Source: Streptomyces kanamyceticus (lineage in GTDB: Bacteria > Actinomycetota > Actinomycetes > Streptomycetales > Streptomycetaceae). From it: a DNA stretch of 64,000 nt. The notes under the pieces were generated by a model that saw only the letters and a list, made by a program, of their open reading frames with translations, searched no databases and was not told the DNA's origin. Below are positions 1 through 64,000 of this stretch, piece by piece. How positions within the stretch are numbered: position 1 is the stretch's first letter; each line of letters opens with the position of its first letter. The translations under genes and the position numbers were made by a program. Location: assembly GCF_008704495.1 (NCBI RefSeq), contig NZ_CP023699.1:10069898-10133897 (forward strand). The letters are read 5' to 3'.

Positions 1-14
1 ATGCGGTCGGGCAT
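1..14 (-). CDS. XRE-family regulator, first codons only (cut by window edge)
   Basis: Only the start codon and the next three codons (Met-Pro-Asp-Arg) lie in the window, on the minus strand. They match the start of the intact XRE-type regulator at 20733-21635, which also begins Met-Pro-Asp-Arg, and the sequence upstream of both genes is similar (see 15-90). I therefore infer a paralogous regulator running out of the window to the left. Nothing can be said about its length or integrity. Confidence 0.55.
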
Positions 15-90
15 GCGGAGACTCCAAGAGGTTTGGCGGGTGCCATCACTCTAGCCACTTGATCAAATCATCAGAAGGGGATAGTTTCAC
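15..90 (-). promoter_or_regulatory. Promoter/operator region shared with the XRE gene at 20733-21635
   Basis: Read on the minus strand, this holds TTGATCAAGTGGC followed by TAGAGT, the latter a good -10 hexamer. The same blocks occur upstream of the regulator at 21635. TTGATCAA is an 8-bp palindrome lying between plausible -35 and -10 elements, a natural place for autorepression by the XRE protein. The promoter is visible sequence; autoregulation is inference. Confidence 0.45.
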
Positions 91-599
91 CTTCTGGTGA
101 TCCGAGGTGTGGGTCACCGTGCGCTGGACCGCACAGATATTTCACCTCAGAACAGCCCACTCCCCAGGGAGAAGTGAGCCGGACCCAGCCGATACAGGTT
201 CCGAGGCCGTGATCGGCCAGGTCCGAATGAGTCCCCGACAACGGAGATCTTGATGAGTGTGGCACCGATGGCGCCAGATCAGCAGAGTGAAGCACAGAGT
301 TGTCATATTCAAGTACATGGCACGGCGCATCCGTTGGGCGGGCCTGGTGATCTCCCGCCGGAACGGCCGGTAGCTGGCGTCGGCCTGAGGCCCATCGCCT
401 CCGAAGTCATCGGCGCCAGGGGCAGCACCGGTGCCGGTTCGGGTCGGGCGCACTGCGCATCGCCCGCTGCGACTGCCTGAGCGGGCCGCGGGGCCCACAC
501 CCCTGACCCGAAAACAACGTGAGGTCCCATGGCGGCGACTGTGATGAGTCCCGTGCCACGCCGTATCGGTAGGCCTGAGGGCGAACTGGAGGCCGAGTC
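91..599. other. No recognisable gene; probable IS110 downstream debris
   Basis: Several long open frames cross this stretch on both strands, but none has a recognisable family signature. It lies downstream of the IS110 remnant on the minus strand and may contain its degraded 3' end. Confidence 0.3.
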
Positions 600-1095
600 G
601 ATGAAGTCGTCGTACGGCCTGGCGGGCGGCACGGTTGGGGGAGCGGTGGAGGAAGCAGGCGCCGCCGAGGTGCTTGGTGTCCTGGGTGCGCGCGGCCATA
701 GCCGCGGCGCCCAGGGTCGTCTGGAGCCATTTGTTGCCGAAGCGGCCGGTCAACCCTTAGCCGAAGGCCGGGATCCAGGGGCGCATGCGGGCCTTGGTCA
801 TCGTGACCGGCACGTCGAGGTCGCGTGTCCCCTCGAACAGGGCCTCCAGTATCGCCCGGCCGCAGATGCCCATGATGTCGGTGGCCAGGCAAGAGAGCTT
901 GATGTCCGCTTCCGCCAAGGGCTTCTCCAGCCGCTACGTGGCCGGGGACCGCGCCACGGCCAACAATGTCCGCAGGCGGGTGAGCTCACGCAGGCGACGG
1001 ATCGGCCACGGTGGCATGAACGGGGGGCGGACCAGGCCGCGTTCGACGATCTGGGCGATCCGATGGGCGTCTTTCACGTCGGTACCGTTCTTCTA
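600..1095 (-). pseudogene. IS110-family transposase remnant
   Basis: Translation of the minus strand gives blocks typical of IS110 transposases: DVKDAHRIAQIVERGL, then RRLRELTRLRTLLAVARS, then a basic helix ending LTGRFGNKWLQ. The DEDD catalytic N-terminus is missing. In-frame stops interrupt the frame after LAVARSPAT and again before GLTGRF. The family normally encodes about 400 residues; here only part of the central and C-terminal region is readable, so it cannot encode a working recombinase. Confidence 0.7.
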
Positions 1096-1297
1096 GCCCA
1101 CGGGCTCGGATCGCGCCCAGGCGGCAGGACTTCGCTGGACGGCCACCCACCGATCTCCACCCGCTCAGGATGGCGCTGTCAGGCGATCGGATTACTCCCA
1201 CCACCTGTGACAGAGAGATGGCGTTTGTTCCGTCGGCCAGCTCACGGCCAGTCACGCGCGTCATCGCGGTGACCCACCACCCGAGGTGCGGTGTTAC

Positions 1298-1693
1298 ATG
1301 ACCTCTGACGACCCGCCGGCCAAGAAGACTGTCGTCCAGCCGACGGCGGCATGGCCCAATGTGGACGGCGGCATCGCCAGCGGGGAGCTCGCTGCGCTGT
1401 GGATGCCCTGCGGCGGTGCCCCGTACTGCCGCATTGGACTTCGCACGGGACTGAGCCTTCCGCAGGCGCGCCGCCTAGCCAAAGCGATTACCGAGGAAGC
1501 CAACAGTCCACCACAGCGCCTCAACGTCCTGCTGGACGGCAGCGGCCTGCCGTCCACGAGAGAGGCATGCGGTGAACACCGCGGGCCTGCCATGCCCCGG
1601 GCCCGCTGGTCGCCAGCCGACGGGGGCTACATCCCCGACCGCACAGGCCGAGCAACTCTCCTTGCCCGGCCTGTGAACCTGACCTCCGGCTGA
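1298..1693 (+). CDS. Hypothetical protein, 131 aa
   Basis: I do not recognise this protein. ATG 1298 is preferred because GAGGTG lies nine bases upstream, whereas the in-frame GTG 12 bases earlier sits inside that motif. The first half (ELAALWMPCGGAPYCRIGLRTG, then QARRLAKAITEEA) reads like folded protein; the last 40 residues are low in conserved character and rich in Arg and Pro. There are no membrane segments or signal peptide. It sits 88 bases before the winged-HTH gene at 1781 and could be co-transcribed with it. Confidence 0.45.
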   Translation: MTSDDPPAKKTVVQPTAAWPNVDGGIASGELAALWMPCGGAPYCRIGLRTGLSLPQARRLAKAITEEANSPPQRLNVLLDGSGLPSTREACGEHRGPAMPRARWSPADGGYIPDRTGRATLLARPVNLTSG

Positions 1694-1780
1694 CCCCCGA
1701 GCCCACCAACTCCCTCACACGAAGCCCGTCGTGCCCTGAGCGCCGCAGGTCTACTTCGTGCTACCCGGAAACGGACCTGC

Positions 1781-3142
1781 GTGCCCTTCCCTGAGACCAC
1801 CCACGATCGAACTGGCCCTACTTCAGACGTGCTTGCCCTGAGCCAGCAATGGCTCGCCACCACCTCCGGCCGCATCGCCACCGACGGATTCTCCTGGTTG
1901 CAGGCCGTCTGCTGGTTCCGCCTCGACGGCGGCTACCGCGCCCCCCGCGGCCACGGCCCCCGGCGTGTGGGCGACACCACGCTGCGCGTCGCCACCGAAC
2001 TGGCTCGGCTTTCCCCCTGCCGGCCCGGCGTCAGCTACCTGATGCACCGCCTCCAGTTGTCCAAGCGCACCGTCCAATACCACCTCGGCATCCTGCGCGA
2101 GACTGGGCTGCTCACCTACCGGGCCAAAGGCACCCGGGTGTCCGGAAGGGGCGGAATGGCCTCGGAGTTCGAGTGGACCATCCCGACCACCTTTGACACC
2201 GCTGTGCACCTGCGGACCCGCACCAGTGAGCAGTACGGGCGCATCGTGCGCGGCATCGAGGACCAGGGCCGGGCCCTGATGAAACGGCTGTCGAGGATGG
2301 CGCAGCGGCTGATGCGTCGACGCCTCCGTCGTCCGTCCACGCGCCGACGGCATTGCACCCCAATGGAGGGCAGTTCAGAAAGTTCTGCGACTACCGGTAC
2401 TACTTCTGTCCCCCCTGAGAGCAACCGCGTCAGCGGGAACGCCATGGTCCCTCACTCTCAGAAGCCCACCCCAGCAACCCGTAGGAAACTCAACAAGGTT
2501 GGTCGGCGCTTCCAGCTGGCCCGAGAGCTCATCGGCCAGATCGACTGGCTGACCCGCTGCTCGGTGCCCCGCATCGCCTGGGTAGTCAGAAACGTCGCAG
2601 ATGCCGGGTGGAGCGCCACTGACGTCCGGGCCTGGCTGCACCTACGCGGCGGCTCTACCCAGGTACGCCGCCCCTCCGGGCTGCTGGCCGTCCTGCTGAG
2701 TGGTGCCGAGACCACGCTGGACACCCCGGCCAAGCGGACCTACGCGGCGGACCGGTGGCACGCGGCCCAGGAAGCCGCCCGGCTGCACCGGATCGAGAGC
2801 GTGCGCCGCGACCGGGAGCAGCGGGACGGCGACTGGCGGCCACCGGTGAGCACCGCCGTCCAGCGCCTAGTCGCCGACGCCTTCGCGGCTGTGACACCAC
2901 AGCACGGCATCGGCGAGGACCTGCCGGAGGTGGCCGGCCCCCAGGACCTGACGGCCGAGGAGCTCCAGGTGATGCGGAACGCGGCCCGGGGCTCCTTCAT
3001 GTCCGGCGACACGGGACTGGTGATGTGCGCGCTCGAGGCATTCGGCCGGCCCACGGCAGAGGCCCTGTACGGGCCCGACCTGGTCGAGCGTGCGATCAAG
3101 CTGGCCGATGGCAGCTCACTGATGGTCCTGGGACGCCAGTAG
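1781..3142 (+). CDS. Plasmid-type winged helix-turn-helix protein, 453 aa
   Basis: Residues about 70-120 (YLMHRLQLSKRTVQYHLGIL followed by RETGLL) form a clear winged helix-turn-helix. The middle (about 175-225) is low-complexity and basic. The C-terminal third contains a helical region seen in a family of HTH proteins common on Streptomyces linear plasmids and chromosome arms, sometimes annotated as replication or helicase-like proteins. A second protein of the same general design is at 29346-30602. GTG 1781 is the longest start, and no strong ribosome site decides it. Eleven bases after its stop begins a DciA-like scrap. A role in plasmid replication or regulation is inference. Confidence 0.6.
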   Translation: MPFPETTHDRTGPTSDVLALSQQWLATTSGRIATDGFSWLQAVCWFRLDGGYRAPRGHGPRRVGDTTLRVATELARLSPCRPGVSYLMHRLQLSKRTVQYHLGILRETGLLTYRAKGTRVSGRGGMASEFEWTIPTTFDTAVHLRTRTSEQYGRIVRGIEDQGRALMKRLSRMAQRLMRRRLRRPSTRRRHCTPMEGSSESSATTGTTSVPPESNRVSGNAMVPHSQKPTPATRRKLNKVGRRFQLARELIGQIDWLTRCSVPRIAWVVRNVADAGWSATDVRAWLHLRGGSTQVRRPSGLLAVLLSGAETTLDTPAKRTYAADRWHAAQEAARLHRIESVRRDREQRDGDWRPPVSTAVQRLVADAFAAVTPQHGIGEDLPEVAGPQDLTAEELQVMRNAARGSFMSGDTGLVMCALEAFGRPTAEALYGPDLVERAIKLADGSSLMVLGRQ

Positions 3143-3152
3143 GGGATACGCG

Positions 3153-3330
3153 ATGACGAAGCCGAACAGCGCCAAAGGCCCGACGAGCTCCACAGCGCCG
3201 ACGTCCGGCGTCGATCTTGCCCGTGCCGCCCTGCGTGTGGCACGGGGGATACACGTCTCGCATGACGCCCGTTCGGCCGTCTACCGCAGAGCGCTTGCCG
3301 CTCAACGACCTCGCAACTGGACAGACAGCA
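3153..3330 (+). pseudogene. DciA-like (DUF721) N-terminal fragment
   Basis: ATG 3153 follows a GGGG motif and lies just after the stop of the HTH gene, so the two look translationally coupled. The opening residues include SGVDLARAALRVAR, close to the conserved N-terminus of actinobacterial DUF721/DciA-like proteins, whose family includes the helicase-loading factor DciA. Similarity ends after about 35 codons and the frame then runs antisense through the PKS pseudogene. I read it as a truncated gene. A second fragment of the same kind is at 25340. Confidence 0.4.
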
Positions 3331-3341
3331 TGAGGAATCCG

Positions 3342-4290
3342 TCAGAGGTTGTGCCAGTGTCCTTCGATCGCGGCCCCGGTGAGCCCGGGCCCGATTCCCA
3401 TCAGGAGAGTGCGCTGTCCGTGGGGCGGAGACGTGTCCGCCGTGCGCGCGAGGACGTCGAGGACCGCGACGCCGCCGAGGTTGCCGCTGGTGCGCATGCT
3501 CTCCCAGGAGTTATTGAGGAGTTCGGGGGCGCATTGCAGGCCCTTGGCAGTGTCCTCCAGGATCCGGGGGCCACCCGGGTGCGCGATGACGACGTCGGGC
3601 GTCCAGTCCGCCTCGTCTCTGCGAAGCCACTTCCACAGCGGGGGCATGATGTGGGTGATGCCGTCGGGCGCCCATTTCTCAGAGGTGAAACGCATGCCGG
3701 AAGGCTCAACGTTCAGGGTGTAGGAGTCCGTCGTGTCGGGGACCACCTGCTGCCAACTGCCGCGGACGTCCAGGCATGCCTGGCCCGGATCCGCAGTGAC
3801 GAGGCAGGCACCCGCCCCGTCACCGAAGAGGAGCCGGTAGATGATGCCCGCGTGATCGTTCTGGTCGCTCTGGTACACGGTGGACAGCGCCTCCGCGACG
3901 ACCACAGGACACGCAGACCGGGCATGCGGTCGACCAGTTGGGTCGCCCAGGCCAGGGCATGCGCGCCGCCGACACAGCCCAGCTGAGTGGCGGGAATCCG
4001 CAGAACGTCCGGGCGTAAGTGGAGCTCATTGACGATGTGGGCGTCCAGCCCGGGGGTAGCGGGTGTAGTGCTGTGGCTGGTGATGATGCAGTCCACGTCT
4101 GCGGGGCCCAGGGCGGCGGCTTTGATGGCGTCGTGGGCAGCGGCCGTCGCCATGTTGAACGCAATGGGCTGAGCGAGACGATTGCGCTCAGCCGCTGAGC
4201 CTGGAGACGATTTCCAGCGGTGCCACGAAGTGGCGTGTGTCTATGCGGAGATTGTCGGCCAAACGCTCGATTACCGCGGGGGAGGGGTAC
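3342..4290 (-). pseudogene. Type III polyketide synthase, frameshifted and N-terminally cut by an IS
   Basis: Joined across frames, the minus strand encodes most of a chalcone-synthase-fold enzyme. Its N-terminal part has DTRHFVAPLE, the nucleophile region is LGCVGGAHAL, and the C-terminal part has FGDGAGA, IAHPGGP (catalytic His) and SGNLGG (catalytic Asn). Two single-base frameshifts break it: one near 4195 (an extra base after IVSRLS) and one near 3903 (a lost base in GLRVLVVVAEAL). The first ~25 codons are absent because the IS5-family element begins at ~4291. It once lay directly downstream of the methyltransferase of the terpene operon in the same orientation, so it may have been its last gene. 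Confidence 0.8.
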
Positions 4291-4294
4291 TTAT

Positions 4295-4324
4295 ACGTTG
4301 TCCTATGTGGTGAGTCGGAGTAGT
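4295..4324 (+). repeat. Left inverted repeat of IS5-family element
   Basis: Begins ACGTTGTCCTATGTGG and is the exact reverse complement of 7377-7406. The transposase stop codon lies inside this repeat. Confidence 0.85.
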
Positions 4325-4608
4325 CGCTTGTAGCAGCACAGGGCGGCTGCCAGGCCGAGGAAGGCCAGGTAGTTGGCGGGTTGGCGTTCGTAGCGTGGGC
4401 TGAGACGGCGGTATCCGGTCAGCCAGGACAAGGTCCGCTCGATCACCCAACGGGGTCGCCCTAATCGTTCGCTGGATTCGATGCCCTTGCGGGCGATGCG
4501 GACGCCGATGTGGTTGCCCCTGTCGGCGTACTCGAGAATGTGCCCAGTGAAGTACGGATGAACGTGCTCAGCGAGATGACAGGCTGTTCGCTCGGCTCGG
4601 TGGGCGGA

Positions 4609-5103
4609 TCACCAGAGGCCGAAGAACCGCGTCCACCACGTGGGCCGCGCTGCGAAGTGCTCCAGCGCGCTGGGGCCCTCGTAGTCGCTCTCCAGCAGTT
4701 CTTCGGGGATGCTCACGTAGCCGAGCTCAGTCAGGGCCTGCTCTACTTTGGCTAGGTCAGCGGGATCCAGCGCGCCCTCCTCACGGGCTTCGTCCGTGCC
4801 GAGGAAGGCCCCCGGATTGTCGGCGCATACCTCGGCGAGGGAGCCGAACTTGCTCACGCAGAGCACGATCCGTGTTCCGCAGATCATCGCGTCCGCAGGC
4901 ACGTGGATGCGCCCGTACTCACTGGAGTCCTGGGTGTCCCGCTCGGACTCGCACGGGGCTCCGAAGTCCGCTTCGAGCCGACGGATCAGACCGCTGAACG
5001 CGAGGCCGGTCGCGGCGCGGTTGTAGTGCTGCGGTTGTTCCAGCCGCTCGGGGTCGTCGAGTTCGCGCAGGAGGGCCAGCAGTTCCGTCTCGCTCATTGC
5101 CAT
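4609..5103 (-). CDS. Conserved hypothetical protein, 164 aa, IS21 passenger
   Basis: I do not recognise the family. The protein is acidic and soluble, with MSETELLALLRELDDPERLEQ at the start, a central GRIHVPADAMICGTRIVLCV strand region, and an aromatic tail ending WWTRFFGLW. Two Met codons (5103 and 5097) are possible starts. It lies wholly inside the IS21 ends, downstream of istB and in the same direction, so it travels with the element. Unlike istA and istB it is intact. Function unknown. Confidence 0.6.
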   Translation of the reverse strand: MAMSETELLALLRELDDPERLEQPQHYNRAATGLAFSGLIRRLEADFGAPCESERDTQDSSEYGRIHVPADAMICGTRIVLCVSKFGSLAEVCADNPGAFLGTDEAREEGALDPADLAKVEQALTELGYVSIPEELLESDYEGPSALEHFAARPTWWTRFFGLW

Positions 5104-5181
5104 CCGCCCATCCTGCCGCCCGCCGGGCGGCAGCAGAGGGGCAGGGGTATGCAGGCAAGGGCCAGATCCGAAGGGCAGGGC

Positions 5182-5948
5182 CTAGGCTGCGGTCTCGCGC
5201 TCGATGGCTGCGAGACGGTTCTTGAGTCTGTAGCTGGGGCCGTTGATGGAGACGACGTCGCAGTGGTGCAGGAGCCGGTCGAGGATGGCCGTGGCGAGGA
5301 CTTCGTCACCGAACACCTGCCCCCATTCGCTGAAGGTCTTGTTCGAGGTCAGGAGGATCGATCCTTTCTCGTAGCGCTTGGAGATGACCTGGAACACCAG
5401 GTTGGCCTCAGCGCGTTCGAGTGGCTGGTAGCCGACTTCGTCGACGACGAGAACTCCGGGGCGAAGGTAAGTGCGGAGTTTGCTGTTGAGGCGTCCGGCC
5501 GCCTCGGCGACTTTGAGCTGGCGGACCATGTCGTCGAGGGTCGTGAAGTAGACGGAGAAGTTGGCCCGGCAGGCGGCGACCGAGAGAGCGACGGCGATGT
5601 GGGTCTTGCCGACCCGGGCGGTCCCAGCAGGGCCGCGTTGGCCTTGGCCTCGACGAAGGCGAGGGTGGCGAGGTCTTTGATCTTGCGGGGGTCGAGCTCG
5701 GGCTGGAAGGAGAAGTCGTACTCGTCGAGTGTCTTGTGGTGCGGCAGCTTGGACAGCCGCAGGCCCTGCCGGAAGCGCCGGTCGTCACGAATGGCGAGTT
5801 CCTCGGCCAGGACCAGATCGAGGAAGTCGAGGTAGCCCATCTTGGCCTCGTCCGCCCGGCCGGCGTACTGGTTCAGGCTCTCGGCCAGGTGGGGCAGGCC
5901 GAGTTTGGCGGCCGTGGTGCGGATTCGGGTGCTGATCAGCTCGCTCAA
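5182..5948 (-). pseudogene. istB: IS21 istB ATPase, frameshifted in Walker A
   Basis: IstB is the AAA+ helper ATPase of IS21 transposition. The N-terminal 110 residues (HLAESLNQYAGRA through KIKDLATLAFVEAKANAALLGPPG) are in one frame. The rest, VGKTHIAVALSVA to LVVDEVGYQPL (Walker B) and ILLTSNKTFSEWG, is in another. One base is missing near 5617 inside the Walker A codons. The likely start is TTG, overlapping the istA stop. Length would be ~255 aa if repaired. Confidence 0.8.
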
Positions 5949-6665
5949 CTGGGCTCCTCTGGCTTGGGGTGGGTGGTGAAGGGACGGGTCCCGGTCAGTT
6001 CGGCATAGACCGACAGAGGTCTGCGGCCGACCTCGACGCGGACGGCCGCAGCCCGGTTCAAGAGAGCCATCAGCGAGCCCGCCGTTTCCGCGCCGAGTGC
6101 GTTCTGATGACGGGGCTGCGGAGGAACATCACCGGTGGTGGTCCGTCGGTTCCGGCCGTCGGGAAGACCGTCCCAGTGCTTCTCGTCGACGACACAGGCT
6201 CCGCGGCCGACAGCCCTGCGGTGAATGGCCAGCAGGATGTCGCCGTTGGCGTCGGGAACGGTGGAATGCAGAGTGATCTGGGACTTTGTTGCCCTGACTT
6301 CCACCAGCTGACGTGGGCGGACCTTGCGGGCCGGCACCGAGTAGAGGTTCGCGTCGAAGGCGACCAGGCAGTCCTTGCCGACGTAGCGAAGGTGTCTCTG
6401 GGTGACCACGTAAGGTGTCGCCGGCAGGGGCCTGAGGGCCATGTGGTCGCGGATCGCGCGGTGCCCGATGACTTCGCCGTGGGGGCCGTGGGACTTCGCC
6501 CGGCGCAACGGAACCCTTGCGGACCGTGCGGCGGTTGAGCCCGGTCTCCTTCGCGATTTCCGACAGGCTCATCGCCCCGGACTCGAACAGCCCGCGGAAG
6601 CGTCGAAGCTCCATCCATCGTTGCGGGTCCAAGACCACGGTCAGCCGCCCTCCGCCACCCTTCAC
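5945..6665 (-). pseudogene. istA: IS21 istA transposase, internally deleted
   Basis: The first ~50 residues give the IstA DNA-binding start (LDPQRWMELRRFRGLFESGA, then SLSEIAKETGLNRRTVRK). The remainder, in another frame, is the IstA C-terminal domain (RHLRYVGKDCLVAFDANLYSV, then KVRPRQLVEVRATKSQITLH). The whole DDE catalytic core between them, some 200-250 residues, is gone. Transposition of this copy would need a helper transposase. Confidence 0.8.
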
Positions 6666-7376
6666 AGGCCGGCAGCAGACTGCCCACGATCAAGCTCCGA
6701 TACGTCAGGAAGTGGGCACGTTCATCCGTACGTGACTGGGCACGTTCACGTGTACGCCGACAGCCCCAGAGCCATCGCCGCAGGTGGGGAACATCGTAGG
6801 CCTTGTCGGCGTGGAGGCGTTGGGGTTTGAAATGGCGGCCGCGATGCGGGTCGTGTTGCGTTTGGAGACCTGCCACCATTGGCTTCAGTCCTTCGCTGTC
6901 GTGGACGTTGACCGCGGAGATCCCGACGACCAGGGGCAGTCCGTTCGCGTCCGACAGGATGTGCATCTTGATACCCGGCTTGCACCGGTCCACAGGGCTC
7001 GGACCTGTGTGGTCGCCCCTTTTTTTAGCGCGGACGTGGGCGGTGTCGAGCACGACTCGGCTGACGTCGATGAGGCCGGCGTCATCGAGCTGGTGCAGCA
7101 CGGCCTCGTGCAGCCGGCCCCAGACACCGGCCCTGGACCAGATCAGGAACCGTCGGTGAGCGGTCGACTTCGAGATCCCAAAGCAGGGCGGCAGCTGCCG
7201 CCAGGCGCATCCGCTGACCAGCACGACGATGATCGCGGCGAACAGCGTCTCATCAGGTGTGTCCGGTGCCCCGCCGCCCTGCGGTCGCACTTTTGGAGGC
7301 AGAAGTAACGGCTTCGCGATCTCCCACAGCCCGTCCGTAACAATCTAACTCCACGCCCCCTGACCCATGTTGAAGT

Positions 7377-7406
7377 ACTACTCCGACTCACCACATAGGA
7401 CAACGT
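7377..7406 (-). repeat. Right inverted repeat of IS5-family element
   Basis: Exact reverse complement of 4295-4324. It lies 66 bases from the stop of the terpene-cluster methyltransferase. Confidence 0.85.
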
Positions 7407-7471
7407 CTAAGTAGGCCAGTGGGCCAGCCGCGCGAGCGAGCGGCCCCTTGTGGCGGGTCCATACCGGTGTA

Positions 7472-8287
7472 TTACCGCGGTGCCTGCGCAGTGATGAGCA
7501 TGTTGGTGGGGAGCCGCGCCGTCAACAGCCCGCTCAGCATGGCCGCACCCTGCTTGCGCATCTGCGCGTCGAGCCCCTGCGCCCGGTCGAGCTGGGCGAT
7601 CATGTGGCGGTAGTGCGGCAGGGTGTGGTCGGTGATGTCCAGGTATTCCGTGGGCAGCAGGCCCGCTTCGAGCAGAGCCGCGATGTAGGTGACCAGGGGC
7701 AGGAACGGTGCGTTGAACGACATGCGCCGGTACGCCTCGACGCTGGCACGCTCGGCCAGCGTCGGGGTCGTGAGCTGGACGCGGTCGGTCGCCACGAGGC
7801 GGCCGCCGGGCTTGAGGACCCGGGCGATGTGCCGGAACGCGGCAGGGCGGTCGTTCATGTGGACGAGGGACTCGATGGCCATGACGGCGTCGAAGGAGCC
7901 CGACGGGTAGGTCAGCTCCTCGCCGTCGCCCAACTCGAAGGTCACGTGGTCGGTCATGCCAGTCTCGGCGGCGCGGCGGGCGGCTTCGGCGATCAGCGCG
8001 GGGCTCGTGGCGATCGCGGTGACGTGGACGCCCATGGCTTTGGCCAGGCGTAGGGCGGGAGCGCCGAGGCCGCAGCCGATGTCGAGGACACGGTCTCCCG
8101 CCTGGATGCCCAGCCGCTCGATGACGAGGTCGGTCATGCGGTTGGTGGCCTGTTCGAGGGGTGTGTCGTCCGCGTCGTCGTGCCAGTAGCCGACATGGAC
8201 GTTCGCCCCGGAGAGGGCGCTGATCATCTCGACGTTGTCGTAGAACGCGGCGACTTGCTGCTTTGTGTGAACCTCGGCGCTGCTCAT
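7472..8287 (-). CDS. SAM-dependent methyltransferase of terpene operon
   Basis: A class I methyltransferase of 271 aa. SAM-binding motif I is VLDIGCGLGAPA (residues ~67-78), followed by an acidic loop (FELGDGEELTYPSGSFD) and motif HIARVLKPGGRLVATD. It is closest in style to the UbiE/SmtA-like small-molecule methyltransferases that modify prenyl, polyketide and terpenoid substrates. The start ATG overlaps the terpene synthase stop (ATGA), so translation is coupled. Its acceptor could be a prenyl diphosphate before cyclisation or a hydroxyl, carboxyl or carbon of the cyclised product; the sequence does not decide. Confidence 0.85.
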   Translation of the reverse strand: MSSAEVHTKQQVAAFYDNVEMISALSGANVHVGYWHDDADDTPLEQATNRMTDLVIERLGIQAGDRVLDIGCGLGAPALRLAKAMGVHVTAIATSPALIAEAARRAAETGMTDHVTFELGDGEELTYPSGSFDAVMAIESLVHMNDRPAAFRHIARVLKPGGRLVATDRVQLTTPTLAERASVEAYRRMSFNAPFLPLVTYIAALLEAGLLPTEYLDITDHTLPHYRHMIAQLDRAQGLDAQMRKQGAAMLSGLLTARLPTNMLITAQAPR

Positions 8288-9387
8288 CGGATTCCCTCAA
8301 GGGTAGGGACGTCGGGGAAGTAGGTGTGGGAAGGCGTCAGACGTAGTTCGCCCTTCAGGACGCCGTTCCAGACGAAGCCCCGGCCGTGGTAGCGGGGAGC
8401 CATGAAGGACCAACGGTGGTTGGCGGCCCCGATGTGCTGGAACGTCTCAAGGAGCGGCAGCAGGCCGGGTACGTCCGCCAGGCGCGATTCGGTGATCTCG
8501 TTCCAGTGCCGCACCGCCGTGTCCTGGCAGTGGTCGATCATGCGGGCGACGGTGTCGACGGCTTCCTGGAGAGTCGCTCCCTGCGTTCGGCGCAGGAGGC
8601 AGATGGCGTTGTTGTGGTCGCCCCGGGCGCACTCGGCGCGGAAGGACAGCAGGTCGTTGGGCAGGTACCAGTAGTCCATGATGGCGGCCCAATAGCGCTC
8701 GACCGACTCGTGCTTGAGGGCAGTCTGGTCGATGTCCAGACCCAGGACGTACTGGGTGACGATGTGGTAGAAGATAGTCGCGGAGCTACCGTCGGCGGCC
8801 CGCATGTGCCTGTAGCTGTCCAGGTCGGTGACTTGGTTGCGGAGCAGGTTCGTGGCCTCGTCGCCGATGGTGACGGTGGAGTAGTGGTCGAATGCCTCCA
8901 CGAGGCGGGTGAAGCCCTCAGGGGTGGCCTTCGCGGCGAAGCGGGCGATCAAATCGTTGATGCTGTCCATCGCCCACGGCTCGTCGGGGGCTGGACCGCC
9001 TTCGAGCATCTTCTTCAGGGATTCCAGGTAGTCGTTGACGGCGTTCTCTCGGTGCGCGTCGCTGTCACCGGCGCCGGTCCGCAGCCGGGCCACGTCGTTG
9101 TCGTGGAAGAAGAGCCAGTCTGTGAGGTTGCAGACGTCCAGGACCTTCTCCGTATCCAGCCGGTAGTAGGACATGGAGACGAACAGTGCGGAAAGGTTGT
9201 CGGCCAGGATCTGTTCGGCGGCCTCACGCTGCCCCGGCAAAAGCTTGGTGCGAACCCACTCTTCGTGACGGCCGAGGATGTTGTAGTAGTCAGGATGAAG
9301 GCCGCAGGTGAAACGCTGGGTGACGTGCGGGAAGACAACGAACGATTCTTCGTCTATGCCGGGGCAGGGCGGCAGCGGGGTGGTCAC
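8284..9387 (-). CDS. Class I terpene synthase, 367 aa
   Basis: Bacterial ionisation-type terpene cyclase. The metal-binding region is FFHDNDVAR (residues ~93-101), a variant of the DDxxD motif. The second motif is NDLLSFRAE (residues 244-252), which has the N, S and E of the NSE triad. DSYRHMR upstream of it supplies the pyrophosphate-sensor Arg, and APRYHGR near the C-terminus resembles the usual Arg-Tyr pair. GTG 9387 is chosen because AAGGAG precedes it and it overlaps the P450 stop (GTGA). The neighbouring polyprenyl synthase makes GGPP, and hence a diterpene, a reasonable guess, but chain length cannot be read from this protein. Confidence 0.88.
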   Translation of the reverse strand: MTTPLPPCPGIDEESFVVFPHVTQRFTCGLHPDYYNILGRHEEWVRTKLLPGQREAAEQILADNLSALFVSMSYYRLDTEKVLDVCNLTDWLFFHDNDVARLRTGAGDSDAHRENAVNDYLESLKKMLEGGPAPDEPWAMDSINDLIARFAAKATPEGFTRLVEAFDHYSTVTIGDEATNLLRNQVTDLDSYRHMRAADGSSATIFYHIVTQYVLGLDIDQTALKHESVERYWAAIMDYWYLPNDLLSFRAECARGDHNNAICLLRRTQGATLQEAVDTVARMIDHCQDTAVRHWNEITESRLADVPGLLPLLETFQHIGAANHRWSFMAPRYHGRGFVWNGVLKGELRLTPSHTYFPDVPTLEGIR

Positions 9388-10727
9388 TTCTTCTCCTTGG
9401 TGCGGTCGCGGGCGGTCAGTATCAGGCCGTCGGGTTCCAGCAGGGCCCGGGGCCGGACACGGACCTGAACGTCGGGTACGGGGTCGAGGCGCCAGGAGGG
9501 CAGGATCGTCGCCAGGGCTATCAGCGACTCGGTGAGCGCGAAGTTGTTCCCGATGCACTGGTGTACTCCGGCCCCGAAAGGCACATAGGTACTGCGGGAG
9601 CGGCTGTTGTTCTCCGGCAGCCACCGGTCGGGGTCGAAAGTGTCAGGGTTGGAATAGAGCGACGGGTCGCGGTGGATGGAGTAGGGGCTGAAGAACACCT
9701 GGGCACCGGCCGGGATCGTGTGCCCGCCCAGCTCCGTCGGAACATGGGTGATGCGGGGCAGCAGCCAGGCCGGCGGGTACAGCCGCAGCACTTCGGTGAT
9801 CACCCGGCCCAGATATTCCAGACGCGGCAGGTCCGCGGACGTGACCGGCTCCCCCTTCAGGACATCCTGGATCTCCTGATGCGCCCTTTCGTCCGCCTTC
9901 TCGTCACACGACAGCAGATGCAGGGCCCAGGCCAGGGAGGTGGCCACAGTGGCGGAGCCCGCGGAGAAGAGGGTGACGACCTCGTCCCGCAGCTCCTTCG
10001 CCGACAGCGGTTCGCCCTGTTCGTCCCGTGCCTCCAGCAGGAGGGTCAGGAAGTGCTCCGCCGGAGCGTCGTCCCGGGTGCGGTGTGCCTCGACCGCCTC
10101 GTCGGCGAACTCGTGCAGCATCTTCTGTGCTTGAGTGAAGCGCCGGTGCTCCGGTGTGGGGAGGCGGTGCAGCCATGGCACCGGGGTCACGCTGCGCCAG
10201 CCAATGCCCGCGGAGGCCGTTGACACTGCCCACACGATGCGTTCGGTTTTCTCCCTGGGGAAATGGCCCGGCGAGAGCATGTTGCCAATCACGGAGACCG
10301 CAAGGTGGAATAGGTCATTCCAGATGTTCAGCCGTTCGCCCTCGTGCCAGCGGCCGGTCATTTCCTCCGCGGCCTCCCGCATCACCGAGTGATATCCCGG
10401 CATTCTGCCCCGGGTGAAGGCCGGCTGGATCAGCCGCCGCTGCCGCCGGTGATGCGTGCCCTCGCTGATAGCCAGGCCGTTGCCGACGAACGCGGCCGAC
10501 AGCTCGTAGAGTGGCCCTTCCTTGAGGAAGTCCTTCACGCGCGAGACCAGCATCTCCCGCACGAGTTCTGGGTCGTTGACGATCCGCGCCCGCCACGGCC
10601 CGATCCTCAGCGCGGTCATCGCACCCGTGGCACGCTGCTCGTCCAGGAACTCGAGGGGCTTGAAGCCGAAGCCAAGACTGTGCCCGATCAGCGGACGTCT
10701 TCCCGGCGCAACAGGAGTGTGCTGCAC
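9384..10727 (-). CDS. Cytochrome P450, 447 aa
   Basis: Heme-thiolate oxygenase. The I-helix oxygen-binding motif is AGSAT, the K-helix ExxR is EVLR, and the heme loop is FGAGVHQCIGNNFA, in which His replaces the usual Arg before the Cys ligand. It begins MQHTPVAPGRRPLIGHS with no membrane anchor, as in class I actinobacterial P450s, so it needs separate ferredoxin and reductase partners; none is encoded nearby. Placed between the prenyl synthase and cyclase genes, it probably oxidises the terpene skeleton. Confidence 0.88.
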   Translation of the reverse strand: MQHTPVAPGRRPLIGHSLGFGFKPLEFLDEQRATGAMTALRIGPWRARIVNDPELVREMLVSRVKDFLKEGPLYELSAAFVGNGLAISEGTHHRRQRRLIQPAFTRGRMPGYHSVMREAAEEMTGRWHEGERLNIWNDLFHLAVSVIGNMLSPGHFPREKTERIVWAVSTASAGIGWRSVTPVPWLHRLPTPEHRRFTQAQKMLHEFADEAVEAHRTRDDAPAEHFLTLLLEARDEQGEPLSAKELRDEVVTLFSAGSATVATSLAWALHLLSCDEKADERAHQEIQDVLKGEPVTSADLPRLEYLGRVITEVLRLYPPAWLLPRITHVPTELGGHTIPAGAQVFFSPYSIHRDPSLYSNPDTFDPDRWLPENNSRSRSTYVPFGAGVHQCIGNNFALTESLIALATILPSWRLDPVPDVQVRVRPRALLEPDGLILTARDRTKEKK

Positions 10728-10760
10728 AGTTCACCTCAATCGATCAACAGAACAAAGGGG

Positions 10761-11837
10761 TCATGCGGTCCGGGATGTAGCTGCGGCTGCGATCTGACGG
10801 AGCCGGTCCGCCGCACCGCGCATCAGCGAGGCACCGTCCAGCGCCGCCAGCGCCGCCAACGCCGCGTGCCGACGCTGCTCGATCAGGCTCTCCACCGTGT
10901 CCACCGCGCCGGTCGCGATGAGGATCTCCCGTACCTCTTCCGCTTGTGCGTCGCCGAGTTCCGGATCACCCAGGAGCCTGGCGAGGCTCGCCCTGTCCGC
11001 GTCCGATGCCGCACTCCAGGCGGTCGCCACCAAGACGGTCCGTTTGCCTTCCCGCAGATCGTCCAGAGTCGGCTTTCCGGTCTCGTCCGGGTTGCCGAAG
11101 ACCCCCAGCAAATCGTCCCGGAGCTGGAATGCCTCGCCGACCGGCGCCGCGTACGCCGCCAGCGCCTGCTGCTGTGCGCGGGTCGCACCGGCCAGCAACG
11201 CGCCGAGTTGGAGGGGCCGCTCAAAGGTGTAGCGGGCGGTCTTGTAACGGATGACCTGCCAGGACGCCTCTATGTCCGGCTGACCGGCCTGCCTGGCACA
11301 GGAAAGGTCGAGATACTGCCCGGTCAGGGTCTCCGTACGCATCGTGTTCAGCAGGTCCCACGGCAGCGCCCACCCCTCGGTTTCGGGGTGGCGAAGAAGG
11401 TCGTACGACCATCCCAGGGCGAGGTCTCCCAGCAGGATGCCCGCGTTACGGCCCAGGGTCTCGCGGTCGTGGTGACCTGGGTGCAGAGCTGACAGGACGC
11501 GGTGCGCGGCCGGACGGCCCCGACGGGTGGCGGAGTTGTCCATGATGTCGTCATGGATCAGTGCGAAGGCGTGGAAGAGTTCCAGCGACGCCGCCAGCCG
11601 GTACACCACCGGAGGCACCGGCGTTTCGGAGATCGCCTGCCATCCCGTCACGCACAGCACCGGACGGATGCGCTTCCCTCCTGCGGCGATGATCTCCCGC
11701 AACACGTCTGTGAATATTTTCAGTTCCGCGGTTTGCGCCTGGCTCTCCTGGACGTCGAAGAAGTCGTGCAGGATCGCATCCACCGCCTTGCGCACGTCCT
11801 CCTTCTGGTGATCGACGACCTGCGTAACAGCGGTCAC
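10761..11837 (-). CDS. Polyprenyl (probably geranylgeranyl) diphosphate synthase
   Basis: Trans-prenyltransferase of 358 aa. It has GGKRIRP, the first Asp-rich motif DDIMD (residues 96-100), the paired Arg-Arg-Gly that follows, and the second Asp-rich region FQLRDDLLGVFG. It joins isopentenyl diphosphate units to an allylic primer. GTG 11837 overlaps the stop of the upstream FAD gene (GTGA) and is preferred to longer frames. A dedicated prenyl synthase next to a terpene cyclase usually supplies its substrate; C20 is most likely but C15 or C25 is not excluded. Confidence 0.85.
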   Translation of the reverse strand: MTAVTQVVDHQKEDVRKAVDAILHDFFDVQESQAQTAELKIFTDVLREIIAAGGKRIRPVLCVTGWQAISETPVPPVVYRLAASLELFHAFALIHDDIMDNSATRRGRPAAHRVLSALHPGHHDRETLGRNAGILLGDLALGWSYDLLRHPETEGWALPWDLLNTMRTETLTGQYLDLSCARQAGQPDIEASWQVIRYKTARYTFERPLQLGALLAGATRAQQQALAAYAAPVGEAFQLRDDLLGVFGNPDETGKPTLDDLREGKRTVLVATAWSAASDADRASLARLLGDPELGDAQAEEVREILIATGAVDTVESLIEQRRHAALAALAALDGASLMRGAADRLRQIAAAATSRTA

Positions 11838-13084
11838 GCGCCCTGGTCCCAACGCGCCCCCAGCGCCTCGGCTGCGCGGACACCGGACAGGCAACCCGCT
11901 TCGTGGAAGCCGTTGCCGAACCAGGAACCGGCGAACGCCAGCCGGTCCGTGCTGCGTGTTCCCAGAGCGGCCTGTGCGCGCACGCTCTCCCCGGTGAACA
12001 GCGGCACTTCGTAGCGACGCCGTGCCAGCACCCGGGCCGGGTCGATCGCATCCGTGGGGTTGAAACTCTTCACGTAGCGCTCAGCGGTGTCGAGGCGCAG
12101 CGACTGGGTCACGTCCACATGGCAGTCGGCGAACTCGGGGCCGGAGCTCCGGCAGCTCAGGTGCATCATCAGCGCACCGGTGCAGTCCGGGGTGGGCAGC
12201 ACGCTCGTGTCCGTGTGCAGGACCACGTTCACGGCCACGAATCGGAAGGCGCCCAGGACGTCCCGTTCTTGGGGCGTGGTTTCTAGAATGCGGAGTGCCT
12301 GCTGCGGGTGCACGGCCAGGACCGCCTTGTTGAAGTACTCCTGTCCGCTGTCTGCAGTGCGCACGGTGACACCGTCGGCCGTACGGCGCACGTTCCGGAC
12401 TGGGGTGGAAAGGCGTACGTCCGACAGTCGAGCGGCGATGCCAGCGGTGTAGGTATGGCTGCCGCCCCGGACCGTGTGCCACGACTCCAGGGCGGCCGGG
12501 TTCAGGAGAGGGGCCATGGAGTCGGCGAGGAAGGAAACGGGCATCCGGTCGAGGTCCGCCGCGCCCAGCAGGAACCACGGGCCGAACCGGGGGTAGAACC
12601 AATGACGGGTGAAGTACGAGGAGTAGCCTCGGTCGGCGAGGAAGCCGCCGATGGTGAGGTCGGTGTCCCCGGTGCCGACGAGCGAGGCCAGTTCCTTGCC
12701 GAACCGCTGCTGGTCGGCGGTGAAGGAGTCCCATACGGCCTCGGCCGCGTCCTCCGGCCGCTTCAGCTCACCGCCGGCGACCGTGGTTCCGTTCAGGTCG
12801 GCAAACCAGCAGTCCTGGCACACCGCGTCGCTCGCGGAGACAACCGGCTGACCCTCCACTCCGAGTTCACGGAACAAGCGTGACAGCGTCGGGTAGGCGA
12901 CGGTGCTGTAGCCGGTGAAGCCCAGATCGACATCGAGCCGCTTTCCTACAGAGACCGTCTCCGCGTTTCCGCCAAGGCGGTCGTTCGCCTCGAACAGTGT
13001 GACATCAAAATGCTTCTGTAATATATAAGCAGCCGTCAGGCCGGATATGCCAGCCCCTATGACAGCAACGGATTTACGTGACAT
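11834..13084 (-). CDS. FAD-dependent amine-oxidase/desaturase-fold protein
   Basis: A 416-residue flavoprotein with an N-terminal Rossmann motif VIGAGISGLTAAY (residues ~8-20), then LFEANDRLGGNAETV, the dinucleotide-binding start of the phytoene desaturase/protoporphyrinogen oxidase/amine oxidase superfamily. The C-terminal FAD motif is LAFAGSWFGNGFHEAG. ATG 13084 begins directly before the Rossmann strand. In a terpene operon it may desaturate or oxidise the product, but relatives of this subgroup are mostly uncharacterised. Confidence 0.8.
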   Translation of the reverse strand: MSRKSVAVIGAGISGLTAAYILQKHFDVTLFEANDRLGGNAETVSVGKRLDVDLGFTGYSTVAYPTLSRLFRELGVEGQPVVSASDAVCQDCWFADLNGTTVAGGELKRPEDAAEAVWDSFTADQQRFGKELASLVGTGDTDLTIGGFLADRGYSSYFTRHWFYPRFGPWFLLGAADLDRMPVSFLADSMAPLLNPAALESWHTVRGGSHTYTAGIAARLSDVRLSTPVRNVRRTADGVTVRTADSGQEYFNKAVLAVHPQQALRILETTPQERDVLGAFRFVAVNVVLHTDTSVLPTPDCTGALMMHLSCRSSGPEFADCHVDVTQSLRLDTAERYVKSFNPTDAIDPARVLARRRYEVPLFTGESVRAQAALGTRSTDRLAFAGSWFGNGFHEAGCLSGVRAAEALGARWDQGA

Positions 13085-13131
13085 CGGTAGGCGCCATCCT
13101 TCTTTTGTGCCCTGTATGCCGGTATGCCCGT

Positions 13132-13866
13132 TCAGCGTCGCAGCAGCAACCGCCATGGCGTCAGAGCTGATTCGGCCTGGACACCCAACGTCAGTTTCGA
13201 CTCCCCGTCCACTCGTTCAGTGAACGTGATGGGAACCTCCCGAACCTGGCATCCCCTCGACAGGGCCCGGTGGTTCATCTCCACCTGAAATGAATAGCCG
13301 TTCGACTTTATGTCCTGCAGGTCGACCAGACGCAACGCATCCGCACTCCACGCCTTGAAACCCGCAGTAACGTCGCTGACTCCGAGCCTCAGCAGCGTAT
13401 TGACGTAGACGTTCGCCCACTTGGAGAGGGCACGTCTGTGCCACGGCCATGCGGTGTCCAACTGGCCACCCGGCACGTAGCGGGAACCGATGACGAAATC
13501 GGCCTCGTTTTGGACAATAGGGGCCAGTAACTCTGGGAGTGACTCGGCAGGGTGGGAAAGATCGGCGTCCATCTGCACCACGATGTCGGCGCCTTCGGAC
13601 AAAGCCTGGCTCATTCCCGCGACATAGGCGCGACCGAGACCGTCCTTCGTGCTCCGGTGAATCACGGCAATCTGCCCGCGGCCCTCGGCCGCCAGCTTGT
13701 CCGCTACATCTCCCGTGCCGTCCGGCGAGCCGTCGTCCACCACCAAGAGGCGAAGGCCCTCAATGCCCAGGTCGAACAGCCGCTCCGCGAGGACGGGAAG
13801 GTTCTCTCTCTCGTTGTACGTTGGCACCACCACCGTGATCGCCGGGGCCAGTGAATCGCTGATCAT
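13132..13866 (-). CDS. GT2 polyprenol-phosphate mannosyltransferase-like
   Basis: 244-residue family 2 glycosyltransferase of the dolichol-phosphate mannose synthase type. It shows VVPTYNERENLPVL, LLVVDDGSPDGT and the metal-binding MDADLSHP; the fold ends before any membrane domain, as in actinobacterial Ppm1-type catalytic domains. It transfers a sugar from a nucleotide donor to polyprenyl phosphate. It is the first gene of the operon, 47 bases ahead of the FAD gene. It may glycosylate the terpene or an unrelated lipid carrier; the latter is the family norm. Confidence 0.78.
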   Translation of the reverse strand: MISDSLAPAITVVVPTYNERENLPVLAERLFDLGIEGLRLLVVDDGSPDGTGDVADKLAAEGRGQIAVIHRSTKDGLGRAYVAGMSQALSEGADIVVQMDADLSHPAESLPELLAPIVQNEADFVIGSRYVPGGQLDTAWPWHRRALSKWANVYVNTLLRLGVSDVTAGFKAWSADALRLVDLQDIKSNGYSFQVEMNHRALSRGCQVREVPITFTERVDGESKLTLGVQAESALTPWRLLLRR

Positions 13867-14289
13867 TGCGCCATCGTACGAGCAGATCACTGCAGTGCCC
13901 AGGGAAAACACGCTCCCTATTTCGGCCACTCGTGGCCTGCGCTTCCAACGGCCGCCATCGGGCACCGAGAGCCGTGAGGCGGAGTCATCGCTGGGGGCCA
14001 GGGATGGAACTGCGCGTGAGTCAGCACAAGCTGAGGTTGAGAAGGCGGAGTCCGCACTGATACGACAGATAAGGCCCCAATCGGCGACATCCGGTGTTCT
14101 CTCCTCGCGTCACCGGCCGGTCAGGCACATTACGACAACCCCGGTGCTGCCCAATGTCCGAAAAGAGCTCCCCCGCTGAACCACTTCCGGGCCGGGCGCG
14201 AAGGGTTTGCGTGAGGGGCGTCCGTACGACCCAACGTGTTCTTCCCCAGACCGAAGCTGCGAGGGGTACCGCAACGTGAAGTTACTTCC
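13867..14289. other. Upstream region of the terpene operon
   Basis: No recognisable gene. It must contain the promoter of the six-gene minus-strand operon starting at 13866. I see no convincing operator. Confidence 0.35.
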
Positions 14290-14640
14290 CCCAACTCGCC
14301 GCGCGGGCCCGCGAACTGGCCGCGGCAGGACACCGTGCCCCTTCCATCGCGAAGATCCTCAACCAATGAGGGGTTCCGCCCGCCCAAGCGCCGCGACCGC
14401 TTCGGTGCCGAGTGCGTACGCAAACTGCTGCAGGAACTGGGCTGCGTCAGCCACCAGGAACAGGCCCTGCGGCGATCCGCCCCACCGCTCGGGACGAGTG
14501 GTGGCCGACAGATCTCGCCCGCACCCTCGGAATGCCCCGCGTCACGCTCTTCGGATGGATCAAACGCGGCATCGTCACTGCCCGCCAACTTGGCGACCGG
14601 CGCCGGTCCTGGGTGTCCTGTGCACGACGCAGCCTTCAGC
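14290..14640 (+). pseudogene. Serine-recombinase/transposon-type C-terminal remnant
   Basis: Three frames must be joined. The first gives LAARARELAAAGHRAPSIAK; after one frameshift, NEGFRPPKRRDRFGAECVRK; after another, DEWWPTDLARTLGMPRVTLF followed by GWIKRGIVTARQLGDRR. This is the pattern of the C-terminal half of Streptomyces recombinase-family proteins that end in a small helix-turn-helix. The catalytic N-terminus is absent. Confidence 0.5.
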
Positions 14641-14658
14641 TTCCTCGACTGGACGGCC

Positions 14659-15066
14659 ATGCTCGCGATCATGTCCTGCGTGATCCTTGGGCCTGTGTTC
14701 TGGGCTGCACGATGGAGTTCCACCGCCCGGTTCCGGCTGGTCCTGGGGGTGATCGATGCGGTCGTGGCCAGCGGCAAGACACGCACGACGCCTCGCGGCC
14801 GTGCGCGCGCCAGAGCGCTGCGGTACCTGGACCGGAGCTGTCGGCTGGTGGAGAAGCGCCTGTTCGAGGTGCACCGCATTGCTGGTTCGGTTCCTCGGCG
14901 CTCCTCCAGATTCCGGCCGATCAAGCGGCATGCCGCGCTCGTGGCCGGGGCCCATCGCATGGCTCTGCACCAGGTGGACGTGGTCCCGGAGGAAGCACTG
15001 ACCGAGCTGGCGCGGCTGCAGCTCACGATCGCGGAGGGCGTCGAGCAGGAGGGGCCACAGACCTGA
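14659..15066 (+). CDS. Hypothetical protein with one N-terminal membrane segment
   Basis: ATG 14659 opens a 135-residue frame starting MLAIMSCVILGPVFWAARWS, a likely membrane anchor, followed by basic helical sequence (ALRYLDRSCRLVEKRLFEVH) and LTELARLQLTIAEGVEQEG. No ribosome site is evident and the frame is open far upstream into the recombinase remnant. It may therefore be a C-terminal fragment of a longer gene. The last ~30 codons overlap a DUF4253 fragment on the other strand, so its true 3' end is doubtful. Confidence 0.35.
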   Translation: MLAIMSCVILGPVFWAARWSSTARFRLVLGVIDAVVASGKTRTTPRGRARARALRYLDRSCRLVEKRLFEVHRIAGSVPRRSSRFRPIKRHAALVAGAHRMALHQVDVVPEEALTELARLQLTIAEGVEQEGPQT

Positions 15067-15222
15067 GGTGGTGTGCTCGACACGCAGTTGTGACCACAGT
15101 TCGTTGGTGGCCGGGCCGTCGCTCAGCCACAGCGGCTGCATGTCACCGTCTCCCTCGTTTGAGGTGATCAAGCGGCCGGCTGGGAGGGCTATGCCGTGGG
15201 GCGGGCGGGATTCGAGGTTCAC
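15035..15222 (-). pseudogene. DUF4253 N-terminal fragment
   Basis: The minus strand starts MNLESRPPHGIALPAGRLIT and has PLWLSDGPATNELWSQLRVE then SGLWPLLLDALRD, which is the conserved opening of Streptomyces DUF4253 proteins. The family is ~250 aa; only ~60 residues are present before the sequence becomes the antisense of another frame. It is a truncated relic whose function in the intact family is unknown. Confidence 0.5.
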
Positions 15223-16002
15223 GAGCGGATGCTAAGCCCGGGGTCTGACAACGGTGGACGGCGTGATGGCTGCGAGAGCGTGGTGCTCGCCGTGACCCGC
15301 TATTCAAGCGGAGTCCACTTCATGAACACCACACCCACCTGCGGGCTGCCCATAGGCGTGCAGGCGGCCGCGTGCATGATGCCGGGTTCGTTGCGGGTGC
15401 CGTGCGTCATGAGGCGGCGCGTCCCGTCCGGGTGGATGCAGGAGTCCAGGACTGTGGCGTACATCAGATTCAGCTCGGGGTCGGCCAGTACCTCGCGCTC
15501 GATGGTCCGCAACTCCGCATGCCCAGGTTCCTCGTTGAGTGCGGCGGTTAGCTGCGAGAGGGCCACAGGTCCCCAATGTTCGGCCCAGTCCGGCATGCGT
15601 GCACGGCTGTGCTCCTCCGGCGTCAGAGAGAGCATCCATCGCATGATGTTGCGGGGCATGCGGCCGAGGAGGGCCTCCGCCGCGGCGTTGTAGGTCACCA
15701 CGTTCCATCCGAAATCGCTGATGTAAGCCGCTTCGTCCTGGCCCTCGATGACCCAGTGCCACTGCGGGGAGAAGGTGTGGTTTGAGTGAGGATCAACCGG
15801 CTTGGGCGCTTTGTATCCGTTGATAGCTGTATTCAGATCGTTCCACTGGTGCTCCTCCAGGCGCAGGAGGGTGGCGATCCGGCGCAGGTCGTTGTCAGAA
15901 GGGCTGGCGATCAGGCCGCGCTCGAGACGTGCGTAGAAATCCTGACCGGAGTTGTAGCCGAGCAGCGGAGACACGTCGATCTGCGAGAGGTAACGCACCC
16001 GC

Positions 16003-16032
16003 CGCCTGGGCTGGCTAGGGCGGCCGCTGGCG
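16003..16032 (+). repeat. Left half of target palindrome and 10-bp direct repeat
   Basis: CGCCTGGGCT (16003-16012) recurs at 18475-18484. Next comes GGCTAGGGCGGCCGC, half of a perfect 15-bp-arm palindrome whose other half lies at 18460-18474. CGCTGGCG (16025-16032) is the ISL3 target duplication, repeated at 18454-18461. Confidence 0.75.
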
Positions 16033-16208
16033 GGCTCTGTCACAGATCTTGGGGAGCGGTCGTGGAGGGTTACCCCAGTGTTCGATTGTGGGGTGCTGAC
16101 GTGATGTGAGACCGCGTACGCCGCACCCCGGAAACCGCGATAGTGACGCTCCATCAGGTCTGCGCCGAGCCCGGAGGATATCGCCTGCGGCTGGTGACGG
16201 TGCTGGTC

Positions 16209-17786
16209 ATGCAGGCTGACACGTCCTTCTGGGACTCGCTGGTGTTCGACGGGATCGACGACGTGGACGTCGAGGCGGTGGCTTCTGTCTTCGGCAGGAT
16301 CGACATCGTGGCCCGAGGCCGGGCAGTGGGCGCCGCGTGCCCGGACTGCGGCCAGTTCGCGTCCCGGGTGCACGACTCTTACCAGCGCACGCTCAGAGAT
16401 CTCCCGATCGGCGGGCAGGGCGTCGCGATGCTGCTGACGGTCAGGCGCTTTATCTGCGACATCGTGGACTGCCCCCGTCGCACCTTCGCCGAACGATTCC
16501 CGCGCCTGACCACCCCGCACGCCCGCTTCACCACCCGACTCAACCACACACTGGAGCGCATCGGACTCGCCCTGGCCGGACGCGCCGGCGCCCGACTGGC
16601 AGCCCAGCTGGGCGTGAACGCGGGCCGGATGACCATGCTGCGCCGGGTCATGGCACTGCCTGATCCGCAGGTCAGCACGCCACGCGTGCTCGGTGTCGAT
16701 GATTTCGCCACACGCCGCGGGCACACGTACGCCACCGTAATCACGGACGGCGAGAGCCACCGGCCCATCGACGTACTGCCCGGGCGCGAGGCGGAACCGC
16801 TTGCCGTATGGCTGCAGGAGCCCCCGGGCGTCGAGGTGATCTGCCGCGACCGTGCCGGAGCCTATGCGGAGGGCGCCGCGCTCGGCGCCCTCCAAGTTGC
16901 TGATCGCTTTCACCTGCTGCAGAACCTCGGCCAGGCCGTCGAGAAGTGTGTTGCCGCGCACCGCGACTGCCTGCGCCCACTTCCGCCGTCCGACATCGAC
17001 CGCGAGGACGAGCCGGAACCTCCCGTACTTCCGACCGGTCGGCGGGCCGAGCGGACGCGCGCCCATCACGCCCTGGTCCATTGTCTGTTGAGCGAGGGAA
17101 TGGGCCTGCGCGCGATCGCCTGTCACCTGGGCTGGGGACGGCATACTGTCCAGCGGTACGCCCGTGCCCAACGCTGGCAGGACGTGGTCACCGGGCGACG
17201 CACCCGCGTCAGCCGTCTCGACACCTACCGGCTCTCTCTCCAGCGGCGCATCGACGAGACCGACGGACAGATCACCATCTGGCGCCTGCGCGAGGAACTC
17301 GCCGAACAGGGGCATGCGCTGCCCTACAGCAGCCTGCGGGACTGGGCCCGCACTCGTCTGACCTGGCCCAACACCTCGATCCCCACCCTCGCCGCACCAT
17401 CCGTGCGCACCGTCGTCGGCTGGATCACCCAGCACCCCGACACGCTCTCCGAGGACGAGATCCAGCAGCTCAAGGCCGTCCTCGACGGCTGCCCTCAGCT
17501 GGAGCAAACACACGGACTCGTCCGGGACTTCGCCAGGCTGCTCAACCAGCGCACCGGAGCCGACCTGCCGCGCTGGATCGACACCGCCCGCGCCACGCAG
17601 CTCCCCGGGATGACCAGCATCGCAGCCGGACTGACCTCCGACATCGACGCCGTGACCGCGGGACTGACCGTGCACTGGGGCTCCGGTGGGACCGAGGGCG
17701 CCGTGACACGCGTGAAAAAGATCAAAAGGCAGCTGTACGGCCGGGCCGGATTCGAACTGCTCCGCAAGCTGATCCTGCTTCAGTAA
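16209..17786 (+). CDS. ISL3-family transposase
   Basis: 525-residue DDE transposase. An N-terminal zinc ribbon (ACPDCGQF ... CDIVDCPRRTF) precedes the catalytic domain with GVDDFATRRG (first Asp), ICRDRAGAYAEGA (second Asp) and GGTEGAVTRVKKIKRQLYGR (Glu). A helix-turn-helix (LRAIACHLGWGRHTVQRYAR) lies in the insertion between the second Asp and Glu, as in ISL3. Earlier in-frame starts (GTG 16194, 16143) are possible. It is complete, unlike most transposases in the window. Confidence 0.9.
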   Translation: MQADTSFWDSLVFDGIDDVDVEAVASVFGRIDIVARGRAVGAACPDCGQFASRVHDSYQRTLRDLPIGGQGVAMLLTVRRFICDIVDCPRRTFAERFPRLTTPHARFTTRLNHTLERIGLALAGRAGARLAAQLGVNAGRMTMLRRVMALPDPQVSTPRVLGVDDFATRRGHTYATVITDGESHRPIDVLPGREAEPLAVWLQEPPGVEVICRDRAGAYAEGAALGALQVADRFHLLQNLGQAVEKCVAAHRDCLRPLPPSDIDREDEPEPPVLPTGRRAERTRAHHALVHCLLSEGMGLRAIACHLGWGRHTVQRYARAQRWQDVVTGRRTRVSRLDTYRLSLQRRIDETDGQITIWRLREELAEQGHALPYSSLRDWARTRLTWPNTSIPTLAAPSVRTVVGWITQHPDTLSEDEIQQLKAVLDGCPQLEQTHGLVRDFARLLNQRTGADLPRWIDTARATQLPGMTSIAAGLTSDIDAVTAGLTVHWGSGGTEGAVTRVKKIKRQLYGRAGFELLRKLILLQ

Positions 17787-17802
17787 CCCCTGCATCCGGT
17801 GG

Positions 17803-18351
17803 TCAGAGTTCTGCGGTCCAGACCCCGGCAGGGTGATCAGCGGGCGGCAGCCATAGTTGCGGCTGGGACTCACGGTGCCTCTGGTCCGCCTGCTCTTCCC
17901 AATGGAAGCACCCTTCCACATCGGGCCATGCAACTTGCAGGACGGGCAGAGGGGGCCGCCGGTAAAACCCGATGGCCCGCCCGAAGAAGGTCCGGTACCA
18001 ACGCCGGTCCGCGCTCTTGAGAGTGACTGGATAGCCGTCCACAACGTCGTGATGTTCCTGGCCGCTCTCCAGGACGCAGCCAGCAGCAGCCTTGTCGCCG
18101 AGAATGTTGAGCATGCGGTGCATGGCGTGGACGTCGAGTCCGAACATGGCGAGCTCAGGCACACCATGAGTGTGAGCGAGGCCGATGGTGTACGCAAAAC
18201 CCGGGCCGACCTCGTCCTCGGGGACCATGGCCACATGCCAGCCGTGCTGCTGCACGTTTGAGTTGATCATCAGGTCCATCTGGTCGGCTTCGCCACGGTC
18301 GCCGTAGTCATGGCAGAGAACACAGCGGCACTTGAACGGATCACCAGTCAT
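17803..18351 (-). CDS. DUF4262 protein, ISL3 passenger
   Basis: 182 residues with the DUF4262 pattern: NVQQHGWHVAMVPEDEVGPG, FAYTIGLAHTHGVPELAMFG, and a later GYPVTLKSADRRWYRTFFGR. An N-terminal CRCVLCHD adds a possible metal site. The family is widespread in actinobacteria, function unknown. It converges on the transposase, leaving only 16 bases between stops, and is enclosed by the ISL3 inverted repeats, so it moves with the element. Confidence 0.8.
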   Translation of the reverse strand: MTGDPFKCRCVLCHDYGDRGEADQMDLMINSNVQQHGWHVAMVPEDEVGPGFAYTIGLAHTHGVPELAMFGLDVHAMHRMLNILGDKAAAGCVLESGQEHHDVVDGYPVTLKSADRRWYRTFFGRAIGFYRRPPLPVLQVAWPDVEGCFHWEEQADQRHRESQPQLWLPPADHPAGVWTAEL

Positions 18352-18453
18352 ACACGGAGGCTACGAGGCGACTATGCAAGGTGATCGGTCGGGCCCTCAA
18401 TCGAACACTGGGGTAACCCTCCGCGACCGCTCCCCAAGATCTGTGACAGAGCC

Positions 18454-18484
18454 CGCTGGCGGCCGCCCTAGCCACGCCTGGGCT
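18454..18484 (+). repeat. Right half of target palindrome and 10-bp direct repeat
   Basis: Contains CGCTGGCG (ISL3 target copy), GCGGCCGCCCTAGCC (second palindrome arm) and CGCCTGGGCT (second 10-bp direct repeat). The 10-bp repeats bracket the palindrome plus the IS, suggesting that the palindrome itself arrived as a small insertion before the ISL3 element landed in it. Confidence 0.7.
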
Positions 18485-18584
18485 GACCTGCGGCGCGTCG
18501 CAGGCCAGTCAGAGTGGGGTAGTCCGCGGCGTCCGTGCGCAGGCGGGCCCTGGTCAAGATGCGACTGAACCTGCTGCTGTCCAT

Positions 18585-18950
18585 GAGCCCTCCCGTGAGC
18601 ATCCGTAGGGCATCGCTACCCGCGCGCCCGTTCAAGATTTGATAATGCGAGATCGTTTCCCCTGTTGCAGCATGCAGTCCTTCCGTCACACTCGACCACC
18701 TGTGCGGAGGTACTCGCCCGTGCAGGTGGCTGGAGTCGTGGGGGCAAATGCTGTCTGAGCAGGGGATATCACCCCGCACGTTGATCAACTTGCGCTGTCC
18801 GTAGATCCTTCTCGGGAGTGCATGGGCAGCTCCCGGTACGGCCGTGAGAGATTCCATGACACGTCGTGCTCACGGTTGCACGTAGCCGTCCAAGAAGCCT
18901 GCTTGCGCAGCACAGGCCACCTGCGCAGGAAGAGAAGTTGTGAGGTACCG
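18585..18950. other. Divergent intergenic region
   Basis: Lies between the start of the split MmyB gene (leftward) and the IrrE-like gene (rightward). No coding family recognised. It should hold promoters for both; GGGAGG just left of 18600 is the MmyB ribosome site. Confidence 0.4.
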
Positions 18951-19576
18951 ATGCCCAGCCTCGAGCCCAAGGGGGAGGGCGAACGCGCCCCTACGACCGG
19001 TAGTGGACGCGGTTCGCTTCGCCATCTCGCCCGCAGGCTGTTGGACGCCCGGCGCGAACGGACGGCGGGGCGAGATCTGGAGCGACGGCTGCGCCAGGAA
19101 CTGCAGGACCTGGACATCCAGCCGCCGCTGAGCGTGACAGAGCTCTGCCAGGCGCTGTCGAAGAAGCGCGGACGCCCGATCATTCTGCAAGCACACCCGT
19201 TGCCGGTCTCCGGCCCATCGGGACTGTGGCTGGAGACCGACAAGGCTGACCTGGTGCTCTACCAGAAGGACACAAGCCCGCTGCACCAGGACCACATCAT
19301 CCTGCACGAGGTCATGGGACACATCCGTGGAGACCACCGTCCCACCCCGGACGGCCCGAATGGGAGGTGGCCGTGCCCGGACTCGGCCCCGATGCGGTGC
19401 GCCGGGTGATGGCCCGCTGCGACTACGACGACGGGCAGGAGTGCGAGGCCGAAAACGCGGCGACGATCATCATGGCGTGGTCCTGGATGACGGCCGGCGA
19501 CGCTCCGCAGCGCCAGTCCGACCCCGCGCTGCGTCGGGTCCACCGCGCGATCGGCGACAAGCGCGGGTGGCTGTGA
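18951..19576 (+). pseudogene. ImmA/IrrE-like 'toxin component' gene, frameshifted
   Basis: Encodes the metallopeptidase-like partner usually found ahead of MAB_1171c transporters. The N-terminal frame has LSVTELCQALSKKRGRPIIL, GLWLETDKADLVLY and the zinc-helix region DHIILHEVMGHIRGDH. After about codon 138 the frame must shift near 19360 to continue PGLGPDAVRRVMARCDYDDG and ECEAENAATIIMAWSWM. Relatives have HELGH; here it is His-Glu-Val-Met-Gly-His, one residue too long for HExxH. The broken frame and altered zinc motif both argue that it is inactive. Confidence 0.65.
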
Positions 19577-20736
19577 TGTTCGGCGTCTTCTTCGCTGTTC
19601 TGGCCGCTGCGACGCTCTGGAAGCTCTACCAGCTCTCTCGCGCTCCGAAGAACCTCCCACTGCGCTGGCTGACCTTGAGCCTGCTGTGCGCCGCCGTCCA
19701 GTACTTCGCATCGATCGCGGACGCCGCTGAGTTCGTCGACGAGGTGGTCGTCGCCGGCACGGCGAAGATCATCACGAACGTGATGGTCATGGGGATGACG
19801 TACTCCCTCCTGGTCTTCTACGTCGTCTCCGTCGAGGACGGTCCGGCAGGGCGGCGCCGGGCGCGGTGGGAGGGAGTGGGACTGCTCGGCTCCATCGGCG
19901 TTCTCATGGCCGCTGCCATATCAGCGCCCCACCACTCCGTGCTCGACGACACCTACGCGCACGCGAACATGCGGATCCCACAGGTCTTCCTCTTCTACTT
20001 CTGCGTAGGCGTGTACCTGACCTACGCACTCGTCATGACCTGCCGCTGGACCTACCGCTACGCGCGCCAGTCGAGCAGCTCCGATGCGGTGGGGCTCTGG
20101 ATGGCCACTGCGGGCCTGCTGGGGATGACAGCCTGCTGCGCCGTACGCGCGGTGTTCGTCGTCATCCGCTTCCGGGGTGGCGAGGTGCCCGAGCTCCTGA
20201 CCTTCGCCTCAGCCCTACTCATGTTCCTTTCCACCCCGTTGTTCGTCCTCGGATTCACCTGGCCCGGCCTGCGCGCCCGATTCGTCACCTGGCGGGCCTG
20301 GCGCCACCACCGGCGGGTGCATCGTCAACTGGAGCCGTTGTGGCAGCTGCTGTCCACGGCCTTTCCCAACACCGTGCTGCTGGACGCGGGCTGGGGGTAC
20401 CGAACCTTCGACGCCCACCGCCGCTACGCGCGACGGGTTGTGGAGTGCCGGGACGGCCTGGTCCGCATCAGCGCGCAATTGCCCATTGACCGCACTGCCG
20501 AGACGACGTCCGAGGGTCTGCCTGCCCGGGACATCGCCATCCGGATCCGGCATGCGGCCGAAGCCGTACGGCGCGGGGAGGAAAGCCCGCTGCACGGGAA
20601 GCCGTTGCTCCTTCCACATGCCAGGGACCGCGAGTCCGACGTACAGCAGCTGGTCGCTCTCTCCCAGGCTCTCCGAGGGGTGCCGGGGCACCCATACTGT
20701 GCGGAGGCAGGAATGGGGCGTGTCACGGGCGGCTAG
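19576..20736 (+). CDS. MAB_1171c-family putative transporter
   Basis: 386-residue membrane protein starting MFGVFFAVLAAATLWKLYQL with about seven membrane segments in the first 240 residues, then a soluble C-terminal region (VHRQLEPLWQLLSTAFPNTV). This matches the actinobacterial family named after M. abscessus MAB_1171c; 'transporter' is a name only, no substrate is known. The start overlaps the upstream stop (TGATG), so it is coupled to the IrrE-like gene. Its stop overlaps the XRE gene stop on the other strand. Confidence 0.8.
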   Translation: MFGVFFAVLAAATLWKLYQLSRAPKNLPLRWLTLSLLCAAVQYFASIADAAEFVDEVVVAGTAKIITNVMVMGMTYSLLVFYVVSVEDGPAGRRRARWEGVGLLGSIGVLMAAAISAPHHSVLDDTYAHANMRIPQVFLFYFCVGVYLTYALVMTCRWTYRYARQSSSSDAVGLWMATAGLLGMTACCAVRAVFVVIRFRGGEVPELLTFASALLMFLSTPLFVLGFTWPGLRARFVTWRAWRHHRRVHRQLEPLWQLLSTAFPNTVLLDAGWGYRTFDAHRRYARRVVECRDGLVRISAQLPIDRTAETTSEGLPARDIAIRIRHAAEAVRRGEESPLHGKPLLLPHARDRESDVQQLVALSQALRGVPGHPYCAEAGMGRVTGG

Positions 20737-21635
20737 TCCGCCGCACCGCCTTCCCTCTGCTCCCACTCGTCGAGATTGAAACTTTCGGCGAAATCATTCA
20801 CGGCCTTCAACACATCCGCGGAGAGAACCTGGTCCCCGGGACCCCGGGCGGCAACCCGGCCGATGCGGCCCTGCTTGCGCAGCCTCAAATAGCGCACCGC
20901 TTCCATCAGGTCCCGGGCGACTGCTTCGTCATCCTGGAAGTAGTGGATGGAGACGTCGAAGACACTCGCCAGCCCGGTCATGACCGCGGGTTCCGCCTTC
21001 GTCACGGCACCTGTCCGCAGATCCGCCACATCGTCAGCGGCGAGCACCTCCTCGCCGACCTCACGGTTCACGCCAAAGGCGATCTCCGCGTCGGTGGGGG
21101 GGATCTGACCATTCGGATACAGGCTCTCCAGGAGGTAGTTGAGTTTCTCCGCGAGTGTCTGGGGTGTGCCTAGCCCAGCAGGGCCAGACGCATACCTCGG
21201 CCGGACGTCCGGCACAGGGTTCCCGAACGAGCGCTCTTGTGCGGCCCTGAGCTCCTCGACGCTGACGTCGTAGGCCTCGGCGAGCGGCGCCTCGAAGTCC
21301 TTGGTGAGCCGGCGCATCCCGTTCTCAGCGCCGCGGACAGGCATGGCCGACTTGGTTCGGGTGATGGCAGCCGTGTCCTTCTGCTGAATGCCGGCATCAC
21401 AGCGGAGGTCCTTCAGATCCGGCAGCCCTTGGCGGGGCGCGAGATCAGCCAAAGGAAGATCGACCAGACTGGCCATCGTCGGCAGCCTCTCCGGGGGCGG
21501 AGCGCTCTCTCCGGTCTCGTAGCGCGAGATCTGGTTCGTCTTGACCTTGAGCACCGCGGCCACCTGCGGCTGTCTCAGCCCCTTCCGTCGACGCGCCGCC
21601 AGAAACTTGTCGGCGTCAAAGACACGGTCGGGCAT
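20733..21635 (-). CDS. XRE-family regulator with EspR-like C-terminal HTH
   Basis: 300 residues. The N-terminal XRE domain (FLAARRRKGLRQPQVAAVLK, then TNQISRYETGESAPP) is followed by a second, weaker HTH (AITRTKSAMPVRGAENGMRR). Near 160-235 is a third, EspR/SinR-like region (LAEKLNYLLESLYPNGQIPP ... FDVSIHYFQDDE). Such regulators commonly accompany MAB_1171c/IrrE-like loci. GGAG lies 9 bases before ATG 21635. Its promoter region resembles that at 15-90, so the two paralogues may share operators. Confidence 0.8.
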   Translation of the reverse strand: MPDRVFDADKFLAARRRKGLRQPQVAAVLKVKTNQISRYETGESAPPPERLPTMASLVDLPLADLAPRQGLPDLKDLRCDAGIQQKDTAAITRTKSAMPVRGAENGMRRLTKDFEAPLAEAYDVSVEELRAAQERSFGNPVPDVRPRYASGPAGLGTPQTLAEKLNYLLESLYPNGQIPPTDAEIAFGVNREVGEEVLAADDVADLRTGAVTKAEPAVMTGLASVFDVSIHYFQDDEAVARDLMEAVRYLRLRKQGRIGRVAARGPGDQVLSADVLKAVNDFAESFNLDEWEQREGGAAD

Positions 21636-21637
21636 GC

Positions 21638-21712
21638 AGGGACTCCAGTAAGGTGCACGAAGCGGGCGGGAAGCACTCTAAGCCACTTGATCGAATCACT
21701 GGAAGAGCGAGC
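21638..21712 (-). promoter_or_regulatory. Promoter/operator of XRE gene
   Basis: On the minus strand: GATCAAGTGGCTTAGAGTGC, with TAGAGT as -10 and TTCCAG 18 bases upstream as a weak -35. GATCAAGTGGC is shared with 15-90. Confidence 0.45.
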
Positions 21713-21839
21713 TCGTCGGCCCCGATGCGACCGAGGGCCACGGGCCGACATGTCCGTCACCTCCTGGACCACGAAGGCTAACGGCAAGACCACCTTCGCC
21801 AAAGACATCGCCGCTCGCCCGCACCTGCGGTGAGACACG

Positions 21840-22290
21840 CCCGCGGTCGGCTGGAGAGAGTGAAGCTCCCACACTACCCACGACGCGGAGGAGTCGGAGG
21901 GCGATACCCGCTGCCGCCGCAGGTCCCGGGTGACGCTGACCCGCTTGAGCCAGCGTTCCGGCCCGACGTACCGGGCCTGGAAGGAGCGCCTACCGCGTAC
22001 GCCCGGGTAGCTGTCCAGGAGCAGGACGCTACCTGGTGCGAGGGCTATGCTCCGCAGGTCCTCCTCCACGAGGGCGTACGCCTTGGCCAGCGCACGGGTG
22101 GCCTCTTCGTCACCCGGGGGACCGAGACCGGTAAGGGGCCGCTCAGCCGCTTCTCCATGTCGCCAAGGAGTTCGGCGAGGCCGGGACTCTCCTGACGTCC
22201 CGGAACACGCACACTGAGGTGCGAGTCGCCGGGCAGGACCTGGAACCGTGCCTGGAAGGCTTCGCACGTTGCTGCCCGCCCATAGTTTGG
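21840..22290 (-). pseudogene. Fe(II)/2-oxoglutarate oxygenase remnant (VioC/TauD fold)
   Basis: The minus strand first reads AFQARFQVLPGDSHLSVRVP, then after a frameshift near 22110 continues ALAKAYALVEEDLRSIALAP, GSVLLLDSYPGVRGRRSFQA and RWLKRVSVTRDLRRQR. This is the C-terminal half of the clavaminate-synthase-like amino acid hydroxylases (arginine beta-hydroxylase type). Relatives have VHGR, whose His binds iron; here the position is Arg (GVRGRR). The N-terminal HxD half is absent, so it is non-functional. Confidence 0.6.
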
Positions 22291-22294
22291 CGAA

Positions 22295-22552
22295 ATGGAC
22301 GAAGCCGAGGCGAGCGGTCAGGTGTGGAGGGACGAGGTCCGAACGCGTTCGATAGCTGAGCAGGATCGGGACGCCCTGGCTCGCCTTATCGAGGTGGACG
22401 CGGATCCCTTCGAAGCCGAGCTGTACGAGCGCGCGGCAGATCCGCAGGTGCCTTCGATTGATCGCGCCCAGAGGTCGCAGGCTGGGCAGTACGCCAGGCA
22501 CGTGCGGCGACTGCGAGAGTGGCGAGAGCGCCAGCAGCGCCAAGAAAGTTGA
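22295..22552 (+). CDS. Hypothetical protein, 85 aa
   Basis: A short charged helical protein (ALARLIEVDADPFEAELYER, then HVRRLREWRERQQRQES). No family recognised, no clear ribosome site. It starts right after the oxygenase remnant and may be a fragment of a longer gene. Confidence 0.4.
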   Translation: MDEAEASGQVWRDEVRTRSIAEQDRDALARLIEVDADPFEAELYERAADPQVPSIDRAQRSQAGQYARHVRRLREWRERQQRQES

Positions 22553-22588
22553 GCAATAGTCGTCGGATCAGCTGATCGTTGATCTGGT

Positions 22589-23150
22589 GTGTCGTTGACT
22601 GACGCCCAGTGGGGTGAGGATCGAGCCGTTGCCGCTGGACGGGACGCCGCAGCGGGGTGGGCGGTGGCGGGATCACCGGAAGATGATCGCGTTCACGCAC
22701 CGCACCGGGACACCTTGGATGGACCTCCCCGAGCACTTCGGGTCGTGGAAGGGTGCCCACAACCGCCTGCGGAAGTGAGCCGCCGATGACACATGAGAGC
22801 GTGTGCTCACCGCCTTGCTTGCCCGGGCCGACGCCGAGGGCGACCTCGACTGGGTCGTCGCGGTCGACTCCACGATCGTCCGCGCCCACCAGCACGCCGT
22901 CGGGGCCCGGCAAAAGGGCCCCGACGGCGAGCCGGAGCATCATGTCCTCGGGCGCTCCGACGGCGGACTGACTACCCACCCCTCCTCGCCGCCGACAGCC
23001 GCTGTCGCCCGCTCGCCTTCGTCATCACGCCCGGCCCGGCCGGTGACGCGCCCGCGTTCACCCAGGACATGCCACGGTTGCCAGCGCCCCGGCTCATCGG
23101 CCGACCACGGGGCGCACCGGATGTGATCCTGACCGACAAGGCGAATTGAT
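22589..23150 (+). pseudogene. IS5-family transposase remnant
   Basis: Starts MSLTDAQWG, the usual opening, then passes through several frames: LTALLARADAEGDLDWVVAV followed by DSTIVRAHQHAVGARQKG (first Asp), and later GDAPAFTQDMPRL and DVILTDKAN (second Asp). The C-terminal third with the catalytic Glu is missing after 23150. Confidence 0.7.
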
Positions 23151-23235
23151 CCGGATGCGGGTCCTCCGAAGTGATGCGTCGAAGCGCGGAAGTTGTCACA
23201 GGGCTGACGCCCGACCGACCGCGACGGTGCCGTCG

Positions 23236-23645
23236 CTAACCCGTTGTGCGCAGCTCGGCGCATTCGTCGGCGAAGGCACAGAGTCGGCGGATCAGGCTCA
23301 GGTAGGTGGCGTAGGCGTTGGCATGCTGCCTGTCGGGCCTGCCTTGGAGCCACTGATGCCACAGTCCGCTTGGAGCCAGGAAGCGGGCGGCCTTGTTGTC
23401 GCCGAGGCCCAGGTCGATGTACACAAGGGCGCCCATGGCCACGAGTTGGTCGAAGTCGAGGTCGGGACGGCGCAGGTAGCGATCAAGGTAGTCGGCCAAA
23501 TGATCGGCATCGTCCGGGCTGCCGAAGGAAGCCAGGGCCACGCAGTACGCCAAGCCTGTGCAGCAGACCTCGCTAGCCAACAGGAGTTCTCCGAGGCGCT
23601 CACGGAACGCGGTCCGGCGAGACACGGCGATGAGCCATGCGGCGG
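23236..23645 (-). pseudogene. DUF6000-like protein, C-terminal fragment
   Basis: Reads RRTAAWLIAVSRRTAFRERL, GELLLASEVCCTGLAYCVAL, ADYLDRYLRRPDLDFDQLVA and ARFLAPSGLWHQWLQG, ending with LCAFADECAELRTTG. This resembles the conserved C-terminal two-thirds of actinobacterial DUF6000 proteins. The N-terminus is replaced at ~23640 by the divergent zinc-motif gene. Function of the family is unknown. Confidence 0.5.
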
Positions 23646-24206
23646 TTCGCCGCCGAGCAGATGCGGCCGGCCCCAAAGGAACGCGAGCGTGAAGCCGCCC
23701 CCGCACATCCTCTCCCGAAGCGGCGGACGAAGGCCTACCGGGAGGGCCGGGCGCAGGAGGCGGCGGCCCGGCTCCACCACCAGGTGCCACGCGGAGACTG
23801 GTACCGAATGATGTGCCCACGGTGCCACGCCGGGCCGGGCAAGCTGTGCGACAACGACGATCGCGTCGGCCCCAACGAGAAGCGGCAGCTTCCCCACGAT
23901 GAACGCCTGCGCCGCGTCCTGCGGAGCGACGACCTCATTGGCCCCGGCGAGAAGCAGAAGGGCGCCCGCGGTGAACGCCGACACCAGGACCCGCTGCCTG
24001 CCCAGGCCAAGGCACAGCCTCCTCGGCCGCGCAGGGGAGAGCGGGAAACGCAGGAGACCGCAGGATCGGCGGCGCGTACCTGGCATACGGAGGAGGTCAC
24101 GTGCCCGAAGTGTCAGGCCGACCCAAACTCCCCATGCACGCCCCACGGCCCGCACTACGAACGGGTGGAGTGGGCGAGGGAGTTCACCCGAAAGCTGTGG
24201 GGCTGA
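23637..24206 (+). CDS. Protein with two Cys-rich phage-type zinc motifs
   Basis: 189 residues, very basic and Arg-rich. Two copies of a CPxCxxxPxxxC motif occur, CPRCHAGPGKLC (~60-71) and CPKCQADPNSPC (~160-171), the second followed by HGPHYERV. This is the pattern of small zinc-binding domains found in actinophage and plasmid proteins, probably nucleic-acid binding. The start is uncertain because the upstream DUF6000 fragment overlaps it. Confidence 0.55.
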   Translation: MRRFAAEQMRPAPKEREREAAPAHPLPKRRTKAYREGRAQEAAARLHHQVPRGDWYRMMCPRCHAGPGKLCDNDDRVGPNEKRQLPHDERLRRVLRSDDLIGPGEKQKGARGERRHQDPLPAQAKAQPPRPRRGERETQETAGSAARTWHTEEVTCPKCQADPNSPCTPHGPHYERVEWAREFTRKLWG

Positions 24207-24260
24207 GGTGCCCGGCCCCTTCACCGGGTTCGCCGTGAATCATGGCGAACCCGATACCTG

Positions 24261-24289
24261 TGCTGTACGGCCTGCTGTACGGTCGGAGT
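24261..24289 (+). promoter_or_regulatory. Direct repeats before the RHH antitoxin gene
   Basis: TGCTGTACGG occurs at 24261 and again at 24273, a 12-bp period, directly before ATG 24290. GGAG ends only one base before the ATG, too close for a normal ribosome site. The repeats are a candidate operator for the RHH protein itself. Confidence 0.4.
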
Positions 24290-24535
24290 ATGTCGAAATC
24301 AGTGACGATCCGGGTCCCCGAGGAGCTCCACGCACAGCTCCAGGAGCGCGCCGAGGCCGAGGGGACGTCGGTGACCGCGCTCATCACCGAGGCCGCCCGC
24401 AACGCGGTCCGCGACCCCCGCCTCGAGGCGGCCGCCGACGTCTTCCGCGCCTTCATCACCGAGAACGCCGACGCCTTCGACGCCGCGTTCCCCGACGACG
24501 CACCCACCCGCACGGACTCCTCGCGAGCCGCCTGA
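24290..24535 (+). CDS. Ribbon-helix-helix antitoxin
   Basis: 81 residues: MSKSVTIRVPEELHAQLQER, then SVTALITEAARNAV, the Arc/MetJ ribbon-helix-helix fold (DNA-binding strand, two helices), followed by a C-terminal arm (AFITENADAFDAAF) of the kind that neutralises a toxin. An alternative start at 24242 would add 16 residues. The Fic-like gene begins two bases after its stop codon. Autoregulation through the repeats before it is likely by family precedent. Confidence 0.8.
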   Translation: MSKSVTIRVPEELHAQLQERAEAEGTSVTALITEAARNAVRDPRLEAAADVFRAFITENADAFDAAFPDDAPTRTDSSRAA

Positions 24536-24536
24536 G

Positions 24537-24908
24537 ATGGACCTGTCGATCGACATCCGCTGGCTCCTGGAACGCCAGGCCGAGCTCCTGCCCAAGCAGC
24601 CAGAGATCCACGACTTCTCCAGCCTCGTCGCCGCGGTCGCCAAACACCGCGTCAACACCCCGCAGATCGGCACCGTCCCCGATAACTCGTGGCGCGCCGC
24701 GGCCCTGATGTACGCCCTCACCCGCCTGCGCCCGCTCCCGGCCCGCAACGCCCTGTACGGCGTCGGCATCGCCACCGCCTACATGAGCGCCGCGGGCGAG
24801 GCCATCGACCCGCCCTACGGCGCTCTCGTCGACCTCGCACGCGACATCGACACCGGCCGCGCCGACACGTACGACACAGCCGACCGCATCCGCTCCTGGC
24901 GGATCTGA
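24537..24908 (+). CDS. Fic/Doc-like toxin component
   Basis: 123 residues: MDLSIDIRWLLERQAELLPK, DFSSLVAAVAKHRVNTPQIG, WRAAALMYALTRLRPLPARN and EAIDPPYGALVDLARDIDTG. It matches the small Streptomyces proteins annotated as Fic-family toxin components. The canonical Fic HPFxxGNGR is not present; LRPLPARN occupies that position, so adenylylating or phosphorylating activity is doubtful. It is paired with the RHH gene in the classic antitoxin-first order. Confidence 0.7.
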   Translation: MDLSIDIRWLLERQAELLPKQPEIHDFSSLVAAVAKHRVNTPQIGTVPDNSWRAAALMYALTRLRPLPARNALYGVGIATAYMSAAGEAIDPPYGALVDLARDIDTGRADTYDTADRIRSWRI

Positions 24909-24973
24909 GACACCTGAGCTCGTCCGGGGGGCACCAAGGTGTCCTGGCGGGCTGTCCGGACGTTGTGCGCGGC

Positions 24974-25234
24974 GTGAACAACCTCGCGATTCGATCTCTT
25001 AGCGCCCTCGCACCCGTCCTGGCCTTCGGGCTGGCATCACCGGCGACGGCTGCCGCCGACCCGTCACCGTCCCTCTCCGCGCTGTGGGAGAACGCCGTTC
25101 CTGAGAACGCGGCCGCAGTCCGGTGCGGCGACGTGACACTCAACGCCGATGCCGCTCCATGCATCGTCTCGGCATGGGCGGCCACTCTCGCAGGGCAGGC
25201 CTACCGCGGCACGTGTCTGCCAGATCCTTCCTAG
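24974..25234 (+). CDS. Small secreted protein, 86 aa
   Basis: GTG 24974 opens a frame with a typical signal peptide, IRSLSALAPVLAFGLASPAT, ending AAADP (likely signal-peptidase site). The mature part has three cysteines (RCGDV, APCIV, GTCLP) and no recognised domain. No ribosome site is obvious. Composition of the signal peptide is the main evidence for coding. Confidence 0.4.
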   Translation: MNNLAIRSLSALAPVLAFGLASPATAAADPSPSLSALWENAVPENAAAVRCGDVTLNADAAPCIVSAWAATLAGQAYRGTCLPDPS

Positions 25235-25339
25235 GGCAGCGGCCAGCTCACCGCACTGGCAATCCCTCGCAAGGCCGGCCCAGGAGGGCGAGGCCCTCGG
25301 ACAGGCGGTGGCCCTCGTATACGAGTGAGGGGCACCCTG

Positions 25340-25530
25340 ATGACCGAGACGACCGTCCCCATCGAGCGGCCCGCCGTCGACGGTCCGGAGCCGACCTCGC
25401 CCGGGCGCGCTGCACCAGGCCCGCGAGGCCGCCAAGAAGCGCGGCGGGAGTGAGGCCCACCCTGCATTCTGGATTTCCTGCCGAAGTCGCCCAGGTGCTC
25501 CCCGAGTTGGTCCGGGGCGAGCGCCTCACA
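25340..25530 (+). pseudogene. DciA-like (DUF721) fragment, frameshifted
   Basis: GAGGGG nine bases before ATG 25340 gives a good start: MTETTVPIERPAVDGPEP. The frame then needs a one-base correction near 25406 to continue as ADLARAALHQAREAAKKRGG, the typical DUF721/DciA N-terminus of actinobacteria. Nothing recognisable follows. It pairs with the fragment at 3153. Confidence 0.45.
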
Positions 25531-25603
25531 TGTGGGCTGTCCCTCGACTTGACCGCTTCTCTGTCAAGTTCAGCGTGTTGATGGCTTGGCTTGACATTTA
25601 ACC

Positions 25604-26092
25604 TCAGTCCGACTGCGTTTTCCGCGTTGCAGCTTCGTGAGCTGTGAGTTCTTCTGGTGTTCCGACGAATGCGGGGCCACAGCGTGCTGGAAGGCGTTCG
25701 ACCACCATGGCGATGGCCTCCTGCGCTGTGGCCGCCGAGCCCACCGTGTCAGTGCGGAGAGGTCCGGAGACCCAGTAGGCGCCTTCGGCTGCGGGCTGGA
25801 TGTAGGGAATGTCCCAGGTGTGCCGCCACTCTGTGCAGCGGCTGAAGTGCAGCTCGCCCATCCCCGTCCAGGGGAACAACTGCCGTAGGCGCGGCTCTGC
25901 GTAGGCCGCTTCGAGGAGTTCGGCGCGTACGCGTCCGTCGTCCCTTACCGTCTGCCAACCGGCTTCCACGACGGCGTTGCCCGATGAGGTCCAGTTCACT
26001 GCCCCATCATGCATGCCGGGGTCGAACAGGTTCCGAACTGAGTCACTCACCGGGGGGGGCGCGGGACAGGCGGACGGCCCTCGCATGAGCAT
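25604..26092 (-). CDS. DUF6193-family protein
   Basis: About 162 residues from ATG 26092. RLRQLFPWTGMGELHFSRCT, TWDIPYIQPAAEGAYWVSGP and AQEAIAMVVERLPARCGPA match the actinobacterial DUF6193 family found beside natural-product genes. The first ~35 residues (MLMRGPSACPAPPPVSDSV) look unrelated to the family, so the N-terminus may be truncated and fused to chance sequence. Function unknown. Confidence 0.6.
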   Translation of the reverse strand: MLMRGPSACPAPPPVSDSVRNLFDPGMHDGAVNWTSSGNAVVEAGWQTVRDDGRVRAELLEAAYAEPRLRQLFPWTGMGELHFSRCTEWRHTWDIPYIQPAAEGAYWVSGPLRTDTVGSAATAQEAIAMVVERLPARCGPAFVGTPEELTAHEAATRKTQSD

Positions 26093-26133
26093 GCGTTCCG
26101 CCACGGTATGACGTTCATACGAAGGCCGTAGGC

Positions 26134-26343
26134 GTGAGTCTGCTGCACCGCGATGCCCGGCACGAGGCATTCGGCTTCACGTCCCACTTTCGGGAGGACT
26201 TCTACGCGCGCCTGCCCCGGCGAGGTGACACCCTGTTCGAGCTCTGCGACGCGATGCTCTGCGAGAACCGAACATCGGCGTGGGCACGGCGCGTTGTACG
26301 ACGGGCTCAACCACGGCCGCGTCGACGCGGCCGAGTGCGGTCA
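26134..26343 (+). pseudogene. IS701-like transposase N-terminal remnant
   Basis: Starts LHRDARHEAFGFTSHFREDF, then ARLPRRGDTLFELCDAMLC, and after a frameshift RRGHGALYDGLNHGRVDAAE. This is the opening of a Streptomyces NF041680/IS701-like transposase. All catalytic residues are missing. Confidence 0.55.
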
Positions 26344-26344
26344 T

Positions 26345-26786
26345 TGACGAGATCGAGGCGGCGGCTGGTGAGGATGCGCATGCACCGGCCGGAGGTGGCG
26401 TTCAAGGCGATGGCCGACCGGCAGGCCCGTGAGCTGGTCAACCAGGCCCAGTTCGACCAGGCCGGACTCGTCGAGGAGGACGACGAGGAGAACTGGTGGG
26501 ACTCGCCCGAGGCCGGGGAGGACGGCGGCGTTGTGGATTCCGCCGCGATCGTGCGGGGATTCCACTGGGCGATGGAGTTCACAGACTTGATCGGGGCGTG
26601 TCAGGGCTTTGTCGCGGGGGCGAGCCGGCTGGTGCCCAAGCTACGGACGCGAGTTCTCCGAGTCCCAGCTCGCCACCGTGGCACGCCAACTGGAGAAGAT
26701 CCGGGCAACCGCGGACTGGATCGAGACCGCAGTGTCCACCGGGAGGATGGATCTGGACGGGGCCCTGGCCGAGCTGCTGCGGGGCG
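26345..26786 (+). pseudogene. DUF6192 fragment, frameshifted
   Basis: Homologous to the C-terminal half of the intact gene at 36868-37836: AMADRQARELVNQAQFDQAG, VVDSAAIVRGFHWAMEFTDL, CQGFVAGASRLVPKL, then after a frameshift near 26640 EFSESQLATVARQLEKIRAT and MDLDGALAELLRG. No racP gene follows it. It is a relic of a second RacP-DUF6192 type locus. Confidence 0.65.
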
Positions 26787-26935
26787 GGCGTGCTCGGAGC
26801 GGGTCAGGTAGCGCAGCCGCGCCAGGAGGCCGCGCCGCGCGGTGACGGGTGTCGCGATGCCCCCGGCGAGGTCGTCGAGCGACGCGCCACGACCTCGTGC
26901 CCCGTGATGCGCTCCCTACCCGGCCCGTCTCGTAG
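26780..26935 (-). pseudogene. Fragment related to the HTH gene at 63379-63954
   Basis: With frame correction the minus strand reads GHEVVARRLDDLAGGIATPV then TARRGLLARLRYLTRSEHAR. The gene at 63379 has GHEAVARQLDRLTGFIATPI then TARRGLMARLHYLTRTPHAR at the same place. Only this N-terminal segment survives. Confidence 0.55.
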
Positions 26936-27161
26936 GGGGCAGTATCTTCTTGTGAAGCGTGACCATGAGCTTCTGATCAGTCGTCCCGCCGACCCTGTCG
27001 CGGTCAAGCGCTTCCGCTCCGGAGCCTTTCCACCGCATTGGCCTCGGCGCGCGTTCATCGCCCGCTGCGATAGACGCGCACGGGAACCGCTGTTGGCCGA
27101 ACCGCGTGAGTACGGCCGCACGCACCGCGCTACATAGAACGGGCCAGACGCGTGATCATGG

Positions 27162-27194
27162 CCGTTGGCTTCACCGGCCCAGTCCAGCCAACGG
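27162..27194. terminator. Hairpin, 9-bp stem
   Basis: CCGTTGGCT and AGCCAACGG form a perfect 9-bp stem with a 15-base loop. It is the distal of two hairpins beyond the type III PKS gene. Confidence 0.45.
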
Positions 27195-27219
27195 GGCGCC
27201 TACCCGGCTCCCTGCGAAT

Positions 27220-27271
27220 GCGCCACGGACCTGTCATCGTGCGGCACACTGCGATGACAGGTCCGTGGCGC
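27220..27271. terminator. Hairpin, 20-bp perfect stem
   Basis: Arms CGCCACGGACCTGTCATCG and its complement flank a 12-base loop (TGCGGCACACTG), with one further G-C pair outside. CACGGACCTGT recurs once more at ~27282. No T-tract follows, as is common for Streptomyces terminators. Confidence 0.55.
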
Positions 27272-27363
27272 GCGCAGGCGTCACGGACCTGTAGTTCGCC
27301 GGAGAGCGACTTCAACCTGATCACGCCGCAGGCCACTGCCAGGCTATGGGGGCCTCGCCATTG

Positions 27364-28458
27364 TCAGGTGCGGGTGAGTTTGCAGGCGGCGACGCTGATG
27401 CCGGGTCCATAGCCGAGGAGCACGCCCTGGTCTCCGGGGGCGGGTTCGTCGAAGGAACGGCGCAGGACATCCAGGACGGATGCGCCGCCGAGGTTGCCGC
27501 ACAGTTCCAGGCTGTCCCAGGAGTGGCGCAGTGGCCCGGTCCGGGCTTCCGCGTTGGGGCCGTTGTCGACGCGGAGTGCGGTCTGGGCGTGATTGAGGAT
27601 GGCCGGACCGCCGGCGTGGACCACGCAGAAGTCGGGGGCGAACTCGGTTCCCTCGCCGTCCAGCCACTCGCGCAGGGCCGGGGCGACAGTGCCGATGGTA
27701 CGGGTGGCGTCCCGAGTGGAATCGAAGTGGAGGCCGTAGGAGTCCAGCCGTCCCTCGAAGACCGTTCGTGTGTCGGGCAGGACGTACTGCCAGGTGTCGT
27801 CGATACGGAAGCGGGGACCTTGCCCGTCGCGCTCCTGGCCGGAGACCACGCAGGCCACGGCACTGTCGCCGAACAACACTTTGTAGATCATGCTTTCGCG
27901 GCTGGTGTCGACGGGGTTGTAGGTGGCGGCACTCAGGCACTCCGCGACGACCACCAGGACGTGCGCTCCGGGATGGGCGGCGACATGCTCGTATGCCAGG
28001 GTCAATGCCTGGGCGCCGCCCGCGCAGGCATACGAACTGAGAGGTATTCGGGCTATGTCCGGCCGCAGCCCCTGCGGGGCGAGGGTGCGTATGAGGTCGG
28101 TGTCGAGGCTGGGTGCAGTCCAGGAGGTGGCGTGGCTGGTGATTACGCAGTCGATATCCTCCAGCGCGAGCCCCGCGTTCTCCAGCGCTCCGGGTACGGC
28201 ACGCACGGCCATCTCGAGCGCGTCGTCGTATGCGGCGCGGTTGCGGTCCTCGAAGGTCGCGTCGCCGGCGACGGTCTCCGAGTGCAGGGGCCGGGTGAAG
28301 TACCGGGTGCGCACGCCGGTAGCCCGCGCCGTACGCAGGTAGGCGGCAAGACGGGGGAGATCGGCGTACCGACGGGCGATGTCCTCGGTGACATCGTCCA
28401 TCGAGACGGAGTGCTCGCCGAGCTCAACGTACGGTCTGGCGATCAACGCGATGGGCAT
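27364..28458 (-). CDS. Type III polyketide synthase, intact
   Basis: 364-residue chalcone-synthase-fold enzyme that condenses malonyl units onto an acyl-CoA starter and cyclises the product. The catalytic triad is visible: Cys145 in SSYACAGGAQAL, His281 in VVHAGGPAIL and Asn322 in CGNLGGASVL. FGDSAVACVV replaces the more usual FGDGA. It is unlike RppA in the Cys loop, so the product cannot be assigned. ATG 28458 is chosen because similarity starts at IALIARPYVELGEH. It stands alone, convergent with nothing, followed by strong hairpins. Confidence 0.88.
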   Translation of the reverse strand: MPIALIARPYVELGEHSVSMDDVTEDIARRYADLPRLAAYLRTARATGVRTRYFTRPLHSETVAGDATFEDRNRAAYDDALEMAVRAVPGALENAGLALEDIDCVITSHATSWTAPSLDTDLIRTLAPQGLRPDIARIPLSSYACAGGAQALTLAYEHVAAHPGAHVLVVVAECLSAATYNPVDTSRESMIYKVLFGDSAVACVVSGQERDGQGPRFRIDDTWQYVLPDTRTVFEGRLDSYGLHFDSTRDATRTIGTVAPALREWLDGEGTEFAPDFCVVHAGGPAILNHAQTALRVDNGPNAEARTGPLRHSWDSLELCGNLGGASVLDVLRRSFDEPAPGDQGVLLGYGPGISVAACKLTRT

Positions 28459-28625
28459 AGACCAGGAAGTCCTATTCTTCTGTGGAAGTGGCTCCGGCCG
28501 CACTCAATTCGGTCTGCCGGACGCCCGGTCGGAAGATGCGGAACACGTGTTCCACCGCGTGCGGAAGCGCCAAGCTAGCGGCCCCTGAGCATTGATATGG
28601 AGCTGTCCGCCAACTCGAGGCCGCC

Positions 28626-29195
28626 CTAGGCTCGCCCCGGCGGAACCCAGTGATTGTCCTCCGTACTCAGAGGAAATGGCAGATGTGGGCGGGTCGTTCC
28701 CGGGTGGAATTGCATGAAGACAACTCGCGCGTCGATTTGAGTGAGCGGGTTGGCGGCGGAGACTACCACCCAGCCCGGTCCTCTCACGGCGTGGTGGATC
28801 GGGCGAACAACGCCATCAGGGTGCAAGGCACGAGTGGTCCCGGTCGCCTTGTAGATGGGACCCACGACAGGGTCAAGACGGACATCGGTCGCCAGGTCGA
28901 TAAGCTCGGGATCGGCTGGATTCTGCGCGGCAGCCTCTCGGAGCGCCGGGCAGACCACTGGAGCCCAGTCCTCGGCCCAGTTCGTAAGCGTGACTGTGCG
29001 GGCCTGCTCGTCCAGCAGCATCCACCGCATGACGTTCGACGGCTTCCCTCCTGGGAGAAAGAGCGCCTCAAAGTCGGCGTTATGCGCCACGAGGTTCCAG
29101 TGTCTGTCGGTGATGTAGGCCATCGAATCGGAGACTCCCTCGACGACGGTGCGCCAGACCTCGTGCATTGCGTGCCACCCCTCCCTGTTCTGCAC
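28626..29195 (-). CDS. MmyB-type ligand-binding domain protein lacking HTH
   Basis: About 180-189 residues, covering only the C-terminal sensor half of MmyB-type regulators: VVEGVSDSMAYITDRHWNLV, ALFLPGGKPSNVMRWMLLDE, LTNWAEDWAPVVCPALREA, and DGVVRPIHHAVRGPGWVV. GGGAGG precedes ATG 29168, which may be the real start; GTG 29195 is the longer option. The HTH expected before HEVWRTVVEG is absent, so it either acts without DNA binding or is a truncated gene. It sits upstream of the PKS gene in the same direction. Confidence 0.7.
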   Translation of the reverse strand: MQNREGWHAMHEVWRTVVEGVSDSMAYITDRHWNLVAHNADFEALFLPGGKPSNVMRWMLLDEQARTVTLTNWAEDWAPVVCPALREAAAQNPADPELIDLATDVRLDPVVGPIYKATGTTRALHPDGVVRPIHHAVRGPGWVVVSAANPLTQIDARVVFMQFHPGTTRPHLPFPLSTEDNHWVPPGRA

Positions 29196-29345
29196 CTGAG
29201 TTCCCCCTGCGCGTCGTTTCGCCCTCTGAGGGTTGGCGACGAGCGCATGTGCGCCAAGCGTAGTCAGCGTCTTCCCGGCCGGGTCCCGTTCCCCTCCAGA
29301 AGAGGCAGGCGGGGCGCGTTGCTTGTTTGGCCAGAGTCCGGCTGC

Positions 29346-30602
29346 CTAGGGGGCGTAGTAGGTCCACAACCGCACGCCGCGTTCGTCGCAAAGCGCGTCC
29401 CACTCGGCCAGGGAGGAGCATGAGTCCGGTGTGCGGTGCAGGCGGGCCTCGGATGCTGTACGGAGCGCGGCACGGATCCGGTTCCGTATCACGAACGCGG
29501 GCGGGTGAACCTCCTTGGCTTCGGTCTCTTCCACTGCCGGAAGCTTGGCGCGAAGGCCCATGACGGCTTCGAGGAAGGCCTGGTTGGGTGCGCATCCGGT
29601 GGCGGGGGAGTCGGGGGTGGGGGCGTGCCGCGGGGTCTGTTGCTGGCGGGTGTGCCACCGCGAGAGCAGGTAGGCCGCAGGCTGCCGGGGGCGCCAGGAC
29701 AGCCACCAGGAGCTGAGATCGTCCACGATCTCCCCACCAGACAGGCCCGCTTCGATCCAGGGCCGCAGGGCGAAGGCCAGCCTTCGCAGGCTTTCCGCCT
29801 GCGTCCAGGGCACGCGGGGCCGTACCCACGCGGCAACCGCGGTGGCTGCCGCCGCGCTGCTTGTCGATGAACTTCGGGACGCACGGGGTGTAGTTCTTAT
29901 CCCCCTCTCTACCTTGGCTGCAGGACGTAAGGGGTTCTCCCTACAGGAAGGGGTGTCACGCATGGTCCGCTGGAATGCCATCCGGCTGTGCGTCCTGATG
30001 GGCGCTGCCTGCTTGCTGTGCCCCCTGCGGCGGGCGTCGGTGATGGCCAGGCGGCGGCCGTCCGGAGTGAAACCGACGAGCCGCGCTTGATAGCCGCTGC
30101 CGCGGATGCGGTGGCCCATAGCGGTATCCCAAGCCGGAGGCGCAGTGGCCGCGTAGATCGTCGCGGTACCGGACCAGCCCGGCAGGTGGCACGGGCGGGT
30201 GTTGGTGCGTGAGCCGTGCACGACCCAGGCCAGCAGCCCGATCTCGCGCAGCAGCGCGACGTGCCGGTCGACGGTACGGCGGCTGACCTTGAGGCGTTTG
30301 GCCAGGGCCAGGCGCCCGTAGGCGACATGCCCGTCGGCGTTCATGCGACGCGCCAGGTCCTCGGCGATGCGGGCAGTGGTGTGGTTGGCGCGCGGCCAGA
30401 GGCCGGAGCCGATAGCCCATTGCACGGCCCGCAGGAAGTCGTGGCGGCGTACACGCCGCGACGTCGTGGTGGAGATCTCCTGCGCTCCGTGGTCGGCAGC
30501 GGGCGCGACCGTCCGGAACAGACTCAGCGGTACGGGACGGTCTGGACCTGGCGTGACGGCCTTATGCGAGCCGTGGACCAGAACACGGGCATGCTGCATC
30601 AT
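29346..30602 (-). CDS. Winged HTH plasmid-type protein, ~418 aa
   Basis: Contains an N-terminal basic region, then HTH residues ~95-125 (YGRLALAKRLKVSRRTVDRH, VALLREIGLLAWV), a linker rich in Ser/Ala/Arg, and a C-terminal helical domain (LRRLAFALRPWIEAGLSGGE, AYLLSRWHTRQQ). Same design as 1781-3142 and typical of Streptomyces mobile DNA, where such proteins are often near replication or transfer genes. No ribosome site decides among starts at 30602 and 30599. Confidence 0.6.
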   Translation of the reverse strand: MMQHARVLVHGSHKAVTPGPDRPVPLSLFRTVAPAADHGAQEISTTTSRRVRRHDFLRAVQWAIGSGLWPRANHTTARIAEDLARRMNADGHVAYGRLALAKRLKVSRRTVDRHVALLREIGLLAWVVHGSRTNTRPCHLPGWSGTATIYAATAPPAWDTAMGHRIRGSGYQARLVGFTPDGRRLAITDARRRGHSKQAAPIRTHSRMAFQRTMRDTPSCRENPLRPAAKVERGIRTTPRASRSSSTSSAAAATAVAAWVRPRVPWTQAESLRRLAFALRPWIEAGLSGGEIVDDLSSWWLSWRPRQPAAYLLSRWHTRQQQTPRHAPTPDSPATGCAPNQAFLEAVMGLRAKLPAVEETEAKEVHPPAFVIRNRIRAALRTASEARLHRTPDSCSSLAEWDALCDERGVRLWTYYAP

Positions 30603-30854
30603 GAGAGGAGCACGCCTCCTTCCGGCGTGCGACGGCCCCGCACTGCGGAGCCGGATTCGTGGAGAGCACGTAAAAACCGCCTGTGACGAGGCGGATTTCC
30701 CGCCTCAGGACGGGACTTCGCTCCTTGAAGTTGGCGCTTGGGGAGCGGTGGAGTGTGGCGTGGCGCGCGGGTGTCGGAGCCTGCGCGCCATCACTCTGTG
30801 CTGAGCACTGGCTCAGCGAAGGTCATGACCTCATGGCATTCCTTCCTACTAGGC

Positions 30855-31330
30855 CTGTCGCGATGCGAGTACCTCATCCGGCTCTACGGTCGGCATCCAT
30901 GACCGCTTCGGGCGAAACGACTGGGCTGCGACGAGGTGAGGAAGACAATCGTCGCCGCCATCTCCTGCGGCCGGGCCAGCCAGCGCAGGGGCGACGACGG
31001 TGGACGTGCTGTTGCGAGAGCCGCGCGCGCAGCTCATGGCCCGCGGCGAATCAGCCGGTCGCGGGGGACGCGGCACAGTTGGCCGGGCCTGCCTCACCGC
31101 ACAGACCGGCTGCGGAGGTAACCAGCTCTCCCCGGAGCTGAAGTCGTCCTCTTTCATGAGCATGAGCAGTTCGTCCTTGGCGGTACCCGCGCAGCACACC
31201 AGGACCTCGAGGAGTCCGAGCGCGTCCGTCCTCCGCCTCCTTGAACGCGGCATCGACCTGAGCGGCATCGGTGACGTCACAGCGGATCGCCAGGACACCC
31301 AACGGCGAGCCGGTGATCAAAAGGGGAACA
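30855..31330 (-). pseudogene. FabG-like short-chain dehydrogenase remnant
   Basis: Pieces of a 3-oxoacyl-ACP-reductase-type SDR appear in different frames: LAIRCDVTDAAQVDAAFKEA, LEVLVCCAGTAKDELLMLMK (the NAG-like region), a decayed Tyr-x-x-x-Lys region (GEAGPANCAASPATG), and SRNSTSTVVAPALAG. The Rossmann GxxxGxG start and the catalytic Tyr are lost. Confidence 0.6.
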
Positions 31331-31389
31331 TGACACAGGAAAGTCCTTCTTGACACAGTGGAGTTGTCCGTCGCGCACCAAGGAGACAG

Positions 31390-32162
31390 TCAGTCAGTCA
31401 ATGCCTGATCTAGTGTCATCCGGCGGCTGATCGCGCCGGCGGTGTCCATCACGGCAGACGCGAAGCGGTTTCGAACCGGAGTGCTGCAGATCTGCCGGTG
31501 GGAGGCCAGTAGGCTCACCGCACCCGCTACCGTCGACCCCCGCCAGATCGGGGCGGCGATGATGTCTCGCCCCAGCACAGGGGAGGGGCCCACGGCATAG
31601 CCGTCCTCGCGAATGCGTTGGAACGGCGGCCGCGCCGCCGCTGTGTCCCCCAAGCTGGCCAGGATGACCCAGCCAGACGCGTCAGCCTCCAGCGGAGCGC
31701 TCCACAGAGCCTGAAGTGACGCTGTAGAGGCCGTATACAACTGTTGCGCGTGTGCCCCGAGCGCCTTCTCCGTCTGTACCCGCAAGGGCCTCCCGACCAG
31801 CAATGCGGCATACGCCAGTGCGATTTGGCCAGTTCGTGACTGTAGGGTGATCAATTCAGTGCGAACAGTCACTGAACCCAAGCCAGTTGGAGGACCGGCC
31901 AGACCGAGGGGAAGTTGGACAAGCAATGCGGTGTCTCTATAAAGGCGTAGTGGCCGTGTGGACCCTGCCGCTCCACCGCGCCCTCGCCGATCAACGCCTG
32001 CAGATAGCGATGAGCCGTGGGCGACGGCAATCCCGCCTCGGCGGCGATGGCCGCCAGCGGGTAGGTTCCCGGCCCGAGCTGGCGCAGTGCGCGCAGCACG
32101 GAGAGCGTGCGCCCCACGCCGCTGGCCGACCGCTCCGGCGGCATGACGGCAGCACGATGCAT
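31390..32162 (-). pseudogene. IclR-family regulator, frameshifted
   Basis: GAGGGGGAG six bases before ATG 32162 gives a strong start. The winged HTH is intact (VGRTLSVLRALRQLGPGTYP, EAGLPSPTAHRYLQALIGEG). Near 31915 the frame shifts, and the ligand-binding domain continues in another frame (TLQSRTGQIALAYAALLVGR, WVILASLGDTAAARPPFQRI, GRDIIAAPIWRGSTVAGAVS). One indel separates it from a complete ~255-residue regulator. It is divergent from the MmyB gene at 32360. Confidence 0.7.
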
Positions 32163-32297
32163 CGCGAACTCCCCCTCGCGGTTGTGGACCCAAAGGACCC
32201 CACGCGTCTCCCACAACACGATCGGATCCGGTCCGTCATTGTGGCAACGGCAACGCTCTCGTCACTAGGAGAGCTTCTTTCCGGTAGTCGCATTTCA

Positions 32298-32312
32298 GGA
32301 AACGCCGTTTCC
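32298..32312. promoter_or_regulatory. Palindromic operator between IclR and MmyB genes
   Basis: GGAAACGCCGTTTCC is a perfect 6-3-6 palindrome, close to the GGAAA-N3-TTTCC type bound by many IclR proteins. TTTCCGGTA blocks lie on both sides (32279 and 32309). It lies 48 bases before the MmyB start. Confidence 0.55.
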
Positions 32313-32359
32313 GGTATATGGATTCATGGAGAGAGGATCAGTCGACGAAAGGATAGAAA

Positions 32360-33268
32360 GTGGACAATAAGGCAGCTCTGCGCCAGCTGCTGATGTGGAA
32401 GAGACGGCAGCTGGATCCCGCCCGCCAGCCAGACCTCATGGGCTGGACACCCCGTCGGGGACGTGGGCGCCGTGCACCGGGCCTCTCCCAGGCGCAGGTC
32501 GCCCAGCTCCTCCACGTCTCGGAACGCACCTACGCGGATTTCGAGCGTGGCGAGAAGGCTGCGCCAACCCTCGAGTTCCTTGACGACACCGCCCGTGTCC
32601 TACATCTGAGGGAATACGAGCGTGTGGCTCTCTACGTCTACGCCGTCGGCTACGAACCACCGCACCCGCTCGATCCGCTGGCAGGCAGGACGGTGCCGGC
32701 CATTTGGGATGAGGCCGTCCGCCACGTCACGGGCCAGGCGTGCTACGTCAACGATGTGGCCTGGAACGTCGTCGCCTACAACGACGAATTCGTCCGCATG
32801 TTCCCCCGCGCCCCGGATGCCGAGCCGGTCATTCCTGAGCGCAACCTTATGCGCTACGTGCTTCTCAACAACGCTGCCCGTGAACACCACTTGGTGAACT
32901 GGGAATCGGAATGGGCTGTGCCCCTCTCCGCGCAGCTACGCAACGCCGTCGCGCAGTACCCGGGCAATGCGGACCTGCAACGACTCGATGAGGAGGTCGC
33001 GGCCGACCCTGTGTCCGGCCCCATCTACCGGGCGAACCATGTCGCATCCGTCCACCCGAACGGTGACACCCGCCGCATGCGCTACCCCTGGTACGGCCCG
33101 CCGGACGAGCAGGTCCCATTGGACAGGTGCTGTCAGCGTCACGCGCACTCTCAGGAGGGCGATGTCACCATGTGCGCAGCCATGCCGCTGGGTTCGCCCG
33201 GCGCCAGGTTCTTCCTCCTGGTCTTCAAACCAGACCTCGCCCGTCAACCGGATGGGCAAGACGACTGA
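32360..33268 (+). CDS. MmyB-type XRE regulator, complete
   Basis: 302 residues. The HTH is at ~40-85 (GLSQAQVAQLLHVSERTYAD, FERGEKAAPTLEFLDDTARV) and the MmyB sensor domain at ~105-290 (YVNDVAWNVVAYNDEFVRMF, MRYVLLNNAAREHHLVNWES, LQRLDEEVAADPVSGPIYRA, AMPLGSPGARFFLLVFKP). MmyB-type sensors bind fatty-acid-like ligands in the one studied structure. It is the only one of three such genes in the window that is whole. The IclR-type palindrome in its promoter suggests control from the divergent gene. Confidence 0.85.
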   Translation: MDNKAALRQLLMWKRRQLDPARQPDLMGWTPRRGRGRRAPGLSQAQVAQLLHVSERTYADFERGEKAAPTLEFLDDTARVLHLREYERVALYVYAVGYEPPHPLDPLAGRTVPAIWDEAVRHVTGQACYVNDVAWNVVAYNDEFVRMFPRAPDAEPVIPERNLMRYVLLNNAAREHHLVNWESEWAVPLSAQLRNAVAQYPGNADLQRLDEEVAADPVSGPIYRANHVASVHPNGDTRRMRYPWYGPPDEQVPLDRCCQRHAHSQEGDVTMCAAMPLGSPGARFFLLVFKPDLARQPDGQDD

Positions 33269-33666
33269 CCGGCCCACGCACAGCGCCAGTCGAAGACACG
33301 GATGGGGAAGCAGGTTTCACCTGATCGAACTGTCGCTGGGTTCTATTCCTGTCAGTGGAACCGAGGAGAGAGACGCGACCTGAGACATTGCGCGGCTCCT
33401 GACGTAGGCCCTTTTGTGGGCATGCTTGCCCGCCGAACCCGCCATCGGGTGTGCGCGGTCGGGTGCCGAACCGGCCGCCCCCGGCCATCCCACTGTTCGG
33501 CCGGTGCCGCCCACACTCTCAACCCAGATGTGGCGGGCGGCGCCCAAATCCTTGCGTCAGGTGTCACAACCGCTGAGGTCATACACAGTGCTTCCTCGCC
33601 ATCTGCCCCATGGAAGGGAGTCAGAGTCCGTCCCCCATTTCGGACCTCGCGTCTCTGACTTCACTG
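33269..33666. other. No recognisable gene
   Basis: Short frames exist on both strands but none has family features. It separates two convergent genes, so it should contain terminators; I see no outstanding hairpin. Confidence 0.3.
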
Positions 33667-34677
33667 CTACTGGTACGACCAGGCCGCCGCCTTGCTGCAG
33701 AGGTCAAGGATCGGCGGCAAGGTCGATCCGTCCTGCAGGTGGCTGTACTCCACCGCGATAGATATCAGCAGGCGTTCGGGCAGGCCTAGGTGGGGATAGA
33801 AGTCCCCTTCCTGGATGAACTCGTCCATCGCCTTCTCCGCGCTGAGACCGGCCTCGTAGCAGCGGTGCACCTCGCGCTGCACCGTGCGCAGGTAGATCAG
33901 GTACTCCTCAAGTCCCGCCCGGTCCGTCGGTCGCCCGTGCCCGGGGACGATGACCCGCGGGTCGAAACTCAGGACCAACTCACAGGCATTGATGACGTTC
34001 TGCAGCGGGCCCGCCCAGTGCGGCGGGTGGTCACCGTGGAAGAAGATGTCGCCGGTGCAGACCACGTCACCGATGCGGGCCACGAGGTCCCCGACGTGGT
34101 GCGCGGGCCCCACCTCGTACAGCTCCACCTCCTTCTCCCCCACGGTGAAGGTGTGCCGCCCGGCGAAGGTCTTGGTAGGCAGGGTGAGTTGCGCCGAGGT
34201 GAAGTCGAAGACGCTGAAGTGGTCGCGCAGGTACCGGCCCAGCGGGAGACCGGCGGGAGTGTTGTTCACGAGGGCGTGCATCTCCTGCGGAGTCGGCTCG
34301 TGCTGCTGGTGGTGCTGCCCCGCACTGGTGCCGATGATCTCCGCTTCGGGGAAGAGATGGTTCCCGAAGCTGTGATCGCCGTTCGCGTGGGTGTTGACCA
34401 CGGTCCGTACGGTGCGCTCGCCCAGCCAGGGCCGGGCGGCGGCGATCATCGCCTCGGTCAGCGGACCGTCGTACGGCGTGTCGATGACCGCCGCGTCGGA
34501 ACCCGAAATGATCCACAAGCAGTTCGCGTACCCCCAAAGGCCCGTGCCCTCGGGAGCCCACAGGTAGAGACCGTCTGTATCAGGCACAGGACTGAGCTGA
34601 GTAGGGAGTTTCATGGGCGCATTGTTGCCGAAGCGGGCACCGGGAGTCGCTATGCCGTCGAGCACACCATGCGTCAC
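33667..34677 (-). CDS. Metallo-beta-lactamase-fold hydrolase
   Basis: About 315-336 residues. Metal motifs in order: NTHANGDHSFGN, GPAHHVGDLV, VVCTGDIFFHGDHPPHW and VIVPGHGRPTD. The first motif has Asn where HxHxDH proteins have the second His, so the metal site is atypical. A C-terminal helical part (VQREVHRCYEAGLSAEKAMD) is present. ATG 34614 and GTG 34677 are both possible starts; the residues between (IATPGARFGNNAPMK) look like real protein. Substrate unknown. Confidence 0.75.
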   Translation of the reverse strand: MTHGVLDGIATPGARFGNNAPMKLPTQLSPVPDTDGLYLWAPEGTGLWGYANCLWIISGSDAAVIDTPYDGPLTEAMIAAARPWLGERTVRTVVNTHANGDHSFGNHLFPEAEIIGTSAGQHHQQHEPTPQEMHALVNNTPAGLPLGRYLRDHFSVFDFTSAQLTLPTKTFAGRHTFTVGEKEVELYEVGPAHHVGDLVARIGDVVCTGDIFFHGDHPPHWAGPLQNVINACELVLSFDPRVIVPGHGRPTDRAGLEEYLIYLRTVQREVHRCYEAGLSAEKAMDEFIQEGDFYPHLGLPERLLISIAVEYSHLQDGSTLPPILDLCSKAAAWSYQ

Positions 34678-34871
34678 GGCACGCCACTGCAGTGCTTAGA
34701 AGCTGCTTGTGAACCTGAGTCTTTAGCTCTGGGGATGCGGGTGCGGGCGAGGTGGGCACGCTCGGTGGCGAGCAGATTCAGGCAGGTGAGTTCAGAACTG
34801 GTCGTGATGGTGCTGCGAACAGATCTCGAATCCTTCCGTTCAGCGGCGCATTGAACTGGCATGATCCCAGG

Positions 34872-35453
34872 GTGACTTCGTCGATATCCGAGTCGTGGGC
34901 CCGTATAGAGGCTTGGCTTGTCCGGTATACGCCACGTACGTTTGCCGCTCTTGGCCCTCCGGCGGATCGCTCGGAGATTGCCGCGGCCGAACAGGCCATC
35001 GGGCAGCCGTTCCCCGAGCCCTTGGAGGAGTCCTTGCTGCGGCACAACGGCATGGAGCACTACGACCTGCTGCCACCGTTCTGGTCTTTGCTCGAGGTGC
35101 AGGGCATCACCAGGGCCTGGCAGACACGTATGGAGATCTACGGGGATGAGCTGGCGGGAGCGGAGGAAGGTGACCCGGACGGGGAGTACGGGCCGTGGTG
35201 GCATGGGCAGTGGATCCCCTTCGCCTTTGACGGCGCAGGGGATCACCTCATCGTGGACCAGCGCTTCTCTCCTCGCCGTGGACGGATCGGCGAGGCCGAT
35301 CATGAAACAGGATGCTCCTTCTCGCGCCACCCCATGTGGGCGTCGCTCCCAGCTCTCCTGGATGCGACGGCCACGGCTATGGAGACTGGCGAAGCGGTGG
35401 ACGGTTACCTGCCTGTCGCAGTCGATGAGGACGAGCTGGACTGGGAGTTCTAA
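34872..35453 (+). CDS. SMI1/KNR4 (SUKH) family protein
   Basis: 193 residues from GTG 34872. SISESWARIEAWLVRYTPRT, AAAEQAIGQPFPEPLEESLL, RHNGMEHYDLLPPFWSLLEV and WIPFAFDGAGDHLIVDQRFS match the SUKH fold, in which many members are immunity proteins against polymorphic toxins. No toxin gene is adjacent. A terminator hairpin begins three bases after the stop. Confidence 0.8.
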   Translation: MTSSISESWARIEAWLVRYTPRTFAALGPPADRSEIAAAEQAIGQPFPEPLEESLLRHNGMEHYDLLPPFWSLLEVQGITRAWQTRMEIYGDELAGAEEGDPDGEYGPWWHGQWIPFAFDGAGDHLIVDQRFSPRRGRIGEADHETGCSFSRHPMWASLPALLDATATAMETGEAVDGYLPVAVDEDELDWEF

Positions 35454-35455
35454 TG

Positions 35456-35479
35456 CTCAGGCCGCTGCCACGGCCTGAG
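35456..35479 (+). terminator. Terminator of SUKH gene
   Basis: CTCAGGCCG, six-base loop, CGGCCTGAG: a perfect 9-bp stem directly after the TAA stop. Confidence 0.7.
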
Positions 35480-35506
35480 GGCCCGAGCCTTTGCCGGTGG
35501 GGCGGG

Positions 35507-36420
35507 TCAGCCAGTCATCTCGGTGAGTGGGCGCAGGCGGAGGGGGCGTCCAGCCAGGCGGATGTGCTTCGGCTGGATGGTGGGGATGGGCGGAGGTTTC
35601 GGTTCGCGCCAGCGTTCGGGAACGGGCCGGGCCAGGCGGGCCGTGGTGAGGGAGATGACGGTCCACGCAAGGTGAGCCTCAGCGTGGGCGATGAGGCGTT
35701 CGTAATCGCGGCAGTGTCTTCGGGCGCGGACCAGCCACGAAATGCTGCGCTCCACCACCCAGCGTTTCGGCTGGAGGACGAAGCCTTTGACCTGCGGCCG
35801 GTTGACTGTCTTCAGGGTGAGTTGGAGTTGCTCCTGGGCCCAGGTGACGAGTTTGCCGCCGTAGGTGGAGTCCGCCCAGACCAGGGTGATTTGAGGGTGT
35901 GTCAGCTTGAGGCGGACGAGGAAGTCGCGGGCGGCGTGGGCGTCGTGAACGTGAGCGGGAGTGACCATCATCATCACGGGGGTGCCGCGCAGGTCGACCG
36001 CGAGGTGCCGCTTCCTTCCGTCGATCTTCTTCCCGGCGTCATAGCCGCGGGTCGCTTTCCCACGGTGGCATCGCCTTTGACCGACTGAGAGTCGACCACC
36101 ACCGTGACCGAGCGCGGGTTCTTGCCCTCTCTGATGCGGGCCTGCTCGTGGAGCCGGGCCATGACCGAGACGGTGACGCCAGCACGGTGCCAGTGGCGGA
36201 AGAACCCATAAACCGTCCAGGCGGGAGGGAAATCCGCAGGCAGAGACCGCCACTGGCAGCCCGTCCGGTTGAGATAGCGGATGGCATCGACGATCTCGCG
36301 TCTGGGCCACCTCTCAGGCCGCCCGCCCTTGCTGGTCTGGCATGCGGGGACGGGAAGCAAAGGCTCGATCAGCGCCCACTCGGTGTCGGTCATGTCGGAG
36401 GGGTAACAACGTTCGCGCAC
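35507..36420 (-). CDS. IS5-family (IS427-type) transposase expressed by -1 frameshift
   Basis: The first frame gives RCYPSDMTDTEWALIEPLLP, RYLNRTGCQWRSLPADFP and VTVVVDSQSVKGDATVGK (first Asp). The second frame continues ATRGYDAGKKIDGRKRHLAV, LVWADSTYGG (second Asp) and KRWVVERSISWLVRARRH (Glu). They join by a -1 shift at the heptamer G GGA AAG (36055-36061 on the plus strand, reversed), an X-XXY-YYZ slippery site. This is how many IS427-type elements make their transposase, so it is probably functional. GTG 36420 is the likely start; ends of the element were not found. Confidence 0.75.
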
Positions 36421-36457
36421 GTCAACACGCCAATCAAGGTCGGGGGCGGATGCCGGG

Positions 36458-36871
36458 TCAGCGTTCGATGCGGATGATGACTTCGAGGGAGGCGCGGATG
36501 CCACCGAGCTGATCCAGGACCAGGCGGACGAAGTCGTCACCAGGGGCACGCTTGGCGTGGGGTGTCATGACCTCGTCGATGGCCCGCGTGATGTGCCGCA
36601 TCTCGGCGTTGAACAAGATGCGCTCGAACGCGATCCACACCGCGGGGTCTTCCGACAGCTGCCAGCCTGTCGTCCGGCTCCAGGTGACCGGCGGCAGGCC
36701 CCACTTCGCGGCGGACTTACGCAGGAAGTTGATGCCGGAGCGGACCTGGGAGACGGTCCGGCCGGTCGACTCACGCAACTGGACGGTGGTGGCACCGGCA
36801 GGACGGGCCTCGATTAGCGCGTCGCGGACCGCTTCGGCGTGAATGTGCGCCGGAACTCCGTGTGGCATCAC
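36458..36871 (-). CDS. RacP-like protein
   Basis: 137 residues: VRDALIEARPAGATTVQLRE, RTVSQVRSGINFLRKSAAKW, TWSRTTGWQLSED and RHITRAIDEVMTPHAKRAPG. It matches Streptomyces proteins annotated RacP, which occur with DUF6192 genes on plasmids and chromosome arms; the first half looks like a winged HTH. The start overlaps the DUF6192 stop by ATGA, so the pair is translationally coupled. Function unknown. Confidence 0.75.
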   Translation of the reverse strand: MMPHGVPAHIHAEAVRDALIEARPAGATTVQLRESTGRTVSQVRSGINFLRKSAAKWGLPPVTWSRTTGWQLSEDPAVWIAFERILFNAEMRHITRAIDEVMTPHAKRAPGDDFVRLVLDQLGGIRASLEVIIRIER

Positions 36872-37836
36872 TGGCCTCGCAGCAGTTGCGCGAGAGCATC
36901 ATCCAGATCGCCCTTGCCGGTTGCCACCGCGCTCTCGATCCAGTCACAGGTCGCGCGGATCTTCTCCAGGACCTGCTCCACGCTGGTGTGCTGCTTGCTG
37001 GTGAACTCCTGCCCGCGCAGCTTCGGTACCAGCCTGGAAGCGCCCGCGACGAAGCCGTGGCACACACCCATCAGGTCGTTGAACTCCATTTGCCGGTGCC
37101 AGGCCCGCACCACAGTCGCCGGATCGGCCCGCAGCACATCACTGTCATCGTCCTGGCTGTCCTCGCAGGCCAGAGCCCGCTCGTACTCCTCGTCCAGGCC
37201 GTCGTCGTCCTCGTCGTCCTGGCCTACTCCGGACTGCTCAAACTGGATCTCATTGACCATCTGCCGGGCATCGCGGTCACGCATCGCCACGAAGGCGACC
37301 TCTCGCCGTTTCAGCATCCCGGTGATCACCTGGCACGCGACTGCCTCGTCCGGAACTAGATCAGCGACCGTCTCGACCTTCTCCGCCACCGTCGAAGGAG
37401 TGCCACTCGTCTTCCAGCCGACCGCCTTCCTGGCCGCATCGCCGTCCCAGCACCGCCGCCCCGTGCGCTCGTTCACCGGCGGGTCGGCTATCAGCGCGAA
37501 CGGATCATCGGCCGACAGCAGGATCTTGTGGACCTCCCATGCCACCGAGGCCACCCGCCGCTCAGCCGGCCACCGAGAAGCCACCCACCGGTACGTTTTC
37601 ACCGTCGACAGGGACAGGCCCACCTCCTCAGCGAAGATCCGCAACGACTCCTCCACCCGCGGCCCGTCCTCACCCACCGGAAGATGCCCACCGTGCGCAC
37701 GGACCGGCTCGATCTCCAGCGCCGCGTCCCCCACGCCCCACTGGCCTGCGGAAACAGCTTCCACATGGCGAAGCGAGCAGGCCACCAACTCGTGGTAACG
37801 GCTCGCGGCAACATTCCCGACAGGCGACACAGACAC
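36868..37836 (-). CDS. DUF6192 family protein
   Basis: 322 residues. An HTH-like segment near 85-110 (FAEEVGLSLSTVKTYRWVAS) is followed by a conserved region KILLSADDPFALI, a very acidic stretch (DDEDDDGLDEEYERALACED) and a helical C-terminal domain (WHRQMEFNDLMGVCHGFVAG, SVEQVLEKIRATCDWIESAV). It is coupled to racP. It may bind DNA through the HTH; nothing else can be assigned. A decayed second copy is at 26345. Confidence 0.75.
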   Translation of the reverse strand: MSVSPVGNVAASRYHELVACSLRHVEAVSAGQWGVGDAALEIEPVRAHGGHLPVGEDGPRVEESLRIFAEEVGLSLSTVKTYRWVASRWPAERRVASVAWEVHKILLSADDPFALIADPPVNERTGRRCWDGDAARKAVGWKTSGTPSTVAEKVETVADLVPDEAVACQVITGMLKRREVAFVAMRDRDARQMVNEIQFEQSGVGQDDEDDDGLDEEYERALACEDSQDDDSDVLRADPATVVRAWHRQMEFNDLMGVCHGFVAGASRLVPKLRGQEFTSKQHTSVEQVLEKIRATCDWIESAVATGKGDLDDALAQLLRGQ

Positions 37837-38354
37837 GAGGGATCACCACCCACCAGCAGGACGGAGCTCGCGCCACACCGCCAGCGAAACGGACTCCGCC
37901 CCGCCACTACCCGCAGAGTCCGCGCCCACCAGCACAGATCACCAGAGGCGACCGGAAAACCACTAAACGGACACCCCAAGCCGCCCGCGGGCGACCCCTC
38001 ACCGGCCACTACCGACCGAACCAGAACCAAACCCGACCCACACCCCAACTACCCCTCAAAACAAGGAGATTGAAAGCAGCTTCTTACTGAGCGTTCGGCG
38101 CGGTGACTAGTGTTTGGTTCCACGCCAGTTGGGGTGATTTCACCGATGGCGCGGCGTCAAAGACCAAGCTAGTCCTGCTCGGTGTGGAGACGGGCCTCAA
38201 GGTCGGTGGCCCACCCAAGGGCAGTGTTGGACGATGACAGGCGTGGCCTTATGGCAGTGATCTCGATCGCTGGCCGACGACTTGCCGGGTAGTGAGTGAG
38301 CTGGCGTGGCAGTTGTCCTGGAGACAGTGCGTAGCGCGGATAAGGGGGAGTGTT
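37837..38354. other. Long G/T-skewed leader of the DUF6192-racP operon
   Basis: Between 37846 and 38075 the plus strand is almost all A and C, i.e. the minus strand upstream of DUF6192 is rich in G and T with repeated GGTGG/GTGGG blocks. It looks like a structured or strand-asymmetric non-coding region rather than a gene. The part after 38090 precedes the nSTAND gene. Confidence 0.4.
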
Positions 38355-39980
38355 GTGGGGCGCCGAGAGAAGGCACTTGATCCTACTGAAGGGCCGGTTC
38401 AGCGTCTGGCCCATGATCTGCGGCAACTGAGGGACGAGGCGGGTAGCCCTGCGTACCGCGAGCTGGCCCACCGAACTGGCTATTCGGCGCCGACTTTGTC
38501 CGAGGCGGCGGCAGGCCGGAAGTTTCCCTCCTTGCCCGTCACGTTGGCGTACGTCCGCGCCTGCGGCGGCGATGAGGAGGAGTGGGCTCAGCGGTGGCAA
38601 GTAGCGGCCGACGCCCACGCGCAACAGAGCGCTCATGGCGATGACGAAGCGGCGCCGTACCGAGGACTCTCCCGCTACGGAACGGGTGATCAGCACCTCT
38701 TCTTCGGGCGCCAGCCGGAGGTCGAGCGTCTGGCACGCATGATCGCCCAGCACCGCTTCGTTGCCCTCGTCGGTGCTTCGGGCAGTGGTAAGTCGTCGCT
38801 GTTGCGAGCGGGACTTGCGCCTGAACTTCAGCGCAGCGCCCGTGACTTCCAGCTGAGGGGCATTAGCATCTGTACCCCTGGGCCGGATCCGGTACATGCA
38901 CTGCGTTCCCTCCTTGCTCTGCCTGGCCAGGACGGCAAGGAAACTATCCTGCTGGTGGACCAGTTCGAAGAACTCTTCACGCTCTGTCAGGACCCACAAG
39001 AGCGTGGCGAGTTCATTGAGCTGCTACTGACCGCGCAGGCGGAGAAGAGTTCCCTGCGTGTCCTGATCGCAGTGCGAGCCGACTTCTACGGGCATTGCGC
39101 CGACCACCAAGCCTTGGCCAACGCGATGAACAAGGCTCATTTGCTGATCTCAGCGATGTCGCCGGACCGGTTGCGCGAGGCGATTATCAAACCGGCACAC
39201 CAGGCTGGACTCCTTGTGGAACGTTCAGTGACCGATCAGATCCTCGAAGAAGTCACAAGCGAGCCCGGTGGCCTGCCGCTGATGTCGCACACACTGCTCG
39301 AGGTCTGGCGTCGCCGCACCGGCAGGCGCCTGACTCTCGCTGCCTATGAGGCGATTGGCGGTATTCGTGGAGCGGTCGCGCACACCGCTGAGAGTGTGTT
39401 CACCGGCCTCACCCCGGAGCAGGCGGGCGCCGCTCGCGCCATGCTGCTCAGGCTGGTTTCTCCAGGAGAGGGGTCTCTGGACACCCGACGCCCGGTCCCC
39501 CTAGCCGAGATCCAAGTCAGTGAAGCACAAGCCGCGGTCCTGGAGCAGCTCATCTTGGCCCGGTTGTTGACGATCGATGACGACAGGGTTGAGCTCGCCC
39601 ACGAGGCGTTGATTTCCGCATGGCCGCGGCTCAACGGATGGGTGGATGAAGAGCGTGAACGGCTGCACCTTCACCGACGTCTGACTGAGGCGGCGCGTAC
39701 ATGGAAAATCCTCGGGGAGGACTCTGGGGCTTTGTACCGAGGCGTACTCTTGAGCGTGGCGCGTACGGAATTCACGACGTCCAAGAACGAACCGACGGGA
39801 ACACTCAACGATCTCGAAGCTGAGTTCCTCACGGCCAGCATCGCGGAGCATGACCGTGTAGCCGTGGAAGTGGCGCGCACCGCTCGGCGCATGCAGATCC
39901 TGATGAACTTGATCATGGTGCTCGTAGCGAGCGGGCTCAGCATCTGGGTGATGTGGTTCTTCAGCCGTGAGCACCCGTGA
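38355..39980 (+). CDS. HTH-nSTAND1 ATPase without WD40 repeats
   Basis: 541 residues. An XRE-like HTH (residues ~18-60: RELAHRTGYSAPTLSEAAAG) is followed by a STAND NTPase: Walker A GASGSGKSS (~140), Walker B ILLVDQFEELF (~198), and sensor region VLIAVRADFYGHC. A membrane segment (MNLIMVLVASGLSIWVMWFF) ends the protein. Relatives usually continue into C-terminal WD40 repeats that sense a trigger; here the stop comes right after the membrane segment. GTG 38355 is preferred because GGGGGA lies just upstream and family starts match. Confidence 0.78.
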   Translation: MGRREKALDPTEGPVQRLAHDLRQLRDEAGSPAYRELAHRTGYSAPTLSEAAAGRKFPSLPVTLAYVRACGGDEEEWAQRWQVAADAHAQQSAHGDDEAAPYRGLSRYGTGDQHLFFGRQPEVERLARMIAQHRFVALVGASGSGKSSLLRAGLAPELQRSARDFQLRGISICTPGPDPVHALRSLLALPGQDGKETILLVDQFEELFTLCQDPQERGEFIELLLTAQAEKSSLRVLIAVRADFYGHCADHQALANAMNKAHLLISAMSPDRLREAIIKPAHQAGLLVERSVTDQILEEVTSEPGGLPLMSHTLLEVWRRRTGRRLTLAAYEAIGGIRGAVAHTAESVFTGLTPEQAGAARAMLLRLVSPGEGSLDTRRPVPLAEIQVSEAQAAVLEQLILARLLTIDDDRVELAHEALISAWPRLNGWVDEERERLHLHRRLTEAARTWKILGEDSGALYRGVLLSVARTEFTTSKNEPTGTLNDLEAEFLTASIAEHDRVAVEVARTARRMQILMNLIMVLVASGLSIWVMWFFSREHP

Positions 39981-40226
39981 GAGTTACTCGATGAGAAGCC
40001 GTCCCGCTTCCTCGACTGTCCGGCACGTGGCTTGATTGTCTGCTCGTTTGCTCGTTGGTTGGACGTGGCTAAGACATCGTTGGATCTCGTGGAGAAGCTG
40101 CGGGAGAAGTTGAAGCACACGTGCGGCAGGTGCGGCCACGGTCTCGGGCCGCATGACAGACTTGATGCTTGCCGAACGGGGAAAATCTTTCGACCGACCA
40201 AACGCTGATCCGGCACCCTCTCCAGC

Positions 40227-41322
40227 ATGACCACGCAGTCCTTCATCCCTGGACTGGAACTTTCGCACCGCTTCTACCTCGAAGCCGTACGGCCTTTGCT
40301 GGACAAGGCCGCCCCGGGGGTTACGCACTCCGCCGCCCGCCTCGGTGGCGGCTCGGAAGTCCTCGGATTCGACACCGCCCGCTCCGCTGACCACGAGTGG
40401 GGACCCCGCCTACAGATCTTCCTGCGCTCGCAGGACGTCACACGCCACGGCACGAGGATCACAGCACTGCTCTCCGAAAGCTTGCCGAAAACCTTCCGCG
40501 GCTACCCGACGCACTTCGCCCCCATCGGCGAAGCAGGCATCCGGGTCATGCAGACAACTGAGGGACCAGTCCACCACCGAGTCGAAGTCACAGACCCAGG
40601 CGCCTGGTTCACCGGGCAACTGGGCTTCGACCCGCGTACCGACATCACCCGGGCGGACTGGCTGGCCACCCCCACTCAGCTCCTCGCCGAGGTCACTGCG
40701 GGTGCCGTCTTCCACGACGGACTCGGTCAACTCGCACCAGCCCGCGCCAACCTCGACTGGTACCCCCACGACCTCTGGCTCTACCTACTCGCCTGCCAGT
40801 GGCAGCGCGTCTCCCAGGAGGAAGCCTTCGTGGGCCGCTGCGGCGAAGTGGGCGACGAACTCGGCTCCGCTGTCGTCGCCCGCCCGCCTGGTACGCGATC
40901 TGATGCGGCTCTGCCTGCTCATGGAGTGCCGCTACCCGCCCTACAGCAAATGGCTCGGCAGCGCCTTCGCCCGCACTCCCCAGGCACCCGCCCTCACCCC
41001 GGTCCTCACTGCGGCCCTCACCGCTACCGACTGGCACACCCGCGAGCATCACTTGGCCCGCGCCTACGAGGCCGTCGCGGCCACACACAACCAGGTCGGC
41101 CTCACCGACCCTGTTGACCCCGCCACGCGGCCCTACCACACCAGACCATTCCAGGTCCTGCACGCCGGACGCTTCACCGCGGCGCTGAGCACCCGTATCA
41201 CCGACCCTGACATCAGCTCCCTGGCGACGATCGGCGCAGTCGACCAGTTCGTCGACAGCACGGATGTCCTCAGCCATCCGGAACTGACACGCGCCGCCAC
41301 CAACAGTCTGCTGTTCCCTTGA
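40227..41322 (+). pseudogene. DUF4037-like protein gene, frameshifted
   Basis: The first frame (from ATG 40227) carries FIPGLELSHRFYLEAVRPLL, GSEVLGFDTARSADHEWGPR (nucleotidyltransferase-like Asp motif) and YPHDLWLYLLACQWQRVSQE. After a one-base excess near 40880 the protein continues RLVRDLMRLCLLMECRYPPY, SKWLGSAFART and LSHPELTRAATNSLLFP. Together they make a ~364-residue DUF4037 protein, a family with a kanamycin-nucleotidyltransferase-like fold. A single indel separates it from an intact gene. Confidence 0.7.
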
Positions 41323-41361
41323 GACCTCCGTCGCAAAGCCACGCAGAGAGCGAAGCTGCGC

Positions 41362-41577
41362 GATCTAGCGGGTCAGCGGTGCGGGGGCAAGGCGGACGGT
41401 CCAGGGACGAAGCCTGATCCGTACTGGTCCGACCGGCGGGGAAGGTGGGGGTTTGGGTTCGCGCCAGTCGGCGACGGGTTTCGTCAGCCGACGGGTCATC
41501 AGCGCCATGGTGGTCCAGGCGAGATGAGCCTCGGCGTGCCGGGGGAGCTTTTCGTATTACGTTGCGGCCCGCGACGC
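41362..41577 (-). pseudogene. IS5-family transposase C-terminal remnant
   Basis: The minus strand reads YEKLPRHAEAHLAWTTMALM then TRRLTKPVADWREPKPPP, homologous to the C-terminus of the transposase at 35507-36420 (AHAEAHLAWTVISLTTARLA). Only the tail is present. Confidence 0.6.
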
Positions 41578-41852
41578 TCATGGCCCGGCAAGCTGCACGG
41601 GGACAAGGGCTACGACTACCGCCACCTGCGGCGATGACTCGCCTCTCGTGGCATCCGCCACCGCATCGCTTGCAAGGGAATCGATTCGTTCCAACGCCTG
41701 GGCCGGTATCGCCGGATGGTGGAACGGGCCGTCTCCTGGCTGGCCGGCTGCCGACGTCTGCACCGCCGCTACGAAGGCAAGCCGGAACGCCTTCTCGCCT
41801 TCACAGCCATCGCTGCACCCTCGTTTGGCGCCGCAGACTGGCCTGGCCAAGT
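41578..41852 (+). pseudogene. IS5-family transposase C-terminal remnant, second type
   Basis: The plus strand reads DKGYDYRHLRR, a stop, then LASRGIRHRIACKGIDSFQR and RMVERAVSWLAGCRRLHRRY, the second-Asp and Glu blocks of an IS5-family DDE domain. It abuts the remnant on the other strand, marking a junction of two broken elements. Confidence 0.65.
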
Positions 41853-42136
41853 GAAATGGCGTCTTAGCCAACCATGATCCGGAATTCAGCGATCCAGAGT
41901 GTGTAAGTAGCCTGCGTATGCCCTGGTCGCGCGCCTCGCCTGGCTTTTGCGCCACCTCAGGAGCGGCTGTCGAATCCGGCCATCGATGCCATAGATCGTT
42001 GACGCAGTTGAAATATTCACCTTGGATTACCTGTAGCAAAAAAAGATTCCGCAATTTCTCACCTTTGGTGAGGGCGCATGTTATTCGCGTTGCGCCATTG
42101 CGTGATCACCGACCGCGTGAATCGAAGAAGGAGAAA

Positions 42137-42520
42137 ATGATGCGTAGAGGAATTATCGCTGGAATAAGCTCCATCGCGCTCGCCGGTGGCGCGCTGCTCG
42201 GCGTCGCTCAGACAGCCACTGCGAGCGAGACGGGTGCTCAGGCCAGCTACCTGTGGCTCTACCAGCACGATAGCTACGGCGGCAGCAGCAAGAACTTCTC
42301 CGGTGACGACCGGTACCTCAGCGACACTTACTGGAATGGCACATCTAGCAAGGTTGACAACGGCGCCAGTTCGATGAAGAACCAGACCAGCCGTGACATT
42401 GTTCTGTGGCAGGATAACGGCTGCTCCGGCGACCAGTACTTCGCGAGGCCGAACTCCTCCGACAAGGACTTCAGCAACAACAACTTTGACAACAAGGCCA
42501 GCTGCGTGGACTTCCGCTAA
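42137..42520 (+). CDS. Secreted peptidase-inhibitor I36/crystallin-like protein
   Basis: 127 residues with AAGGAG before ATG 42137. A signal peptide (GIIAGISSIALAGGALLGVA, cleavage near TATAS/ET) is followed by a ~95-residue beta/gamma-crystallin-type domain: LYQHDSYGGSSKNFSGDDRY, SSKVDNGASSMKNQTSRDIV, CSGDQYFARPNSSDKDFSNN. Asn and Asp loops could bind Ca. Family I36 includes the Streptomyces metalloprotease inhibitor SMPI. It is followed by a lipoprotein and a second crystallin-like gene. Confidence 0.78.
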   Translation: MMRRGIIAGISSIALAGGALLGVAQTATASETGAQASYLWLYQHDSYGGSSKNFSGDDRYLSDTYWNGTSSKVDNGASSMKNQTSRDIVLWQDNGCSGDQYFARPNSSDKDFSNNNFDNKASCVDFR

Positions 42521-42606
42521 ATCGCGTGTCGCGGGTGATGCCGGGACCTTTTTCGGCACCACCCGCCCCTGCGAGGTCACCTGCTGGATCGGGTGCGAGG
42601 TAATTC

Positions 42607-43485
42607 ATGGAAAAGAGACACGCGACCCTGTCACTCGTATTCCTTATGCTGGCAGTGAGTTGCTCGGCCGAGACCTCCACTCACGCCGGGAGCGGGCAGG
42701 CGGAGGCTCCGAAGCCGACCAAGCAAGTGCTCAAACTGGTCTTGCCGTTCGACAAGTACGAGCTCACTCAGCAGGACTCCTACGCGGTAGCGGAAGCTCG
42801 CGACTTCCTCATCAGGGAGTGCATGAAGAAGCGTGGCTACGAATGGAATATTCTGCATTACCCGTCGCGCGTGGACGAGATAAAGAACCGTCGCCGATAT
42901 GGTGTCGTTGAGATTCAGGTGGCGCGAGACTTCGGCTACCATGTGAACTCGGCGATCCTGTCCGGGGAAACCGACGTCCCACGTCAGCATGACGAGCGAG
43001 AAAAACGTCTCGGCGGTGACGGAATAAAGGCCGCATACAGCGAGAAGAGTGGTTGCGGATACAAGGCTAATAGTATTCTGGATGAGGGTGGGGGGAGCGT
43101 CAACTATCACCTCTTCAATCGCCTTAGTTCTGAACTCCTCATCAAGGCGAAGAGGAATTCGGAAGTTGCTCGGGTTACCCGCAGATGGGCGAAGTGCATG
43201 CGTGGCCATGGATACACCTACACGACGCCAGGTGAAGCGATAGGCGACCCACGATGGTGGAAAAAGAAGTCGGACAAAGCTTCATCTGTGGAAAAGTCGG
43301 TGGCGGTCGCCGATGTTCAATGCAAGAGTCAGGAAAAACTGGTTGAGGCGTTGTTTGAGGCTGAGGCGAGGTTACAGGAGCAGGCGATCAAGCGACATGG
43401 TGCGTACTTCAGTAAGCTCTCGGCTGCGCAGGTCAAGTACCTAGGCCGTGTCAACGAAGTGATCAAGGTGAAGGGTGCGCCGTAA
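42607..43485 (+). CDS. Putative lipoprotein, 292 aa
   Basis: MEKRHATLSLVFLMLAVSC is a lipoprotein signal peptide with lipobox LAVSC. The mature protein begins SAETSTHAGSGQAEAPKPTK and has conserved-looking blocks with Cys and Trp (RECMKKRGYEWN, RRWAKCMRGHGYTYTTPGEA, WWKKKS). I do not recognise the family, though such Cys-containing repeats (xxCMxxxGY) recur in actinobacterial exported proteins. It lies 86 bases after the I36 gene. Lower GC than neighbours hints at recent transfer. Confidence 0.65.
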   Translation: MEKRHATLSLVFLMLAVSCSAETSTHAGSGQAEAPKPTKQVLKLVLPFDKYELTQQDSYAVAEARDFLIRECMKKRGYEWNILHYPSRVDEIKNRRRYGVVEIQVARDFGYHVNSAILSGETDVPRQHDEREKRLGGDGIKAAYSEKSGCGYKANSILDEGGGSVNYHLFNRLSSELLIKAKRNSEVARVTRRWAKCMRGHGYTYTTPGEAIGDPRWWKKKSDKASSVEKSVAVADVQCKSQEKLVEALFEAEARLQEQAIKRHGAYFSKLSAAQVKYLGRVNEVIKVKGAP

Positions 43486-43598
43486 TACGCCCCACGCAGC
43501 GGGCCCCGCTTAGGTCGGTAGCGCGATAGCTGAATAGAAGAATTGGATACTATTCGTTCAACGCCACCCCGACATCTGCAGAGATAAGGAGGATTAGC

Positions 43599-43973
43599 GT
43601 GAGATGTGCGATAGGCTCACTCGCTGTTATACTCTTGACCAGTATGCTATCGGTAGGAATTGCGGCGCCTTCCTTCGCTCATGAGGGCATAGAAGCGGGT
43701 GCACTTACCGTCTACAAGGACACTGGCTTCAGCGGAGGCTGGCATAGCTTCACTGGCAGTGACGGCAACCTTGAAGACAACAAGTGGAACGATGGCACTG
43801 GATCTGTCAACGACAGCATCAGCTCCTTGAAAAACACTTCCTCGCACACGGTCCTCCTCTGTACGGGGGCGGGGTACACCGGTCCGTTCATCACAGTGCG
43901 CCCTGGCCAGGCAGTCAGCGAGGTAGTGAACGACGCGCTGCGAGAGCACATAAGCTCGATCAAGTTCCTCTAG
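43599..43973 (+). CDS. Second secreted crystallin/I36-like protein
   Basis: 124 residues from GTG 43599, preceded by AAGGAGGA. The signal peptide is LAVILLTSMLSVGIAAPSFA. The mature domain, LTVYKDTGFSGGWHSFTGSD, NKWNDGTGSVNDSISSLKNT and LCTGAGYTGPFITVRPGQAV, is a beta/gamma-crystallin-like fold related in pattern to the gene at 42137. The two bracket the lipoprotein gene, suggesting a joint extracellular role, which is inference. Confidence 0.7.
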   Translation: MRCAIGSLAVILLTSMLSVGIAAPSFAHEGIEAGALTVYKDTGFSGGWHSFTGSDGNLEDNKWNDGTGSVNDSISSLKNTSSHTVLLCTGAGYTGPFITVRPGQAVSEVVNDALREHISSIKFL

Positions 43974-44147
43974 CTAGGGGAATCCTCCCTACCCTTCTGC
44001 CTCTGGCTGAGCCGTGCCCGAGGCCCCAGAATGTCCTCAGCCGTGTACACCCCACATCCAGAAGACGCCCTGGCCGGTGAGGCTGCTACTCATCGGTTAG
44101 TGCCGACGGCCCGCTGGACTGCCGATTCACTCGACGGGATCATGCGA

Positions 44148-44549
44148 GATAGTTGCCAGATGGCGCGAGAGCTGGTTGAGAGACTGGTGCCGAACAGCCT
44201 GTGGGCACTGTTCCTACAGGTGGTTCCTGCTCCGCCGATACGTCCACAGGGCGGAGGGAGCCGGCGCCGACATGGAGATCGTGAAGTCTTGGCCGTGATC
44301 GTCTTTGCCGCCACATCAGGCTGCTCATGGAATCAACTGCCGTCCGCGTTAGGGCCGTCGGGGGTCACCGCGTTCCGCCGGTTCACCGAGTGGTCCGAAG
44401 CCCGCGTGTGGACCAAGCTCCATCGCTTGGTCCACGATGAGCTCGGTAGGGACGATGAACTGAACTGGTCGCGGTACGTCACGGACTCATGTCGGCTGCG
44501 CGCGAACCATGACTCGGCCGAGGAATCATCCCCCACTCTGACAAGGTGA
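44148..44549 (+). pseudogene. IS5-family transposase N-terminal remnant
   Basis: ELVERLVPNSLWALFLQVVP, IRPQGGG, AVIVFAATSGCSWNQLPSAL and TAFRRFTEWSEARVWTKLHR are the N-terminal blocks of an IS5-type transposase. It breaks off in RYVTDSCRLRANHDSAEESS before the second catalytic Asp, ending shortly before a strong hairpin. Confidence 0.65.
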
Positions 44550-44559
44550 TGCCGCGACG

Positions 44560-44599
44560 GCCCCGCCCATCTGCTCCCCCCGTGGCGGATGGGCGGGGC
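44560..44599. terminator. Hairpin, 15-bp stem with one mismatch
   Basis: GCCCCGCCCATCTGC pairs with GCGGATGGGCGGGGC around a 10-base loop. It lies after the transposase remnant and downstream (minus side) of the GtrA gene. Confidence 0.6.
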
Positions 44600-44827
44600 T
44601 CACTACCGCCTCTCCTAGACTCAGGCCAGCCGATCAGCCATGGGGCTTCGGCATCCGCGGTCGGGGCGTCGTCCACCCGGGTCGGCGGGCCGCCGGTGTT
44701 GTGGACCGCTCCAGGACCAGAACACCGAAGCGACGTCCTCACGCCCGATCCGCCGCCAGCGGCCCCCCGCCCACGTCCAGAAAGCATCCTGCGCCGAAGG
44801 AGACAACTGCCGCGCCCACCAGTTCAG

Positions 44828-45388
44828 TCAGTCACGCCGGGGTCGGCGAGCCAGAACAGCTGCCGGTGCGGATGGATAGGAATCGCTGACGCTTTGGGGC
44901 TGCTTGCGGAAAACCCATTTGCGATAGGCCCAGAAGCGGAAGCCACTGGCCAGCCCGAGACCGACAACATTCTTCGCAAGGTTGTCATCCAGAGGTGAGG
45001 TGTACCCGAAGCCGTAATGCGAAATGGCGAGCACGCCATTCTGAATGATCATGCCAATGCCGCTGAACAGTACAAAGAGCGCTGCCTCTCGGGCGTAGCG
45101 GTTCTTGTCGTGATGCCGGTAGGTCCAGTAGCGATTTCCGAGGTAATTAACGCCAATCGCCACCGCATTGGAGATAACTCCGGAGCGGACTGTTTGCAGG
45201 TGTAGAAAATGCAAACATAGGTTGAATACGGCCGTGTCCACCACCCAGCCGACCGCACCTACGGCGCCGAATCTTCCTGCCTCGCCACTGACTCGCTGTA
45301 GCTTCTGGCGCACTGCAACTAATCCGGTGCTGGTCAACGCGCGTACCTTATCCATATCGACGGTCTTGTGGGTCCATGCTATCTGCAC
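44828..45388 (-). CDS. GtrA-family membrane protein
   Basis: 186 residues with four membrane segments in the core: FGAVGAVGWVVDTAVFNLCL, RSGVISNAVAIGVNYLGNRY, ALFVLFSGIGMIIQNGVLAI and LAKNVVGLGLASGFRFWAYR, the last followed by KWVFRK, the standard GtrA ending. GtrA proteins flip polyprenyl-linked sugars or otherwise aid cell-surface polysaccharide synthesis. It is divergent from the lasso precursor gene, and two polytopic glycosyltransferases lie on the far side of that cluster. Confidence 0.82.
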   Translation of the reverse strand: MQIAWTHKTVDMDKVRALTSTGLVAVRQKLQRVSGEAGRFGAVGAVGWVVDTAVFNLCLHFLHLQTVRSGVISNAVAIGVNYLGNRYWTYRHHDKNRYAREAALFVLFSGIGMIIQNGVLAISHYGFGYTSPLDDNLAKNVVGLGLASGFRFWAYRKWVFRKQPQSVSDSYPSAPAAVLARRPRRD

Positions 45389-45527
45389 ACTTTAGCTCGC
45401 ACCACGAGGTTTCCGGCGTGGCTGCATCCTTCTCCGTAAAACTTTTGGCCAAAAACGACCTGGAACAAGTGATGTAGATGTTCGTAGGTTGAAGGTGATC
45501 ATTTCAGCCAAAGAAAGGGGATCCATC

Positions 45528-45662
45528 ATGGAATCACAGGTTCACGAGGTACTCCCTGAGCCGTACGAGCCGCCGGCGCTGATTGAAGTCGGCGAGTTCT
45601 CGGAGGACACGCTGGGCTTCGGCAGCAGGCCGCTGGACAGCTTCGGCCTCAATATCCGCTGA
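45528..45662 (+). CDS. Lasso peptide precursor, core GFGSRPLDSFGLNIR
   Basis: 44 residues. AAGGGG precedes ATG 45528. The leader, MESQVHEVLPEPYEPPALIE then VGEFSEDTL, has the YxxPxL motif read by the B1 protein and Thr at the penultimate leader position. The 15-residue core starts with Gly at 45615 and has Asp at position 8, giving an eight-residue macrolactam ring (GFGSRPLD) and tail SFGLNIR. Known relatives are chaxapeptin (GFGSKPLDSFGLNFF) and sungsanpin (GFGSKPIDSFGLSWL); this one has Arg5 and an Ile-Arg C-terminus. Cyclase, RRE and peptidase genes follow at once. Confidence 0.93.
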   Translation: MESQVHEVLPEPYEPPALIEVGEFSEDTLGFGSRPLDSFGLNIR

Positions 45663-45672
45663 GGCCAGACCG

Positions 45673-47505
45673 TTGCGCACTGGGTTCATAATCACGCCGG
45701 ACGTACCTGAAGCCGAGGCATTTCGCGACCTCCCCATCGGGGCGCCGCAGCTAATCCCTCACCTGTCGGGGCGCCCGTGGATCGTTGGCCACTGGGCGTC
45801 AGACGAGGTCGTTCGAGCGCAGGTGGGCCCAGTGCAGGTGGTGGTGATCGGGCACTGCCCGGTCACCACCGAACGGCTCGCCACACTGGCTGCCCGGGTA
45901 CGCACCCCGTCCGATGTAGACGACCTGGCGCGGGCACTGCCCGGCAGCTTCCACCTAGTTGTGTTGATTGATGATCAGCTCAGGGTTCAAGGCAGTGTCA
46001 CCGGCTTGCGCCGTGTCTCTTACGCCTATCTCCAAGGGATGCCCATTGCCGCCGATCGCGCCGATGTGCTCGCCGACCTGACCGGGGCCGACGTGGACCA
46101 GGACATGCTCGCCACTCGAGCCGTCTGCGGAGGCATGCTGCCCTCCCCGCTACGCGACCACAGCATGTGGCGCGGTGTCTATACGGTGCCGCCCGACCAC
46201 TTCCTCCTCCTCAAACGGGACCGGACCGCGCGCGAAGTGTCCTGGTGGGGGCCGCCTGCCCCTGAGCTGTCGCTGGAACAAGGCGCTCCCACTGTGCGGG
46301 CGGCTCTGATCACTGCCACAGCCGACCGGCGCCCTCCCGAGGGCCGCCTCAGCGTGGACCTCTCGGGCGGAATGGACTCCACGTCGCTATGTTTCCTCGC
46401 CGCGCACCACGTTCCTGACCTGCTGACGTTTCGGTGGGGCGAAGCGGAAGAGGGCAATGACGACGCTCATTACGCCACTCATGCGGCACGATGCCTACCT
46501 CAAGCCGACCACCTTGTAATGCCGCAGGCCAAGCTGCCCGCCATCTTCACCGACCCTGCTGCTCCAGCCGATCCCGAGCAACCCTACTTGTTCAGCCGCA
46601 CCCTGGCCCGTACTCGGCACACCGCTCTGAACCTGGCCGCCCACGGCTCCCGGCAACACATCGCCGGACACGGTGCCGACGAACTCTTCTTCAAGTTTCC
46701 CGGGTACCTCCACCGGCTCCTGCTGAGGCACCCTCTTACTGGCCTCCGGCACCTGCGCGGGCACCTTGCAGTGAGTCGATGGCCCCTGTCCGCGACCGTG
46801 CGCGAACTGACACGAGGCGGCGACGTCGCCTCGTGGTGGCGCGCCCAGGCAGATGAGCTCGCTGCACCACTAGCTGATCGTTTCCCGCCTATCGGCTGGG
46901 GCTTCTCGCCTCTTCGCGCCCAACCGTGGGTTACAGATGAGGCGTTGGACGCCACTCGACGAACACTGCGACGCACCGCGGATCAGGTGCGGCCTTTTGC
47001 TGAAGACAGGGGACAGCACCAGTTCCTCCTGGCCTTGCGTACCACCGCGCCTGCCTACGCGCAGATGGGCCGTATATTCGCTGAATCCGGCGTTCGCCTT
47101 GAGATGCCCTACCTTGACGACCGCGTCGTTGAAGCCGCTCTAGCGGTGCAATTGCACGAACGCGTAACGCCTCTGCGTTACAAGCCACTTCTTGCCCAGG
47201 CCATGCAGGGTATTGCGCCGCCCGTAGTGTTGAACAGATCCACCAAGGGTGACTTCGCGGAAGACCTCCGCGTCGGCCGGCGTCGCAATCTTGCAGCCCT
47301 GCTGGAGGTGTTTGCTGAGTCGGAACTCGCCCGTCATGGCCTGATCGACACCGGCATGCTGCGCGGCGAGATCCTCGCACCTCAGGCAGACAACACCAAG
47401 AACATCGCCCTTGAACACCTTCTCGGCTGTGAAACCTGGTTCCGCACTGCCACAACTCGACACACAAGCTCCCGGAGAAACGATGTCCGTAATTCTGCCT
47501 CCTGA
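45673..47505 (+). CDS. Lasso peptide cyclase (asparagine-synthetase-like)
   Basis: 610 residues, the macrolactam synthetase that adenylates the core Asp8 and joins it to Gly1. The N-terminal glutaminase-like domain lacks the catalytic Cys, and the PP-loop ATP site is SGGMDSTS (residues 231-238), followed by GHGADELFFKFPGYLH and EMPYLDDRVVEAAL. A TTG start at 45673, seven bases after GAGG, fits; no ATG or GTG is available between the precursor stop and the first conserved residues. It overlaps the B1 gene by 23 bases. Confidence 0.9.
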   Translation: MRTGFIITPDVPEAEAFRDLPIGAPQLIPHLSGRPWIVGHWASDEVVRAQVGPVQVVVIGHCPVTTERLATLAARVRTPSDVDDLARALPGSFHLVVLIDDQLRVQGSVTGLRRVSYAYLQGMPIAADRADVLADLTGADVDQDMLATRAVCGGMLPSPLRDHSMWRGVYTVPPDHFLLLKRDRTAREVSWWGPPAPELSLEQGAPTVRAALITATADRRPPEGRLSVDLSGGMDSTSLCFLAAHHVPDLLTFRWGEAEEGNDDAHYATHAARCLPQADHLVMPQAKLPAIFTDPAAPADPEQPYLFSRTLARTRHTALNLAAHGSRQHIAGHGADELFFKFPGYLHRLLLRHPLTGLRHLRGHLAVSRWPLSATVRELTRGGDVASWWRAQADELAAPLADRFPPIGWGFSPLRAQPWVTDEALDATRRTLRRTADQVRPFAEDRGQHQFLLALRTTAPAYAQMGRIFAESGVRLEMPYLDDRVVEAALAVQLHERVTPLRYKPLLAQAMQGIAPPVVLNRSTKGDFAEDLRVGRRRNLAALLEVFAESELARHGLIDTGMLRGEILAPQADNTKNIALEHLLGCETWFRTATTRHTSSRRNDVRNSAS

Positions 47506-47746
47506 CGTTTCCACGGTCGACACGGAGGACGGAATGGTGCTGCTCAATCAGCGTACTGGTCGCTACTGGCAGCTCAACGCCAACGGAGCACAGACGCTGC
47601 GCCGCCTTCTTGACGGCTGCACCATCGAAGAGATCGCCTCTGGCATTGCTGCGCGGCACCAAATTGCCCCCGACCAGGTCCACAACGACATCACTCGGGT
47701 GATCGCACAATTACAGAAGGCCCACCTGTTGGAGGCCAGCCGGTGA
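47483..47746 (+). CDS. Lasso peptide B1 protein (PqqD-like RRE)
   Basis: 87 residues: DGMVLLNQRTGRYWQLNANG, AQTLRRLLDGCTIEEIASGI, VHNDITRVIAQLQKAHLLEA. This is the PqqD-fold RiPP recognition element that binds the leader's YxxP segment and hands the precursor to the B2 peptidase. GGAG precedes ATG 47483. Its stop overlaps the GTG of the next gene (GTGA). Confidence 0.9.
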   Translation: MSVILPPDVSTVDTEDGMVLLNQRTGRYWQLNANGAQTLRRLLDGCTIEEIASGIAARHQIAPDQVHNDITRVIAQLQKAHLLEASR

Positions 47747-48171
47747 GCATTCCCGCAGCGCTGCCTGAGCGTCCTCGCCTGCCATTTCGCCGCCGGATCG
47801 TGCCACTTCTGGTTGTCGCCCTTGCGCGCATACTCGCCAGGGCCCGTCCACACCGGCTCCGAAGAGTGATGGAGCTGGCGCGGCGTCGTGCCGCACCAGC
47901 CACCGCCGACCAAGCCCTCTCCGCCCGCCAAGCCGTAGTGGCAGTGAGCATGCGCTGCGCCGGAGAGGCATGCTTGCAGCGCTCGATAGCCGCCGCGCTC
48001 CTCTGCCGGACCAAAGGGTTCTGGCCCACTTGGTGCACTGGAGTGCGTACGAGCCCGTTCGCCGCCCATGCATGGATCGAAGCCGAGGGAGAACTCATCG
48101 GCGAGCCTTACCCACAGGGTCACTACCAGCCGATCCTCACCATCCCTGCCTGTCCAGCTTCCCACTCCTAA
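47743..48171 (+). CDS. Lasso peptide B2 leader peptidase
   Basis: 142 residues, transglutaminase-fold cysteine protease that removes the leader after Thr-Leu. Catalytic Cys77 is in GEACLQRSIA and His109 in AAHAWIEAEG; KGFWPTWCTGVR lies between, as in the family. It follows B1 with a 4-bp overlap. An ABC transporter (D gene) normally comes next in these clusters but is not present here; the next gene is on the other strand. Confidence 0.9.
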   Translation: MSIPAALPERPRLPFRRRIVPLLVVALARILARARPHRLRRVMELARRRAAPATADQALSARQAVVAVSMRCAGEACLQRSIAAALLCRTKGFWPTWCTGVRTSPFAAHAWIEAEGELIGEPYPQGHYQPILTIPACPASHS

Positions 48172-48202
48172 AGGGTCTGGCGTTGCGCCGTGGCGGACCC
48201 GT

Positions 48203-49723
48203 TTACGCCTGCCCGCACTTGCCGGGGCGGGCGTAGACGACGAGCTGAGCACCGCGTAATCTCGTCCGCTCACACACCTGGAAGTCGGCCGTGAGTACCC
48301 TCCGCTTCACCGCCTCTTGCCGGTCCAGATCGATCGGCTGGCCTGCGGGATCGGACAGCGCGAGGATCCGGTCCGAGGCCAGAATCTGCCGACGGATGCC
48401 AACTGCACTGAGCTCAGTGCCTTGCAAGGTGCGTGAGGCCGCAGGAGACTCAGCGAGCGCCAAGTCGTTCAGTCGCTGATATACCGACGAATGCGACATC
48501 AGCCACTCGCGACGCCGCGCCGGCATGAACAGCACTCCGTCCCCTTCACGGGCGTCGCGATCGACGGCCTCAGAGATGGCCACGACATCGTCCTTGCGGC
48601 TCTCCGGCATCCGCATGAGAAGCGACCACGGCAGCAGGATCGCCACTGCCGCGACGATCGTCAGACCAGCGACTCCAGCCCGCCAGGGCCGAGCGAGCCG
48701 TTGACAGCGCCTGATCGCCAGATCCAAACCAGCTCCCATGAGCAGCGCGAGCCCCGCCATGGTGTAGAGGACGTAGCGATCGACGTACCACGGCTTCACG
48801 AGAGACACCGTCATCAACAGGCCCGTTGGGATGGTTAGCAGGGTGGTCGCGAAGACAACCAGCGGGCGGTCTTGGGCATCGAGGGCTGCGGTCATCCGGC
48901 CACGACGAAGCATCCACGCAAGGAGCAGTCCGGCTCCGGAGACCGCAGCGAAGTGCCACCATTCGGTCAGGCTCGGGCGTCCCAGCCAACCCAGTTGCCG
49001 TTCTGACTGCCCAACGCTCGCCACAGCCAGCGGAAGCAACCCTCCAAGTACGCCTGCACTACACCTGGTCCACCGACGCCAGATCGGACGTGCCGTGCGC
49101 AGTAACCAGAGAGCGGCCCCGTGCGCGGCAAGTGTCAGCGCGGCGAACTCATGGAGCCACCCGGCCAGGACGAGGGCACCGGTGTACGGCCACCACCAAT
49201 GGCACTGCGGTTGGGCGAGGGCACGCACGAGGAAATAGGTCGCCCAGACGACAGCCGCGTACACCATGGCGTACGAGCGGCCCTCCTGGGCGTACTGCTG
49301 CACCATGGGCACCCCGGTGGACACCAGCCCGGCTAGGATCCCGACGCGAGGGCCACCCAGTCGTGCACCGAGCGCTGCTACTCCTGCAGCTGCCACCGCC
49401 GCTGCCACCACCGAGGGCAGCCTGAGGGCGAGGAGTCCGCCGTCCCAGATGCTGAAGACCGCGTGCATGACGAGGTAGTACAGGCCGTGCACGGCATCGA
49501 TGTGCCCGAGCAGAGCCCAGATGTCGCCCAGGGACCGATGTGCTACTTGGTAGGTGACGGACTCATCCCGCCACATGCTGTTCTGGCGTTCGATTCCCCA
49601 CAATCCCACGGCTAGAGCGGCCGCGAAGGGAAGGACGATCGGAGCCACACGCCGCAAGGTGCGGTGAACTGGCGGCGCGACGACGGCCTCGGTGCTGTCA
49701 GCGGAACACGAACTGCCGACCAT
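48203..49723 (-). CDS. Polytopic glycosyltransferase (GT39/ArnT-like)
   Basis: 506 residues with about ten membrane segments. The first external loop has MWRDESVTYQVAHRSLGDIW, including the Asp-Glu pair typical of GT-C mannosyl/arabinosyltransferases. Then come HGLYYLVMHAVFSIWDGGLL, VQQYAQEGRSYAMV and WYVDRYVLYTMAGLALLMGA. The soluble C-terminus holds VAISEAVDRDAREGDGVLFM. Such enzymes move a sugar from a polyprenyl-phosphate donor. A paralogue lies next to it in the same direction. A link to the lasso peptide is not indicated by the sequence. Confidence 0.78.
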   Translation of the reverse strand: MVGSSCSADSTEAVVAPPVHRTLRRVAPIVLPFAAALAVGLWGIERQNSMWRDESVTYQVAHRSLGDIWALLGHIDAVHGLYYLVMHAVFSIWDGGLLALRLPSVVAAAVAAAGVAALGARLGGPRVGILAGLVSTGVPMVQQYAQEGRSYAMVYAAVVWATYFLVRALAQPQCHWWWPYTGALVLAGWLHEFAALTLAAHGAALWLLRTARPIWRRWTRCSAGVLGGLLPLAVASVGQSERQLGWLGRPSLTEWWHFAAVSGAGLLLAWMLRRGRMTAALDAQDRPLVVFATTLLTIPTGLLMTVSLVKPWYVDRYVLYTMAGLALLMGAGLDLAIRRCQRLARPWRAGVAGLTIVAAVAILLPWSLLMRMPESRKDDVVAISEAVDRDAREGDGVLFMPARRREWLMSHSSVYQRLNDLALAESPAASRTLQGTELSAVGIRRQILASDRILALSDPAGQPIDLDRQEAVKRRVLTADFQVCERTRLRGAQLVVYARPGKCGQA

Positions 49724-49798
49724 CTGCTGGCTGATGATGTCCTCCCCGATCCGATGAACCTCTGCTGCTGCCGCGACTGGGCCGTGTGGGGCCGTCGG

Positions 49799-51145
49799 TC
49801 AGCACTTCCCATCACGGGCGTGCACCTCAATGCGGGCGGTCCGCAGTTCTCGGCTGCTGCATGTTGCAAACCACTGCTCCAACACGCGCGGTTTGGTTCT
49901 CTCACCCGCGGTTGACTCCGCCCCCTCACGCACTGGATCACGCAGCACCACGACGCGTGACACACGCAACATGCGGTGCCGAATTACTGCGGGAGACGCT
50001 TCAGTGCCATAGAGAGTGCGGGAGGTGCGAGGTGAGGCGGCCAGAGACAGGTCAATGAGCCCGAGCGATTCAGGTGTTCGCTGAAGCAGCCACACCCGCC
50101 GACTGCCAGGCAGAAAGAGCACCCCGTCGCCGGGGCTGGCCACCTGCGCCACTGCACGGGAGATGGCCGTGACATCGTCGACACGGCTGGCCGAGCTCCG
50201 CAGATGCGTCGCCACAGGTACCTCTACTGCCAAGACCGCGACGGCCACCGCTACTAGGAACACACCTCGGCGGCGACGCGGAACGCGCCACAGCACATCG
50301 ACTGCCGCTCCTGTCAGCAGGGCCAACCCGGTCTGGGCGTACAGCACATACCGATCGACATAGAGGGGCTTCACCGCGGATACCAGCAGGAGCATCGCGG
50401 GCGGTACGACCAGCAGGGGCAGGGCGAGCGACGGCAAACCGAGCGAGGCCGACCGCATGAGGTGCTTATGGGTGTTGAACCAGGTCACCAGCGTGGCACA
50501 CGCAAGTCCGACGACGGCCAGCAGCACGAACCCCGTCGCATCACCCGTGACGGATACCTCGATCCAAGCGACCTGCTGAGACTGCCGCATGCTCAACAGC
50601 ACCAGAGGCGTAGCGAGAGCTACAGAACAGCAGGAGGCTGCGATCCAGGCTCTGGCCACCATGCGCGGCACGGGGGCGACGAGCAGCGTCACGCCATGCG
50701 CGACCAAAGCCAGAACGGCGAACTCGTGCAACAGGATCGACAGTAAGGTCAACGCCGCGTAGGCCGCCCACGTGGCTGAGCGGGGACGTGCGCAGGCCTG
50801 TAAGAAGACCCATGTGGCGGCGACCACCAGCGCCGTCACCAGGGCGTAGGAACGGCCCTCCTGAGCGTAGCGCTGTACTGGGGGCAGAAGGGCGAACACG
50901 GCGCCCGCCACCAATCCGCACCTCGGGCCCGCAAGCCGCCGGCCAATGGCGGCAACACCGGCTGCGGTGCACGCCATGGCGATGACAGATGGCAGCCGGA
51001 GTGCGACGACGCCGCCCTCCCACAGGACGAATACGCCGTGCACCAGCAGGTAGTACAAGCCGTGAACGGCATCGGTGTGGCCCAACGTTGCCCACAGCAC
51101 GGGCAGCGGTCGGTGGGCCATGTCGTACGTGACGGCCTCGTCCAT
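49799..51145 (-). CDS. Second GT39/ArnT-like glycosyltransferase, 5' end unclear
   Basis: Paralogue of the preceding gene: MDEAVTYDMAHRPLPVLWAT, HGLYYLLVHGVFVLWEGGVV, VQRYAQEGRSYALVTALVVA, LYVDRYVLYAQTGLALLTGA. From ATG 51145 it has 448 residues but lacks the first membrane helix. The same frame stays open ~240 bases upstream and encodes RLDLVIPSVLTLCSGLWGIQ, homologous to the neighbour's first helix, yet contains no ATG, GTG or TTG. Either an unusual start or a 5' frameshift is involved. It is probably from tandem duplication. Confidence 0.7.
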   Translation of the reverse strand: MDEAVTYDMAHRPLPVLWATLGHTDAVHGLYYLLVHGVFVLWEGGVVALRLPSVIAMACTAAGVAAIGRRLAGPRCGLVAGAVFALLPPVQRYAQEGRSYALVTALVVAATWVFLQACARPRSATWAAYAALTLLSILLHEFAVLALVAHGVTLLVAPVPRMVARAWIAASCCSVALATPLVLLSMRQSQQVAWIEVSVTGDATGFVLLAVVGLACATLVTWFNTHKHLMRSASLGLPSLALPLLVVPPAMLLLVSAVKPLYVDRYVLYAQTGLALLTGAAVDVLWRVPRRRRGVFLVAVAVAVLAVEVPVATHLRSSASRVDDVTAISRAVAQVASPGDGVLFLPGSRRVWLLQRTPESLGLIDLSLAASPRTSRTLYGTEASPAVIRHRMLRVSRVVVLRDPVREGAESTAGERTKPRVLEQWFATCSSRELRTARIEVHARDGKC

Positions 51146-51842
51146 CCATAACGAACCCTGCCGCTGGATCCCCCACAGTCCGCTGCAGAGGGTCAGGACA
51201 GACGGGATGACGAGATCCAGTCGCCGTGCGATGCGGCCCTGCGGACGCGGCGCCGTCAGGCGGATGACCGGAGGCGATCCGGAGACAGGGCGGAACGACT
51301 GCGAGACAGGAATGGCGAACCAGCTTTCATCGGTGTCAGTCGATCTCGAGCTGACCCAACCAGCCCGTTCGTTGATGGGCTGCCCACCCGCAAACTGCCA
51401 ATCAATTCAGTTGGTCGGCTGCCCGGTAGCGATTCAGTTCGCATTCCGCCCCTGCGAGGCCGCTGGCCTGGGCCGCGGGAGAATCGATGACAGGGCGTGG
51501 GGAGGGGCCCTCCCGTGCACACCCCCACGGTGAATTGGCTGGTCGAGCGGGCGTACTTCAATGCCACCCACCGGCGTGACGGTGTGACGGAGCTGCAGTT
51601 CTGCAGTAGTGGGGCTGCTGTGGCCTGGTGTTCCGTTGGTGGGCTTGGGATTTCGGGCTGGGGCGGGTGTGCTGTGAGGGGCCGGGAACGGGCTTGGCAA
51701 GGGGTGTTCGGTTTGGTTGTTCGGGGTGGTGGTCTGGGGTTCTGTAGTTGGGTGGGATTGATCTTGGGTTTGTTGTCGATGGAATGGTGCGTCGAGAGGT
51801 AGCAGCCGGGGTGTAGTTGTGTGCGGTGCCCGTTGTTGCTGG
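51146..51842. other. Intergenic region, G/T-rich on the plus strand
   Basis: The first ~240 bases hold the apparent upstream coding extension of the glycosyltransferase. 51640-51840 is strongly G/T-rich on the plus strand (blocks such as GGTGTTCGGTTTGGTTGTTC). It lies just beyond the last gene of the Tn7-like operon, where a transposon end with TnsB-binding sites would be expected. I could not define repeats with confidence. Confidence 0.35.
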
Positions 51843-52796
51843 TCAGCGGCGTGTATGCGTGAGGTAGGTGGCCAGTGCGTCGCTGGTGGTGGGGGCGAAC
51901 CGGGAGAGTCCGAGGCGGTGCCCGATCGCGGTGAGGGCCTCGCTTGGACGCTGTGTCCGGTAGCGGGGGAGTGCGGCGAGGGCGCGGGCGAGGATGACGG
52001 TTTCGGGGTAGATCACGAGATCACGGGCCAAGAGCACGGCTGAAGCGTTTCCCACACGGTCCAAGTGCATGTTCAACACGCTCAGTTGGTTCAGCCGGTG
52101 GTGCCACCGTTCGGTCAGGTGCTGCTGCTGGTCGTACCAGCGGGTGGTGATCGCACGTGCCGTCATCCAGGCGCTTTTGCCGCGGGGGTGTCGTAGCAGC
52201 CGTCTATGGGAGTGGTGGGCCGTGACCAGTTCGGGCACGGTTTTGGTGTGGACCGGGATGTCGAGCCTGGGGTCGGGGGCTGCCTGGTGGTGGCGGGGGC
52301 AGACCAGTTGGTGCCAGGGCCGGTGGACCCATGCGGCCCCGGTCGTGCCCTGGCTGTGGCGCCGTGTGCACAGGGTGCAGGCGGCCACGGGCCGGTGCAG
52401 GGCGTCGAGAGGCTTCCAGTGCGCGGTCGGCCCGGGGCCGGGGCTGCCTGGATGAGGCAGCCAGGGCAGGGCGTGGGTGAGGTGAGCCATCGGGATGCGG
52501 CCCAGGATGGTGATGTGGTGGGCGGCTGCGGGGGAGAGGGCCAGTTCGGCTGTGGGCGGGGTGCCGTGTCCGTTCAGGGTGATGCCGCAGCCGTCGAGGA
52601 GTTGGGACAGCGTCAGTCGGTAGATCCCGGCGAGGCGCTTCAGGTAGGAGGCGGTCGCTTCGTACGGCAGGGGCCGTACCCGGAACACGCCCGCGGCCGG
52701 GGGCAGGATGTGGGCCCATGCCCCAGCTACGGGTGTGCTGCCTCGCGCAGTATCGGGCGCGGCCCTCCAAGGGGCTGCGAGAGCGGTCTGGTTCAC
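51843..52796 (-). CDS. TniQ-family transposition protein
   Basis: 317 residues. The TniQ start is RVRPLPYEATASYLKRLAGI, then a zinc finger CTLCTRRHSQG ... HQLVCPRHH, and helical C-terminal segments (WHHRLNQLSVLNMHLDRVGN, PSEALTAIGHRLGLSRFAP). TniQ/TnsD proteins choose or bridge the target in Tn7-like and Tn5053-like transposition. Its start overlaps the TnsC stop (ATGA), placing it last in the TnsA-B-C-TniQ operon. Confidence 0.82.
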   Translation of the reverse strand: MNQTALAAPWRAAPDTARGSTPVAGAWAHILPPAAGVFRVRPLPYEATASYLKRLAGIYRLTLSQLLDGCGITLNGHGTPPTAELALSPAAAHHITILGRIPMAHLTHALPWLPHPGSPGPGPTAHWKPLDALHRPVAACTLCTRRHSQGTTGAAWVHRPWHQLVCPRHHQAAPDPRLDIPVHTKTVPELVTAHHSHRRLLRHPRGKSAWMTARAITTRWYDQQQHLTERWHHRLNQLSVLNMHLDRVGNASAVLLARDLVIYPETVILARALAALPRYRTQRPSEALTAIGHRLGLSRFAPTTSDALATYLTHTRR

Positions 52797-53902
52797 CGGG
52801 AGCCGGATCTGGTCGGGACCCGGGGCCGGTAGTGCTGTTCGGCGAGGTGGTCCAGGCGGACGGCCTCGAGGGTGACCCTGGTAATGCGTTCGGTGCCGTC
52901 CAGCAGCGCGGCCAGGGCCGCTTGCTTCACCAGACGCGCCAGGGATCCGATCCGCCCGGCGGTGCGGGCGTGCAGGTACGGTGCCAGCCGCACCAGACTC
53001 CCGGACCGGTGGTGGCGTAGGTCGAGTGCGTTCTCCAGTGCCCGTACCAGGTCCTTGAACGGTTCGTGCTCACCCTCACGTGCGGGGAAGGAATCGCAGT
53101 CGACGAGGCTGGCGCGTGCGGCGAGCTGCTCCCCGCGTACCCCCGTGAACAACGGCGTGCTGGTGACGTCGATGCCCGCGTACACGAACGTCGCGCCGAT
53201 CCGCTCGGTGAGGTCTTTGAGGAGATCGGCGCTCTGGGCACCGGTGGTGGTGCGAGGGTTGAGTCGGTGGATCTCGTCGATCATCACCAGCCGCACACCC
53301 ACCTGCGTGTACGTGTGGCAAACGCTGTTGACGACCTGGGCCTGGGACATCCGGGCGGTGGCGGGGATGCCGAGGTAGCGGGCGAACTCCAGCGCGAGAG
53401 TCTTGGCACTGGCGGCGGGCGGCACCAGCACGTAGGCGACCGGGACCTGCCCGCCCGCGGCCGACTCGCCCTGGCGCCTCCTGCGGGCGAGGTGGCAGGC
53501 GCGTCCGACCTGGAGCAGCGCGGTGGTCTTCCCGGCCCCGGCGGGGCCGGTGACGATCAGGGACGGGCGTGCGGTGACCTGTTGGTGACGGCCCAGCAGC
53601 ATCAGGGCGCGTACCTGTGTGGCCAGCATGTCGATCGCCGGGGTGCGTACGGTGACGAACTGCGAGTGGTAGGCCAGGCGTTCGGCCAAGCTGCGCGCGG
53701 GCGCCCCGGGCCCAGGAGGAGTAACGACGGGTGTGGTGGCGAAGCGGGCGAACCCGTCCCACACCGTTACTGCCCCGGCCTGCGCCTGTCCATCGCCGTC
53801 CGCGACGTCCTCGGTGCTCACTGCAGAGTCCGCTGGCCGGTGCGCGGCCGATGTGGCACCGCTTATCGACGCCTCTCTCGTGTCCCTAGGGTTGTTCACC
53901 AC
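52793..53902 (-). CDS. TnsC/TniB-like AAA ATPase
   Basis: ~369 residues. Walker A GPAGAGKTT, Walker B RLVMIDEIHRLN, then DLLKDLTERIGATFVYAGID and a C-terminal RIGSLARLVKQAALAALLDG helix region. TnsC-type ATPases link the target-selection protein to the TnsAB transposase. GTG 53902 or 53899 overlaps the TnsB stop (TGGTGA); the longer frame to 53929 runs back into TnsB. Confidence 0.85.
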   Translation of the reverse strand: MVNNPRDTREASISGATSAAHRPADSAVSTEDVADGDGQAQAGAVTVWDGFARFATTPVVTPPGPGAPARSLAERLAYHSQFVTVRTPAIDMLATQVRALMLLGRHQQVTARPSLIVTGPAGAGKTTALLQVGRACHLARRRRQGESAAGGQVPVAYVLVPPAASAKTLALEFARYLGIPATARMSQAQVVNSVCHTYTQVGVRLVMIDEIHRLNPRTTTGAQSADLLKDLTERIGATFVYAGIDVTSTPLFTGVRGEQLAARASLVDCDSFPAREGEHEPFKDLVRALENALDLRHHRSGSLVRLAPYLHARTAGRIGSLARLVKQAALAALLDGTERITRVTLEAVRLDHLAEQHYRPRVPTRSGSR

Positions 53903-56175
53903 TGCTCGGCCTCCGCTTCGGCATCCCACAGCCCGTACCCGTCGCCACGGGCATCAGCTGCCGCTGTGCCGGTGTTTGCTCCCTCCGGCGCACCCGCGCC
54001 GGTCCTGGCCGTCGTCTCCGTGGCGGCAAGGTCGTCCAGGCTCTCGCCCTCCCATTCCCACCCTCCGCCCGGCCCTCTCTGCATCGTTCTTTCGCCTCCT
54101 GCCGGGTCTGCCACGCCGTCCTGCACGGCACGTGGCGCAGGGGCAGGCTCTCCAGGCTGGCGGTCATCCGGGGCGGCCGACTGTCGTGGTGCCGGCAGAC
54201 CGACAGCGAGACCCTCGAACACGGCCGCGGGGCCGGGTGCGGTGATGGGGCTCTTGCGACCCCGTCGCTTCGGGGGCTTCCCCGCGCTGGCGCGGGTGCG
54301 GCGCAGGAGCTGGTCGAGGGCGTCGGCGAGGTCGGCCTCGTGCTGTTCACGGTCGCCACGCTGGGCGACTTCACCCTGGACGTGGCGCCACATCTGGTCG
54401 TTGAACGGCTGGTGGACGTGGTCGCGGTGGATCCACGGGATCTCATGGAGCTGCTCGTCGCTCAGACGTACCCAGAGCTGCCGGGCGTCGTGCGGGTTGT
54501 AGTGGACCTCCCACTTGCCGTCCTTGACCACGGCGTCCGAGCGCCGGCCTCGGTGGGGGTCGAGGACTTCGTGGTCGTAGGTGCGGTAGTCGATGCGAAT
54601 GCCGCGCTCGGTCACCGGCTGCCACCGTACCGGCAGCAACTCCAGCCAGTCGGCACCGGTCAGCGGCACAGGCACGTACCCGCACACGGTGATCAGAGCG
54701 GCCCACATCTCGTTCGGGGTGAGCACCGTCTTGGCCAGCACCGGGTGCCGCAGGCCCTCGTGCGGCCGGTTCTGCCAGCAGACGATCCACTCATCCAAGA
54801 AGTCCTGCAGCTGCGGGATCGTCCACTGTGCCTCCGCCATAGTGTCCCGGCCCCGGCGCAGCACACTGGACCCGGTATGGCCCGCAACGTGCTGGCAGAA
54901 CAGGTCGTTGATCGAACCGAAGGTCCGCTCCATCACACCCTTGGCCTGTGGCCGCCGTGGCGGGGCCGGCTGCACGCTCACCCCGAGCGTCTCGCACGCG
55001 GCGACGAAGCTCTCGGAGACATAGATTTTCCCGCGGTCCACGACGATCGTCTCCGGCACGATCACCGGGCGGGCCGCCGCCCCTTCCAGCCGCTCGTCCA
55101 GGGACAGCATCCGCGCATACGGCACCTGCGCCCGCGACAAATGCAACGCTGCCGGCCAGGTGGGCCTCGCCGGACGGGGAACCGCCATCTCCGCCAACAA
55201 CAGCGCCGCATCCACAGCCTTCGTGCCGTGAGGCCGCAGCACCGCCGCCAGGATCGACCGTGTCGCCACGTCCACCGCGATCGAAAGCTCAGGACGTCCC
55301 AGGCTTCCGTCCTCCAGTACGGCCATGATGTCCAGCCGGGTGGTGTCGATCTGGACCTGCTCCCCGGGCCGCAACACCACCGGCGCCGCGGGCCCCCGTC
55401 CCGGCGCGGTGGCCGTCCGCGCCCCGTACCCCAGCCGATCCGCCGGATCCGCCAGCACGCTCACCAGCCGGTAGAACGACGACCGTGACGGCATCTCCAC
55501 CACCCCGCGCCCGTGTGTCTCCTCCAGGATCTGCCCGACCAGCACCTGCAGTCCCTTCACCGTTCCCTTCGAGCGGCCCCGCTGCTGGCGCAATCCCTCC
55601 AGCACCGCCGCCACCACCCGCTCATCGGCATAACCCGTCAAAGACCGGCCACGCGAAGGCACCGTGCGCTTATCAACCAGCCCCCACAACCCCTGCTTGC
55701 GGTACACGAGCCGCATCTTCTGTACTGTCAGACGCGTCACCCGCGGAAACCCGAGCGCTGTCATCTCCTTCGCCTTGGCCGCCTCCCGCTGTGCCAGCGT
55801 CCACCGCTCGGGGTCGTACTCCTCCCGCATCACCTGCCCCTCGCGGCCACCCTCGGGATGCGGCCACCCGGTCTCCACCTCCCGGATGTGCGGCAGCCAC
55901 GCCAACGCACGCTGTTGCTCCGCCACCGGCACCGTCTCGAACAAACCCCACTGCGGTACCGCATCCGCCGCCCGCGCACCTACCACCCCAAAGCCTGGAT
56001 CGGCGAACAACCGGTTCAACAGCAACGACGTATCCGCGCCGCCCTCGTCCAGCAGAGACACCTGTTGCCCCCGCAACGCGGCCACCTGAAACGTCCGCCC
56101 CTGGTAGACGACGTGCACACCGACCTCCACCACCGGACGCCGGCCCTTCCCCTTACTGCCACCCACCGCGCTCAC
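53896..56175 (-). CDS. TnsB/TniA-like DDE transposase
   Basis: 759 residues. N-terminal domain (VGVHVVYQGRTFQVAALRGQ), HTH (LTVQKMRLVYRKQGLWGLVD), then a retroviral-integrase-type core with VQIDTTRLDIM (Asp), ETIVVDRGKIYVS (Asp) and KGVMERTFGSINDLFCQHV (Glu). A Mu-type beta-barrel follows, then a long Pro/Ala/Gly-rich tail that may contact TnsC. It makes the strand-transfer cuts. GTG start overlaps the TnsA stop (GTGA). Confidence 0.88.
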   Translation of the reverse strand: MSAVGGSKGKGRRPVVEVGVHVVYQGRTFQVAALRGQQVSLLDEGGADTSLLLNRLFADPGFGVVGARAADAVPQWGLFETVPVAEQQRALAWLPHIREVETGWPHPEGGREGQVMREEYDPERWTLAQREAAKAKEMTALGFPRVTRLTVQKMRLVYRKQGLWGLVDKRTVPSRGRSLTGYADERVVAAVLEGLRQQRGRSKGTVKGLQVLVGQILEETHGRGVVEMPSRSSFYRLVSVLADPADRLGYGARTATAPGRGPAAPVVLRPGEQVQIDTTRLDIMAVLEDGSLGRPELSIAVDVATRSILAAVLRPHGTKAVDAALLLAEMAVPRPARPTWPAALHLSRAQVPYARMLSLDERLEGAAARPVIVPETIVVDRGKIYVSESFVAACETLGVSVQPAPPRRPQAKGVMERTFGSINDLFCQHVAGHTGSSVLRRGRDTMAEAQWTIPQLQDFLDEWIVCWQNRPHEGLRHPVLAKTVLTPNEMWAALITVCGYVPVPLTGADWLELLPVRWQPVTERGIRIDYRTYDHEVLDPHRGRRSDAVVKDGKWEVHYNPHDARQLWVRLSDEQLHEIPWIHRDHVHQPFNDQMWRHVQGEVAQRGDREQHEADLADALDQLLRRTRASAGKPPKRRGRKSPITAPGPAAVFEGLAVGLPAPRQSAAPDDRQPGEPAPAPRAVQDGVADPAGGERTMQRGPGGGWEWEGESLDDLAATETTARTGAGAPEGANTGTAAADARGDGYGLWDAEAEAEQW

Positions 56176-57130
56176 TCCCCACCCAGCATGTCGATCCCCG
56201 CTTCAGATCCACGTCCCGGGCCACCACCGGCAGGCACACCCACCAGCGATCCGCCATGCAACGGCTCATCGAGTCCCGTCACCAACTGCCCCGACCACAA
56301 GGCGTGATAGATGGCAGGCAAGACCTGCAGCGGATCACCCACCGACGCCGCCCCCTCGAACAGCGGCCGCGGCACGGCGAACGCCTCGGCCACCGCAGCC
56401 TGCAGCCCGGGTGTCCGCCGGTACCGGGGGTGGCGGTACCCGGCCAGCCACCGCAGATTCCCGGCCACCACCGCTGGCGGCGGCTCCAGCCGCCGGTACG
56501 CCCACCCCACCCGCGCACACGCCGCCTCCAGCACGACGCCTGCCCGCTGCGCCCGGGCCCCGCCGGAGGCCGGACCCGAGGGGCAGTCCGCGAACAGCCC
56601 GGTGCCGTCGGCGTACCGGGCGAACACTTGCGGCACCCACGAGTGCACCCGCCCATCCGTCTCATCCCGCCACACGAACCGAGCGGGCCGCCCCGCCAAG
56701 CCGGTCACTGCCGACTCCCGGTCCAGCAGCATCAGCTGCGTGCGCATTGCGGCCGACCCGTGCACCACATGCCGCCCGGTACTCGCCGACCACCACCAGC
56801 CCGGACCCCACGACGCTCCGGCACCACCGGGAACGCCGACACCGGCGCCAGTGCCTCGAACCGCACCGATGTGACCGCCTGCTCCCACGACAACTGCGTC
56901 ACTTGTCCGGCAGGACTGCTGAAAGCGACCTCCACGCCCGAGCCCCTCCCCAGCAGCACACCGGCCACCACACGTAACTCCGCGCCCTTCACGCCGGACA
57001 GCCAAGGGCGTACCCGGCCATGCACATCCCGCGAACACCGCCCGTCCCACTCAAAAAGGTGATTCTCAGCGGAAATGCGAACCGTGCGACGCCGCCTCCC
57101 GTACGGTCCGTACCGACCCGCGCCGGGCAC
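56172..57130 (-). pseudogene. TnsA-like endonuclease subunit, frameshifted
   Basis: The 5' frame reads ISAENHLFEWDGRCSRDVHG, VKGAELRVVAGVLLGRGSGV and VRFEALAPVSAFPVVPERR. Near 56830 it must shift by -1 to continue PGWWWSASTGRHVVHGSAAM, RPARFVWRDETDGRVHSWVP, FARYADGTGLFADCPSG and LRWLAGYRHPRYRRTPGL, the pattern of actinobacterial TnsA-like subunits that cut the other strand for clean excision. No X-XXY-YYZ heptamer is present, so this is either decay or a sequence error. Without TnsA such elements may transpose replicatively. Confidence 0.7.
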
Positions 57131-57244
57131 GTTCCCCGGCGTTATGGCCCCGCGCCACCACGCGATGCGACACAGCCCAGTGCACGCGACGGCGATCCCG
57201 CCCGCACCACGGCCGAGCCCTCAACGACCAGCAACGTCCGCTCC

Positions 57245-58648
57245 CTACCGGTACTGGTTGTCTGTGCCCCGGTCCGACCGGAGGACCTCCTCCGCCTCCT
57301 CCTCGGACAGCCGAGCCCACCGGGCCACCTCCTCCAGCGGCACTCCGGCGTTCACGGCGGCCACCATGACCCGCTCCAGCGCCTGGTCGAGCAGATCCGT
57401 GCCACGGCTCAGACCCTCCAGCAGGTGCCGGGCCACCTCGGCAGTCCTGCCGACCTGCGCACCATGTAGCTGCTGCAGCTGTTCCTCGGCCTCGCCAAGG
57501 AGATTGGTGATCGTGAAGCGCTGCTCCGCGGGCACCACAGCGCGCCAGTTCGTCCCCGATCCCGGGGCCTTTCTCTCTCTGGACACAACTCGCAGTCCGG
57601 CGGCCATCGTCGATGGCTGGTGTTCCTGCCGCACCCACCACAGGTTCTCCTCGAACCGCGCAAACGGCCCGGGCTGACCCCCGGGGTGGCGCCGCAGACG
57701 GACAACCGTCCCCATCCACGCGAGCAGCAGACCCCCATGGTCGACCGCGATCAGCGGCCCCAGCCACCCCCTTCCCACCCGCTCGCCCAGACGGCGGCCA
57801 AACGCCCCGTCCACGCCCAGCGGCCGCGCACCCCCGCTGTCCGCCCACACCAACTCCGCCATGACCGGATCCAGCAGCGCATCCGCTACCGCCACCACCT
57901 CCGGAAAGATCACCGCATCCCGGCCCACCACCCGCCACCACTCCAGATCAGCCCCTGCGTTACCGCCCGCAACCTGGTGCAGGCGCCGCGGCCAGATCTC
58001 CTCCCGCTCCCACCCATACGCCCCCTCCCACCACCGGGCCACCACCGCATACGCCAGCCCGAACACCTCACCCGCATCCACCCCCGCCCGCACCGCCCGC
58101 CGCACCACACCCCACCACCGCCGCTGCGCCGCCCCCACCTCCGCAATACCCCGCACGTCCAGGTACTCCAGCGGTTGATCAGCGTCCGCGTCCAGAGCCC
58201 ACCGCCCGTGCCGTACACACACCCGCTCCCACCGCTGCGCGTACCGCACCACACACACCGCGGCCCCGGTACGCCGCGTCGCACACAAACGGCACCCGAA
58301 CGCCACCGGCCCCACTACTGCGCCCCCGACCCGCCACAGCCCCCGAGCAGCACCGTCCTGGCCCGCCGCCAGCTGGGGGTCCTGACGCCCCCAGGACGGC
58401 AGCGCCCGCGCCAGCGCCTTCTCCCCGACCCCGCACAGCCCCGACAGCGCGCGCCGGCCCGCCGCATCCAGCAGCACCTCCGCATCAGCCCGCAGCCCGC
58501 CACCCTCGTGCCGAGGACGGTGCCCGCGCCACCGCCACCCGGACAACAGCGCCTTCTCCTCCAACCCGTACCGATCAGCGATCCGGCACAGAAACGACAA
58601 CGTCGTCTCCCCACACACAGGAGACACACGCAACACCCCAGGAACCAT
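57245..58648 (-). CDS. Second TniQ-family protein, 467 aa
   Basis: Starts with the TniQ pattern LRVSPVCGETTLSFLCRIAD, has a zinc-finger-like CRLCATRRTGAAVC ... RWERVCVRHGRW, and a C-terminal HTH (GVPLEEVARWARLSEEEAEE). It is only distantly related to the TniQ at 51843. Gene order places it first, ~115 bases before the TnsA frame. Two TniQ proteins in a Tn7-like element often mean two target pathways; here this is inference. Confidence 0.7.
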   Translation of the reverse strand: MVPGVLRVSPVCGETTLSFLCRIADRYGLEEKALLSGWRWRGHRPRHEGGGLRADAEVLLDAAGRRALSGLCGVGEKALARALPSWGRQDPQLAAGQDGAARGLWRVGGAVVGPVAFGCRLCATRRTGAAVCVVRYAQRWERVCVRHGRWALDADADQPLEYLDVRGIAEVGAAQRRWWGVVRRAVRAGVDAGEVFGLAYAVVARWWEGAYGWEREEIWPRRLHQVAGGNAGADLEWWRVVGRDAVIFPEVVAVADALLDPVMAELVWADSGGARPLGVDGAFGRRLGERVGRGWLGPLIAVDHGGLLLAWMGTVVRLRRHPGGQPGPFARFEENLWWVRQEHQPSTMAAGLRVVSRERKAPGSGTNWRAVVPAEQRFTITNLLGEAEEQLQQLHGAQVGRTAEVARHLLEGLSRGTDLLDQALERVMVAAVNAGVPLEEVARWARLSEEEAEEVLRSDRGTDNQYR

Positions 58649-58855
58649 CCCCCCAGCCTCCCGGAAAGCACCGCACCCGACGGCTGATTCCCCCTCTCAA
58701 GTATCCCGGCCGCGAGCCCTCCGCTGCCCCCAGCGCTCAACACCCGGCCCCACCCTGCTCACCGCCCTCCTCGTCGATGCCGAGGGCTGCCACGCCACAC
58801 TGATCACGAACCGGAGCAGGGTCCTTTCCAGCGTCGTGGGGGACAACATCTATGT

Positions 58856-59524
58856 ATGGATGAACAGCCGGACGAACACCTGATGGATCTGCCGCGCCCG
58901 CGATGGTCTGCCTACGAGATCGCCGTGTACGGCGGCAGTATCGAGGACGACCTCGTCATCGCGGGCGGATACCTTCGCGTGGCCCAGATCGCAGCAGAGC
59001 GCTGGAGCCTGCACGGCCCCGATGACTCCCTGCCGGTCCCGATCCTCTACAACTACCGCCACAGCGTGGAACTGAGCCTGAAGTGGCTGATCCGGAGGGC
59101 CGCCCGCATCATCCGCACCGAGGGCTACGACACCCGCGGGAGGAACCTGAGCCCACAGAAGGGCGACGCCAAGCTGCGCGAGGACAGCCACTCCATCAAG
59201 AAGCTCGCCGAACGCCTGAACACCTACCTGGGCCTCATCACTGACCTGCAGCCGCCCGAGAACCGCATCGACGACGAGTCGATGGCCACCCTGCTCTGGC
59301 TCGACGGCCAGGACGACACCGGGGAGACGTACCGGTACGCCACCGTCGGCCGTGATGCCGCAAGCCAGCCGTCCCGCCCTCACCAGACCAACATCAACTT
59401 CTACGACGAGGTCAACCGGCTGCATCACCTCGCGTCCCTGCTGCAGGGCGGATACTCCTCACACCTGGACGAGTTCGGACACCAGCTGGCTGAGTACCGC
59501 CAGGCCATGAACGATTACTACTAG
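58856..59524 (+). CDS. HEPN-like hypothetical protein
   Basis: 222 residues, mostly helical. The segment ILYNYRHSVELSLKWLIRRA resembles the N-terminal helix of HEPN-type proteins, and a later helix is NFYDEVNRLHHLASLLQGGY. The catalytic RxxxxH of HEPN ribonucleases is not obvious. No family name can be given. It starts a plus-strand pair with 59680 and lies beside the Tn7-like genes, so it may be cargo. Confidence 0.55.
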   Translation: MDEQPDEHLMDLPRPRWSAYEIAVYGGSIEDDLVIAGGYLRVAQIAAERWSLHGPDDSLPVPILYNYRHSVELSLKWLIRRAARIIRTEGYDTRGRNLSPQKGDAKLREDSHSIKKLAERLNTYLGLITDLQPPENRIDDESMATLLWLDGQDDTGETYRYATVGRDAASQPSRPHQTNINFYDEVNRLHHLASLLQGGYSSHLDEFGHQLAEYRQAMNDYY

Positions 59525-59679
59525 GACACCAGCAGCGCCGCGCGCAGGGCCGGACCGCACAGAGGCCCGGCCACGCTGAGCTCGTTGCCGTCCTTCTGCT
59601 CACACGCTCCGGCTGGCTCACCGCCGTCCCCGCCAAAACCGCTACCCCCAGCCCGGCACACTGCCTACCCTGAAGGCTC

Positions 59680-60447
59680 ATGAACACGCAGGCTTTCAAG
59701 GGCGCCTACCTGGAGCCCTTGTTCCACCAGGTTGAGCAGCTGCGCACCGACGGCGCCTACCGCCAGCTGCCCGCCCCCGCGCCCTCCAGCAGCTTGGCCA
59801 CCGATGACGCCCCGCTGGGACCGTACGCGGCAGCCCACCTGATCCGCGCCTCCTACACCGCAGGCCTGGCCCACGCCGACGCCCTGCGCCGCCTGACCCT
59901 GGCCGGAGAGATCGACCCCACCAGCCCCTTCACCCTGCTGCGCAGTGCCCTGGAGAACTTCGCCACCGGAATCTGGCTGCTCTCCGGCAACCGCCCCGAA
60001 CGCCAGCGCCGCGCGCTGTCGCTGTGGGACGAAGACATGCGCAACCGCCACCAGCACGAGCAGGACACCGGACAGATACCCGCCCCGCCAGGGCAGAGCG
60101 GGGCACTGCGCCGCGCTGAGATCCGAGCCCTGGCCGACCAGCTCGCCCTGGCCCCGCTCGCCGCGCCGAAGACTAACGAGATCATCAGCCAGGCTGCCCC
60201 CGCCGCCGGCCTGACCGCAGTCAAGGTGTGCGCCGCCTGGCGGGCGGCCTCCGGCTTCGCCCACGGCCGCTACTGGCCCAACCTCCGCGCCAGCCAGCCC
60301 CGCGCCGCCCTGCCCGCCGACGACCACGGCGTGTACACCGTTGCCCTGGTCATCGACGAAGACCAACACCAGCCCCTGGCCCACTACTGCCACACCATGC
60401 TCAACCGGCTCCAGGACGCCTACCACGCACGCGCCACCGCCCGCTGA
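59680..60447 (+). CDS. Helical hypothetical protein, 255 aa
   Basis: Contains AHLIRASYTAGLAHADALRR, PFTLLRSALENFATGIWLLS and VKVCAAWRAASGFAHGRYWP. Two long helices with SALENFATG and SGFAHGR are reminiscent of actinobacterial DUF5677/HEPN-type proteins. I cannot assign a function. It converges on the helicase gene with 36 bases between stops. Confidence 0.5.
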   Translation: MNTQAFKGAYLEPLFHQVEQLRTDGAYRQLPAPAPSSSLATDDAPLGPYAAAHLIRASYTAGLAHADALRRLTLAGEIDPTSPFTLLRSALENFATGIWLLSGNRPERQRRALSLWDEDMRNRHQHEQDTGQIPAPPGQSGALRRAEIRALADQLALAPLAAPKTNEIISQAAPAAGLTAVKVCAAWRAASGFAHGRYWPNLRASQPRAALPADDHGVYTVALVIDEDQHQPLAHYCHTMLNRLQDAYHARATAR

Positions 60448-60483
60448 CACCACACCGCCGATCGCCCGCCGCGCATGGACGGC

Positions 60484-63267
60484 TCACTGCCCGTCACCAG
60501 TCTGCTGCTGCACCTTGCCGTTGCGAGCGGCTGTTGCCCAGGGGAGTCCGAGTCCGGTGAACAGCGCCTGGTGCTCGGGCGGGTAGGTGGGGTACCGGGT
60601 GCGTGCGGCGTTCAGGCGCCGTCTCAGCTGTACCTCGATGCCGCCAACACGCGGCCGGTAGGTGTCGTGAACACAGTGCCGACCGTCCTCGCTCACCAGG
60701 GGGCCGATCTCCTCCAGGTGCTGGCGGGCGGCGGTGACGATCTCCATGAGACGTTCGGTGCGGGAGCGCGGTACACGGACCGAGCCTGCGGCCGTGACCC
60801 GCCGGTCACCGGTGGCCGGTCCCATGCGCAGCTCCAGGAGCACTGCGCGCTGCTCTTGTCCCAGACGGGGCCACCTGCGGTGCTGGTCGCACAGCCACTT
60901 ACCCAGATCATCGCCCCGGAAGATCCGCTGCCCGGTGAGGAGTTCGCCGCAGCGCCCGCCCTCCTTGTAGAAGGCCGTCAGCAGGACGAATTTGCGCTCG
61001 AAGGCGGCGTTCCAGGGCGCCCCGGCCCTCACGCGCCACACCCCCAGCTCGTCCAGCACCTGGGCGACCTCACGCTCCTCTTCCTGCGCGCCCCAGGAGG
61101 GCCTGCGGCACTCGCTGAGCAGTCTCCCGATCTTCACCTCCTGCCCGTCCACGCTGAGGGTCTCCTCCACCCCGGGCAGGAGGTGCCCGTGCTGATCCGC
61201 GTACACGCGCGCTGCCTCGACCAGGAGCTGCCGGGCTGAGGCCCTGGGTTCCCACACGAACCCGTACTCGCCGAGCAGGGCGGCCAGGTCCGCGCTCACC
61301 CGCCGCGGCCGCCCCTGCCAGACGGACAGTCCTTCCTCGGGGCCGTGTTCGGCGATCAGGGTGCGTAGGTCGTCACGGTCGCGGCGCCACTGCCTGCGTA
61401 CCCGCTCGAGCTCCCAGCCGAGCCGGACCACCACAACCCCTGGCTCCTGCGCGAGCTCGGGCGGCAGATCCCGCTCGTGTTCCTCAGCCAGCTCCTGCTG
61501 CTCCTCGCTCTTCTTCCTGAGCAGGGGCACCCTGGCGTAGTCCACGGGGAGGGTTTCGTGCCAGTCCACGGGCACCCGCAGATGCCCCGTGCGCTGGCGG
61601 TAGGCGGCAACAGCCCGCATGACGCGCTCGGTGTCGGCGGTGACCGGGTCGGACAGCACGGTGATCTTCAGCCAGTCAGCGAACACGGCTGCTGACCGCT
61701 GCCGGGTGAGGGTCAGCATCTGCTGGAGCTCGCGGGCGCGTTCCTCGGCCCGCTGGCGTGCCTCCTTGGGCGGCTGGACGCGGTGGGGACCGCGGCTGCT
61801 GCTGCGCCCGGCATGCTCCAGCCGCCGCACGGCCTCCTCCGGCTCATCTTCGCCTTCGCCGGTGGCGTGATCTGGTTCGTAGGACTCCAGCGCGCGCAGC
61901 ATGTTGATCACTGGCCCCCAGTCCGGCCCGACCAGCGTGCCGTCCGCAGGCCGTGCCAGGTGGAGCACGGGCACGATGATCGACGCGATCTTGTCCGGGT
62001 TCTCCCAGTCGTAGCGCACGGCACGCCCCGCGATCTGCAGGAGGTCGCCCTGCGCCGCGCGGGGGTCGACCAGGGCGACGGCGTCGACGGCCGGGACGTC
62101 GACACCCTCACTCAGTAGCCGCACCGAGCAGACCACGGCCAAGTCCACCGGCCGCCCCCGAAGATCCGTGCCCGCCGCCAGCGCCTTCAGGACCCGCTGC
62201 CGCTCCCGGGCCGGGGTGCCTTCGTGCAAGGCCACCGCCCATACCCGCCGCGGCGCCGACGTCCCCTGCCCATGCAGAACCCGCGTCAGCTGGGCCAGCG
62301 AGGCCGCGGCCGCGCGCGCCCCAGTCACCGTCGAGTGGTAGGTCAGCAGCCGACGGCACCCGATCCGGCCTGCGGCCCGCAGTACCGCCCCCAGCGACGC
62401 CGTGAGCAGCTCCGCCCGCACCCCCGCGTCCGCCCGGCCCCGCGCCGCGACGAGGTCGCGCAGCCGGGCTTCGTCGACTTCGGCGGCGATCACGGGGCTG
62501 TGTGCGAGTTTCCCGCGCCGCTGCGCCTCCCGCAGGCCCAATCGGTAGGCGACAGGCCCGTGTCTGCGCTCCGAGAGCCGCACCACCGGATCACTCGCCT
62601 GCAGACGCCCCTGCTCGTCCCAGCGCACCGCCCCGAGCAGCCGCGGGGTGGCGGTCATCGACAGCCGGTGGCGGGCGGGCACGAGGTGCTGCTCGTTGAC
62701 CCGTCCCCACACTTGGGAGGTTTCGGTGTGGTGGGACTCGTCGCACACCAGCAGGTCCCATTCCGGCAGCGGCCGGGCCCCGTCCCGCTCCGCACTCAGC
62801 CGATGCCCGGCGATCAGCGAATTCTCCACGCTCGCGTAGGTCGCCAGCACCGTGAACTGCCCCTCGCCCTGGGCGGCGAAGGCGTTGGCGTGCCACGCCA
62901 CCACCCGCGGATCCGTTGTCACCATCACGCCCGGCTCACCCGCCAGCGCCGCATCCCGCGGCGCGTACACGGCGATCACTGGCCCGCCGCGCCCGGCCGC
63001 GCGCAGCACGTGGTAGGTCTGCTCGAGGAGCGTCCGTGTGGGCACCACCATCAGCAGCGACCCCCGCCCCGCGACCAGATCCGCGACGCGCGCGGCTACC
63101 CGCGTCTTGCCCAGCCCGGGCGCCATGTGCAGCTGGGCCCGGAACCGCGGACGGCGCGCTCTGGGGGAGGGGGTGTAGACCCGCATGATGGCGGCGACGG
63201 CGTCGTCCTGGTGGTCGTAGAACGCCGCGAGCTCGGCCTCCGACCGGACAGCCTCATCCACCTTCAC
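60484..63267 (-). CDS. DEAD/DEAH helicase with helicase-associated repeats
   Basis: 927 residues. SF2 core: Walker A MAPGLGKTRVA (~48-58), DESHH (motif II), SMTATPRL (motif III), VDVPAVDAVALVDPR and LLQIAGRAVR (motif VI). The C-terminal half has helicase-associated repeats around GHLRVPVDWHETLP, HGHLLPGVEETLS and GELLTGQRIFRGDDLGKWLC. This layout is shared with the telomere-linked TtrA-like helicases of Streptomyces, but also with other mobile-element helicases. It diverges from the HTH gene at 63379 across a 111-base promoter region. Confidence 0.82.
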   Translation of the reverse strand: MKVDEAVRSEAELAAFYDHQDDAVAAIMRVYTPSPRARRPRFRAQLHMAPGLGKTRVAARVADLVAGRGSLLMVVPTRTLLEQTYHVLRAAGRGGPVIAVYAPRDAALAGEPGVMVTTDPRVVAWHANAFAAQGEGQFTVLATYASVENSLIAGHRLSAERDGARPLPEWDLLVCDESHHTETSQVWGRVNEQHLVPARHRLSMTATPRLLGAVRWDEQGRLQASDPVVRLSERRHGPVAYRLGLREAQRRGKLAHSPVIAAEVDEARLRDLVAARGRADAGVRAELLTASLGAVLRAAGRIGCRRLLTYHSTVTGARAAAASLAQLTRVLHGQGTSAPRRVWAVALHEGTPARERQRVLKALAAGTDLRGRPVDLAVVCSVRLLSEGVDVPAVDAVALVDPRAAQGDLLQIAGRAVRYDWENPDKIASIIVPVLHLARPADGTLVGPDWGPVINMLRALESYEPDHATGEGEDEPEEAVRRLEHAGRSSSRGPHRVQPPKEARQRAEERARELQQMLTLTRQRSAAVFADWLKITVLSDPVTADTERVMRAVAAYRQRTGHLRVPVDWHETLPVDYARVPLLRKKSEEQQELAEEHERDLPPELAQEPGVVVVRLGWELERVRRQWRRDRDDLRTLIAEHGPEEGLSVWQGRPRRVSADLAALLGEYGFVWEPRASARQLLVEAARVYADQHGHLLPGVEETLSVDGQEVKIGRLLSECRRPSWGAQEEEREVAQVLDELGVWRVRAGAPWNAAFERKFVLLTAFYKEGGRCGELLTGQRIFRGDDLGKWLCDQHRRWPRLGQEQRAVLLELRMGPATGDRRVTAAGSVRVPRSRTERLMEIVTAARQHLEEIGPLVSEDGRHCVHDTYRPRVGGIEVQLRRRLNAARTRYPTYPPEHQALFTGLGLPWATAARNGKVQQQTGDGQ

Positions 63268-63378
63268 GATCAGCTCCCGGGGGTGCTCTGCAGGGGTGTC
63301 AGTGGATCAGCCGAATACCCAACCAACTTCCTCCTGTGACAACCTAGACCGCCGCCCCCGTGATGGAAGGAGGGGGAA

Positions 63379-63954
63379 GTGCCGGAAAGGACGATGGAGT
63401 TCGGCAAGTACGGCGCCCACGGCATCAAGGGCCACGAGGCTGTTGCCCGGCAACTCGACCGGCTCACTGGATTCATCGCCACGCCCATTACCGCGCGCCG
63501 TGGCCTGATGGCCCGGCTGCACTACCTCACCCGCACCCCCCACGCCCGCGAAGCAGCCCGCGCGGCCGGCCTCACCGTCACCGACCGCACCCTGAAGGCC
63601 TGGCTGGCCGGTCGGCGCAGCCCCTCCAAGCAGAACCTGCAGCGCATCGAGACGGTCTACCGCACGGTGCGCCGCCACAACGTGGCCCGGTACCTGACCA
63701 GCCGTCTCAACCGTGAAGGCCGCGGCACCCGGGTGGAGTTCCACTCCCTCAACCAGTCCCGCGTCAGCCGCCCCCACCAGCGGGTCGTGGACTTCCGCAC
63801 CCTCAACGTCCGCCACTGGGACCGCATCGTCGACGCCTGGAGCACCGGCAACGACGCGGCCCTGGACGATGCGTGGGTGAATGACGCGGTGGTAGACCTG
63901 GGCTCGCAATGGGGCCAGTACGAAAACGTCACCAACATCGGATTCGCAGCATGA
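63379..63954 (+). CDS. Small HTH protein of Tpg-like size
   Basis: 191 residues from GTG 63379, after AAGGAGG. KGHEAVARQLDRLTGFIATP, TARRGLMARLHYLTRTPHAR, a HTH (VTDRTLKAWLAGRRSPSKQN) and a C-terminal DLGSQWGQYENVTNIGFAA. In length and order (basic start, HTH, soluble tail) it resembles the terminal protein Tpg, but I see no convincing sequence identity. It may equally be a plasmid regulator. A fragment of a relative is at 26780-26935. Its stop codon overlaps the palindrome that ends the window. Confidence 0.65.
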   Translation: MPERTMEFGKYGAHGIKGHEAVARQLDRLTGFIATPITARRGLMARLHYLTRTPHAREAARAAGLTVTDRTLKAWLAGRRSPSKQNLQRIETVYRTVRRHNVARYLTSRLNREGRGTRVEFHSLNQSRVSRPHQRVVDFRTLNVRHWDRIVDAWSTGNDAALDDAWVNDAVVDLGSQWGQYENVTNIGFAA

Positions 63955-64000
63955 CACCCAAATTCGATATCCCAGCCCCGGGATATCGAATTTGGGTGTC
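63953..64000. terminator. Perfect palindrome, 21-bp arms, at window end
   Basis: The arms start GACACCCAAATTCGATATCC and close around a 6-base loop (AGCCCC). The right arm ends at the last base of the window, so the repeat could extend further. Position directly after a stop codon makes a transcription terminator the simplest reading; the arms are far more AT-rich than the surroundings. A replication or telomere-type structure is not excluded. Confidence 0.6.

Follow-up and report, generated by a model that had tools for sequence, protein, structure and literature searches.

Lasso peptides are made by an established biochemistry in which an RRE protein binds the leader of the precursor, the B2 peptidase cleaves it off and an ATP-dependent cyclase closes the ring. 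The closest described relative of the locus reported here is chaxapeptin, which is encoded by the cxp genes of Streptomyces leeuwenhoekii on pSLE2 (NZ_LN831789). Sungsanpin from Streptomyces sp. SNJ013, whose core sequence we took from PMC12427821, is the second described member of the family, and inhibition of the invasion of A549 (lung-cancer) cells is reported for both. A 2019 study (PMC6856326) reports that the heterologous hosts S. coelicolor and S. albus secrete chaxapeptin, which was detected in their supernatants even though no transporter is encoded in the cluster, and describes a two-component ABC transporter for the cluster of S. cinnamoneus. It also names the S. kanamyceticus protein WP_107099006 as homologous to the chaxapeptin precursor, in a cluster without an identifiable transporter.

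The window, by which we mean the whole 64 kb stretch of S. kanamyceticus DNA that was analysed, harbours a four-gene lasso cluster on the plus strand at positions 45528-48171, the coordinates given in an earlier note on this DNA. It comprises genes for a precursor, a cyclase, an RRE protein and a B2 peptidase, listed here together with the gene upstream:

44828..45388, minus strand: GtrA-family membrane protein (PF04138, E 3.6e-26), divergent from the precursor, cluster membership doubtful
45528..45662, plus strand: lasso precursor, 44 aa (leader 1-29, core 30-44; NF033521 leader model)
45615..45659, plus strand: predicted 15-residue core, ring Gly1-Asp8, tail residues 9-15 (core pattern)
45673..47505, plus strand: lasso cyclase (C), 610 aa, probable TTG start (PF00733, SGGMDS)
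47483..47746, plus strand: RRE / PqqD-like B1 protein, 87 aa (NF033530, PF05402)
47743..48171, plus strand: B2 leader peptidase, transglutaminase-like, 142 aa (NF033537, PF13471)

All four reading frames are open and the catalytic motifs are kept, and the genes appear intact, as had been claimed; they had also been described as overlapping, which holds for cyclase and RRE (23 nt) and for RRE and B2 (4 nt) but not for precursor and cyclase, which lie 10 nt apart. The precursor ORF encodes MESQVHEVLPEPYEPPALIEVGEFSEDTLGFGSRPLDSFGLNIR, confirming the proposed length of 44 residues. Against NF033521, the lasso leader model of NCBIfam, it reaches 35.5 bits (cut-off 19), and it shows the leader motif YxxPxLxxxGxxxxxTx published for Streptomyces, including Thr at -2; it matched no Pfam model. 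Across the 64 kb window the degenerate core pattern has a single match, and 100 shuffles gave none. In six precursors that we chose for alignment the stretch VGEFSEDTLG is unchanged, and the Thr-Leu/Gly boundary and the Asp are invariant; other members of the leader clade have VGEFNEDTLG instead.

The cyclase is recognised by Pfam as Asn_synthase (PF00733, E 3.6e-36) with an SGGMDS motif at residue 231, and falls under the cut-offs of NF033561 (237.6, cut-off 300) and NF033535 (32.6, cut-off 525). Its start is most likely TTG 45673, judging from the only in-frame ATG, GTG or TTG within 45640-45759 and from the alignment of the resulting product with residue 1 of the chaxapeptin cyclase. The RRE protein belongs to the PqqD family (PF05402) and scores 97.1 bits against NF033530 (cut-off 70); B2 scores 116.9 bits against NF033537 (cut-off 33), also matches PF13471 and contains the motifs CLQRS and HAWIE with their Cys and His. 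No relative of the cyclase was found in viral contigs.

The gene order A-C-B1-B2 is common to this cluster and to that of chaxapeptin on pSLE2, and neither includes a transporter. From precursor to B2 the junctions are a gap of 10 nt in the window against 7 nt on pSLE2, and overlaps of 23 against 17 nt and of 4 nt in both. Identity to the pSLE2 proteins amounts to 59% for the cyclase, 44% for the RRE protein (B1) and 71% for B2, and the two precursors are identical at 33 of 44 positions (21 of 29 in the leader, 12 of 15 in the core), with Asp8 common to both. pSLE2 was the sole match among 72,556 plasmid records, and its annotation calls the precursor a 'chaxapeptin family lasso peptide'. The systems differ in their setting, the chromosome end in S. 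kanamyceticus and a linear plasmid for chaxapeptin, and in the core, where Arg5 stands for Lys5 and Ile14-Arg15 for Phe14-Phe15, exactly the substitutions listed in the earlier note.

Sungsanpin shares 10 of 15 core residues with the window and has the same frame, GFGS-P-DSFGL, over 15 residues. The family frame that we use, GFGS[KR]P[LI]DSFGL with 15 residues and Asp8, is our own definition, drawn from the two described cores and the window core, and the window core conforms to it. An aromatic residue within the last two tail positions (Phe-Phe in chaxapeptin, Trp-Leu in sungsanpin) is absent here, where the tail ends in Ile-Arg; two described cores are too few to make this a defining trait.

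A 14-row cyclase tree, which compared chaxapeptin-type, ulleungdin-type, GYKGSIWDNFLMYNT-type and GFGSDHSD-type cyclases, the sungsanpin cyclase not being among its rows, places the window and pSLE2 as sisters (support 95/93). The GYKGSIWDNFLMYNT-type cluster stands next to this pair (90/91), and the ulleungdin-type and GFGSDHSD-type clusters lie outside that group. Ulleungdin-type clusters resemble the window in their leader end (VGEFSEDTLG or VGEFNEDTLG), in gene order and in a cyclase 57-58% identical to that of the window, but differ in their core, GFIGWGKDIFGHYGG, and in the separate branch of their cyclases (100/99). Six further loci (L008, L009, L011, L013, L014 and L015) have the same leader and related 15-residue cores with a GFG start and Asp8, for example GFGSDHSDVLGKQGW; none has an ABC ORF directly beside the core genes.

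Core frame, gene order, protein identities and cyclase tree together bear out the proposed chaxapeptin/sungsanpin type, and we are highly confident that the cluster is a S. kanamyceticus member of this family of class II lasso peptides whose product would be made by the established pathway. By analogy with that pathway, the RRE protein would bind the conserved leader and hand it to B2, which would cut after Leu29, with Thr at -2; the ATP-dependent cyclase would then activate Asp8 and link its side chain to the Gly1 amino group, enclosing the threaded tail. The peptide so formed would be a lasso of 15 residues that carries Arg5 and ends in Ile-Arg. For this predicted product, GFGSRPLDSFGLNIR with a Gly1-Asp8 ring, the calculated monoisotopic mass is 1616.8423 ([M+H]+ 1617.850, [M+2H]2+ 809.4284). 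The eight-residue ring from Gly1 and Asp8 had been predicted earlier, and this prediction is supported by Asp8 being the sole acidic residue of the core. The cut site and ring position are predicted from homology, so the ring might close elsewhere or the core be cut differently, giving another product; we consider this extremely unlikely given that single acidic residue and the boundary and Asp invariant across the six aligned precursors. Tandem MS of chaxapeptin is likewise reported to indicate its only Asp as the ring residue.

Returning to the predicted Gly1-Asp8 lasso, the letters of the core predict an altered plug and a basic tail, with a net charge at neutral pH of about +1 by our estimate, compared with 0 for chaxapeptin. 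With both aromatic tail residues gone, the threading might be heat-labile, and Arg15 might be trimmed, which would leave a calculated neutral mass of 1460.741, or might plug poorly.

A precursor search at E <= 0.01 matched 36 of 392 Streptomyces genomes; loci were retrieved for 30 of these, and in 29 (all except L036) the precursor could be read via the leader motif. Among those 29 readable precursors a GFGS[KR]P core appears only in the window's own genome. Across 36 loci, L036 included, the core pattern is confined to L001 and L007 (own genome), L006 (pSLE2) and a chance match in L005; the exact ulleungdin core is present in three loci, and a fourth has it with two extra residues. Another sample, which comprised 395 relatives and shared some genomes with the first, gave eight matches at E <= 1e-5, every one in a genome already in the first set, and a cyclase search at E <= 1e-150 matched 6 of 199 genomes, including the window's own. 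A scan of a species genome collection gave a single exact match to the core pattern, in Nitrosospira, which we reject as chance because a stop codon lies inside it. Its silence is otherwise no proof of absence, since the scan missed S. leeuwenhoekii, whose pSLE2 fits the pattern, and the collection may omit near relatives of the window genome.

The cluster is located in a terminal arm and stops about 16 kb short of the end of the chromosome. The last 48 bases of the window (63953-64000) are 92% identical to their reverse complement, as in a telomere-like hairpin, which fits the end of a linear chromosome; no copy of it at the other chromosome end was found among the 40 of 501 candidates scored. 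Several other gene sets share this region. At 51843-58648 on the minus strand lies what we label a Tn7-like set. It encodes one protein that just clears the Pfam cut-off for TniQ and another, TniQ-like, that falls short of it, together with an ATPase resembling TniB/TnsC and a TnsB-like integrase. The lasso cluster is followed immediately downstream, at 48203-51145 (minus strand), by two adjacent genes resembling PMT_2-type mannosyltransferases, which match NCBIfam MnslTaseMT1671 far under its cut-off and could form a cell-envelope glycosylation set with the GtrA gene. Two peptidase-inhibitor I36 genes lie upstream on the plus strand (41981-42520 and 43599-43973); on pSLE2 the chaxapeptin cluster is closely followed by an I36 gene as well, and the window I36 proteins are unmatched there at 1e-3. 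Further off, 7472-13965 (minus strand) holds an apparent terpene cluster with a methyltransferase and a terpene synthase of family 2, next to which P450-like, polyprenyl-synthase-like, FAD-oxidase-like and DPM-synthase-like genes were recognised by eye.

Such a location raises the question of whether the cluster is silent, a copy carried along in a mobile stretch of the arm and yielding no peptide. Its closeness to the contig end would suit that reading, as would the neighbouring fragment of an IS4/5-family transposase and the TniQ, TniB and TnsB-like genes, and our scan found no sigma-70-like promoter in 45350-48300. Streptomyces promoters are frequently missed by scans of this kind. Decayed genes, however, would hardly be expected to keep four open frames and their catalytic motifs while remaining 44-71% identical to those of a functioning cluster. 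The stretch VGEFSEDTLG is also unchanged in the six chosen precursors, other clade members having VGEFNEDTLG. We regard silence as unlikely, though it is the most serious of the alternatives considered here.

The route by which the peptide would leave the cell is a separate matter. We scanned for ABC-type ORFs of at least 150 codons with both a Walker A motif and an ABC signature in window positions 38000-57000, in the 26.6 kb of the pSLE2 locus (L006) and in 11 relative loci (L043-L053), the flanks of the latter being covered for about 8 kb per side where the contig allowed and for the ABC type only. Neither the window segment nor the pSLE2 locus contains such an ORF, and none lies directly beside the core genes in any of the 13 leader-clade loci, one of which (L045) ends about 0.35 kb past B2. 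At a distance of about 3.6 kb there are four ABC-type ORFs, of which L044 and L046 carry one each and L048 carries two; two of the four, in L044 and L048, look UvrA-like by their motifs. A looser scan added one ORF 5.5 kb away in L051. The B2 regular expression missed L045 and L052 (2 of 12 loci), in both of which tblastn did detect B2.

The scan did pick out an ABC ORF in the positive control, the second lasso cluster of the window's genome (L042), where it directly follows B2 on the opposite strand. This cluster (L042:6372-12027; genome 1061371-1067026) has a precursor ending in GEPLGAFYEGGFPPYEWYLGPS and a cyclase 38% identical to that of the window; its ABC-type ORF spans 938 codons. The genome has three places of the DHQ-synthase family: aroB, one best matching the solved cyclase 4p53, and one at 1.714 Mb. 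For the last, 300 aa of the frame found their best solved match in 2-deoxy-scyllo-inosose synthase, and aminotransferase-, dehydrogenase- and glycosyltransferase-like frames lie beside it (3 of 10 frames tested). Such a gene set is in keeping with 2-deoxystreptamine production but is no proof of kanamycin.

The ABC scans suggest that a missing ABC transporter is usual in the leader clade, S. cinnamoneus being the published exception. By analogy, the lasso peptide would leave through a general Streptomyces exporter, as the authors of PMC6856326 concluded for chaxapeptin in S. coelicolor and S. albus.

The neighbouring GtrA gene offers a rival in which that protein is a functional part of the cluster, serving export or self-protection in place of the missing ABC transporter. 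It lies immediately upstream in both chaxapeptin-type loci and, by tblastn at 1e-3, in none of the 11 other leader-clade loci. Yet it is divergent from the precursor in the window and codirectional on pSLE2, and the two copies (51.8-54% identical) do not pair in a 13-row GtrA tree, where the pSLE2 protein sits on a long branch of unsure placement. The window copy is nearer to those of other Streptomyces genomes, eleven of which share 53.5-69% identity with it, the pSLE2 copy reaching 51.8% in the same comparison. A search at 1e-20 matched GtrA in 198 of 199 Streptomyces genomes, among them the window's own, which has five GtrA-family places. On the strength of orientation, tree and near-universal occurrence we reject GtrA as a cluster member and keep the idea as a weak, very unlikely rival; the adjacency is more likely due to chance, or to a shared preference for mobile regions, than to a functional role. 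A broader scenario, in which the VGEFSEDTLG clade (chaxapeptin and ulleungdin) largely dispenses with its own ABC transporter in favour of housekeeping export and the chaxapeptin branch recruited a GtrA helper, is marginally less remote but still improbable.

The cluster had been put forward as probably new, and this needs qualification. Because the precursor search in this genome returned just one full match, beside a weak leader-only match in the second lasso cluster, WP_107099006 is almost certainly the precursor gene of the window, presumably letter for letter. The gene was thus almost certainly flagged in 2019 (PMC6856326). What stands is the probable novelty of the product: no published report of it was found in the article texts searched, and neither the exact core nor its first 13 or first 11 residues were found in the search of those texts, which would miss spaced or three-letter spelling. 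The earlier note was therefore right about a cluster that had, in all likelihood, already been pointed out; apart from the tail end and the export question, the locus is ordinary for its known family, and its activity is putative.

The value of the locus lies in those two features. It encodes a natural variant of a small lasso scaffold in which the predicted tail ends in Arg rather than in aromatic or aliphatic residues, and its product would reveal whether an Ile-Arg tail end can hold the thread. Since the cluster, like most of its sampled relatives, has no adjacent ABC transporter, it also makes the route by which lasso peptides exit the cell testable.
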